Below are positions 1-41,453 of a stretch of 41,453 nucleotides of DNA, piece by piece. The translations under genes were made by a program, and so were the position numbers. This stretch comes from Dysgonamonadaceae bacterium (GTDB lineage: Bacteria > Bacteroidota > Bacteroidia > Bacteroidales > Azobacteroidaceae): positions 1 to 41,453 of the forward strand of contig JAITQA010000140.1 in the NCBI GenBank assembly GCA_031289145.1, in the 5' to 3' direction. The notes below the pieces were generated by a model. It was not told the DNA's origin. It worked only from the letters and a program-made list of their open reading frames with translations, and did not search any database. Position 1 is the stretch's first letter; every line of letters begins with the position of its first letter.

Positions 1-129
1 AAATAAAGCGGCTGTAAATCAGGCGGTTGCAAATCTCAGGCCTCGAATATCGCCCGTTTTTGGGCTAAATTTCCTTGAAATTTGTCTTTTTTGTAGGCCA
101 AACTGCAATGTGGGTTAAGCCCCAAATTG
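1..129 (-). mobile_element. Probable foreign sequence (repeat or IS end) interrupting a SusC gene
   Basis: Up to about position 130 the minus strand encodes good SusC barrel sequence ending in ALLNYNLGL. After that the frame carries about 25 residues (PHCSLAYKKDKF and onward) that do not look like SusC, then a stop at 36-38. Real SusC proteins continue for several hundred residues. The change is abrupt, which suggests a transposon end, a repeat or a recombination junction. No transposase or complete inverted repeat can be seen because the window ends here. A frameshift is the alternative. Confidence 0.3.
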
Positions 130-1787
130 TAATTGAGCAATGCTTCTAATTTGTCTTGGTAGGCGTAGTTTTTCGTTTTTGTTAAACTGTTGCTCGCGCC
201 GGTTGATTGGCGTTGTCCTTGTCCGTCTTTGCCGGGCCACGCGAGCAGTCGTTTGTCTATTTCCTGATTGAAATAATCGGCTTTACGCGAAGCGTTCAAG
301 TCCAAAGTAAGTCCTTTGACAAAATTTTTAAATTGCAGACCCACTTTCCCTACAAAAGATTCATAACGCGACTTGTTAGCACCTGAATGCTGCATAATGT
401 CAATTGGATTTACTTGTAAATCAGCATTGTACGGATTTATGGCATAATTTGTATCTTCTTCGGGGTTGAGAAGCGGCTGCCGTCCGCGAGCGGTGTAAAG
501 TGAATTTAGAATATTCAAATTTCCGTAAGAACTTTGTTCTTTAAAATCGCCTTGATACGAACCTAATACATTTGCAGATACATATTTATTCAGTTCCGCG
601 TTTAGAGACATACGCAAATTTGTGCGCTGATTGCCGTCGGGTCCGTACTTCAAAATTCCATTTTTGTCATGATAACCTGCCGACAAATAGTAATTGATTT
701 TATCGCTGCCACCACTTGCCGAAACGGAATGGTCGGTGGACATTGTGTAGTCCTTCCGCCCCAAGTCCATCCAGTTTGTACTTTGGAAAAAATCCCAGCG
801 TTGTCCGTTTGTTCGGTAACTGAAGTTAGGATTTCCTACCCACGACGAACGTTCGGCATCCCATTCGGCAGCACCTGTGGCAGCACCTGTTATGGGATCA
901 ATGCTGCTGTTTATGCGCGAAATGTTGATAAGGTCTTGTTCTTGCCAGGCAGTAAGACGTTGAGGCATAAAAGTGGGCAGATTAAATCCTACCGAGCCGT
1001 TGTACGAAATTTTGACTTTCGCTGATGCGCCTGTTTTGGTAGTAACAAGCACTACGCCTGCCGCAGCACGCGCTCCATAAATAGATGCAGCAGCGGCATC
1101 TTTCAATACCGACACCGACTCAATATCTTCGGGATTCAGTAGTGCCAAATCGCTTTCAATTCCGTCAATCAAAACAAGCGCATTGGCTGTTCCGGTGGAC
1201 GACATTCCACGTATACGTATGCCTGATGTCTCTGAGCCTGGTTGCCCGCCGTTGCGCAATACAGTCAGTCCGGGTAAAAGCCCTTGCATCGACGACAAGG
1301 CATTGGCACTGGGGATAGATGCAATTTTCTTACCGCTTACAGATGCCACTGAACCCGTCAGATTTACTTTCTTTTGGATTCCATAGCCGACTACAACAAC
1401 TTCGTTGAGCAATTTATTGCTTTCTTGAAGGTCAATTTGCAGATTAGCGTTGTTGCCAACGGCTACTTCCTGCGTGTCGTAACCAACATACGAGACCACT
1501 AAAATGGCATCGGACTTAACGTTAAGCGAAAATTTGCCGTCGCCGTCGGTCATTGTGCCATTAGTTGTGCTTTTTTCAACCACCGAAACGCCAACAAGCG
1601 ATTCGCCAACCACATCGCGAATGACTCCTGTTACAGTGTGCTTTTCGTCTTCGTTTAATCGATTTTGCGCTTCTGCTACCAAAGGCATCAAAGTCAGTAA
1701 CGAAAACAGCAGCCCTGTACCGATGTACATTAGTTTCCTTTTGAGGAAATTGATGTAAGTTCTTTTAATTTTGTGTATTTTTTCCAT
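36..1787 (-). CDS. SusC/RagA-family TonB-dependent outer-membrane transporter, C-terminally truncated (disrupted)
   Basis: SusC-type receptors import oligosaccharides across the outer membrane with a SusD lipoprotein lid, powered by TonB. The 583-residue frame has a signal peptide (about residues 20-41, ending VAEAQ), a carboxypeptidase-regulatory-like domain (about 50-125: VTGVIRD, VGVSV, DGKFSL, VSYVGYDTQE), the linker VVVVGYGIQKK and the plug (about 140-255: IRIRGMSS, NALVLIDGIE, ILKDAAAASIYGARAAAGVVLVTTK), then barrel strands. Family members are about 1000 residues, so roughly the last 40% is missing. Barrel-like sequence stops near position 130 and is followed by an unrelated tail and a stop. 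Without the C-terminal strands the product should not form a barrel. It follows the GH88 gene by 41 bp, so it was probably the transporter of that locus. No SusD is in view. Confidence 0.85.
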   Translation of the reverse strand: MEKIHKIKRTYINFLKRKLMYIGTGLLFSLLTLMPLVAEAQNRLNEDEKHTVTGVIRDVVGESLVGVSVVEKSTTNGTMTDGDGKFSLNVKSDAILVVSYVGYDTQEVAVGNNANLQIDLQESNKLLNEVVVVGYGIQKKVNLTGSVASVSGKKIASIPSANALSSMQGLLPGLTVLRNGGQPGSETSGIRIRGMSSTGTANALVLIDGIESDLALLNPEDIESVSVLKDAAAASIYGARAAAGVVLVTTKTGASAKVKISYNGSVGFNLPTFMPQRLTAWQEQDLINISRINSSIDPITGAATGAAEWDAERSSWVGNPNFSYRTNGQRWDFFQSTNWMDLGRKDYTMSTDHSVSASGGSDKINYYLSAGYHDKNGILKYGPDGNQRTNLRMSLNAELNKYVSANVLGSYQGDFKEQSSYGNLNILNSLYTARGRQPLLNPEEDTNYAINPYNADLQVNPIDIMQHSGANKSRYESFVGKVGLQFKNFVKGLTLDLNASRKADYFNQEIDKRLLAWPGKDGQGQRQSTGASNSLTKTKNYAYQDKLEALLNYNLGLNPHCSLAYKKDKFQGNLAQKRAIFEA

Positions 1788-1828
1788 TGATATTTAAAAT
1801 ATTTAATAATAATATAACTCGTTATTTT

Positions 1829-3022
1829 TCAGTTATTTTCAATCTGTTTTTTTCGTAACAATGCTTCTAAAAAATAATAATCGGCATATACAAGTGGTTT
1901 GTCTACTTCTGCATTGCCCGGTTTTGAACCAACGCTATGCAAGAGTAAAAATCCGTAATCGCCGCCTTTTTTTGCAAGATAATTTTCGGACAGGTTTTTC
2001 AAAATCATGTCTGCCCAATTTCTGTATTGCGTGCTGTTTGCCTTGTCGTACAAACTTAATTCGTACAAAGCCGAAGCAGTGCAAGTTGCCGCCGATACAT
2101 CGCGTGGCTCGTTAGGAATGTTGGGCGCATTGTAGTCCCAATAAGGAATCAGGTCTGTGGGCAAATTAGGATTTGTAAATATGTAGTTTACAATGTGTTT
2201 TGCCAGATTCAAATATGCCGTATCGCCTGTTTGTCGGTAGGCCATTGTGAATCCGTATGCACCCCATGCCTGTCCACGCGCCCACGCCGACTCGTCCGAG
2301 TAGCCCTGATGAGTGCTTTTTGAGAGAATGTTGCCTGAAATTGTGTCGTAATCCACCACGTGATATGAACTGTAATCCTTGCGAAAATGATTTTTCATCG
2401 TTGTGTTGGCGTGGCTCACAGCAATTTTGTAAAAAGTAGAATCCTGTGTTTCTTTGAACGCCCAAAACAGCAATTCGAGGTTCATCATATTGTCGATAAT
2501 CACCGGACATTGCCATTTGTCGTTGCTGTGGTCCCACGAACGAATGATTCCTGCTTGCGGTTTAAAGCGACTTGCGAGCGTGTAGGCGGCTTCGATAAGC
2601 ACTTTTTTATAATGTTCGTCTTTTGTGAGCCGAAATCCATTGCCAATGCTGCAATAAAGCTTGAAGCCCATATCGTGCGTTGTGCCATTGGTTTTTTCCT
2701 GCTCAATATTTGCTGTGTATTGTTGCGCGGCTTTTTTCCATTTGTCATCTTGGGTAAATTCGTACATATACCAAAGTTCGCCAGCAAAAAATCCGCTTGT
2801 CCATTCGCGCGGGGGCGAAAGCACCAATTTGCCTGCCTCGTCGATTGTTCGCGGCGCGACGTAATTTTTAGCTTTATTTTCGGAAATGCCTTTTTCGGTT
2901 TCGCGTATAGCAAGCGTAAGTTGCGTTGCCGCAAAACTGAAATTCGATTTCACACTATTATTTTTGCCATTGCACGAAAATAATAGTATCAAAATGATAA
3001 TTAATAATGGAACCTTTTGCAT
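1829..3022 (-). CDS. GH88 unsaturated glucuronyl hydrolase, lipoprotein
   Basis: Family GH88 enzymes hydrate the 4,5-double bond of unsaturated uronic acid residues left by polysaccharide lyases, releasing the sugar from the non-reducing end. The 397-residue protein starts with a lipoprotein signal (LLIIILILLFSC, lipid-modified Cys about residue 17). An (alpha/alpha)6-barrel follows with family landmarks: EWTSGFFAGELWYMYE, THDMGF, a SWDH segment, IIDNMMNLELLFWA and SDESAWARGQAWGAYGF. The Asp of THDMGF and the Asp of IIDNMMN match the two Asp residues essential in characterised GH88 enzymes. It lies 94 bp downstream of the HTCS regulator and 41 bp upstream of the SusC gene, so the three probably form one locus for a lyase-generated glycan (pectin- or glycosaminoglycan-like). 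GH105 is a related alternative, but the motifs fit GH88 better. Confidence 0.88.
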   Translation of the reverse strand: MQKVPLLIIILILLFSCNGKNNSVKSNFSFAATQLTLAIRETEKGISENKAKNYVAPRTIDEAGKLVLSPPREWTSGFFAGELWYMYEFTQDDKWKKAAQQYTANIEQEKTNGTTHDMGFKLYCSIGNGFRLTKDEHYKKVLIEAAYTLASRFKPQAGIIRSWDHSNDKWQCPVIIDNMMNLELLFWAFKETQDSTFYKIAVSHANTTMKNHFRKDYSSYHVVDYDTISGNILSKSTHQGYSDESAWARGQAWGAYGFTMAYRQTGDTAYLNLAKHIVNYIFTNPNLPTDLIPYWDYNAPNIPNEPRDVSAATCTASALYELSLYDKANSTQYRNWADMILKNLSENYLAKKGGDYGFLLLHSVGSKPGNAEVDKPLVYADYYFLEALLRKKQIENN

Positions 3023-3116
3023 AGCGAGCGCGATTTTTATTTTCTTTCTGACGCAAAAGTCGGGATTTTTTTTTGGTTAAACTATCAAAATTCAATCAAA
3101 AATTGTAAAAATTATC

Positions 3117-6100
3117 TCAAAGTTGGTTCATATATTCGGTTGGTGAAATTTCGTACAATGCCCTAAAACAGTTGGAAAAATAGGCGTGCGAGTTGAATCC
3201 TACCGTCACAAAGACCTCTGAAACGGGCATTTTTGTTTCCTTCATGATTTTTGCGGCTGTTTCGAGGCGGAAATTGCGGATAAATTCCGTTGGCGAAAGG
3301 TTGGTCAATGCTTTGATTTTTCGGTACAAATTTGCCTTGCTCATTGCAATTTCCTGCGAAAAACTGTCCAAGTTGAGTTCGGGGTTGGCAAGGTGCTTTT
3401 CGATGGTGGCATACAATTTTTGCAAAAAGCGGTCGTCGGCAGAAGTGGTTTCCACGCCAAGCGATTCGAGCGAAAAGCGTTTGCCGTAAATTTCCTTCAG
3501 TTTTTCGCGTTGTTTTATCAGGTTTCGTACGCGCGCCACCAGCACTGCCGAGTTAAAAGGCTTCGTAATATAATCGTCGGCACCAGTATCGTAGCCCCTT
3601 TCCACATCTTCGGGCATTGCTTTGGCGGTAATCATAACTATCGGAATATGACCGGTGCGCAGGTCATTTTTCAAGAGGGCAGCCATTTTCATTCCGTCCA
3701 TTTTGGGCATCATAATGTCTGAAATAATCAAATCGGGCAAATAAAGAATTGCCTTGTCTATCGCCTCTGCGCCGTTGGCTGCCTGTTTGATGTTGTATTC
3801 TTCTTTCAAATGTGAAATGATGTAGCTGCGCAAATCGGTATTGTCTTCTACCACAAGAATGGTGTGATTTTTCGCTTTATTATTCTCTACCTCAATATCT
3901 TGCGCGTCCTGCAATTCAATATTTTGCAAAATCATTGTGTTGTTTTCGGCAAAATCATTTTCAGAATAAATGTCCGCATCAATCGGCAAAATGCATTTGA
4001 AACAGGCATTTTCGCCCACTTTGCTTTCTGCCCATACAATGCCGTGATGAAGTTCAATAATCGATTTGCTGAAACTCAGCCCCAAACCTGTGCCCGAGGC
4101 CGAATGCTCGTTTTGCGCAACCTGATAAAATGGAATAAATATTTTTTCGAGTTCGGTTTGAGCAATGCCAACACCTGTATTAAGTATTTGAAATTCAATA
4201 TATTGAATATTTTCATCAGTAAAATCTTCGTATTTCGGCGGAACAATTTTTTTTAACACTTCAAACGAAACTGTTTTCAAATCCACATCCACAGTGCCGC
4301 CGTTGGGCGTGTTCTTAAAGGCATTTGAAAGGAAATTGAAAAACACTTTTTCCATCAAATTTTTGTCGAAAATATAATCAATTTTATTATCTAAATGCTT
4401 GAAAATGAATTTAATATTGCGCGATTGCGCCAATTCCCTGAATTGCACCAACATTTCGTCGGCAAATTCTACAAAATCGCCTTTGCTGACGTTCATCTTC
4501 AGCAATCCGCTTTCGTTTTTCTGAAAATCCATCAGATTATTGACCAGCCGAAGCATACGTTGCGCATTGCTGTGCATCAGTTGAATCTTGTTTTCCAAAG
4601 TAGGTGGCAGCAATTCCTGTTTTTCAACAAAATCGTTCAACGGGCTTATAATCAGTGTTAAAGGTGTTCTCAATTCGTGCGAAAAGTTGGCAAAAAGTCG
4701 GTTGCGTTCTTCCAAAAATTCTGCCTGCGCTTTTGCTTCTGCCTGCCGCAGTTTGATGTCGTTTTCGAGACGTTTCTTTTCGCTGAAATATTGAAAAACG
4801 AAAGCCGCAACACCCGCAATAAACAGTATATAAAGCATATAAGCCCACCAGGTTTTCCACAGCGGCGGCTTAACGCTTATCAAAATCGAAGTGCCTGCCA
4901 AGTTCCACACGCCGTCGTTGTTCGAGCCTTTAACGATAAATTTGTACTTGCCGGACGGAATATTTGTGTAGTACGCAATTCGACGGTTGCCAACTTTATT
5001 CCATTCTGTATCAAAACCTTCAAGTTTATATTCGTACTCATTTTTATTTGAAAAAATGTAGTTCAACGCACTATATTCTATCGAAAAATTCGATTCGTTG
5101 TACTTCAGAACAATTTCTGTTTGTTTGTCCAAAGATTTCGCCAAAATTTTGCTTCCCACCTTCACTTTTTCGTTGTTCACATACAAATTTTCGAGCACAA
5201 CCGGCGGTACAACAACGTTGTACAAAATTTTTTCGGGCGAAAAAGCCAAAAATCCATTATTCCCACTAAAAATCATTCTATTGTCCGACAGTTTCAAGCC
5301 CGCGTGCAGCGTAAATTCATTGACTTTGATGCCGCTGGAATAGGAATAATTCTTTAATGTCTTTTGCGAAATATCAAAATCGGTAATGCCCGAAATGCTA
5401 CTGATCCAAAGATGATGGCTGTTGTCTTCCAAAATGGTGCATATATTATTGTCCAACAATCCATTAGAAACATTGTAAGTAGTGAATTTTTTGGTTTTAA
5501 AATCGAAATGACAAAATCCGCCGCCAAAAGTTCCAATCCAAATATTGTTTTTCTTGTCTTTGAAAATCGTTGTGATGTAGTTTTCGGGCAAAGAATTTTC
5601 CTTTTTGTCGGACAGAAATTGTTCTACTTTCCCCGTGTTGCTGTCAAAACAATAAAGCCCATCGTTGCGACTGCCAATCAAATAAATGCCGCGCTCTATT
5701 TCGAGTGCGCGTCTGATATTGGGAAACGAAATTTCGCTGCCATCGCTCAGTCGAAAAATATTGGTTGCCCGACCACCCGAAATCACCGAAAATCCAACTT
5801 GATTAACGCCTGCCACAATTATATCGCCGCTCGCGTTTTTCGCTATCTGGTAAATTCCGTTTTGACTTTTGAAGTCGTAAAAAAGAGCATACCGCTTTGT
5901 TGTCAAATCGAAACTGTAAATTGTTCCGATATTTGTTCCACAAAGAATTTTATTGCCATCTAAATACAAGGACTTCAATATGTTGCTGGCATACGCGCCG
6001 TTTTTATCTTCAAAAAGTTTGTAAACACGGTATTGTGCGTTGCTTTTGTTCATCTCAAGCAAGCCACTGCCTTCGGTGGCGATGTAAAGATTTTCTGCCG

Positions 6101-7172
6101 TTTCAACCACCGGCCCAATTATGCCGGTAACGCTTTTGAGCGCCTCCGCCGGACTGTAGAAACCGAATCGACCGCCGTAAATGCTTTGATAATCAATACC
6201 ACCAGCATAAGTACCTACCCACAAAGTATTTGCGCGGTCGAAAAGCAAACTTAATATAGAATAATGCGACAAAGTGCCACCACCCGAACCGTAATCGCGA
6301 TATTGTGTAACTGCACGTGTTTGAAAATCAATCACATTCAATCCGTTGAAAGTACCAATAAGAATATTTTTCCTGTCGGGCGACTCAATAATACTGCGTA
6401 CATAATTGTCGGTCAATCCATTATCTTTATTGTAAATAACAAAATCGGATTTTCCTTTTTCTAAAAAATAAACGCCACCGTCCTGCGTGCCAATCCATAA
6501 ATTGCCGTGCGAATCGAAAAATTCACATCTAATATGAACCGGCGTGTTGTTGAGCATAGAAAATGTGCCGCTTTTCGTATCATACCCTATCAAACCCTTC
6601 TCATAAGTGCCGATATGCAATTTCCCGTTATTAAACTTTAAACCAAAAATCTGATTGTTTTTCAGCACACCGTTCAGTTCTATTCGCTGAAACGAATCAC
6701 TTCGAGCGTTGTACAAATTCAGCCCATTGTTTGTGCCAATCCACAAATTTTGACTCGCATCAAAGCATAGCGAAAGCACCATATCGTTAGAAAGCGACCG
6801 ATTGTTGTTTCTTTCCGAAAAATATTGCGACACTCGATTGGTTGCCAAATCCAACTTGTTCAGCCCGTTATTTGTGCCAATCCACAAATTGCCCGCGTTG
6901 TCTTCAGTCAGACACAAAATATGATTGTCGGAAATTGTCGTTGCGTCGCCCGCTCTGAAAGTGTATTTCTCAAAATCGTAACCGTCATAGCGGTTCAGTC
7001 CGTTGCGCGTACCAAACCACATAAATCCTCTGGAATCCTGATAAATACAAGTAATCGTTACTTGCGACAGCCCATCTTGCAGCGATAAGTTTGAGAAATA
7101 ATACCGCTCAGAAGCCTGCACAGTAAAGGCAAACAGAAGGCATAAAAATATAACAGTAGAAATATGTTTCAC
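3117..7172 (-). CDS. Hybrid two-component system regulator (HTCS) with propeller sensor and AraC output
   Basis: Inner-membrane one-protein two-component system that senses a periplasmic glycan fragment and activates its polysaccharide locus. I place the start at a GTG at 7170-7172, because it gives a clean signal peptide (KHISTVIFLCLLFAFTVQA). The open frame extends to a TTG at 7223, but that overlaps a possible -7 box (TAATTTTG). Numbering from the GTG: propeller repeats about 20-670 (many LWIGTNNGLN, MWFGTRNGLNRYDG units), Y_Y_Y domain about 690-765, membrane helix about 772-797, HisKA with FSHELRTPL (His 832), HATPase about 930-1050 (GTGLGLSFSKSI), receiver about 1100-1215 (Asp 1152 in IISDIMMPKMDG), AraC helix-turn-helix about 1255-1351. 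All phospho-relay residues are present. It stands at the head of the GH88-SusC locus, which it most likely controls. Confidence 0.93.
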   Translation of the reverse strand: MKHISTVIFLCLLFAFTVQASERYYFSNLSLQDGLSQVTITCIYQDSRGFMWFGTRNGLNRYDGYDFEKYTFRAGDATTISDNHILCLTEDNAGNLWIGTNNGLNKLDLATNRVSQYFSERNNNRSLSNDMVLSLCFDASQNLWIGTNNGLNLYNARSDSFQRIELNGVLKNNQIFGLKFNNGKLHIGTYEKGLIGYDTKSGTFSMLNNTPVHIRCEFFDSHGNLWIGTQDGGVYFLEKGKSDFVIYNKDNGLTDNYVRSIIESPDRKNILIGTFNGLNVIDFQTRAVTQYRDYGSGGGTLSHYSILSLLFDRANTLWVGTYAGGIDYQSIYGGRFGFYSPAEALKSVTGIIGPVVETAENLYIATEGSGLLEMNKSNAQYRVYKLFEDKNGAYASNILKSLYLDGNKILCGTNIGTIYSFDLTTKRYALFYDFKSQNGIYQIAKNASGDIIVAGVNQVGFSVISGGRATNIFRLSDGSEISFPNIRRALEIERGIYLIGSRNDGLYCFDSNTGKVEQFLSDKKENSLPENYITTIFKDKKNNIWIGTFGGGFCHFDFKTKKFTTYNVSNGLLDNNICTILEDNSHHLWISSISGITDFDISQKTLKNYSYSSGIKVNEFTLHAGLKLSDNRMIFSGNNGFLAFSPEKILYNVVVPPVVLENLYVNNEKVKVGSKILAKSLDKQTEIVLKYNESNFSIEYSALNYIFSNKNEYEYKLEGFDTEWNKVGNRRIAYYTNIPSGKYKFIVKGSNNDGVWNLAGTSILISVKPPLWKTWWAYMLYILFIAGVAAFVFQYFSEKKRLENDIKLRQAEAKAQAEFLEERNRLFANFSHELRTPLTLIISPLNDFVEKQELLPPTLENKIQLMHSNAQRMLRLVNNLMDFQKNESGLLKMNVSKGDFVEFADEMLVQFRELAQSRNIKFIFKHLDNKIDYIFDKNLMEKVFFNFLSNAFKNTPNGGTVDVDLKTVSFEVLKKIVPPKYEDFTDENIQYIEFQILNTGVGIAQTELEKIFIPFYQVAQNEHSASGTGLGLSFSKSIIELHHGIVWAESKVGENACFKCILPIDADIYSENDFAENNTMILQNIELQDAQDIEVENNKAKNHTILVVEDNTDLRSYIISHLKEEYNIKQAANGAEAIDKAILYLPDLIISDIMMPKMDGMKMAALLKNDLRTGHIPIVMITAKAMPEDVERGYDTGADDYITKPFNSAVLVARVRNLIKQREKLKEIYGKRFSLESLGVETTSADDRFLQKLYATIEKHLANPELNLDSFSQEIAMSKANLYRKIKALTNLSPTEFIRNFRLETAAKIMKETKMPVSEVFVTVGFNSHAYFSNCFRALYEISPTEYMNQL

Positions 7173-7247
7173 AGCAAAAAAATTGACTTGGAAACAGAGT
7201 GGTAACCACCTGTTGTTATTCAAAATTAATAACTTACCTTAAAAAAA

Positions 7248-7691
7248 TCAAAGCATTGCTGCTACTTTGCGGATTTCTGCAAGGCGGTTATTTAATTTAC
7301 TATCCTTTTGAGCCACTTGCAGATTGTAATCGGTTTGCATCCGTAACAACAAACCCGGACTTACGCCCAGTGCTGCTTGCATAAACATTGCAAAGTCGGT
7401 TGTTACAGGACGCTTGCCGTTCAATATTTCGTTGAATGCCGTGTACGGTAATCCTAATTGCTTTGCAACCCACTTTTGTGATAAATGGCGATATTCCAAT
7501 TCACCTTTCAGCTGTTCATAATGTAAAAAATTATAACTGAATAATTCTTCCATTTTTGCGGCATCAACTAACGCTTTTACACATTTCAGATAACCATTGA
7601 CAACTTGCGGTTGATAACGGCGCTTTTTGTCCGTTGTCTTGCCGTTTTCGTACAATTCGCGCAAATACTCTTTTTCAAATTCTACCTTCAT
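7248..7691 (-). CDS. HigB-HigA fusion remnant (toxin N-terminus joined to XRE antitoxin)
   Basis: The first about 65 residues (MKVEFEKEYLRELYENG to LKGELE) look like the N-terminal two thirds of a HigB/RelE-type mRNA-interferase toxin. The rest (YRHLSQKWVAKQLGLPYTAF, LNGKRPVTTDFA, ALGVSPGLLLRMQTDYNLQ) is the helix-turn-helix body of a HigA-like antitoxin. Normally these are two adjacent genes. Here the toxin C-terminus, which carries catalytic residues in this superfamily, and the antitoxin N-terminus are missing, and the two meet in frame near 7494-7502. The start at 7689-7691 is chosen because a good Bacteroidetes promoter ends at 7711. The frame is open further upstream to 7757, but that would start before the promoter. 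The product may still bind DNA but should have no toxin activity. That two intact genes were fused by deletion is inference. Confidence 0.75.
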   Translation of the reverse strand: MKVEFEKEYLRELYENGKTTDKKRRYQPQVVNGYLKCVKALVDAAKMEELFSYNFLHYEQLKGELEYRHLSQKWVAKQLGLPYTAFNEILNGKRPVTTDFAMFMQAALGVSPGLLLRMQTDYNLQVAQKDSKLNNRLAEIRKVAAML

Positions 7692-7710
7692 AGCAGATAT
7701 TTGTTCAATG

Positions 7711-7742
7711 CAAAGATACTGCATACTTCTGATATTTCCAAA
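7711..7742 (-). promoter_or_regulatory. Bacteroidetes-type promoter of the HigB/HigA fusion
   Basis: On the minus strand a perfect -7 box TATCTTTG (7711-7718, TAnnTTTG consensus) is preceded, after a 20 bp spacer, by TTTG (7739-7742), matching the -33 element. The start codon at 7691 lies about 20 bp below the -7 box, leaving a short leader. This decides the start of the fusion gene. Confidence 0.7.
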
Positions 7743-7762
7743 AAAAGTTTTAGCCAATAGTT

Positions 7763-7921
7763 ATGGCTTCCTTTTCAAGTGCACAAGCTATTCAAGCCGC
7801 TTTGCAAAAACAATCTTCTGTGTACATCCTTGCAAATAACATTGCAGCCAAAGCCGTTGTCGGAAATTATCAAAAAGGAGTTAATGAACAAATTGTTAAA
7901 AAATTTGACAGGGAAATATAA
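7763..7921 (+). CDS. Small ORF of unknown function (52 codons), possible gene fragment
   Basis: An ATG frame reading MASFSSAQAIQAALQKQ and ending KKFDREI. It lies divergent to the HigB/HigA fusion, within the first bases upstream of that promoter. The composition (alternating Ala/Gln/Ile, basic C-terminus) looks protein-like, but no promoter, ribosome site or family is recognised. It may be the surviving start of a longer gene lost from this accessory patch, or chance. Confidence 0.3.
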   Translation: MASFSSAQAIQAALQKQSSVYILANNIAAKAVVGNYQKGVNEQIVKKFDREI

Positions 7922-8109
7922 AATAGACTAATTTCATTTGGTCTTTAATTTTGAAGCCCTGTTTATCAAATCGTCATTCGGATTAATTTGTATAGATTCT
8001 AAATAACAAGGCTTATCCATTTTAGCAGGTTTTTGTGTTTAAATGTTAAAAATGAAGTTTTCTTGAAAAATAATTGCAAAAAATGCTCGGATATTAAGCA
8101 AATGATTAT

Positions 8110-8117
8110 TATCTTTG
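8110..8117 (+). promoter_or_regulatory. -7 promoter box for the small accessory gene pair
   Basis: TATCTTTG matches the Bacteroidetes -7 consensus TAnnTTTG and lies 31 bp before the ATG at 8148. No clear TTTG is seen at the expected -33 distance. It supports starting the 62-residue gene at 8148, because an upstream ATG at 8115 overlaps this box. The preceding 7922-8109 stretch shows no other feature. Confidence 0.5.
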
Positions 8118-8147
8118 TGGGGTCAATTAATAATAACATTAAAAAAA

Positions 8148-8336
8148 ATGACAGACGCCGAAAAAGATTTATTAAGAAGAATCCCCTCTATGAGGATGGA
8201 GGCAAAAGTGATGCTTCGAGTCGTCTCTCTTTTGGCAAGAGAGAAAAAAGAAATCTACAACAAAGAAATCGACAAATGGTTGGATCGGTTAGACTGGTTA
8301 GATAAGTTGGAGGAAGAACTAAAAAACAAAAAGTAA
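8148..8336 (+). CDS. Small charged hypothetical protein (62 aa)
   Basis: The protein (MTDAEKDLLRRIPSMRMEAK to LEEELKNKK) is strongly charged, predicted all-helical and probably coiled-coil, with no signal peptide. I do not recognise the family. It sits about 30 bp below a TATCTTTG promoter box and 40 bp before a DUF5053-like gene on the same strand, so the two are probably co-transcribed. A GC-rich hairpin lies between them. A second open frame over the same DNA (8033-8305) is a shadow: it begins upstream of the promoter box and has low-complexity Lys/Arg composition. Confidence 0.55.
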   Translation: MTDAEKDLLRRIPSMRMEAKVMLRVVSLLAREKKEIYNKEIDKWLDRLDWLDKLEEELKNKK

Positions 8337-8344
8337 ATAACAAA

Positions 8345-8360
8345 GCCCCCAAAAGGGGGC
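8345..8360. terminator. Intergenic GC hairpin between the two small genes
   Basis: Perfect inverted repeat GCCCCC-AAAA-GGGGGC. There is no T-run on the plus side, so it may attenuate transcription or stabilise the message rather than terminate fully. Confidence 0.4.
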
Positions 8361-8376
8361 GTAAAACAATATCATT

Positions 8377-8784
8377 ATGAAATTCAAAGAAGAATTAGGA
8401 AAATTAATCGGATACATGGGTTCTGACGAAGACGCTTTTGAAAAGCAATTTATATTCATGCGTGAAAATTTCACGACCCCGGAACAAATCAGTCAGATGG
8501 AAAAAGGCATCCAAGTTCAATTAGATGAATCAGCAAAAAGAATAGATGATTTTATAGAAGATGCCAAAGTAAAGTTGCAATTATCGCCTGTAATGGAAAT
8601 TGTATCGCTATCTTATATCTCGGAAAAATATTTCAACCGCACCCGAAACTGGTTGTATCAGAAAGTAAACGGAAATAAGGTAAATGGTAAACCGGCACGA
8701 TTTACGGAAAATGAAATAAATACGCTTAATTTTGCCATTCAGGATATTAGTAAAAAATTAGGCTCAACTGTCATTTCATTATGA
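8377..8784 (+). CDS. DUF5053-like protein of accessory elements
   Basis: A 135-residue soluble protein. The N-terminal half is helical and acidic. The C-terminal half (YISEKYFNRTRNWLYQKVNGN, NGKPARFTENEI, LNFAIQDISKKLGST) matches the pattern I recall for DUF5053, a Bacteroidetes family often found with phages and integrated elements. The tyrosine/tryptophan-rich segment resembles a small helix-turn-helix DNA-binding module, but the function is unknown. It follows the 62-residue gene and ends just before a strong terminator, giving a two-gene unit on the opposite strand to everything around it, which fits acquired DNA. The family name is from memory of the motif. Confidence 0.7.
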   Translation: MKFKEELGKLIGYMGSDEDAFEKQFIFMRENFTTPEQISQMEKGIQVQLDESAKRIDDFIEDAKVKLQLSPVMEIVSLSYISEKYFNRTRNWLYQKVNGNKVNGKPARFTENEINTLNFAIQDISKKLGSTVISL

Positions 8785-8805
8785 CGTTATTGTTAATTTG
8801 ACACC

Positions 8806-8842
8806 AAGCCCCGCATTGAGCCATGCGGGGCTTTTAATTTTT
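8806..8842 (+). terminator. Rho-independent terminator after the DUF5053-like gene
   Basis: An 11 bp perfect stem, AAGCCCCGCAT (8806-8816) and ATGCGGGGCTT (8823-8833), with a 6-base loop, followed by TTAATTTTTG on the plus strand. Confidence 0.85.
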
Positions 8843-8912
8843 GCTTCACTTCCGTTATCTGCGTCAGGATTATAATACGGACAGGCTGCTGCAAGACGCT
8901 ATAATATTTCGC

Positions 8913-10778
8913 CTATATCAGTTCCAAACTCCGTTTGATAAACTTGCTCAAAGCCTCGCCTTTCAGCAAGCCGTTTGAAAGCAAAGCCAGGTCAATCAAT
9001 TGGCTGATAGTTTCTTTGGCGTTATCTTTGTCGTTTGTCACTTTTTGTACTGTAGGCGCATCTAAGTTGACGGTCATGTTGTACGAAGCGGGAATATCGC
9101 CGTAGAAGCTCATTCCTCCCTGCATTTCCGCCATTTCTTTCATACGGCGCATAAATTCATTTTGTGTAATCGTAACAGGATGTGCTTTTTCACCCAAATG
9201 TTCAAAGCCAACAATGAAATCGGTCTTTTCGATAGGCGGAATAGCTGATTTGAACAGTTCGACCAAGGCATTCCGTTCTTCGTCGGAGAGGCTGACGGCT
9301 TTGTTGTCGCCTTTTTTAATAAGGTTGTCGATCACATCGCTGTCTACGCGGACATAACGGGATTTTTCCTGTTGCTGTTCCAATTTGTTGACGAAATGAA
9401 CATCCAATTGTCCGTCCATCACCAATACATCGTAAGCCTTTTCTTTGGCCTGGTCGATATAGGCGAACTGTTCGTCCTTGTTGGTAGTGTACAGGTAGAT
9501 AATGTTTCCGTCTTTGTCGGTCTGGTTGGCTTCGACCAAACTTTTGTATTCATCCAGGGTGTAACATTTGTTTTCCACATCTTTAACGAGGACAAATTTA
9601 GAAGCGCGGTCGTAAAATTTTTCTTCGGAGATGATTCCGTATTCAATAAAAATTTTCAGACTATCCCATTTTTCCTCAAATTGCGGACGGTTGTTTTTGA
9701 AAATCTCATCCAAACGGTCGGCTACTTTTTTGGTGATATAGGAAGATATTTTCTTCACATTGCTATCGCTTTGCAAGTAGGAGCGGGACACGTTCAGCGG
9801 AATATCCGGCGAGTCGATAACGCCATGGAGCAGGGTCAAAAATTCAGGTACAATACCTTCGACAGAGTCGGTTACATATACTTGGTTGCAATACAGTTGG
9901 ATTTTGTTTTTCTGCAGGTCGATACCGCTTTTCACTTTCGGAAAATAGAGGATTCCGGTCAAATTGAAAGGATAATCTACGTTCAGGTGTATCCAGAACA
10001 AGGGATCTTCGCTGAATGGGTATAATTCCTTGTAGAAATTGATATAATCTTCATCTTTCAGTTCCGAGGGTTTGCGTGTCCACAAAGGGTTGGTTTCGTT
10101 GATTACGTTATCTTCGTCCGTTTCGACCGATTTATCGTCTTTCCACTCCGATTTTTTTCCGAAAGCGATAGAGACAGGCAGGAAGCGGCAGTATTTTTTC
10201 AACAAATTTTCTATTCTGGGTTTTTCGACGAATTCTTTGCTTTCATCGTCGATGTAAAGGATAATGTCCGTACCGCGGTCTTCTTTTTTCGTTTCGCTCA
10301 TGGTGTATTCGGGAGACCCGTCGCAGACCCATTTCATCGCTTGCGCATCTTCTTTCCATGATTTGGTGATGATTTCTACTTTTTTTGAAACCATAAAAGC
10401 GGAGTAGAAACCCAAACCGAAATGGCCGATAATTGAGTTGGCGTCTTTTTTGTATTTGTCCAAGAAATCGTTTGCGCTTGAAAAAGCGATTTGGTTGATG
10501 TATTTGTCTATTTCATCGGCAGTCAGGCCGATACCGCGGTCGGAAATTGTCAGGGTTTTCTTCTTTTCATCCACGCTTATCCGGATGGTCAGATCGCCCA
10601 ATTCGCCTTTGAATTCGCCAACAGAAGCCAATGTTTTCAGTTTTTGAGAAGCGTCTACCGCATTGGATACCAATTCGCGAAGGAAAATTTCATGATCGCT
10701 GTATAAAAACTTTTTGATAATCGGAAAAATGTTTTCGGTTGTCACGCCGATTTGACCGGTTTGTTTTTGTGTACTCAT
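8913..10778 (-). CDS. htpG: HtpG, Hsp90-family molecular chaperone
   Basis: Cytoplasmic ATP-dependent chaperone that remodels client proteins. At 621 residues it matches the bacterial HtpG length (about 620-630). The N-terminal GHKL ATPase domain shows ELVSNAVDASQKLK (Asn for Mg-ATP), TISDRGIGLTADE and IGHFGLGFYSAFMV (ATP lid glycines). The middle domain has LYCNQVYVTDSV and PDIPLNVSRSYLQ, the latter with the catalytic-loop arginine. The C-terminal dimerisation domain ends in KRSLELI. It is a housekeeping gene between the accessory patch and the xylan locus, convergent with the DUF5053-like gene. I see no clear promoter box or CIRCE element upstream. Confidence 0.97.
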   Translation of the reverse strand: MSTQKQTGQIGVTTENIFPIIKKFLYSDHEIFLRELVSNAVDASQKLKTLASVGEFKGELGDLTIRISVDEKKKTLTISDRGIGLTADEIDKYINQIAFSSANDFLDKYKKDANSIIGHFGLGFYSAFMVSKKVEIITKSWKEDAQAMKWVCDGSPEYTMSETKKEDRGTDIILYIDDESKEFVEKPRIENLLKKYCRFLPVSIAFGKKSEWKDDKSVETDEDNVINETNPLWTRKPSELKDEDYINFYKELYPFSEDPLFWIHLNVDYPFNLTGILYFPKVKSGIDLQKNKIQLYCNQVYVTDSVEGIVPEFLTLLHGVIDSPDIPLNVSRSYLQSDSNVKKISSYITKKVADRLDEIFKNNRPQFEEKWDSLKIFIEYGIISEEKFYDRASKFVLVKDVENKCYTLDEYKSLVEANQTDKDGNIIYLYTTNKDEQFAYIDQAKEKAYDVLVMDGQLDVHFVNKLEQQQEKSRYVRVDSDVIDNLIKKGDNKAVSLSDEERNALVELFKSAIPPIEKTDFIVGFEHLGEKAHPVTITQNEFMRRMKEMAEMQGGMSFYGDIPASYNMTVNLDAPTVQKVTNDKDNAKETISQLIDLALLSNGLLKGEALSKFIKRSLELI

Positions 10779-10845
10779 AATATGATACGTTTTATTTTAG
10801 AATAAATGTTTTAATTTAGTATTTGTATACAGAAGACGGTATGAC

Positions 10846-10887
10846 AAAAAAAATGCCAGCCATAGAAGACTGACATTTTGGCATTTT
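10846..10887 (-). terminator. Terminator at the end of the xylan-locus operon, after uxuA
   Basis: On the minus strand AAAATGCCA (10887-10879) pairs with TGGCATTTT (10858-10850), followed by a T-run. It lies about 10 bp past the uxuA stop and before htpG, and marks the end of the long operon. Confidence 0.7.
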
Positions 10888-10897
10888 AATTGGCCGA

Positions 10898-12067
10898 TTA
10901 AGCATTGTATTCTCGGTTTGCTGCCAGCACCCCGTCTATCTGCGCCAAAGCGTACATACGACCAAGGAAAGAATAACCGGGATTATAGGATTTGTTTACA
11001 TCGTCCAGCATCAGTTTCCCGTGGTCGATACGCATGGGCAACTTAGGGTTTTCTTTTTCAAAAATCCGCACCAATTCTATCAAATGACCTCTCCCGGCTA
11101 AGTGAGAGGCTTCTTTGAAATTACCGTCGGGAAAGACTTCCGTACTGCGCAGATGGACGAAATGCGTCCGTTTGGCAAAGCGCTTGGCCAATGCCGGTAC
11201 GTCATTGTGTATACCGGAGCTGAGTGAACCGGCGCAAAATGTCAGGCCGTTATTCGGACTGTCCACCGCATTCAGAAACCATTCGATGTCCGCTCCGGAA
11301 GTGACGATGCGCGGCAATCCCAATACGGCAAAAGGCGGGTCGTCCGGATGGACGCACAGATTGACGCCGGCCGCTTCGGCGGTTGGAATGACCTGTTCTA
11401 AGAAATACCTGAAATTTTCGCGTAATTGGTTTTGGTCTATCCCATCGTACAAGGCCAGCAATTGTTTGAACAGTGCAACCGGATTTTGGTCGCCTTCCTT
11501 GATGTTCCCGTTTACAAAGCCCTGTGTTTTGACGATAATCGTATAAATCAATTCGTCTTTTTCGGCTTGTGTAATGGTTTTGTCCAAATCATATACCTGC
11601 TGCATTTCTGCGGGCGAATAATCTTTTTCCGCATCTTTGCGTTGCAGAATCAGGCAGTCGAAATAGGCAAAACGGATTTTGTCGAAGTACAGGGAACAGG
11701 TACCATCTTCGTTTTCCCGTTCCAAATCGGTACGAATCCAGTCGATGACAGGCATGAAATTATAACAGACGGTTTTCACGCCGGCTTTGCCCAGATTGGC
11801 CAAACTCAGCTTGTAATTTTCAATCAGTAACTCCCTGTCTTTTCCGCCATATTTGATGCTCTCTGAAACGGGCAGACTTTCTACGACCGACCAGCGCAAT
11901 CCCGCGGCTTCGATGTAATTTTTCAAATCGTTTATCGCCTCCAATGGCCAGATTTCCCCGTTGGGAATAGCGTGCAATGCTGTGACAATCCCTTCTACGC
12001 CTATTTGCCGGAGCATATCAAGCGTAATAGGGTCATTTTTGCCGAACCAGCGCCAAGTTTTTTCCAT
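10898..12067 (-). CDS. uxuA: Mannonate dehydratase UxuA
   Basis: Converts D-mannonate to 2-keto-3-deoxy-D-gluconate in the glucuronate catabolic pathway, in the cytoplasm. At 389 residues it is close to the E. coli enzyme (394). Landmarks: N-terminal MEKTWRWFGKNDPITL, YNFMPVIDWIRTDL, the metal-site segments NLCVHPDDPPFAVLGLPRIV and TFCAGSLSSG, HFVHLRSTEVFPDGNF and MRIDHGKLM. It is the last gene of the xylan operon, 15 bp after the GH67 alpha-glucuronidase that releases its precursor sugar, so release and use of glucuronate are coupled. UxaC and UxuB, needed for the two preceding steps, are not in the window. Confidence 0.97.
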   Translation of the reverse strand: MEKTWRWFGKNDPITLDMLRQIGVEGIVTALHAIPNGEIWPLEAINDLKNYIEAAGLRWSVVESLPVSESIKYGGKDRELLIENYKLSLANLGKAGVKTVCYNFMPVIDWIRTDLERENEDGTCSLYFDKIRFAYFDCLILQRKDAEKDYSPAEMQQVYDLDKTITQAEKDELIYTIIVKTQGFVNGNIKEGDQNPVALFKQLLALYDGIDQNQLRENFRYFLEQVIPTAEAAGVNLCVHPDDPPFAVLGLPRIVTSGADIEWFLNAVDSPNNGLTFCAGSLSSGIHNDVPALAKRFAKRTHFVHLRSTEVFPDGNFKEASHLAGRGHLIELVRIFEKENPKLPMRIDHGKLMLDDVNKSYNPGYSFLGRMYALAQIDGVLAANREYNA

Positions 12068-12082
12068 ATTTTCGAATAAAAT

Positions 12083-14107
12083 TTATTTTAAATGTAACTT
12101 AATCATTTTCAATTCTTCCAATTCATTGACAGGACGTTCAATATCGTAAGGAACAGGTCTTTTTGAAAACGTCTGGAAATAAAGCAGACAGGCGTCTTTC
12201 CACCAGACAGCGTCTTTCGACTGGATTTTCAAGCGGGATTGAACATGGCAGAACCGTTCGGCGTCCACCCGGTTTTCCTGTCTGTCCCATATTTTCTGAA
12301 ATGCACGGACTTGCTGTACGCCGGCGTCATAACGGTAACACAACTCCTCCCAGAAAGACCGTCCGTTTTTCATCGTGTGATTCCAAGGAATGTGATGAAA
12401 CCATACTAGCAAATTTTCCGGACAGGTATTGGGATTATTCAATATTTCTCTCAAAGGTGATTCGTATTGCGAAACGGCATTGCTGCCGGTAGTCGTGCGA
12501 TTGAAACCCAAACCGGTGTTATCGGCTTGGTGATAATACGATGGAAGCCAGTCGGGACGCGCTCCGGGAATCGCACACCAGGGTTCCGGTCCATAATGAT
12601 GCGACCAGGCAAAAATATGATGCAAACCCAAGGGCATCATATAGCTGACCGTTGTTTCCCATGACGACAGCATCATTTCTTTAACCGGATTGACAAGCGC
12701 GATGTCGGACGAAAAAGTCAGGCGCAACCACTCATCGGCGATTTCGGCAGGCGTCAGTTGGTGTTTCCAAGCCAATCGTCCGAAAGCATACCAGTTGGCT
12801 TGCGCGAAATGGTGACCACACCAGTTTGTATTGTCTCCGGTATTGGCTACACCGGCGATTGCCGTCAGTTTGTTGGGGAAAACCGTTCCATCGGTTACTT
12901 TGGCTACCGTACTTCCTTCGCCTTTGCAATAGGTGTCGCTATTGAGAAATTCTTTCCACATCGAAGCCAGGAAGACCAGATGGTTGGAAAATCCCAAATA
13001 TTCCTGTGTGACTTGTAGTTCCGGCATGAGTGGCGTTTTTTTCATGGCGCCGAACAGGGCATTAAACGGTTCGCGAGGCTGAAAATCAATCGGACCGTTT
13101 TTCACCTGAACAATCACATTGTCGCGGAATTGGCCATCCAAAGGCGTAAATTCCAAATAGGCTTGTTTGGCGCGGTCGTCTCCCGAAGGATTGTAGACAA
13201 AAGCCCGCCACATAACGATACCGCCGTACGGTTTCAATGCATCGGCCAGGGTATTGGCGCCCTCGGCGTGGGTGCGTCCGAAGTCCTGTGGGCCGGGTTG
13301 GCCTTCAGAGTTCGCTTTGACCAAAAATCCGCCGAAATCAGGAATCAATCGGTATATTTCAGCGGCTTTATTTTTCCACCATTGTTGCACTGTTTTGTCC
13401 AAAGGGTCGGCTGTCTTCAAGCCGTCTAAGATAACAGGCGATGAAAAATTGACGGATAAATAAACTTTTATGCCATAAGGGCGGAATATTCCGGCCAAGA
13501 CTTTCACTTTCTCAAGCATTTCCGTTTTCAGGATTTGCGGGGAAGCGTTGACATTGTTCAATACCGTCCCGTTGATACCGATAGAAGCATTGGCGCGGGC
13601 ATATTCCCGATACCTTGGCGATACGGTTTCCGGCAACTGTTCCCATCTCCAGAGGGATTGTCCGGCATAACCGCGCTCTATGCTTCCGTCTAAATTGTCC
13701 CAATGGTTCAGTATCCGGAGATTGTAGCTTGGCGATTCGGCGATGTTCAGTTCCCCGTTTAATTGTCCGGTTTCCTGCATACGTAGCAAGTGATAGGCTC
13801 CGTATAACAATCCTTTTTCCGATGAAGCGGAAATATTCACCCCGTTCCGGCTGTCGCCCGTAATGGTGAAAGCATCCGGATTCGGGAGTCTCGTTTTTCC
13901 GACCATGTTTAATTGTACCGGCGCTCCTTTCCATTGTGTCTGCAATTCTTGTACGGCAATTGCAATGGATTCTCCTTTCTTGTTGGCTGAAACCTGTGCT
14001 TGCGCATCCGCATCGGCACGCAACCACAGTCGGCTACCATCTTCCGCCCGGCTCAGCAGCGCGAAAGAAATTGATAAAGTCACTAATGCTAACTTTATTA
14101 ATTTCAT
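12083..14107 (-). CDS. GH67 alpha-glucuronidase
   Basis: Releases (4-O-methyl)glucuronic acid from the non-reducing end of aldouronic acids made by xylanases. Start taken at the ATG at 14107, giving signal peptide KLIKLALVTLSISFALLSRA; the frame is also open to a TTG 6 bases earlier. It has the GH67 N-terminal domain (SRLWLRADADAQ, GNPDAFTITGDSRNG-like), then the catalytic barrel with Glu268 (VKANSEGQPGP), Asp341 (GPIDFQPREP) and Glu369 (VTQEYLGF). The spacings (73 and 28) equal those of the catalytic Glu292/Asp365/Glu393 of Cellvibrio GlcA67A, so it should be active, probably in the periplasm. It starts 2 bp after the GH43 stop, indicating tight coupling. It acts on terminal residues and complements GH115, which removes internal glucuronate. 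Confidence 0.96.
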   Translation of the reverse strand: MKLIKLALVTLSISFALLSRAEDGSRLWLRADADAQAQVSANKKGESIAIAVQELQTQWKGAPVQLNMVGKTRLPNPDAFTITGDSRNGVNISASSEKGLLYGAYHLLRMQETGQLNGELNIAESPSYNLRILNHWDNLDGSIERGYAGQSLWRWEQLPETVSPRYREYARANASIGINGTVLNNVNASPQILKTEMLEKVKVLAGIFRPYGIKVYLSVNFSSPVILDGLKTADPLDKTVQQWWKNKAAEIYRLIPDFGGFLVKANSEGQPGPQDFGRTHAEGANTLADALKPYGGIVMWRAFVYNPSGDDRAKQAYLEFTPLDGQFRDNVIVQVKNGPIDFQPREPFNALFGAMKKTPLMPELQVTQEYLGFSNHLVFLASMWKEFLNSDTYCKGEGSTVAKVTDGTVFPNKLTAIAGVANTGDNTNWCGHHFAQANWYAFGRLAWKHQLTPAEIADEWLRLTFSSDIALVNPVKEMMLSSWETTVSYMMPLGLHHIFAWSHHYGPEPWCAIPGARPDWLPSYYHQADNTGLGFNRTTTGSNAVSQYESPLREILNNPNTCPENLLVWFHHIPWNHTMKNGRSFWEELCYRYDAGVQQVRAFQKIWDRQENRVDAERFCHVQSRLKIQSKDAVWWKDACLLYFQTFSKRPVPYDIERPVNELEELKMIKLHLK

Positions 14108-14109
14108 TA

Positions 14110-15069
14110 TCAATGTGTTACTATTTTAATACTTCCATCCGGATTATATACCAATTCCACCACTTTCAGGCTGCGTAACCAGGTAGTTCCTCCGGAAGGC
14201 ACGCAATCGTGATGGAAGAGGTACCATTTCCCTTTGAATTCTGCAATGGCCTGATGGGTAGTCCAACCCACAACCGGTTCGAGGATAACGCCTTGATACG
14301 TAAACGGCCCGTAGGGATTATCGCCCGTAGCATAGCACAGCAGGTGTGTGTCGCCGGTGGAGTAGGAGAAATAGTATTTTCCTTTGTATGTATGTATCCA
14401 GGATGCTTCGAAAAAACGGCGTTGGCTATCGCCGTGAGTGAGCGGTTTGCCGTCTTTGTCCAAAATAATGACAGGCCGGGGTTCTTCTGCAAATTCGAGC
14501 ATGTTTTCGCTCAGTTTCACTACCCGTGAAGGAATCGCCGGTTCATCGTCAGCAGGGAAAACCGCGCTTTCGAGCGCTTTATTGTTGCGATAGCGTTGCA
14601 ATTGTCCACCCCATAAGCCGCCGAAATACATATAGCAGGCCCCGTTTTCCGATAGCACACAAGGGTCGATACTGTAACTGCCTTTAATCGGATTTTCCTG
14701 CGGGATAAAAGGCCCTTCCGGTTTGTCGCTGATGGCTACACCGATACGGAAAATATCGTTTTTGTCTTTTAAGGGGAAATACATATAATACTTACCGTCT
14801 TTGCAGACTACATCGCAGTCCCACAACTGCCGACCGGCCCAAGGAATGTCTTTGACGTCCAATACCACGCCATGGTCGGTGATGATACCGTTTTCAACAT
14901 CATCGGTCGAAAAGACATGATAGTCTTTCATGTCGAAGTGGTCGCCGTTGTCATTTTCCGGAATGCCGCTTTCACGGTCGTGCGAAGGATAAATATACAA
15001 TTTACCATTAAAAACATGTACAGCCGGGTCTGCCATGTAATCGTTCGGAACTAAATATCTTGCTTTCAT
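14110..15069 (-). CDS. GH43 (subfamily 1-like) beta-xylosidase, cytoplasmic
   Basis: Hydrolyses short xylo-oligosaccharides to xylose. The 319-residue protein has no signal peptide, is essentially the five-bladed propeller alone, and should work in the cytoplasm. GH43 landmarks: base Asp in DYMADPAVHVFNGKLYIYPSHD, DIPWAGRQLWDCDVV, pKa-modulating Asp in SYSIDPCVL and acid Glu in RRFFEASWIHTYKGKYYFSYS. The opening MKARYLVPNDYMADPA and the long GIPENDNGDHFDM insertion are typical of GH43_1. It lies between GH10 and GH67, separated from GH10 by an 8-bp repeat array. An arabinofuranosidase activity is possible; the subfamily is from motif memory. Confidence 0.9.
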   Translation of the reverse strand: MKARYLVPNDYMADPAVHVFNGKLYIYPSHDRESGIPENDNGDHFDMKDYHVFSTDDVENGIITDHGVVLDVKDIPWAGRQLWDCDVVCKDGKYYMYFPLKDKNDIFRIGVAISDKPEGPFIPQENPIKGSYSIDPCVLSENGACYMYFGGLWGGQLQRYRNNKALESAVFPADDEPAIPSRVVKLSENMLEFAEEPRPVIILDKDGKPLTHGDSQRRFFEASWIHTYKGKYYFSYSTGDTHLLCYATGDNPYGPFTYQGVILEPVVGWTTHQAIAEFKGKWYLFHHDCVPSGGTTWLRSLKVVELVYNPDGSIKIVTH

Positions 15070-15075
15070 ACCTGA

Positions 15076-15152
15076 ATTAATGTGCTAATGTGCTGATGTG
15101 ACAATGTGCTAATGAAAGTATGCCAAGCACATTAGCACATCAGCACATTGAT
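15076..15152. repeat. 8-bp tandem repeats in inverted arrangement (GH10/GH43 junction)
   Basis: Units of AATGTGCT and variants (GATGTGAC) run from about 15078, and complementary units (AGCACATT, AGCACATC) run from about 15126 to 15149. The two blocks are inverted, so the RNA could fold into a hairpin. Because the unit is 8 bp and contains TAG on the minus strand, stops fall in all three frames. It fills nearly all of the intergenic space. Confidence 0.75.
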
Positions 15153-16271
15153 TTATTCTTTTGTTTTATTAATAATTGTCTGAACAACCGGTTTCGGATT
15201 GCCTTGTCTGTCGAAGAGCAGTGCATAGTCTGTTCTGCCGGGTACCGGCCAATCGTTGCGCCAAGAATCTTTATCACACACGCCCCAAAGGGTTACACGG
15301 GTGATTTTATCGCTGTGTTTGAGGAAAAGTGCGAAAAATTCTCCCATGCGGCTGTCCCATGCTTGCGAAACGCTGTCGGGCAAACCTTCTGCATAAGGAT
15401 TCAGTTCCTTTTGGTAGTCGAAATTGGTTTCTACCGCCGCGCCCATATTGGGATTAGGCGAAGGAAGCACGGTGAGGTCCAGTTCGGTAATCATCACCTT
15501 CACGCCGGTTGAAGCTAAAGAGAGCAGGCTGTTTTCGAAGGCTTCCAAGGTGGGATAGTCCATGCCGATATGCCCTTGCATACCCACAGCGTCAATTCTC
15601 AAACCTCTTTCTTTCAGTTTTTTAACCAACTCCACTACGGTAGCGCATTTGGCAGGAAGCGCCATGGAATAGTCGTTGTAGTAAAGTTCTACATCGGGGT
15701 CGGCTTCGTGGGCAAATTGAAATGCAAGCGGTATAAATTCCTCGCCGAGAATCTCATATAACTTGCTGTTGCGCCAGGAACCGTCGTCAAGAATCGCTTC
15801 GTTGACAACATCCCAACCTTTGATGCGGCCTTTGTAGCGCGAAACTACGGTCGTGATGTGATTCTTTAATCTTTCCGTCAGTATTTCCGGCGAAACATTG
15901 TTGCCGTTTTCATCAACAAACAACCAATCGGGAGCTTGCGAATGCCATACGAGGCAATGTCCCGTAATCCACATATTGTTTGCCTCACCCCAAGCGACAT
16001 ACTTGTCTGCTTCGTCAAAGAAAAATTCACCTTCTTTCGGTTGCAAGAACATGCTTTTCATACAGTTTTCAGGCACTATGGCCGAAAAATTCTCTTTTGC
16101 AACTCTTTCCGAAAGGGTATCAATACCTGAAAACTGGCTAACACTTAGCGCCGTTCCAATGTAAAATTTGTCTTTCAACGCATCTCTCAGTGTAGCAGTC
16201 TTACTTTGTGGCGTTTGTCCACACCCAACTGCAAAAAGCGCCAAAACGCCAACATAAAAAATAGTTTTCAT
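15153..16271 (-). CDS. GH10 endo-beta-1,4-xylanase, lipoprotein
   Basis: Cuts the xylan backbone. Start placed at the ATG at 16271 (MKTIFYVGVLALFAVGCG), giving a lipoprotein signal with lipobox AVGC. The frame is open to 16289, but that ATG lies inside a tandem repeat. The 372-residue catalytic domain has acid/base Glu158 in WDVVNEAI and nucleophile Glu263 in VMITELDLTV, plus ENCMKSMFLQPKEGEFFF, WITGHCLVWHSQAPDW, YYNDYS, GVGMQGHIGMD-like and TLWGVCDKDSWR, all typical of GH10. There is no carbohydrate-binding module. It is probably anchored in the periplasm or on the surface. It produces the aldouronic acids that GH67 trims and the xylo-oligosaccharides that the next-door symporter and GH43 use. 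Confidence 0.96.
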   Translation of the reverse strand: MKTIFYVGVLALFAVGCGQTPQSKTATLRDALKDKFYIGTALSVSQFSGIDTLSERVAKENFSAIVPENCMKSMFLQPKEGEFFFDEADKYVAWGEANNMWITGHCLVWHSQAPDWLFVDENGNNVSPEILTERLKNHITTVVSRYKGRIKGWDVVNEAILDDGSWRNSKLYEILGEEFIPLAFQFAHEADPDVELYYNDYSMALPAKCATVVELVKKLKERGLRIDAVGMQGHIGMDYPTLEAFENSLLSLASTGVKVMITELDLTVLPSPNPNMGAAVETNFDYQKELNPYAEGLPDSVSQAWDSRMGEFFALFLKHSDKITRVTLWGVCDKDSWRNDWPVPGRTDYALLFDRQGNPKPVVQTIINKTKE

Positions 16272-16320
16272 AAAAAATTTATAATTCATAATTTATAATT
16301 TATAATTCATAATTCATAAT
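16272..16320. repeat. 7-bp tandem AT-rich repeat (symporter/GH10 junction)
   Basis: About six units of ATAATTC/ATAATTT. On the minus strand they read ATTATGA/ATTATAA and supply TGA or TAA in every frame. The stop codon of the symporter gene (16314-16316) lies in the array. Confidence 0.75.
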
Positions 16321-17720
16321 TGTTCTTGTTTACTCTTGTTTTCAATCTCTTTCCCATAACTTACCAATTGTTCATCTGTGAGGTCATAGCGATAGACAAT
16401 GAAAGCTAATAATACAACGAGCAAGGCAGGCAGCGCGGCTAAAAGCAGTTTGATGCCGAACAGCGCCGAGTCTCCTTGCGATTCAATATCGGCATTGAAG
16501 CCGGTAAGCGACAACACAATACCGGGAACAAAACCGCCAAGCGCAAGTCCAAACTTGAAGAAAAAGCCAATCAAGGCATTGGCAATCCCCGATATACGTT
16601 TGCCTGTCTGCCATTCGCCATAGGTGATGGCTTCGGGAATGAGTGACCAGATAAATGCGCCGACCACGCCAAAACCGACCGACCGAACAAATTGGGATAT
16701 AAAAATCAAGGTAATATTATCAGCGGGAATGATGAAAAGTCCGGCAAAACCAATGAATGATATGGCAAGTGAAAGATAAAGTAATCCTTTTTTACCCAAT
16801 TTTTTACGCATCCAAGGCATAAACGGCAGAATGACTAAGGCCGGAAGCGCCGAAATGACCATATAGGCGCCCATAAGTCCCTCATTGCCAAGATTGTATT
16901 TCACAAAGTAAGTTCCTGCCGAATTGCTGATAGCCATGATGGCAAATGCTGTGATAAACATGAACGAAATGATGCGTAACGGACGATTGCGAACCACTTC
17001 GGTAAACAAGTCGGAAAATTTAACCTTCGCCTGGTCTTCTTTGGAGATGACCACGCGCTCTTTGGTTCCGGCAAACGAAAACAGGAGCGCCGCAAGACCG
17101 ATAACGCCATAAATCACAATGGTTGTTAACCATGCGCTGCGCGATTCGGGAGACCCCATTACATCTTCTTTACCGGCAAAAATGATGATAAGCGTTGGCA
17201 CGCCGTAGGTGATTGCCACCTGCGCCACATTGACCAACCACATGCGGGTGGTGGTGAGGATGGTGATTTCGTGCTGGTCGCGCGTAAGCGCTGCATTGAG
17301 CGCACCGAACGGAACGTTCACCGTAGTGTAAACGACAGAAAGCGTCACGTAGGTTACGCAAGCATAAATCACCTTACCTGTACTGCCGAAATCAGGCACA
17401 ATAAAACAGGCAATCATCAGAATGGTCAACGGCAATGCCATAATGAGCAGCCAGCCGCGGTATTTCCCGAATCGTGTTGTGTTCATGTCAATCAGCGTGC
17501 CTACAATAGGGTCCCAGATGGCATCGATGATGCGTACACCCAGGAACATGGCTGCTGCAATGGCAGGGTTTAAGCCGTACACATTGGTATAAAAAAATAG
17601 TAAATAAGTTGTAACTGTTTGATAAATAAAATTTTGAGCCATGTCTCCAGAGCCGAACGCAATGCGCTCCGTCCATGAGAGTTTGTAAAATCCTTTAGCT
17701 TCGGATGTTTTTGTGTTCAT
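16314..17720 (-). CDS. GPH-family sodium/sugar symporter (xyloside or glucuronide type)
   Basis: Inner-membrane transporter of the glycoside-pentoside-hexuronide:cation symporter family (MelB/XynT/UidB relatives), 468 residues with 12 predicted helices. Landmarks: the N-terminal TERIAFGSGDMAQNFIYQ, the helix-2 motif RIIDAIWDPIVGTLID with the cation-binding Asp residues, TRFGKYRGWLL, and the second-half VGAFIWSLIPEAITYGEWQTGKR. It lies between the GH115 fusion and the GH10 xylanase, so its likely cargo is xylobiose, longer xylo-oligosaccharides or aldouronic acids brought in from the periplasm, feeding the cytoplasmic GH43 and UxuA. The exact substrate cannot be told from sequence. Confidence 0.92.
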   Translation of the reverse strand: MNTKTSEAKGFYKLSWTERIAFGSGDMAQNFIYQTVTTYLLFFYTNVYGLNPAIAAAMFLGVRIIDAIWDPIVGTLIDMNTTRFGKYRGWLLIMALPLTILMIACFIVPDFGSTGKVIYACVTYVTLSVVYTTVNVPFGALNAALTRDQHEITILTTTRMWLVNVAQVAITYGVPTLIIIFAGKEDVMGSPESRSAWLTTIVIYGVIGLAALLFSFAGTKERVVISKEDQAKVKFSDLFTEVVRNRPLRIISFMFITAFAIMAISNSAGTYFVKYNLGNEGLMGAYMVISALPALVILPFMPWMRKKLGKKGLLYLSLAISFIGFAGLFIIPADNITLIFISQFVRSVGFGVVGAFIWSLIPEAITYGEWQTGKRISGIANALIGFFFKFGLALGGFVPGIVLSLTGFNADIESQGDSALFGIKLLLAALPALLVVLLAFIVYRYDLTDEQLVSYGKEIENKSKQEQL

Positions 17721-17742
17721 GATATTTGTATTTTTAGTTTGT

Positions 17743-20700
17743 TTACCAATATTTCAGTATAAAATTCTTGAATGCAGGATAATTCGGGGCAGCTTCGTGT
17801 CCGCCGCTATGCTGACGGTAACCGATGTCGCCTTGCAAATAGTCTTTGTTATTTACGGGCATCGGTATTTTTTGTCCGTTGTAGTTCATCACATCGTCCA
17901 TCACAACGCCTTTTTTGCCCAGCAATTCATAGACAGGACTTGCCGCTACCGTCGTAAGATATTGTCCGTAAGGGTCTGCCCAGGCATCACCCGCATCAGG
18001 ACTACCATTACCGATAAAAATCGGGCGTGGAGCGCACAAAGCGACCAAAGACTCGGCGTCCACCGGCATTTGCTTTACTTTGCGAGGCATGTAACCGTCT
18101 GTGCTGCTTTCGTCCACACCGGTATATTGCATGGCGTTTCCGGCAATCCAGTGGTATTCGGAATTCCAGACGCAGTTTTCCAAATCTTCACCCCAGTGAC
18201 GACGGGAGGGCGCTACGCCCATCGCTCCCGACGAACTCGGGAAAGCGGTAGCAATGCGCGTATCGTAAGCCATGGCCACCAGCACTGCTTTGCCGTAACG
18301 GGAATGTCCGGTTAATGCGATTTTTTCGGTATCTACCAAAGCATTTTCTTTTTCAAAAAAATCAATGATGCGGCTGATTCCCCACGACCAGGCGACCAAA
18401 GTCCCCCAGTCCGATGGTTTGCGCCATTCGCCTTTATTAACCAAACCAACCAGATAACTTGTCAATCCTGCGCCATTGTCGGGTTGCAAGGCTATGGGAT
18501 TGAAATAAAGTGTTCCTATATTTTCCGAAGCCATAACCTTCCACAAAACCTCATCGCAAACCAGCTGTCCGCCGAAACTCCATGCATAGTTGATGACGAT
18601 GGGCGTTTTTTTGTTTTCAGGCAAATTGGCGGGAATACGCAGAATACCCGATATGACGGGAATATTGTGTACACCGGGATAAGTAGATGGGTCTATTTTG
18701 CCGGTGAGGATGTATTGCCGGAAAGGCGTTGTGGGTGTTGTTTTGCCGTCGCGACCGACAATCTCTTTTACCTCAGTGGGTTCGCCGATGTGCCATTCGA
18801 TTTTCAGATTGGTGGCTTCGGGCGGTATCTGACCGTAGATTTTTTGTACTTCCTCAAAAATCCGGTTGCGGCGTTGCGGCCATGTTTGCGGCGTTACACC
18901 GGATAAGTCATGCAAAGCGAGCGGTTGGTAAAATTTGGCGCCGGAAAAGTAGTCGCCGCCCGGTTCAAATACTTCGATGTAATTGTTCCACAAACCTTCG
19001 CTTGTCCGGGTAATGCCGCCGGAGCGGTCTGTCCGTTTCCAGTTGCCTTCGGGATTGGCCGGGTTTTCAGGAATAAAACTCACGCCTGTCCCGAACGATT
19101 GCAGGCGTTGACTCATCTTTTGTTCATAATCGGTTTTCCGGTTGGGAATAACCGGATAAGTTATTCCGAGTTGGCGCATCATTTGGTCGTGGTCTACGCG
19201 GTCGTTTACGGCAGCGGGAGGCGAAGCGGGGAACGGACTTTCGTTGTTCAGGTATTCGCTTTCCGGAGCGCCGAGGTAGCTGGGTTTCAATCCACCCCAG
19301 TTCAGCAGGATTTTTTCGAAAACGATTCCCGTTTCCAAGACCCGGATGCGCAAGGTATGCTTCCCGCCTTTGGCGATTTGCATTTTTTCGCTTGACTTGA
19401 TGATGCTTTCTCCCTGCCATGGACCGAGTTCGCCCCGGTAATGCCCGTTGAAATTCACTATTTTCTCCTCGCCGTCATCGAATGAGAGCGCATAACGCAA
19501 ACCTTTGTTGGCATTGAAATTAAGTGTTGGCGCAAGTAAGATTTGTATTTCCACATCGCCCGACGATTCCGTTTGGATATCGTATTCAAGATAAATTGCG
19601 TCGTTTTCATACGGATAAACGTTTTGTGGGAAAGTCGTGACGCCGGATTTTGTTTTTCCAAAGCCGGGAATGATTTCCCAATGGATTTTGTCTGTTCCTT
19701 GAGAACGGGCGAAATTTTCCGCCTCAATGGAAATGTATCCGTCTTTTTCAATGAATATTTTTTCTTTGGGTACGGAACGATACACGTATTCGACTTTCGG
19801 CATAGCGTTCCGTTCGGGTTGCTGCCAATAAGTGTAGCCGATATGTGTCTGGTCCATTGTATGCGCCCATTTTCCACCGGCAATATCCTGATTGTAATGC
19901 AGGGTAAGCAAAGAGTCCCGTTCGAAGCAAGCCTTAACTTTATCCGCCCATTCGTTTGCCTGCAAATCGTACTTCCCTACATAGTAGCGGTTCATGGCTA
20001 CGGCGTAGTACATTTCATACAGATTGCTGCACGCATTGATTGGAAATAATACCAACTGGTCGAATGCGTCTTTGTATGTGTTGGGGATAAGATTGTAGAG
20101 CCGCAAGGCGTCTATTGCCAAATCTTTGTACTCGTTGACAACCGTTTCAAATTCCTTGTAATTTTCCAGGCTGTACGTACTTTCGTTCAGGAGTTCGGGA
20201 GTAACACGCCGGTTATATTTCGTGTACAAGTTAATCAGGCGGGCAGATTCTTGTGCGTATTTTTCTCCGAATTGCGCTACACACCAATTTTCGGTATGCA
20301 GCAACAAATTATTGGCATTGAAACGTTTGGGATTCCAAGCCATATCCAAGAAAAAACTGATAGGATATTCCATGGGTTTCAAATCGCCGACATTGACTAC
20401 CCAAAGTTTATCTACACCGTGTTCATAAGTGAGATTCATCTGCTCCCAAGTACGTTGAATTGGGGTAACATTCAGCCATTTATAATTTCTCGGTCCGCCT
20501 ACGTAATCAAAATGGTAGTACATGCCATACCCGCCTTTGCGTTTCGGCGCATTCAAGTCGGGGAGTTTGCGGACATTGCCCCAATTATCGTCGCAAAGCA
20601 GCAGGGTGATGTCGTCCGGGACGCGCATGCCTTTGTCGTAGTAATCCTGCACTTCTTTGTACAATGCCCAGACTTGGGGTGTTTCTTCCGTTTTTTTTCC

Positions 20701-22521
20701 GGTCACTTTGGCAATAATATTGCGTTGACTTTTAACGATACGTTGCAGCAAATCAATGTTTGCGCCTTCGCTCATCGGTTCATCGCCATCGCCGCGCATA
20801 CCGACTGTTACGACTGTTTCATAATTTTTCATTCGCTCCATGCCGCTGCGCCAAAATTCTTCTAAAATTTGCGGATTCTTATCGTAATTCCATTCGCCTT
20901 TTCCGTAGCGTCGCCATTCGTCGTGGGCGCGTCCCATCGGCTCGTGATGGGAGGTGCCGATTACGATGCCCATTTCATCGGCCAAAGCGCCGGTGGCCGG
21001 GTCGTCATCGTAAAGCGCATTGCCCCACATGGCCGGCCAAAGGAAGTTGCCGTTCAACCGAAGTATTAATTCAAATATATGTTCATACATTTTCGAGTTG
21101 ACGCCGCCGAATTTTTCTACGCACCAGCCTTGAAATGCGGGGGCTTCATCGTTGATAAAAATGCCGCGGTATTTCACTGCCGGTTCGCCATTGGTGTATT
21201 TACCGGGCTTCACGTACAGATTTTCCTGATGCTTGACCGGCACATCCGCCCACCAGTACCAAGGCGATACGCCCATTTGCTTAGCTAATTCGTAAATGCC
21301 GTAAATCGTTCCGCGCTTGTCGCTTCCGGCGATGACCAAACCTTTACTGACACCCCGCACCGGATTATCAATAGTTTGAATCAGGTACTTTTCATTTTTT
21401 CCGCTGATTTCATCCTTCGCTATTTTTCCTTCCCTGATTAATCCGTCAATGATAGCCGATTCCCCAACCGTTCCGATAATGATGGCATTGGGCAAAAGCG
21501 TTTGGGGTAAATAACCTGTCACTTGCTTAAAATCATTGTATAAATCATTGACTGCACGTAAAACGCCTTTATTGCTTTCATCGGTCATAATGCTGGCCGG
21601 ACTTCCTTTCACAACCAGCGGAAACCAGGTATTGTTTCCTTCCGTATAAACAAATTGTTCCACACCGAAAGTAGCTACCAAGTCTCCTGACAGCAATTCC
21701 GTGTCGAAGACAATGATAGCATCTCCCTTTTTGACGGAAGCTACTTTTTCATTGGAGCGAGTGGGTCGGCTTGCATATTGGTAGGGTGTGGAGCCGGACA
21801 GGTCACCGTCGGAAAGTTGTTTTGCCAATTGTTTCATATCCAGCAGATAATCCAATCCCATAGCACGTTTCAGGTAGGGATAATGTCCTAAATACAGTTT
21901 GGTAATATTTTGTTTCCGCATGATTTTCTCCATCCGGATGCAGGATTCGTAAAGGGTTTTCATAGGTACATGCGGACGCAGTTGCATCCAGAGTTCACCC
22001 GAACCGAAAGCATCGCCTGTATAAATCGCATGAATGGATGAGTCGATTAAGACCACAGAACCGGGCGTATGTCCGGGCATTAGCGATACTTCAATTTTCC
22101 GGTCGCCCAGGTCAAATACGTCGCCGTCTTTCAACCAATGGTATTTGCCCGGATAAGGCTTTGATTGGACAACCGTATCAAGCGGGTGCAAATACACTTC
22201 GCTGAAGTAATGTGCATTGCCCGAATGGTCGCCGTGATTATGCGTGAGCACGACATACAGCGGCTTTTTCGTTATTGTACGGACAATACTGTCCAAGGCT
22301 TCACACTTTGTGCCGGTATCGATTAACATGGCCCGTTTTGTTCCCTCCACGATGTACATGGTCGTCATATCGGCTGTTTCCACGACCCATACACCCTTGT
22401 CCAACACGCTAATACTTAATTCATCATTTTTGAATACTTCCTGTGCCGAAACGATTGTGCAGGAAAATAGACAAAGAATCAAAAACAAAATCGTTTTTTT
22501 ACAATATTTCATCATCAACAT
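17743..22521 (-). CDS. Three-domain fusion: metallo-beta-lactamase fold + GH115 alpha-glucuronidase + CE15 glucuronoyl esterase
   Basis: One 1592-residue secreted polypeptide with three catalytic modules. After a signal peptide (ending about residue 26, CTIVSAQ) comes a metallo-beta-lactamase domain (about 30-240) with a full two-metal ligand set: HNHGDH at 94-99, His151 (PGHTPGS), Asp170 (YTGDAFG), His213 (LGHYP). Residues about 262-1090 are GH115, which removes internal and terminal (methyl)glucuronate from xylan: YWWADVPV, RGIFINDEAPAFQGW, LRLNGNFLWPAMW, GTSHHEPMGRAHDEW, VGMRGDGDEPM, LCDDNWGN. Residues about 1110-1592 are CE15, which cuts the ester between glucuronate and lignin alcohols: Ser1407 in TGHSRYGK, His1575 in SGGHEA. 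At Ser+23 this domain has Ser1430, not the Glu seen in the double CE15 protein, so its acid is probably the Asp near GNGSPDAGDAW. The first and last activities are well matched; the lactamase-fold substrate is unknown. ATG codons 2-3 residues downstream are alternative starts. Confidence 0.93.
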   Translation of the reverse strand: MLMMKYCKKTILFLILCLFSCTIVSAQEVFKNDELSISVLDKGVWVVETADMTTMYIVEGTKRAMLIDTGTKCEALDSIVRTITKKPLYVVLTHNHGDHSGNAHYFSEVYLHPLDTVVQSKPYPGKYHWLKDGDVFDLGDRKIEVSLMPGHTPGSVVLIDSSIHAIYTGDAFGSGELWMQLRPHVPMKTLYESCIRMEKIMRKQNITKLYLGHYPYLKRAMGLDYLLDMKQLAKQLSDGDLSGSTPYQYASRPTRSNEKVASVKKGDAIIVFDTELLSGDLVATFGVEQFVYTEGNNTWFPLVVKGSPASIMTDESNKGVLRAVNDLYNDFKQVTGYLPQTLLPNAIIIGTVGESAIIDGLIREGKIAKDEISGKNEKYLIQTIDNPVRGVSKGLVIAGSDKRGTIYGIYELAKQMGVSPWYWWADVPVKHQENLYVKPGKYTNGEPAVKYRGIFINDEAPAFQGWCVEKFGGVNSKMYEHIFELILRLNGNFLWPAMWGNALYDDDPATGALADEMGIVIGTSHHEPMGRAHDEWRRYGKGEWNYDKNPQILEEFWRSGMERMKNYETVVTVGMRGDGDEPMSEGANIDLLQRIVKSQRNIIAKVTGKKTEETPQVWALYKEVQDYYDKGMRVPDDITLLLCDDNWGNVRKLPDLNAPKRKGGYGMYYHFDYVGGPRNYKWLNVTPIQRTWEQMNLTYEHGVDKLWVVNVGDLKPMEYPISFFLDMAWNPKRFNANNLLLHTENWCVAQFGEKYAQESARLINLYTKYNRRVTPELLNESTYSLENYKEFETVVNEYKDLAIDALRLYNLIPNTYKDAFDQLVLFPINACSNLYEMYYAVAMNRYYVGKYDLQANEWADKVKACFERDSLLTLHYNQDIAGGKWAHTMDQTHIGYTYWQQPERNAMPKVEYVYRSVPKEKIFIEKDGYISIEAENFARSQGTDKIHWEIIPGFGKTKSGVTTFPQNVYPYENDAIYLEYDIQTESSGDVEIQILLAPTLNFNANKGLRYALSFDDGEEKIVNFNGHYRGELGPWQGESIIKSSEKMQIAKGGKHTLRIRVLETGIVFEKILLNWGGLKPSYLGAPESEYLNNESPFPASPPAAVNDRVDHDQMMRQLGITYPVIPNRKTDYEQKMSQRLQSFGTGVSFIPENPANPEGNWKRTDRSGGITRTSEGLWNNYIEVFEPGGDYFSGAKFYQPLALHDLSGVTPQTWPQRRNRIFEEVQKIYGQIPPEATNLKIEWHIGEPTEVKEIVGRDGKTTPTTPFRQYILTGKIDPSTYPGVHNIPVISGILRIPANLPENKKTPIVINYAWSFGGQLVCDEVLWKVMASENIGTLYFNPIALQPDNGAGLTSYLVGLVNKGEWRKPSDWGTLVAWSWGISRIIDFFEKENALVDTEKIALTGHSRYGKAVLVAMAYDTRIATAFPSSSGAMGVAPSRRHWGEDLENCVWNSEYHWIAGNAMQYTGVDESSTDGYMPRKVKQMPVDAESLVALCAPRPIFIGNGSPDAGDAWADPYGQYLTTVAASPVYELLGKKGVVMDDVMNYNGQKIPMPVNNKDYLQGDIGYRQHSGGHEAAPNYPAFKNFILKYW

Positions 22522-22562
22522 TCAATTATTCAGTTATTTCATTATTCATTATTCACTCATTA
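22522..22562. repeat. 8-bp-type tandem repeat across the GH9 stop codon
   Basis: Degenerate ATTATTCA/GTTATTTC units. On the minus strand they read GAATAATG, GAAATAAC and GAATAATT and give stops in all frames. The GH9 reading frame ends inside the array (NEIMSE, stop at 22549-22551). Confidence 0.65.
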
Positions 22563-25065
22563 TCTCATTCACCGCGTTCACCAGGAAAATATAGCTGGCG
22601 CCCAGATTGACCACATATTCGTTTTCGCCCCAGAAGAAAGGCCAGTCTTCCTTGTTTTCGGGGAAATCCGGTTTCAGAATCAAGATACCGGGGACAATTC
22701 CGCCGGGAAGGAAAGAGAAATCGGCGCGATTATTTCCGTAAGCCACTCTTTTTGAGGATGTGCCTACTGCAGAAACGAAAGATATATCGCTATCCGGGTG
22801 GCAGCCGTAGATATAATTCAGGCCGCGGAGCACATATTCCTTGTCCACCAATTCGGGGAAAGATTGATGCAGCAGGTAGCAAGTGATGGCTGTCTGGATG
22901 ACTCCGCCGTTGCCGGCCCATCCGCCGGTAGAGATAAATACGCCGAAAGGATTCATTTTTTCGATAGCCGCGAGTTGTTCCATATAGGTTTTTACCTGCG
23001 GTTCTACTTGCTTTTTGAACGATTCGTCCATCAAAGGAAGAGCCTGTGCAATAAGAGAAGCAAATCTTCCGAATTGTTTTGCTATTTCGGGGTACATTTC
23101 TGCGATTTGCACTTTGTAGCGGCTGTCGCCCGTAGCGTGCAGCAGTTCAATGGCGGCGCGAAACACTTCCATATCCAAGGAGCCGCCGATAGTGTTGAGG
23201 CCTTTGTAGACAAAAATATCAGGTTCATGGCGCTGCTCGTCCGTCCAAATCTTTTGGGCGACGGCGAGACATTCTTCCGCTAACTGGCTGTTGTATGTTT
23301 TCAAGACACGGCTTGCAGCAGCCAGAGCGGCCGCAGAACCATAGTTCAAAGGCGTTGATTTATTGGTAAATGCCCATCGGTCGTCGAACGTACCGCTGGT
23401 GTGTCCATCCGATTGCAGGCTGTCTAAGCGTGGATTATAGACTAAGTTATCTGTCTTGGTCACGCCATCACCCAGGTGCCGGTATTGATAAATATGCGCT
23501 TCAACGATTCCGTTCACAGCATATCCGATGGCTTTTTGTTGCGCCAGGAGTTGGACGACACCGTGTTCGATTTGCTGGAGTATATCGGCATGTCCGTCCG
23601 GTACGTGCATTTCCACATAGCGGTTTTTTTGATTGATGGTTGTTTCGTCCCGAGAGAGATTGAAATGTTCCTGTGAGCGAACCAAATCCATGACTACCGC
23701 CTGATTGGTTTGCGTACGGATGTCAAAGTCACCGGCATCGTACCAACCGCCCACGTTCAATCCGGGGATATGTTCCAAGGATTTGTATTTCGTGCCCGTT
23801 TCCGGTCCTTGCGCGTAGAGGTCGAAATGGTGATGGTTGACCGGCGCTTGCAAGGCATCATCCAAATGGGATGCTCCGTGCCATACCCGGTAAGCCTCTC
23901 TGACGAAAACATGGTCCATTTGAATCGGAAAATACACATCAAGCGTCGGATGCCAGGCTGTTTGATAGACGTCTGTCCCGATGCGGAAAGGAGCCGTCAG
24001 GATTTCACCGTATTGTAATTGGTAAATGCCCGGCTCTTTTACTTCCGAAAAGTCGAAAGTCAGGTAGTTGTAGCGCAGGTAAGCGCCCCAAGGTTTGGGT
24101 TTCTCCAGCAGGGCTTTGCTTATGCTTCCGTCGTTATTCACTTTCAGCAGTTGAACAGTCGCTTCCGGTTTGTCGTTTTTATCCAATTCGATTACTGCTA
24201 TTTTCTTTTGGGCGGGATGATAACCGACTTGTGAATGGGCGATTACCGGTTTCCGTGTCCAGTTTTTGAGGGTTTGGGCGGTGATAAACCATTCGACTAA
24301 TTTCCCGGATTTCCCGGCGGGTAGCAGACTGCGTACCACAAACCAGCCGTTTTGGGCTTTGTTTCGTCCGTCGAACAAGAATAGTCTATTGTCCGGGCAT
24401 GAGATGGTGATGCTTCGTTCCGGATTTTCCGGCGCCAGTGTAATCCTTGTTCCGGAAGCGATGGGTTTAGGCTCCGTTTCTCCGTTGATGGTTTCCATAC
24501 TGCTGCTCGGATACAACGGGAAAATACCGGTAACTCCATTTGCAACAAATGATTTCCCGAAATAGGCGGAAGGCAGGAACTCCAGATTCAGTCCGGCTAT
24601 CCCGTCCAGTTCCTCCGGAATGGGGAGGTTGGCATGTACGCTGATGTAAATGCCGCCATCGCGGGCTTCTCCCCGGATGGTGTATTGAAAATTGTATCGG
24701 GGATATTCCAATACCGCCTCTATGCGTCCGTTTTCCTTGTAAACGGTCCGTTTCACAAATTCGGGGATGGCGTCCCACTGTCCGGGGGTCGGGTTCAGGC
24801 GGACATCACCGTTGGTAACGGTGCGAACGCCGTGGTGGATGATTTCCACGCCACTGATTTTGGCGTCGTCGAACGAGCCGTCATACCAATTGCTGAACAC
24901 CATCACATTCAGTCCCCGCGCTTCGAAATAGCCTGAATCGTTGAGCGCCAAGCTCTGTGAAGGGGGAGCCGATGTAAAATACTGACAGCCGGGAAGAAAA
25001 ATACTTCCCAATATGCCTGTTACACCCAAAATAAATGCACTATAAAAGAACTTTCGAGTTATCAT
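22549..25065 (-). CDS. GH9 glycoside hydrolase with N-terminal Ig-like domain, lipoprotein
   Basis: GH9 enzymes are inverting endo- or exo-glucanases, and some act on xyloglucan or mixed-linkage glucan. Start at the ATG at 25065 (MITRKFFYSAFILG). The frame also runs to a TTG at 25092 inside a repeat. A lipoprotein signal ends in LPGC. An unassigned beta-rich N-terminal region (about 40-270) precedes the Ig-like domain (about 280-370: VIAHSQVGYHPAQKKIAVIE, YQLQYGEILTAPFRIG) and the (alpha/alpha)6 catalytic domain. Base Asp443/Asp446 lie in GGWYDAGDFD and acid Glu816 in ENEYVVNLGASYIF. A GH9 in a glucuronoxylan operon is unexpected; it may open cellulose- or xyloglucan-associated xylan, or have a different specificity. 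Family assignment is firm, substrate is not. Confidence 0.88.
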   Translation of the reverse strand: MITRKFFYSAFILGVTGILGSIFLPGCQYFTSAPPSQSLALNDSGYFEARGLNVMVFSNWYDGSFDDAKISGVEIIHHGVRTVTNGDVRLNPTPGQWDAIPEFVKRTVYKENGRIEAVLEYPRYNFQYTIRGEARDGGIYISVHANLPIPEELDGIAGLNLEFLPSAYFGKSFVANGVTGIFPLYPSSSMETINGETEPKPIASGTRITLAPENPERSITISCPDNRLFLFDGRNKAQNGWFVVRSLLPAGKSGKLVEWFITAQTLKNWTRKPVIAHSQVGYHPAQKKIAVIELDKNDKPEATVQLLKVNNDGSISKALLEKPKPWGAYLRYNYLTFDFSEVKEPGIYQLQYGEILTAPFRIGTDVYQTAWHPTLDVYFPIQMDHVFVREAYRVWHGASHLDDALQAPVNHHHFDLYAQGPETGTKYKSLEHIPGLNVGGWYDAGDFDIRTQTNQAVVMDLVRSQEHFNLSRDETTINQKNRYVEMHVPDGHADILQQIEHGVVQLLAQQKAIGYAVNGIVEAHIYQYRHLGDGVTKTDNLVYNPRLDSLQSDGHTSGTFDDRWAFTNKSTPLNYGSAAALAAASRVLKTYNSQLAEECLAVAQKIWTDEQRHEPDIFVYKGLNTIGGSLDMEVFRAAIELLHATGDSRYKVQIAEMYPEIAKQFGRFASLIAQALPLMDESFKKQVEPQVKTYMEQLAAIEKMNPFGVFISTGGWAGNGGVIQTAITCYLLHQSFPELVDKEYVLRGLNYIYGCHPDSDISFVSAVGTSSKRVAYGNNRADFSFLPGGIVPGILILKPDFPENKEDWPFFWGENEYVVNLGASYIFLVNAVNEIMSE

Positions 25066-25081
25066 CTGTATAAATTTTGAT

Positions 25082-25124
25082 CCGTTATTCAATTATTCAG
25101 TTATTCAGTTATTCAATTATTCCT
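25082..25124. repeat. 8-bp tandem repeat across the GH43_12 stop codon
   Basis: About five units GTTATTCA/ATTATTCA, reading GAATAACT/GAATAATT on the minus strand. The frame of the upstream gene ends in it (GIIE, stop at 25109-25111). The most upstream TTG-initiated extension of the GH9 frame also begins in it. Confidence 0.8.
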
Positions 25125-26746
25125 TTAGAACCGGTGTACTCAAAAAAATCCACATCCACATATCCGCCCGACGCTTTGGTAGCATAATTGTAAATGGCGA
25201 TGCGATACCCCATAAAGTGAACGAGATTGTACACCATGCGAAATTCCGTACCCAATTGTGTCCAGTTTTCTTTGTCGGAACTGTAATAGAAATTCGCTTT
25301 ATCGGTATTGAAATCGCAATCCATGCGCAGGTACACCCTGTTGTGAAGCCATTCCGTCCGGGCTTTTTCCTTGCCTCTGTCCGTCATGACCAAGCATTTT
25401 TTGTCGCCTTCTTGTACCACCGAAAGAAGTCCCGCTTCTGCGCAGAAAGCGCCTAATCCCGCCACATCGCCGTCTCGCATACGCGAAACATCCATTGATA
25501 TAACGGCGCTGCATTGCGACCCTTCGGTTCGTTGCGACAGGGTGTTGCGAGCCTGAAATATATTTTCCACCACTTTTCCTGTTTTCAGTCTTATGTAACC
25601 GGGGCGTTCGGTGAGCGACCACAGACTGTTGTCGGGATTGTGGTTCCATTGCCAGTTGAGCGCCAATGTTTTTTCCTCGAAACTATCGCTGACAACCAAC
25701 GGTTTTCCGGTATATCCTCGAACCGGTTTTTCCATTGTTTTGGGTACTTTTCCTTCCTTGTCGCCCAAGATGGGCCAGCCGTTTTCCCATCGGCATGGCG
25801 TCAATACGGGAACACGTCCGACTGCGTTATGGTCTTGAAAAAGGAACCCGAACCAACGTCCGTCTTCCGTATCGACAATGCCTCCTTGCGCCACGCCTTT
25901 TCCGTAAAGGTCGAGTGTATCCGAGAGGATTATTTTCGACTCGTAAGGACCTTCAATGCGGTCGGAACGAAAACACAATTGTGTACGAATCCCGTTGGGG
26001 GGCCATCCTATCAGGAACAGGTAATATTTTCCGTTGTATTTGTAAAAATGTGTGCCCTCCAGCAAGCCTTTATAGCCCTGTTCTTCTCCTACAAAAGCGC
26101 TTACCGCAAGTACGCCTTCTTTTATGCCCGACAAATCGCTTTTCAACTCCACTATCCGGATATGACCTGAGCCATAAGCCAGATAGACTTTCCCATCATC
26201 GTCAAACAAGAGCGAGGCGTCGTGATAATTTTTATCAAACTCACTGACTTTTTCCCATTTGCCTGCTGGGTTATCCGTCTCATAGATATGTGATTTTTTG
26301 GGGGTGTTGGTAGCGAAAAACACATAGAATTTACCATTGTGGTAACGAAGCGAAGACGCCCATTGTCCTTTTCCATACACATCGCCTCCTTCGAGGTCGT
26401 ATAACGGACTGTCTTTTATTTCATCGAACACGTAACTGATGATTTCCCAATTCACAAGGTCTTCCGACCGCATAATGGGTGCGCCCGGCATCAGGTGCAT
26501 GGTTGTGCTGACCATATAAAAGTCGCTGCCTACTCTGATTACATCTATATCGGGAACGTCTGCATAAATGACGGGGTTGGTAAATGTTTCACTGCCATTA
26601 CCGGCAACCTGCGCCGACAAGGGAAAAAACAAGCAGAAAAGGCCAATGATTATGGATAAGTACCTCTCCCCCGACCCCTCCCCACAAAGGGAGGGGAGAG
26701 TGGGGTTTTCATGCTTTTTGCGGCTTATTAAACATATCTGTTTCAT
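25109..26746 (-). CDS. GH43 (subfamily 12-like) beta-xylosidase/arabinofuranosidase with C-terminal beta-sandwich
   Basis: Removes xylose or arabinose units from xylan and its oligomers. The 545-residue protein has a propeller at about 50-345 with base Asp in YADVPDIDVIRVGSDFYMVSTTMH, pKa Asp in YHDASLLFDDDGKVYLAYG and acid Glu230 in GLLEGTHFYKYNGKYYLF, then a concanavalin-like sandwich (about 350-535: SLWSLTERPGYIRLKTG, YRIAIYNYATKASGGYVDVDFFEYTG). The hydrophobic signal core (SIIIGLFCLFFPLSA) begins only at about residue 30. The residues before it (ENPTLPSLCGEGSGERY) are encoded by a REP-like palindrome, and no later in-frame ATG precedes the core, so translation apparently runs through the repeat. 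It follows the CE20-like gene directly. Confidence 0.9.
   Translation of the reverse strand: MKQICLISRKKHENPTLPSLCGEGSGERYLSIIIGLFCLFFPLSAQVAGNGSETFTNPVIYADVPDIDVIRVGSDFYMVSTTMHLMPGAPIMRSEDLVNWEIISYVFDEIKDSPLYDLEGGDVYGKGQWASSLRYHNGKFYVFFATNTPKKSHIYETDNPAGKWEKVSEFDKNYHDASLLFDDDGKVYLAYGSGHIRIVELKSDLSGIKEGVLAVSAFVGEEQGYKGLLEGTHFYKYNGKYYLFLIGWPPNGIRTQLCFRSDRIEGPYESKIILSDTLDLYGKGVAQGGIVDTEDGRWFGFLFQDHNAVGRVPVLTPCRWENGWPILGDKEGKVPKTMEKPVRGYTGKPLVVSDSFEEKTLALNWQWNHNPDNSLWSLTERPGYIRLKTGKVVENIFQARNTLSQRTEGSQCSAVISMDVSRMRDGDVAGLGAFCAEAGLLSVVQEGDKKCLVMTDRGKEKARTEWLHNRVYLRMDCDFNTDKANFYYSSDKENWTQLGTEFRMVYNLVHFMGYRIAIYNYATKASGGYVDVDFFEYTGSKGIIE
26658..26712. repeat. REP-like G/C-block palindrome (family 1, copy a)
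   Basis: Inverted G-run/C-run element (CCCGACCCCTCCCC, ACAA, GGGAGGGGAGAGTGGGG) lying in the coding sequence of the signal-peptide N-region of the GH43_12-like gene. It resembles the copy at 28709-28762 in the opposite orientation. Confidence 0.7.
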
Positions 26747-26755
26747 AAATATAAT

Positions 26756-26792
26756 TACCGTTACTCAGTTACTCAATTATTCAGTTATTCGC
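26756..26792. repeat. 8-bp tandem repeat across the CE20-like stop codon
   Basis: About four units GTTACTCA/ATTATTCA/GTTATTCG. On the minus strand they read GAATAACT, GAATAATT and GAGTAACT. The CE20-like gene ends in it (FQSE, stop at 26785-26787). Confidence 0.75.
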
Positions 26793-28713
26793 TTTGAAAC
26801 GGCGAAGCCGGCAATCCCGATTTGTTCCGCAGGTTCGCTCCGTCCGGGTTATTCGCCCAGGCATAACGAACCTTTACAGGTTGCGCGACTTCATCGCTCC
26901 ACACAATCACTTTGTTTCCGTCGATGCTTGCCTTTGCCAATTTGAAAATGCCATCGGATCCGGCTATGGCAAAGCCTTTCAGTTCATCGACAAGCAACAG
27001 GTCGTTTGTTCCTTCCTTGAAAGAGAGGATGATTTTGTTTCCGTCAATGCTTTTTGATTGATAAACAGGACCGTCTTTTACGATTTTTTCGCCGTACACG
27101 ATGCTTCTTGCCTGCAATGCCAGCCGTTTACCCACATCTTTTTTGTTGAGGGGATGAATATCGTTCCACTCGCCCACGTCAATCGTGACGGCCAATCCTG
27201 TGTTGGGAACGGTTTGCGAGAGTTTTCGCTGTACGTCGCGCAATTCCGCCCAACCGCTGTTTTGCTGCAACAGGGCAGGTTCCATATAATTTGCCAATTG
27301 CACAATCAGAAACGGCAGGTCTTTTTTCCACAAATTGCGCCAATCGCCGATTAGCGTGGACATCAGGTCGTAATATTCGATGTAACGGTCGGTATTCGAT
27401 TCTCCCTGATACCAGATAAAACCTTTGACGGGGAAATTTTGCAAAGGGGTAATCATGGCGTTGTAAAGTCCTACGGGTTTGTATTGGAAGGTGATACCCC
27501 CTCCGCCCGGCGGATTCATCTGAACGCCCAACCGGTATTTCCATTCGCCGGTAAGGCTGATTTCCCGGTTGTTGCAAACAATCTTATAGGGTTTGTCTTT
27601 TACAAATTCGGGGATACCGCCCTGACTGACCAGGCGTACCGTAATGAGGTTTTTACCGGCTTTCAATATTCCCTTGGGAAGTTGGTAGTTTCTGGGCGGG
27701 TATTGATAACCGGTTGTCCCGACAAATTTTCCGTTGACAAAAACAGAGTCGGCGTCGACGATGCGTCCCATATACAACATAGCATCCTGATTTTCGAAAT
27801 CCGCCGGAATTTCGATGGTTTTCCGGAACCAGAAAACGCCATTGACGGGGCGGGAATTTTTTCTTCCCCAACTGTTGTCGAGCAAATCGCTTGTTTGCCA
27901 CGAACTGTCGTCGTAAGTGGGTGAAGACCATTTTACGGCTTCGTTCAGGCCTTTGTCCTGTTGGTTCAGCATCTCTTGCCAACGGCGACCGGGCAGCGAA
28001 CCGAGCCGTTGCATTTCGGCCACAAACTCGTCCGATTCGCAGATGCGTTTATCGTTCAGGTAAGCGGGGAAAGCTTGCAGGGCTTCTTCACTAATCCAGG
28101 CTTCGGCAGGCGAACCGCCTACGCTGGAGTTGATGATGCCGACAGGGATGTTTGTTTTCTCGAACATTTCCTTGGCAAAGAAATAAGCGACTGCTGAAAA
28201 ATCCTGCGCTGTTTCCGGTGTCACGTCCGTCCACGTGCACGGCGGTACATCTGTTTGCGGCGCATGAAAATTGTAAGTCAGCGGTATCTTGACATAGCGG
28301 ATTTTGGAGTTGGAATAGCTGTTGATTTCGTCGCCGAACATACTCATCACCCTTGAGATGGGCGTTTCCATATTGGATTGGCCGGAACAAAGCCAGACGT
28401 CGCCGGTCAGGATATTGTTTACCTGAATGGTGTTGCTTGCCTTGATGGTCAGCGTATAGGGACCGCCCGCTTTTTGAGCCGGAAGGGTGATTACCCAATC
28501 TCCTTGCGCATCGGCCGATGTTTTGTAATCCGCTTTGTTGAAATTCACTGTAAGGGCTTCATTTGGAGCCGCCCAGCCCCAGATTTTCAAGGGGGAGTCG
28601 CGTTGAAGAATCATGCCGTCGCTGATAAGGCGCGGTAGTTTGACCTCGGCAGAACTGAAAATTGCTGAGAAAAGGAAGAGAATAAAAATTACTGCTGTAT
28701 GTAAATTTTTCAT
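26785..28713 (-). CDS. Sialate-O-acetylesterase-type (CE20-like) carbohydrate acetylesterase
   Basis: An SGNH-fold esterase that most likely removes acetyl groups from xylan or xyloglucan, opening the chain to the glycosidases. Start taken at the ATG at 28713 (MKNLHTAVIFILFLFSAIFSSAE, a good signal peptide). The frame is open to 28788 through a REP-like element. Domains: beta domain (about 25-100: LPRLISDGMILQRDSPLKIWGWA), catalytic block I with Ser113 (WLCSGQSNME), oxyanion segment (INSSVGGSPAEAWIS), an inserted jelly-roll (about 250-370: GVFWFRKTIEIP, MYMGRIVDADSVFVNG-like), FIWYQGESNTDRY, and Asp518/His520 (NDIHPLNK). The inserted jelly-roll is the arrangement described for CE20. The catalytic residues look complete. 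Confidence 0.88.
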   Translation of the reverse strand: MKNLHTAVIFILFLFSAIFSSAEVKLPRLISDGMILQRDSPLKIWGWAAPNEALTVNFNKADYKTSADAQGDWVITLPAQKAGGPYTLTIKASNTIQVNNILTGDVWLCSGQSNMETPISRVMSMFGDEINSYSNSKIRYVKIPLTYNFHAPQTDVPPCTWTDVTPETAQDFSAVAYFFAKEMFEKTNIPVGIINSSVGGSPAEAWISEEALQAFPAYLNDKRICESDEFVAEMQRLGSLPGRRWQEMLNQQDKGLNEAVKWSSPTYDDSSWQTSDLLDNSWGRKNSRPVNGVFWFRKTIEIPADFENQDAMLYMGRIVDADSVFVNGKFVGTTGYQYPPRNYQLPKGILKAGKNLITVRLVSQGGIPEFVKDKPYKIVCNNREISLTGEWKYRLGVQMNPPGGGGITFQYKPVGLYNAMITPLQNFPVKGFIWYQGESNTDRYIEYYDLMSTLIGDWRNLWKKDLPFLIVQLANYMEPALLQQNSGWAELRDVQRKLSQTVPNTGLAVTIDVGEWNDIHPLNKKDVGKRLALQARSIVYGEKIVKDGPVYQSKSIDGNKIILSFKEGTNDLLLVDELKGFAIAGSDGIFKLAKASIDGNKVIVWSDEVAQPVKVRYAWANNPDGANLRNKSGLPASPFQSE

Positions 28714-28762
28714 GCGGAAACACCCCAAGCCACCCCTCCTTTGGAGGGACAGGGGGAGGTTG
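28709..28762. repeat. REP-like G/C-block palindrome (family 1, copy b)
   Basis: Contains CCCCTCCTTTGGAGGG (stem CCCTCC/GGAGGG) flanked by C-rich (ACACCCCAAGCCA) and G-rich (CAGGGGGAGG) arms. It lies just upstream of, and touching, the chosen CE20-like start at 28713. An ATGAAACAGA start-like stretch precedes it on the minus strand, as it does for copy a. Confidence 0.7.
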
Positions 28763-28795
28763 TACTTGCTTAAAACTGTCTGTTTCATTGTAACA

Positions 28796-28830
28796 TATCA
28801 TAATTTATAATTTATCATTCATCATTTCCC
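28796..28830. repeat. 7-bp-type tandem repeat across the GH43 stop codon
   Basis: Degenerate ATAATTT/ATCATTC units. On the minus strand they give ATGATGA, ATGATAA and ATTATAA. The upstream GH43 frame ends inside (GNDE, stop at 28815-28817). Confidence 0.6.
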
Positions 28831-30512
28831 GATGTGGCATACAAGCCAATCACGCACCCGATAAATCCACCGGCAACATTCGTGGAGAGAATATCTCCGC
28901 TCATTTTTCCTCCCAGGTTGATGTAATCGTTATTTCTTACTGCATAGTTGAAATAATAATCATCTCCTTCTGCTTTTATCTGTAGCTTCAGGGCTTGCGC
29001 TATCGGTTCTATTTTATCACTTGCGACTATGGTCGATTCGCCGTTAGCGGTTCTTTTCAAAACGACATAATAGCCGTCTTCGTATTTTGTAATTCCCAAT
29101 ACGTAATTAAACGTTTCTTTCTGATAACAAACCATACCCGCTAAATCTTTTTCCGATGCGGGTTTATAATACAGGCTTGTCGATGCGGAAAAAGCATTGT
29201 GTTGTTGACGGTAACAGAGCATGGAAGGCGCCTGTTCTGTTTTTATATTTCTGTCAAACGGACTGATTTGAAGCCCGTTTTTGGTGACTGATGCAAATTT
29301 TTCGTAAGTATCGCGCAAGGCAAACCATCGCTTGTCTAAGCGTCTTGTTTTGAAATTGTCTTCAAAAATGAAATTGCCGTTCGGGAAAAATTTCCCCGAA
29401 TCGGTTTTATTTTTAACGCCTGCGGGTACTTTCAGTTTTGGCGTTAAGGGTTCCAGCCCTCCCTCAAACACAGGAAATTCGTCGCTCCAGTCAACCGGAA
29501 GGATGTAAGTTTCCCGTCCGGTATTGATACGGTTGGCCTTGTTGGGACGGGAAGCCAGAAAGACGCCGTAGTACTTGCCTTCGGGCGTGGTTATCAAATC
29601 GGCGTGTCCCGCCCAGACTACTTTGTTCGGTCGGTCGTCAGGTAAATGGCGTTGTGTCAGAATCGGATTGTTCTCAGCAGGAATGTAAGGTCCCTTCACC
29701 GAAGAACTGCGGAAAATCACTTCGCTGTGCTCGTCGCCCGTACCGCCTTCGGCGCACATCAGGTAGTACCACTCACCCTTTTTGTAGATATGTGGAGCTT
29801 CTATCCAAATCGGGTTTTTTGTGATGTCAATGCCGCCATTGACAATTACCTGCGGTATACCGCTCACTTGGTCGGTTTTGGTGTCATAATCCCAAATTTT
29901 GATTACCCGGTGTCCTTCGTAAAGCGCTTTGTCCGGCGCATCGTTGTGGATAATATATCCCTTGCCGTCATCGTCGAAAAACAAAGACGGGTCTATTCCA
30001 TCGAAATTCTGTTTTATCGGGTCGCTCCATTCGCCCGCAGGGTCTTTGGTTTTAACGACCATGTTGCCAAGTCCACCTCCGATATGAGTGGTTATCATAT
30101 AAAAGGTATCGTTGTGCGGATTATAGATAATGTGCGGCGCATATACGCCCTTGCTCATGCCGGCGTTCTCTAATTTTAATTGTGACGGGCGCGACAAAAC
30201 ATGTCCCGTTTGCTCCCAGTTGACCAAATCGTTGGAATGGAAAATCGGCACACCCGGATAAAAGGCAAAGGAAGAACAGACCAAGTAATAGTCATCTCCT
30301 TTCCGCGCAATGCTGGGGTCGGGGTAGCATCCCTGCAAAATAGGAGAATAAAACGCATCCGCCGCCAAAGGGTTCTCACGATAAACGGCGTCATCGCCCT
30401 GGTAAGTGAATTGTGTAAAACAGGGCTTGTCGGTCGGCGTAATGCCACCCGTACAGGATGTTAATACTACCGACAAAAGGAAAAACAGCAGCAGATTTTT
30501 CCAAATAGCCAT
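28815..30512 (-). CDS. GH43 beta-xylosidase/arabinofuranosidase, lipoprotein
   Basis: Acts on xylan side chains or xylo-oligosaccharides. I start at the ATG at 30512 (MAIWKNLLLFFLLSVVLTSC, lipobox VLTSC). The frame continues up to 30632 in codons that belong to a RAYT/REP element. The five-bladed propeller (about 45-370) has base Asp in GCYPDPSIARKGDDYYLVCSS, FYPGVPIFHSNDLVNWEQ, pKa Asp in NFDGIDPSLFFDDDGKGYI and acid Glu in IWIEAPHIYKKGEWYYLM. A C-terminal concanavalin-like sandwich (about 390-560: SVTKNGLQISPF, MVCYQKETFNYVLGI) completes it. The layout suggests subfamily 10 or a neighbour; I am not certain. It is the first gene after the strong terminator at 30741-30776 and has its own -7 box, so it probably heads a second transcription unit that runs to uxuA. 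Confidence 0.88.
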   Translation of the reverse strand: MAIWKNLLLFFLLSVVLTSCTGGITPTDKPCFTQFTYQGDDAVYRENPLAADAFYSPILQGCYPDPSIARKGDDYYLVCSSFAFYPGVPIFHSNDLVNWEQTGHVLSRPSQLKLENAGMSKGVYAPHIIYNPHNDTFYMITTHIGGGLGNMVVKTKDPAGEWSDPIKQNFDGIDPSLFFDDDGKGYIIHNDAPDKALYEGHRVIKIWDYDTKTDQVSGIPQVIVNGGIDITKNPIWIEAPHIYKKGEWYYLMCAEGGTGDEHSEVIFRSSSVKGPYIPAENNPILTQRHLPDDRPNKVVWAGHADLITTPEGKYYGVFLASRPNKANRINTGRETYILPVDWSDEFPVFEGGLEPLTPKLKVPAGVKNKTDSGKFFPNGNFIFEDNFKTRRLDKRWFALRDTYEKFASVTKNGLQISPFDRNIKTEQAPSMLCYRQQHNAFSASTSLYYKPASEKDLAGMVCYQKETFNYVLGITKYEDGYYVVLKRTANGESTIVASDKIEPIAQALKLQIKAEGDDYYFNYAVRNNDYINLGGKMSGDILSTNVAGGFIGCVIGLYATSGNDE

Positions 30513-30687
30513 CCGCCTCTGCTCGGCACAGGCTCTGCCTGCGTCACCGTTAAAAGTTACGTAGTGCAACTCGTCTTGTTCTTCTATTTTATATCCTGTA
30601 CTCATTTTGTTTTTTATAATGTTGTTTTGCAAGGCTGGAGCCTTGCTTTTAACCCGACGTAGGCGGAGCCTGCGCCGAGCAAAGGTA
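30513..30687. mobile_element. Inverted REP pair enclosing a RAYT transposase N-terminal remnant
   Basis: Two related REP copies face each other: 30513-30556 (minus) and about 30637-30685 (plus), sharing the core GACGYAGGC..CCTRYGCCGAGCARAGG. Between them, from the ATG at 30605 on the minus strand, lie codons for MSTGYKIEEQDELHYVTF, the typical start of Bacteroidetes REP-associated tyrosine transposases (Y1/IS200-like). The transposase breaks off after about 18 codons, at the REP, and the frame continues into the GH43 gene. The pair resembles a REPIN/BIME unit. A third copy is at 35045-35107. Confidence 0.65.
30680..30687 (-). promoter_or_regulatory. -7 promoter box for the GH43-to-uxuA unit
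   Basis: TACCTTTG on the minus strand matches TAnnTTTG and lies between the upstream terminator and the GH43 gene. A -33 TTTG is not evident at the expected distance. Transcripts from here would carry the REP pair in their leader. Confidence 0.45.
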
Positions 30688-30740
30688 TCAAAAATGAATA
30701 GAATTTTGTTGTTTGCATAATTGTATAAACCAAAACACTG

Positions 30741-30776
30741 TAAAAATCTGCCGACAACTTCTGTTGTCGGCAGATA
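30741..30776 (-). terminator. Strong terminator after the double CE15 gene
   Basis: A perfect 13 bp stem (ATCTGCCGACAAC / GTTGTCGGCAGAT, 30746-30775) with a 4-base loop, followed on the minus strand by a T-run (A's at 30742-30746). It lies 23 bp past the stop of the CE15 gene. Confidence 0.88.
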
Positions 30777-30798
30777 GAGTATCTAAAAGAACAACTTT

Positions 30799-33700
30799 TT
30801 ACTTGACAGCCACCTTCTGCGTATGAATTTTGTTGCCGTCTTTAACACTAACAACATAAATACCGCTGGAATTTACAGAAAATTGCAAAGTAGAATTGGA
30901 AATTTTGCTCGTTCCCGCTATTCTTCCCAAAATATCCACTATTTGTACTTCGGAATTTGCTGGCGCAATTACATTTATTACTCTTTTTTCCGAAGAATAT
31001 ATTTTGCCGGACCAACTTGTGTAGATTTGTTTTATGCCTGTGCCTCCATCATCCATATTGGTATCATCGAAAATAATATCATCTATGAAATAGGTTTTAT
31101 TGGCGACATAACCCATATCAAATGCAAGCTTAACGGAAGAGCCGCTTGCAGTCAGATTGTTATATGTAATCTGTTGCCATGCGTCACCTACATTAAAGTC
31201 AGCCCAGTAAGTACCTCCCAAAGCGCCTGCACCTGCGGTCGAAATTCTACCTCTTCCGCCGCCACCTACTGCACGAACCCAGAAGGTAAGAGTGTAAATG
31301 TGTCCCGAGTGGATTTCAATATCCGGCGTAGTTACTTGTACACTCCAAGCACTTGAACCTGAACCGTTTGTCATTTTTAGCGCATAACTGCCCTGGTATT
31401 TGTCTTCTTGTGTAATATCAATACCCGCTCCTGGATTTAGCTTTGACCAACCATCAATATTTCCGTTTTCAAAATCCAATTTGATGTATTTTTTCGGCGG
31501 TTCACAATCGTTTTCAGCGCCTCCAAAACCGGACGTCTGTACTACAGTCGGGTCATTGGTAATAAGGATTCTGTCTAATTTTGCACCTGCTTCGGCGTAA
31601 GCAATAGTAAACGTGTGAGTGCCTTTAGGCAAAGGTCTACCCGTAATCAACGGAATCCATTGCCATTCTCCATAATTATTCAAATAATCGTAAAGCACAA
31701 AATCGTCATCATCTATTTTTGCCCAGAAAGTATTGGAATTGACGTCAGAATAGTTGACACGAATAAATACATAACCATTTCCGTGATTTTCTGTGTCAAA
31801 AGTTATTTTCAGTTGTCCGTTTATATCCGGCGCTGCTGTTGTACTGCTCAATCCGCTACCTGCCGTAACATATTTTCCTCCGGAAGCGTTGGCATCGCTA
31901 TCTACAGCTAAGTCACTGCCCAAGGTACCGCAAGCGGTTGTTTCCGGCTCATACCAAAATGATTCCGGTACCACAGTCGGCTCTGTTACATTTGCCCAAT
32001 CCTTAATCCAGAATTGGTAATTAACATTTTGATAGGGCGATGTCAAAATTTCTGTGTCCACAGTATTGTCGCCATATAAAAATCGTTGAATAAATTTACC
32101 GGCGGCATCTGTTTGACTTTCAGGAGCCGCACAGTGGTTGTGTCCACCCGTAAAGTCAAATCCCATACGGTCTTCTACGCCAAATTTTTTCCATACTTCG
32201 CGGGCAGCCATACAAGAAACATATCCCGACGGGTCAGCCAGCCAATCTATCCCGTCATTTCCCAAAACCAAAACGGCGCGGGGCGCAATCATCGCAATCA
32301 ATTCGTGGTGGTCGTGCGGTAAGCGGTCAACCTTCCCTTTGAAATTATCCCGCATCGACGACAGAAACCACGAATAGTCCGTGTTGTCAATTTTTTCTAC
32401 ATTACCCAGCGCTTCCGAAACGCGCCATGCAGCAGCGCCGCCACCGCCCGGTTCCTGCGCAATGGTAAGCGCAATGCGTTCATCAAACGCACCACCAAAC
32501 AATGCTAATTTCCCATAGCGGGAACAACCGGTTATCCCAATATGTGCCAAATCGGCATTCAATTCTGCCTGTACCAATTCCAAACCATCAATAAGACGGC
32601 TCACACCCCAAGACCACGCAGAATAGTGGCCGGCAACTTCGGGATACATTGTGTAAAAAGCGCCTGTATGCGCTTGACCATCTGTAGCCACTTGACCGGG
32701 ATTGTAATTAATTTGAATGCAATTTGCAAAAAGTGAAGCGGGTAAACTTCCTGTAGCGCCACTGATACCAATAACCACGGGAAAAGGCCCTGTTCCTGTG
32801 GCAGGCATGGTTACTCTTGGCGTCAAAGTGAGTGTTTGTCCGTTTTCAACCACCGTTATCGTAAGTACGTTTGCGGCGTAAGCGGCGGTAATATTGACAG
32901 GACGTGTCGGTTTGATGCCGATTTCGTACTGCTCAATTTCCGCTTTGATTTCGTTACGGCGACATTCCCAGTCGGCAATGGTGTTTACTACCTTCTGTCC
33001 GTTTGAAAATTCAAATTCAAATGGATTGGGTAAACGAACAACCGAAGGTAAATCGGCAGGAGCGGGTAAAGTAGGAACAGTACAGTCTGCACCGGTATTT
33101 TCCCTGTCATAAACAAGCGGGGGAGGAATACAGTTGGTAGCATCCTCTCCTACGTCTTCCGATGCAAAACTTGAAGTGGTTATAACGATTTTATCCAATT
33201 CAGCTCCATTTTCACGGAAGACAATAGTAAGCGTGTGCTCTCCTGCTGTTAAATTGGCATTGGGCACTAACGTCAGCCATTTCCAATCATCGCCTGTCGT
33301 TAATGAATTAACTGATGAAAATGATCCGTTGTCGATTTTTACATGGTAGGAATCGTCATCAGCTGTTTGACAATGTACACGTATAAGCACGTTATATCTT
33401 GCAGCTTCCGCCACTGTGAAATTATAGACAGCTGATTTAGCATCATCGTAGCGAGGAGGGGTATGGTTATCCGTGTCACCTACTATATATTTTCCACTGG
33501 AGGCTAAGGGATTCGTTCCTACTCTCCATTCCGAACCAATTATTCCACATTCAGCTTCAAGCCAAGTGCCTTCGGCATTCGGTCGAAAAGGAAGAGGTGG
33601 TAGAATTGGATCTCCGGTTCCCCACCACTGAGTCCATCTGGCGTAATCAACAGTAGCGTAATCACTTGGGGCAGTTTCGATGGTTTCACTTAGTGCTGTG

Positions 33701-34848
33701 CTATCTTTTAGGAACTTATCCAAAAAGTAAGCAAGCGACTCATTCTGGCTGGCTGGAAATGAGCAGTGCGCATGTCCATCGGTAATTGCAAAACCAAACC
33801 TGTCGGCTATGCCAAGCGTACTGTATATCTGCTGAACAGCTCTGCTCGAAACGTAGCAGGCTTCATTTGACAGCCATGTTTGACTTGCGTTTCCCGTAAT
33901 GTACAACGCACGGGGTGCGACCATTGCGCATAACATGTGATGATCCACCGGCAATTTCGAAACATTTTCGTTGCCAAAATTGAACATACTTTCTTTAAAC
34001 CAATTGTGATCGGTTTGCGCCAAACCCTCTACACCCGACTGTGTGTAAGAGTAACGCCAACTTGCGACGCCCCCGCCACCCGACTCCTGGGGAATTGTAA
34101 GGGCGACACGCTCATCAAACGCTCCTGCAAAGAGCGCCATTTTTCCTGCATAAGAACAACCGGTTACGGCAATGTGCGCGACATCTATTTTATTATTGGC
34201 TTGTGTAAGATACAAACCATCAATTAAACGACTAACGCCCCAAGACCAAGCTGCATATTGTCCCGAATTATCTATGTTTTGATCCGGATACAGTCGATAG
34301 TATGGGTTTGTATTTTGAGGATTGCCATAGGTTGTTACCTGATTTGCATTGAATGTAATCCGTGCAATATTACGGCTGGTGAAAGCTGTTGCAGGTAAAC
34401 TGTTACCATTCATCCCTATAACGATAGGGAAAGGACCATCGCCATCGGGTAATGTAATTGCGCCGGACAACGTAATTGTGGTGTCTCCTACTGTTACATT
34501 TACCGTGAGTGTTCCGTTTTCAAAACTGGCTGTGACTTGAGACGGATCAACGGCCGGTTTGGTTCCAATCTCATAATTTTCGATCTGCGCTTTGATCTCA
34601 GCGCGGTGGTGACTCCAATCGCTGAAAGCGGTGGAGCGGGTGCTTCCCAATGGTTCATTCGCCCAAGCGAATGGGTCGGGCAAGGGTTCGATGACCGGAC
34701 AATTAGCCAAAGTTGGTAACGGTGGCGCAGGATAACCTGTACCCGTGTTTTCTACATTGTAGACGTAAGGAATCTGTGCCGATAAGTTCATGAGCACAAA
34801 ATTCAACAGCAGTAGCAATACCGCAAAACGTGAGACTTTTTTTCTCAT
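30799..34848 (-). CDS. Tandem double CE15 glucuronoyl esterase with three CBM-like domains and T9SS sorting tail
   Basis: CE15 enzymes hydrolyse ester links between xylan glucuronate and lignin. This 1349-residue protein contains two. Order: signal peptide (1-24, ending NLSAQ); CE15 copy 1 (about 27-395) with Ser232 in TGCSYAGK, Glu255 in PQESGGGG and His359 in TDGHAHC; CBM6/35-like sandwich (about 428-558); CE15 copy 2 (about 578-945) with Ser776 in TGCSRYGK, Glu799 in AQEPGGGG and His903 in GGHNHC; second CBM35-like domain (about 964-1097); CBM4/9/22-like domain (about 1118-1262: LDFENGNIDGW, YFIDDIIFDD); T9SS type A tail (about 1284-1349: VQIVDILGR, SGIYVVSVKDGNKIHTQKVAVK). Ser-to-Glu spacing is 23 in both copies, as in characterised OtCE15A. 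Copy 1 lacks the Arg after the nucleophile and an Asp-rich loop (GNASQTWLSN versus GNDGIDWLAD). The tail predicts export by type IX secretion to the surface or outside. Confidence 0.95.
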   Translation of the reverse strand: MRKKVSRFAVLLLLLNFVLMNLSAQIPYVYNVENTGTGYPAPPLPTLANCPVIEPLPDPFAWANEPLGSTRSTAFSDWSHHRAEIKAQIENYEIGTKPAVDPSQVTASFENGTLTVNVTVGDTTITLSGAITLPDGDGPFPIVIGMNGNSLPATAFTSRNIARITFNANQVTTYGNPQNTNPYYRLYPDQNIDNSGQYAAWSWGVSRLIDGLYLTQANNKIDVAHIAVTGCSYAGKMALFAGAFDERVALTIPQESGGGGVASWRYSYTQSGVEGLAQTDHNWFKESMFNFGNENVSKLPVDHHMLCAMVAPRALYITGNASQTWLSNEACYVSSRAVQQIYSTLGIADRFGFAITDGHAHCSFPASQNESLAYFLDKFLKDSTALSETIETAPSDYATVDYARWTQWWGTGDPILPPLPFRPNAEGTWLEAECGIIGSEWRVGTNPLASSGKYIVGDTDNHTPPRYDDAKSAVYNFTVAEAARYNVLIRVHCQTADDDSYHVKIDNGSFSSVNSLTTGDDWKWLTLVPNANLTAGEHTLTIVFRENGAELDKIVITTSSFASEDVGEDATNCIPPPLVYDRENTGADCTVPTLPAPADLPSVVRLPNPFEFEFSNGQKVVNTIADWECRRNEIKAEIEQYEIGIKPTRPVNITAAYAANVLTITVVENGQTLTLTPRVTMPATGTGPFPVVIGISGATGSLPASLFANCIQINYNPGQVATDGQAHTGAFYTMYPEVAGHYSAWSWGVSRLIDGLELVQAELNADLAHIGITGCSRYGKLALFGGAFDERIALTIAQEPGGGGAAAWRVSEALGNVEKIDNTDYSWFLSSMRDNFKGKVDRLPHDHHELIAMIAPRAVLVLGNDGIDWLADPSGYVSCMAAREVWKKFGVEDRMGFDFTGGHNHCAAPESQTDAAGKFIQRFLYGDNTVDTEILTSPYQNVNYQFWIKDWANVTEPTVVPESFWYEPETTACGTLGSDLAVDSDANASGGKYVTAGSGLSSTTAAPDINGQLKITFDTENHGNGYVFIRVNYSDVNSNTFWAKIDDDDFVLYDYLNNYGEWQWIPLITGRPLPKGTHTFTIAYAEAGAKLDRILITNDPTVVQTSGFGGAENDCEPPKKYIKLDFENGNIDGWSKLNPGAGIDITQEDKYQGSYALKMTNGSGSSAWSVQVTTPDIEIHSGHIYTLTFWVRAVGGGGRGRISTAGAGALGGTYWADFNVGDAWQQITYNNLTASGSSVKLAFDMGYVANKTYFIDDIIFDDTNMDDGGTGIKQIYTSWSGKIYSSEKRVINVIAPANSEVQIVDILGRIAGTSKISNSTLQFSVNSSGIYVVSVKDGNKIHTQKVAVK

Positions 34849-35044
34849 GGTTTAATTTTTTTAATTGGGACAATGTTTTGCGTTTCTCCTCAATCTATCG
34901 ACAAAGAATTAATAACGAGAAACGCTATTTTATTAACTCTCTGTATAGCTTTATTTCCTTCTTTTTTAGTCTGATAACATCAGGGCTTCGTTTAGCATTT
35001 CTGTATGCATCATTTTATTCTTACTCATCATTTTCTATCATTTT
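34849..35044. other. Intergenic region upstream of the double CE15 gene
   Basis: Part of a 360 bp gap between the susD and CE15 genes, AT-rich with no convincing ORF. A minus-strand TAATTCTTTG (around 34910-34920) is a poor match to the -7 box. Together with the terminator after susD, a promoter here is plausible but not proven. Confidence 0.4.
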
Positions 35045-35107
35045 TTTGCATGCCTGTAGCCTTGTTTTTAAGTTGACGCAGGCTTGTCCTATGCGGGGCA
35101 GAGGATG
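35045..35107 (+). repeat. REP-like element, family 2, solitary copy
   Basis: GCCTTGTTTTTAAGTTGACG, then CAGGC, a divergent centre and GGGGCAGAGG. It aligns with the plus-strand copy at about 30637-30685 over about 45 bp, including the AGCCTTG(C/T)TTTTAA left part, at roughly three quarters identity. Confidence 0.6.
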
Positions 35108-35114
35108 AAGATAA

Positions 35115-35158
35115 TATTAAAAAAGGAGCTGTCAATTACCTCAACAACTCCTTTTTGT
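35115..35158 (-). terminator. Terminator after susD
   Basis: Imperfect stem with AAAAAGGAG and CTCCTTTTT arms (35119-35129 and 35147-35157), followed on the minus strand by a T-run. It lies about 50 bp past the susD stop. It should reduce read-through so that SusCD transcripts outnumber those of the enzymes. Confidence 0.7.
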
Positions 35159-35208
35159 TGAATGATAACCTAAAAACTACTATTTAACCGAATAACCATT
35201 AATAATCA

Positions 35209-37221
35209 TTAATAACCGGGATTCTGATAAGCCGCTTTTTCCGCAGCGGTCATATCTAACCTGTCTAACTGTTGTTGCGGAATAGGTCTCAGATAATGAC
35301 GCTTTTCGATAGTACGGGTAAACGTTTTGGGCGCGTGGCTTCCGGCATCGGCAATTTCGTAAGTCCCGGCAATTTCTTCCCACTTTTGCGTACGTACCAA
35401 GTCGAACCAACGGTAACCTTCGCCAAAAAATTCACGTGAACGTTCTTCCAAAATATAATTAATATCTATCGTTGCCGGAGTAGCAGCAATCATTGCAGCA
35501 CTTCTATCTGTATTCGTAGTGACTGTAGCATTTTCGGCATTGCTGAAACGCCATTTGCCTGCTCTCGCGCGGAGTACGTTTACCAAGTCGCGTGCGCTGA
35601 GATTACCTGTTGCACCCTTTACAGCTGCTTCGGCGGCTACTAAATACAGTTCGGAAAATTTGGCAATATCAAACGGACGACAAGTACTGCCATTGGGGCT
35701 TCCCAATCCCGTTCCATTGTCGGTACGATAGGTTCCGATTTTCCAAAGCCCCGGATAATACTGGCGGTTAATACCTCGCGGTGATATCACGTAATCGGCT
35801 CTGCCGGGTAATAGACCACCGCCAACATTGTTTCTACCATTAAAATAGCCCAGTTTGTTATTATCTGTAAATTTTTCGGGATCCAGCTTCTGCCCCAGTG
35901 TATCCGCGTAATTAATAGGCGTTAGCGACTCTTCGTTCAAGAAAGAGAGGATAACACCTCCTACAGATACCGGTAAATTGTTAGCATTATACACTGTAAC
36001 TATATTTGGAGCGCTTCCCTTATTCCAATTTCCGCGAAAAACGGATGTAAAGGTACCGTCATAACGCGAATCGTTGGTCTTGTCGGCAAAGGTTTTTTCA
36101 AACACACCGATAGGAGGAACCATACGTGTCCAGGGACGACCGCCCCATTGAGCCGCTTCGCGTTGAACAGAACTAAGCGAATAAACATAATCGCCACCGG
36201 AAGCTGGAGCGCTTCTTATATTTTCCGTTTGGGGCGTTACCATCCAACTGGCAAAGTTATCCGGCGCTTCTCCGTTTGCATAACCATAACTGATTCCGCC
36301 GTTGAAAGCCTCGTTTGCATTGGTATGGTCGGCAAACAACAAAATCTCGTTGTTGCGGTCGTTCTGCGCCAAGTGTACATCGTAGTAAGTCGCTTGCAAG
36401 CCAAAAGTTCCGGGATTGTTAATTCCTTCAAGCGCTACATTGTATGCTTGTTGGAAATACCAAGCGGCATCGTGACCGTCCGGATCTTGACGCGCTGCTT
36501 CGGGATAAGTAGCAATATTGTTTGGGTTTTGCAACCACCATCCATACGTCAGATAGGCCTTCGCTAAATAAAGACGGGCAACTGTTTTAGTGGCGGCGCC
36601 TACAATACGGGGTGCATCGGGAAGGTCTTCTATGGCTTTTCTTAAATCGGGGAATATACCGATAGTATAGACTTCCGGCACCGTATTGCGCACAGAGGTT
36701 CTCAAAGGATTTGTGTTGAATGTAAGAACGCCTCCACCCAAATCCAGCGGCACTCCGCCGAAAGTCTGAACCAGATAAAAATAGTCGAATGCACGGAAAA
36801 AACGGGCTTCTGCTATCAAGGAAGGATCTAATTCCACCGCTTCGGCATTTTCGATAACGCCACTGGCGGTATTAATATTTGGAAATGCTTGATTCCAAAG
36901 AACATCGGCACGCGATGTAGATGGCGTCATCGTCCCGCCACTGGTCATGTCGGCGTCTTTAAAGTTTCCATCGGCGCTGGCAGCCCATGTATATTCGTCG
37001 GTACCGGTAAGGGTAATATTATAATAATACCCTTGCCCGAAAATATAGCGTAAGTGCGCGTACATGGAGGTTAATCCACCTTGAACGCCTTTTTCGGTTT
37101 TGAAATAACCGGGTTCATAAATACTGCGTGGTTCTTCTTCCAAAATATTCGAGCACGCAACAGACAGGAACAATAATACCAATGCTCCCATCGTGATTTT
37201 TATATATTTTTTCATTATCAT
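35209..37221 (-). CDS. SusD/RagB-family glycan-binding outer-membrane lipoprotein
   Basis: Surface lipoprotein that forms the lid of the SusC channel and captures oligosaccharides. At 670 residues it is longer than the usual 500-600. Lipoprotein signal MGALVLLFLSVACS. SusD landmarks: ILEEEPRSIYEPGYFKTEKGVQGGLTSMYAHLR, LWNQAFPNINTASGVIENAE, AEARFFRAFDYFYLVQTFGGVPL, TKTVARLYLAKAYLTYGWWL, and the C-terminal IDYILEERSREFFGEGYRWFDLVRT-type segment followed by RTIEKRHYLRPIPQQQLDRLDMTAAEKAAYQNPGY. It lies 16 bp after the SusC gene, the standard pair arrangement. The likely ligand, from the enzymes downstream, is decorated glucuronoxylan oligomers. An ATG two codons in (37215) is an alternative start. 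Confidence 0.97.
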   Translation of the reverse strand: MIMKKYIKITMGALVLLFLSVACSNILEEEPRSIYEPGYFKTEKGVQGGLTSMYAHLRYIFGQGYYYNITLTGTDEYTWAASADGNFKDADMTSGGTMTPSTSRADVLWNQAFPNINTASGVIENAEAVELDPSLIAEARFFRAFDYFYLVQTFGGVPLDLGGGVLTFNTNPLRTSVRNTVPEVYTIGIFPDLRKAIEDLPDAPRIVGAATKTVARLYLAKAYLTYGWWLQNPNNIATYPEAARQDPDGHDAAWYFQQAYNVALEGINNPGTFGLQATYYDVHLAQNDRNNEILLFADHTNANEAFNGGISYGYANGEAPDNFASWMVTPQTENIRSAPASGGDYVYSLSSVQREAAQWGGRPWTRMVPPIGVFEKTFADKTNDSRYDGTFTSVFRGNWNKGSAPNIVTVYNANNLPVSVGGVILSFLNEESLTPINYADTLGQKLDPEKFTDNNKLGYFNGRNNVGGGLLPGRADYVISPRGINRQYYPGLWKIGTYRTDNGTGLGSPNGSTCRPFDIAKFSELYLVAAEAAVKGATGNLSARDLVNVLRARAGKWRFSNAENATVTTNTDRSAAMIAATPATIDINYILEERSREFFGEGYRWFDLVRTQKWEEIAGTYEIADAGSHAPKTFTRTIEKRHYLRPIPQQQLDRLDMTAAEKAAYQNPGY

Positions 37222-37237
37222 TATTATTTAGAAGTGA

Positions 37238-40200
37238 TTAAAAAGTTATATTAACACCAAACATATAGCTGCGTGTAGAAGGCGAGTTTGTGCCTATGGT
37301 CAAAATACGACTTTGTACCAAACCTGTTGTTACCGCCGAATTTTCATTGCCATAAGAGTTGGTTTCAGGGTCCATACCCGATTCATCCTTGTAAGGAGAA
37401 AAGAACACAAATGGATTCTGAACAGTCGCATACAGCCTCAAATTTTGAATACCAAAATCTTTAACCGCTTGTTGATTAAAGCTGTAACCCAGGGTCATGG
37501 CGCGTATCTTCAAATAGGTAGCGTCGAACAATGCCACAGTATTACCGTATTTTGGGTTATCGCCACTCAGTATGCCGCCGGGTTTGGGATATTTGGCGCC
37601 GGTGTTTTCCTCTGTCCAGTAGTCCACGTTTATCTGTCCTCTACGTCCGGTCAACATATTGAGGTAGCCGTTGGCGGAATAGAGGGAACTAACGAGAATA
37701 CCGCCGTTTTTGAATGCGCCTATCACATTAAGGTCAAATCCTTTATATCCGACGCGCGTATTGAAACCGCCCTGAAATTTGGGATCAACTTCTATGACTT
37801 GACGATCGGCGCCTCCTCCATCTATTGCTCTAACAGGGTCTCCTACTTTTCTGTTACTCGGTATATTATCACCTTCTTTGTAATAATCGCCGAGATATTC
37901 TACTTTAATCATACCTACGTTTCCACCCGGTTCAAGTAGATCCATATAGGGGTCGCCTGCTTGCCAGAGACCAATATACTTAGGCGCATAGATGACATTG
38001 ATAGGGCTACCCACAAACCATGCATTGCCTTCATCTATCTCTGATCCGGAAGCCAAGGCTACAATTTTGTTCTGATTACTATACAAGTTGATACCGGCGT
38101 CCCACGTCCAACCGTTGAAATTGTCCAATATAGTGCCGTTGAGCGAAAGTTCAAAGCCTTTGTTTTGCGTTTCGCCTATATTTCCCATGTAGCTGCCTAC
38201 ACCCGATGTGGAAGGAAGATTTACACTGAACAAAATGTCTTTGGTGTTTGTAACATAATATTCAAATGTACCGGATAAGCGATTCTTCAGCAAGGTAAAA
38301 TCCAAGCCATAATTATAGGTAGTAGAATATTCCCATCCTAAATTCGGATTAGGCAGTCGGCTTACATAATAGCCGGTGTCGAATGTATCATCTCCGAAAT
38401 TATAAGGCCGGGTAGATAAGAGTCCCAGTGTTTGGTAGGGATCAATGGCTTGATTGGATGTTTCCCCATAGCCTGCTCTCAGTTTAAGGTTGTTGACCCA
38501 GTCAACGTCCTGCATAAAACTTTCCCTGCTGATATTCCATCCTGCAGATATGGCCGGATAGGTATGCCATTGATGTCCGGGCGCCAATCTTGAAGAGGCA
38601 TCGGAACGGATGGTAGCCGACAACATATAACGATTATCGTACGCATACATTACACGCCCCATATAAGATAATAAACCTGTTTTGTAATAGCTCTGATTAC
38701 CGGGAGTAATGGTAAATGGTTCGTTCGTCTGTCCGAGATTATACCATTGGAAATGGGAAGCAATATCCCTTGCACCAATCTGCGAGCGATTATACATAGA
38801 TTGCTCTGCGGAATACATCGCTACGGCATTTATCTGATGTACATCGGAAAAAGTGCGGTCGTAATTCAATAAGTTTTCAATTGCCCAGTTGGTTAACATG
38901 GAATTACTGATAGAAGCAGTGGAGATATCTGTTGGTGAGGTGGCGTTGATGCCTTCCCCTTTATAGCTGCCGCCGTTTGACATGCGGAGGTTCAATCCTA
39001 AGTTCGCACGATATTTCAAGCCTTCTATGCCGGGAATTTTTACCTCGCCGTAGATGGTGTTATAAGAACCGAAACCTTTGGTTTGACTCAACATCAGGTC
39101 TTTATTCGCTTCTACTATATCTCTTGTATAGACCCATACGCCTCTGTCTGCCGGCATATCAATCGTTCTTTTCCATGTGCCGTCTGCATTATAGGGATTG
39201 GCAATAGGCGAATTTTGTAATACCTGATAGATGCCCCCCGAACTACGTCCTTCGGTCACATTATAGTTGTTGTTGGTGATGACGCCGAACCGAAAAAGTT
39301 TACCTATTTCCTGATCAATGCTGGCACGCAACGAAATACGATTGTACCCTTCCAATGGCGTTACGCCTTCTTCGTCATAGTAGCCTACTCCGAAAGTATA
39401 AGCGCCGTGTTCCGTTCCACCCGAAATACCTAAGTCATGGCTTTGTACAATACCTGTTTTATAAAACAAATCCTGCCAATCGGTATTCACATCGTCGGAT
39501 TCATCAGCTGTATTGTTTTTGTATGCAGCCATGTCGGCATATTTACGCATCTTGGCATAAGCAGGTCCCTCCATCATGTCATATCTGGCAAAAATATCTT
39601 TTGCGCCATAGTAACCATTGTAGGTTACACGCGGTTTCTGTCCATTTTGCCCTTTGGTGGTGGTTACCAAAATCACCCCGTTCGCGCCGCGCGAGCCATA
39701 GATGGCCGTTGCCGATGCATCCTTCAGTATATCAATACTTTTGATCTCATTAGGGTTGATGTCGCTGAGGTTTCCGGCAAAAGGGATACCGTCAAGTACA
39801 ACAAGAGGGTCGTTGGTCGCATTGAGCGAGCGTGTTCCGCGAATACGGATTTGCATTTCAGCCCCCGGTTTAGAGGATGTTTGTGACATTTCCACCCCGG
39901 CAACACGACCTTGCAATGCATTCGAGATATTGCTTGACGCTACACCGCGCATTGCTTCTCCACTCATGGAGGCAACCGAACCCGTTATTGCTTCTCTGCG
40001 TTGGGTTCCATACCCGATCACCACCACTTCACTCAATAATTGTGTATCTTCTTCCATAACGACATCAATCCGGGTTCTGCCGTTTACCGGAACAGATTGT
40101 GTCTTATAGCCCAGATACGAAAATTCTAAGGTAGCATTTCCCGGAACACTTAGCGTATAGTTCCCGTCAATGCCCGTAGAAATACCATTTGAAGTTCCTT

Positions 40201-40348
40201 TTTCCGAAACGCTTACACCGATAAGCGCTTCATTCTTATCTTTGATGCTTCCGGTTACAGCGATATTCTGTGCCGAAAGCCACAAAGGAATGATAAGAAA
40301 TAAAGTAGACAGACTTACAAGCCTTACAAAATAATTTTTGTGTCTCAT
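37238..40348 (-). CDS. SusC/RagA-family TonB-dependent outer-membrane transporter
   Basis: Outer-membrane channel importing oligosaccharides, first gene of the glucuronoxylan locus. Complete at 1036 residues. Signal peptide to about residue 26 (LWLSAQ). Carboxypeptidase-like regulatory domain about 28-100 (VTGSIKDKNEALIGVSVSEK, GNYTLSVPG, FSYLGYKTQSV). VVVIGYGTQRREAITGSV linker, then plug about 120-235 (LQGRVAGVEM, IRIRGTRSLNATNDPLVVLDG, SIDILKDASATAIYGSRGANGVILVTT). A 22-strand barrel follows, ending in the aromatic SYMFGVNITF. The first gene after a good promoter at 40431 and followed at 16 bp by SusD. No regulator lies beside it in the window, so control probably comes from outside. Confidence 0.97.
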   Translation of the reverse strand: MRHKNYFVRLVSLSTLFLIIPLWLSAQNIAVTGSIKDKNEALIGVSVSEKGTSNGISTGIDGNYTLSVPGNATLEFSYLGYKTQSVPVNGRTRIDVVMEEDTQLLSEVVVIGYGTQRREAITGSVASMSGEAMRGVASSNISNALQGRVAGVEMSQTSSKPGAEMQIRIRGTRSLNATNDPLVVLDGIPFAGNLSDINPNEIKSIDILKDASATAIYGSRGANGVILVTTTKGQNGQKPRVTYNGYYGAKDIFARYDMMEGPAYAKMRKYADMAAYKNNTADESDDVNTDWQDLFYKTGIVQSHDLGISGGTEHGAYTFGVGYYDEEGVTPLEGYNRISLRASIDQEIGKLFRFGVITNNNYNVTEGRSSGGIYQVLQNSPIANPYNADGTWKRTIDMPADRGVWVYTRDIVEANKDLMLSQTKGFGSYNTIYGEVKIPGIEGLKYRANLGLNLRMSNGGSYKGEGINATSPTDISTASISNSMLTNWAIENLLNYDRTFSDVHQINAVAMYSAEQSMYNRSQIGARDIASHFQWYNLGQTNEPFTITPGNQSYYKTGLLSYMGRVMYAYDNRYMLSATIRSDASSRLAPGHQWHTYPAISAGWNISRESFMQDVDWVNNLKLRAGYGETSNQAIDPYQTLGLLSTRPYNFGDDTFDTGYYVSRLPNPNLGWEYSTTYNYGLDFTLLKNRLSGTFEYYVTNTKDILFSVNLPSTSGVGSYMGNIGETQNKGFELSLNGTILDNFNGWTWDAGINLYSNQNKIVALASGSEIDEGNAWFVGSPINVIYAPKYIGLWQAGDPYMDLLEPGGNVGMIKVEYLGDYYKEGDNIPSNRKVGDPVRAIDGGGADRQVIEVDPKFQGGFNTRVGYKGFDLNVIGAFKNGGILVSSLYSANGYLNMLTGRRGQINVDYWTEENTGAKYPKPGGILSGDNPKYGNTVALFDATYLKIRAMTLGYSFNQQAVKDFGIQNLRLYATVQNPFVFFSPYKDESGMDPETNSYGNENSAVTTGLVQSRILTIGTNSPSTRSYMFGVNITF

Positions 40349-40430
40349 AATACTAATTGTAGATTAAATTAAATAAAAAATTTTATTGTTCTCGTTTTTT
40401 CACTATTGTAATTTTCCCGTTTCATGCTTT

Positions 40431-40465
40431 CAAAGTTACAACAAATATGTTCAGGAAATGAAATT
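40431..40465 (-). promoter_or_regulatory. Promoter of the glucuronoxylan locus
   Basis: Minus-strand TAACTTTG (40431-40438) matches TAnnTTTG; a weaker TTTC lies near the -33 position. About 80 bp separates it from the SusC start, a typical leader length for susC genes. Confidence 0.6.
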
Positions 40466-40701
40466 TAAATGTTTCAAATACTTTTCAACTTGTTACATAA
40501 TTTATGAATTTGTAACAGCTGTTTTTTCGCTTGTCACATCAGGAGCCATTCGAGCATAATTGTATTCAATGCTTAACGATTAGCATGGGATGTCTTGCGT
40601 TCGCTTCGTTCACTTAGTCGACAGGAGCGAAGACATTCCATCAAATAAGAGATGTATTGGCGTTTTTGAAAAGAATAGAAGTTATAAAAGACGAAGATAA
40701 C
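40466..40701. other. Upstream region of the glucuronoxylan locus
   Basis: Part of a 639 bp stretch without a gene. AT-rich from 40466 to 40560, where an activator site could lie, then a hairpin (40586-40642). No ORF with coding character is seen. Confidence 0.5.
40586..40642. repeat. Imperfect inverted repeat
   Basis: GGGATGTCTTGCG pairs with CGAAGACATTCC around a GC-rich centre (TTCGCTTCGTTCACTTAGTC). It may be a further REP-like element or the terminator of an older gene. Confidence 0.45.
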
Positions 40702-40987
40702 AGGCTAAAACTTTTTTTGAGGCGCTGTTCGCCTGAAAGGCGAAATTTTCATAACCGCAGGCAAGCGATAGCGTAGCCTGCGGAAGAAGTGAAAGTACAA
40801 CCCACTGCCTGAAAGGCAGGACTTTTCGCACAAGTCCTGCCTTTCAGGCAGTGGTTGTTGTGTGGCGTTTACTCCCGCAGGTTGCGGCTAACGCCTTACC
40901 TGCGGTTATGAAGATATTGCCTTTCAGGCAAAACAGGCAAACAATTTATTTTGCAAAAAAATAGCACCTCAAAAAAAGTTTTAGCCT
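40702..40987. mobile_element. 286-bp nested palindrome with terminal inverted repeats (MITE-like)
   Basis: The outer 25 bp on each side are inverted copies with one mismatch (from AGGCTAAAAC at 40702 to GTTTTAGCCT at 40987). Inside are matched arms carrying TTCATAACCGCAGG and its complement, and a central perfect 22 bp stem (40803-40824 with 40832-40853, loop TTCGCAC). GCCTGAAAGGC-type palindromes occur four times. There is no ORF, as expected of a non-autonomous element. Its right end touches the stop of the next gene. Confidence 0.7.
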
Positions 40988-41453
40988 TTATCCTTTATTA
41001 TCACGTCTTGCAATATCAAAACACACAGGATCTTTGACAAGCCATTCCGTCACTCTCATCGTCTTTGTGCCTTCTTTTGTATCCATGGTCAGAAGATTAT
41101 CCATATTATAGAAAGCATCTGGTTTTGCATAAAAAATATGAACATTATTATTTTCGGAATTAGTATTAATTTCATTATTTTTAGATTCTTCCGCATTGCT
41201 TTTTAAAAATTCAATAATATCTACTTCATTTTTAGATTCAATTCCTTTATAAGCATTCAATAAATCATCATCTTCCGACCCTAAAAAGAAATCTTCTATG
41301 AAATTCCATCTTTCTTCATTTGTAAATTGTCTTAAAAAGAAGTGGTCAAAAATCCGATTATTTGTTTCATATTTTCTTAATGTTTTGTTTAACAGCAAGT
41401 TGCTATATTTTTCATTATTAGCATCCTTTTCTATTCTTTTAGGGTCGTTAATA
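40988..41453 (-). CDS. Hypothetical protein, 5' end outside the window
   Basis: The frame is open from the window edge to a TAA at 40988-40990, giving 154 visible residues; the true start lies beyond 41453. A TTG at 41398 could be read as a start but the frame continues above it without a break. The sequence is soluble, acidic and Asn/Glu-rich, with an aromatic segment (RIFDHFFLRQFTNEERWNF) and a C-terminal part (LLTMDTKEGTKTMRVTEWLV, PVCFDIARRDNKG). I recognise no family. Its base composition is more AT-rich than the neighbouring sugar genes, hinting at accessory origin. The stop lies at the edge of the palindromic element, so the natural C-terminus may have been lost. Confidence 0.5.
   Translation of the reverse strand, partial: INDPKRIEKDANNEKYSNLLLNKTLRKYETNNRIFDHFFLRQFTNEERWNFIEDFFLGSEDDDLLNAYKGIESKNEVDIIEFLKSNAEESKNNEINTNSENNNVHIFYAKPDAFYNMDNLLTMDTKEGTKTMRVTEWLVKDPVCFDIARRDNKG

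Follow-up and report, generated by a model that had tools for sequence, protein, structure and literature searches.

Lignin-carbohydrate esters limit the breakdown of wood. Enzymes of family CE15 cut glucuronoyl esters, and those of family GH115 take (methyl)glucuronate off xylan. A contig of 41,453 nucleotides from a Dysgonamonadaceae bacterium (JAITQA010000140.1, positions 1 to 41,453 of the forward strand), called the window here, encodes both families in a single protein that also carries a metallo-beta-lactamase (MBL) fold, which raises the question of what such a fold does in a chain of this kind. Our best explanation, held at a probability of roughly one half, is that the protein is a trifunctional enzyme, secreted to debranch lignin-linked (4-O-methyl)glucuronoxylan; its MBL domain would act on a further ester or lactone.

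One reading frame encodes an MBL, a GH115, and a CE15 domain

The gene (17743..22521, minus strand) is an open reading frame with an ATG start, which encodes 1592 amino acids without an internal stop. Its domains all score above their Pfam cut-offs: Lactamase_B at residues 51-213 (71.3 bits, cut-off 22.7), Glyco_hydro_115 at residues 445-777 (505.4 bits, cut-off 27; positions 2-335 of the 335 in the model), GH115_C at residues 923-1087 (158.7 bits, cut-off 24.1), and GCE_fung, for CE15, at residues 1331-1535 (103.6 bits, cut-off 27). The three-domain fusion that an earlier note had read from this DNA, and for which it had suggested a domain search, is thus borne out by a continuous frame and by a match for each part.

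With all parts on the minus strand, the chain begins with a signal peptide (residues 1-26, 22444..22521), recognized by eye as a hydrophobic N-terminus that ends in VSAQ; the MBL-containing protein of genome G010 shows this pattern as well. The MBL domain (residues 27-277, 21691..22443) was delimited by the Pfam match, the length of its homologs, and a structural model, and the GH115 alpha-glucuronidase with its C-terminal domain (residues 281-1087, 19261..21681), placed by Pfam and a solved-structure match, begins almost directly after it. A linker of about 78 residues (1088-1165, 19027..19260) that is weakly conserved, with 44% identity to genome G011 over 54 aligned codons and 56% to genome G015 over 50, leads to the CE15 glucuronoyl esterase (residues 1166-1592, 17746..19026), placed by Pfam, solved-structure matches, and motif residues. 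The window protein is one chain of MBL, GH115, and CE15, secreted as judged by its signal peptide.

The gene lies in a glucuronoxylan utilization locus

Ten neighboring genes, all on the minus strand, were scanned by profile. On one side of the fusion gene these encode a UxuA mannonate dehydratase (10898..12067), a GH67 alpha-glucuronidase (12083..14107), a GH43 enzyme (14110..15069), and a GH10 xylanase (15153..16289). The other side holds GH9 (22549..25065), two GH43 proteins with GH43_C2 (25109..26746 and 28815..30605), a SASA-type acetylesterase (26785..28788), a protein combining two CE15 domains with CBM_4_9 (30799..34848), and SusD (35209..37221). An MFS/GPH-type sugar transporter (16314..17720, minus strand) was named by eye from its sequence and a SusC-like protein (37238..40348, minus strand) by eye from how its sequence starts and where it lies, and a sensor-like gene was likewise named by eye. 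The window locus is a glucuronoxylan utilization locus. The genome contains one match to the glucuronate isomerase UxaC, on another contig, and one GH115 match, which is the window protein.

The protein with two CE15 domains also contains a GH115_C-like domain and, below the cut-off, matches a type IX sorting tail. Its first CE15 domain reads GCSYAGK where the second reads GCSRYGK, suggesting that the first may lack the oxyanion arginine.

By their isolate codes, other metagenome-assembled genomes (MAGs) in this analysis come from termite guts. By kinship, the genus of the window genome includes Candidatus Symbiothrix; Candidatus Symbiothrix dinenymphae is an ectosymbiotic member of the Azobacteroidaceae in termites, according to an excerpt of PMC11481507.

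The GH115 and CE15 parts keep activity-linked residues

The GH115 part matches BoAgu115A (PDB 4c90) over 808 query residues (E 3.8e-264), aligning with residues 26-850 of the 856 in that enzyme. Nine BoAgu115A residues, described in an excerpt of PMC3879575 as having mutant effects or substrate contact, are all kept: D206, W249, R328, D332, E375, Y420, H422, D424, and V426, in a numbering taken from the alignment to 4c90, correspond to D458, W499, R576, D580, E623, Y668, H670, D672, and V674 of the window protein.

For the CE15 part, the best solved match is 6hsw (E 5.5e-56). S1407, R1408, and K1411 lie in a GHSR.GK motif and D1512 and W1514 in an acid-x-Trp motif; in the PvCE15 sequence as far as described, these equal Ser264, Arg265, Lys268, Asp353, and Trp355. 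The CE15 enzymes compared here (6hsw, OtCE15A, and PvCE15) share the Ser-Arg and acid-x-Trp motifs with the window domain, which differs from them in being fused to GH115. The second acid of OtCE15A, which we take to be the one in its NESG motif, aligns with S1430. At the level of motifs, the Ser-His-acid triad and the oxyanion arginine are represented by S1407, R1408, D1512, and either H1571 or H1575, the C-terminal histidine region having been aligned with 6hsw only. Judged by these residues, the GH115 and CE15 parts are likely both active. The roles on glucuronate that the earlier note had assigned to them agree with the residues kept in both and with the glucuronoxylan gene context.

The MBL domain has an invariant metal site

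The MBL domain was aligned with 50 of 54 listed homologs from loci L046-L053 and L058-L108, giving 51 rows; L062, L083, L095, and L103 were left out as N-terminally short calls, and identical sequences, sequences with X, and matches of less than about 180 residues had been skipped beforehand. All seven metal ligands named in the earlier note are present, and each is identical in 51 of 51 rows: H94, H96, D98, and H99 in the motif HNHGDH (22225..22242), H151 (22069..22071), D170, the bridging ligand by family pattern (22012..22014), and H213 (21883..21885), all on the minus strand. The structure prediction that had been proposed gave a confident MBL-fold model (pLDDT 92.5). The proposed bounds of residues 30-240, by contrast, proved too short: a C-terminal segment common to the free-standing homologs maps to about residue 277 of the window protein, where the model has a hairpin.

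The Lactamase_B profile, the HxHxDH/H/D/H ligands, and the model with its fold matches place the domain in the MBL-fold superfamily. Its nearest folds are subclass B1 metallo-beta-lactamases, with MYO-1, BcII, and CcrA at 16-24% identity in the rows shown. The metal ligands of subclass B1 include a Cys site, in contrast to the window pattern. Among NCBIfam profiles, 11 matched, all far below their cut-offs, including bla_subclass_B1 (25.8 bits versus 200) and TIGR03413 for GloB, glyoxalase II (43.4 bits versus 200.8), which places the domain in neither family. A role as beta-lactamase was set aside on these scores, and the nearest folds are uninformative on an ester substrate. The domain is probably a hydrolase, which would use two metal ions and an activated water.

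Relative to G010, dN/dS of the MBL domain is 0.084, compared to 0.04, 0.10, and 0.17 for the three GH115 segments for which it could be computed, values that are rough as dS is near saturation. Roughly judged, the MBL domain has been under purifying selection since the fusion. This conservation bears on the reading in which the domain is incidental or detoxifying (glyoxalase II-like, thioesterase-like, or beta-lactam-hydrolyzing) and its fusion has no bearing on xylan. The B1 folds, low-scoring matches to the profiles for hydroxyacylglutathione hydrolase and for the class B core, and the number of GH115 orthologs that lack the domain would fit such a role. We nevertheless consider it very unlikely, given the distance of all 11 profiles from their cut-offs and a domain that is both conserved and repeatedly linked to polysaccharide loci.

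Each junction recurs in related genomes

In a sample of 395 genomes of the class, 23 contained GH115 at E up to 1e-60 (41 matches), and the window frame was the only GH115 frame longer than 1014 residues. The family sample of 45 genomes contained 20 with GH115 (28 matches). Within it, the MBL-GH115 junction was found in the window genome (G000) and G010, and the GH115-CE15 junction in G000, G011, G015, G831, and G426, the last with its 5' end cut. As each junction is found again in other assemblies of the genus or family, a chimeric assembly or chance is an unlikely source of the fusion, and a chimera was rejected as an explanation. The search for the same domain order that the earlier note had suggested thus returned both junctions; the triple form was seen in none of the genomes examined except G000. 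The G426 ortholog, of which the 5' half is missing, is 90% identical to the window protein in GH115 and 88% in CE15, and a search of the G426 genome did not find the missing part.

Two of the 15 closest GH115 orthologs carry the MBL domain, 12 do not, and 1 (that of G426) is 5'-incomplete; overall, the orthologs occur as GH115 alone, as MBL-GH115, or as GH115-CE15. In about 40 of 49 related loci, the MBL is encoded as a protein of its own. The earlier note had named the occurrence of the parts as separate genes as a point against the fusion; such genes do exist, but they do not refute it, since continuous frames are found in other assemblies. Rather, the separate and partial forms point to stepwise assembly and loss. 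Of 38 genomes of the genus, 2 have a close MBL and G011 has a distant match, and 15 of 393 genomes of the order have a match at E up to 1e-12. A plasmid search returned one distant match, in Parabacteroides distasonis (34%).

Other long GH115 proteins were observed in these genomes. G031, of the same genus, encodes a GH2-GH115 fusion of 1629 residues (L149:174-5063). Two GH115 frames of G831 (L146:6605-11032, 1475 residues, and L147:3217-7236, 1339 residues) have long C-terminal parts with no further domain above cut-off.

An old or anciently exchanged fusion, with an MBL domain that is dispensable

The GH115 tree places G000 with G005, G011, and G015 (80/96), and G010 with G002, G006, G026, and G004 (99/98). 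In the MBL tree, the two GH115-fused domains are each other's nearest relatives (100/99). Between G000 and G010, dS is 1.75 for the MBL domain; three segments of GH115 gave 1.6, 2.3, and 2.1, and no value could be computed for a fourth. With a synonymous distance in the MBL domain as large as that in GH115, either the fusion is ancient or its exchange took place long ago.

The GH115 proteins of G004 and G026, which lack an MBL domain, have a signal peptide followed by QEVFENNE or QEVTKNDE and then directly by GH115. These motifs are the start of the MBL domain. Near the N-terminus, the motif was found 27 times in 1083 predicted frames, in 21 MBL proteins and 6 copies of the G004 and G026 GH115 genes; overlapping loci were counted repeatedly, and the pattern was written after the two scars had been seen. 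This suggests in-frame loss of the MBL domain in G004 and G026, and an exchange of the signal-peptide region could be an alternative source of the scars. With 2 of the 15 closest orthologs carrying the domain and two others bearing a likely scar of its loss, the MBL domain is dispensable to GH115.

Free-standing homologs lie mostly in esterase loci

Neighboring genes were counted in 49 of 51 MBL loci, L085 and L096 being left out as the simple gene caller gave no MBL gene there. A CE1-type gene lay within about 8 kb in 28 of the 49, SusC and SusD in 22 each, GH3 in 17, a carboxylesterase in 13, a protein of about 526 residues in 11, an amidohydrolase in 6, UxuA in 2, and GH10 in 1; as the loci are related to each other, these counts are not independent events, and no formal probability is given for them. 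Neighbors were labeled by clustering or similarity, and the cluster members that were scanned matched 54/54 CE1, 19/21 GH3, 16/16 carboxylesterase, 6/6 amidohydrolase, and 10/11 X526 (the 526-residue protein) cluster genes. CE1, SusC, SusD, GH3, and carboxylesterase were all absent from 16 of the 49 loci, 6 of which are shorter than 12 kb. In ten genomes chosen for carrying the MBL (about 32 Mb), one CE1 query gave 39 matches, or about 0.02 expected per 16 kb; 14 of these, spread over 8 of the ten genomes, lay no more than about 8 kb from the MBL.

The best solved match of one CE1 partner is the ferulic acid esterase 6rzn (E 6.5e-101). CBM48-CE1 ferulic acid esterases of this kind are a frequent genomic partner of the free-standing MBL family; they are serine esterases with a fold unrelated to MBL. 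GH115 occurs in two of the 49 loci, L058, as the MBL's own fused domain, and L077, on the opposite strand, and GH67 in none of the 48 loci besides L058. With one of these 48 carrying GH115 and none GH67, the ancestral MBL substrate may be unrelated to glucuronate.

This context suggests a role without any link to glucuronate, in which the MBL domain keeps an ancestral function as a metal-dependent hydroxycinnamoyl (feruloyl or coumaroyl) or acetyl esterase and simply lets the fused protein remove more kinds of xylan ester. We regard this as possible, on the tentative side. The CE1, carboxylesterase, and GH3 neighbors and the likeness of one CE1 partner to 6rzn speak for it, as does the fusion of some family members (in L095, L098, L101, and L102) to a C-terminal domain weakly resembling CE4 deacetylases. 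However, CE1 loci often already hold two serine esterases (54 CE1-cluster genes in 28 loci), the nearest lineage grouping sits among glucuronate catabolic genes, and we know of no carbohydrate esterase family with an MBL fold.

The CE4 resemblance is a lead only, as the model of that domain is weak (pLDDT 68); the searches returned no separate Pfam match for the domain in L098 and nothing from NCBIfam in L101, where the fusion lies at L101:9974-11440. Another protein (L052:2943-4823) consists of GH43 followed by a distantly related MBL domain. Two recurrent partners were also observed. The protein of about 526 residues, exemplified by L067:7707-9287, matches no family above cut-off and is possibly a surface glycan-binding lipoprotein. 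The amidohydrolase, exemplified by L043:7056-8054, is an Amidohydro_2 protein with a signal peptide by eye; aromatic decarboxylases belong to the same superfamily.

The lineage grouping nearest the fused MBLs lies among glucuronate catabolic genes

Locus L066 encodes, in order, UxuA, a short-chain dehydrogenase (SDR), an MBL fused to Flavodoxin_2, and UxaC. In L064, UxuA is followed by a near-identical SDR start and the same kind of MBL, and then by the contig end; UxuA was named by similarity in both. In the MBL tree, the L064 and L066 domains are sister to the two GH115-fused MBLs with only moderate support (91/66). All four belong to an eight-row clade (97/93) that also contains Prevotellaceae MAGs with MBLs in CE1-type loci. 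The grouping and the content of the loci indicate that the lineage nearest the fused MBL is found in glucuronate catabolism, and the wider family mostly in esterase loci.

These loci raise the reading that the MBL domain is a uronolactonase, opening glucuronolactone or its 4-O-methyl analog so that the acid can enter catabolism. The gene orders UxuA-SDR-MBL-UxaC and UxuA-SDR-MBL, the fusion to an alpha-glucuronidase, and the presence of lactonases within the MBL fold are all in line with it, and the L066 MBL has a weak AiiA match (20.3 bits versus a cut-off of 375). Uronolactones open spontaneously near neutral pH, however, the CE1-rich loci have no obvious lactone source, and the signal peptide recognized by eye on the MBL sets it apart from UxuA and UxaC, which are cytoplasmic enzymes. 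We therefore consider a uronolactonase improbable.

The L066 fusion itself (L066:1911-4689) pairs the MBL with a KefF-like Flavodoxin_2 and has a signal peptide by eye. A flavodiiron-like reading was rejected: the second ligand in flavodiiron proteins is Glu, and in L066 it is His, so that a hydrolase site fits better.

A proposed role for the three domains

Under the trifunctional reading, CE15 would hydrolyze the ester that joins lignin to the glucuronate carboxyl, as is known of its family, and GH115 would hydrolyze the alpha-1,2 bond of glucuronate to xylan, likewise by family. The MBL domain, judged from its context, would use two metal ions to hydrolyze one more ester or lactone, either on this decoration or on the fragment set free. 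Its ancestor would be a secreted enzyme, encoded separately in CE1-rich loci, that became fused to GH115 in the window lineage. The suggestion in the earlier note of a third esterase or lactonase has gained plausibility from the CE1 neighbors and the nearest lineage in glucuronate catabolism, and the substrate is proposed from that context. That it is an ester or lactone is an even bet; that it is specific to glucuronate is distinctly more doubtful. Similarly doubtful is the wider proposal that this domain represents the first MBL-fold carbohydrate esterase family, spread across plant-polysaccharide loci of Bacteroidota and making a di-metal cut of a glucuronate or hydroxycinnamate ester at lignin-carbohydrate junctions.

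If that wider proposal holds, the window protein would unite three distinct enzymes acting on one cross-link in the same chain, and an MBL that is a metal-dependent esterase of lignin-carbohydrate bonds would be a new type of carbohydrate esterase. The family is open to direct assay, as it occurs free-standing at about 270 residues in many Bacteroidota genomes. With the fusion, one could ask whether combining three debranching steps in a single chain brings an advantage, and variants that have or lack each added domain already exist naturally in the genus.

Comparison with known systems

In the open-access literature, no description was found of the triple MBL-GH115-CE15 architecture, nor of the window MBL family in searches on polysaccharide utilization, feruloyl esterase, glucuronoxylan, and glucuronate lactonases, nor of an activity for any of its members. 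An excerpt on the Teredinibacter secretome lists a secreted 31.5 kDa protein of the MBL superfamily (PMC12055684). A Dysgonomonas locus with GH67, GH115, CE1, and CE6 is described in part of PMC8040265, in the text of which the words metallo and lactamase are absent.

BoAgu115A has neither an MBL nor a CE15 domain in its chain, unlike the window protein. Bacterial fusions of CE15 to glycoside hydrolases, like that in the window, include BeCE15A-Rex8A (CE15-GH8), CkXyn10C-GE15A, and OtCE15C (CE15-GH106); these involve other glycoside hydrolase families, and the excerpts describing them (PMC8417218, PMC10807430) mention no MBL. The closest counterpart is a secreted GH115-CE15 protein of the fungus Ganoderma boninense (PMC8097845), which has the same family pair in one secreted protein. 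It is fungal, was compared by description only, and has no MBL mentioned in the excerpt. With this fungal protein in print, the GH115-CE15 pair is not new; the window protein is a variant of the multicatalytic carbohydrate-active enzyme, in which the MBL family is the new element.
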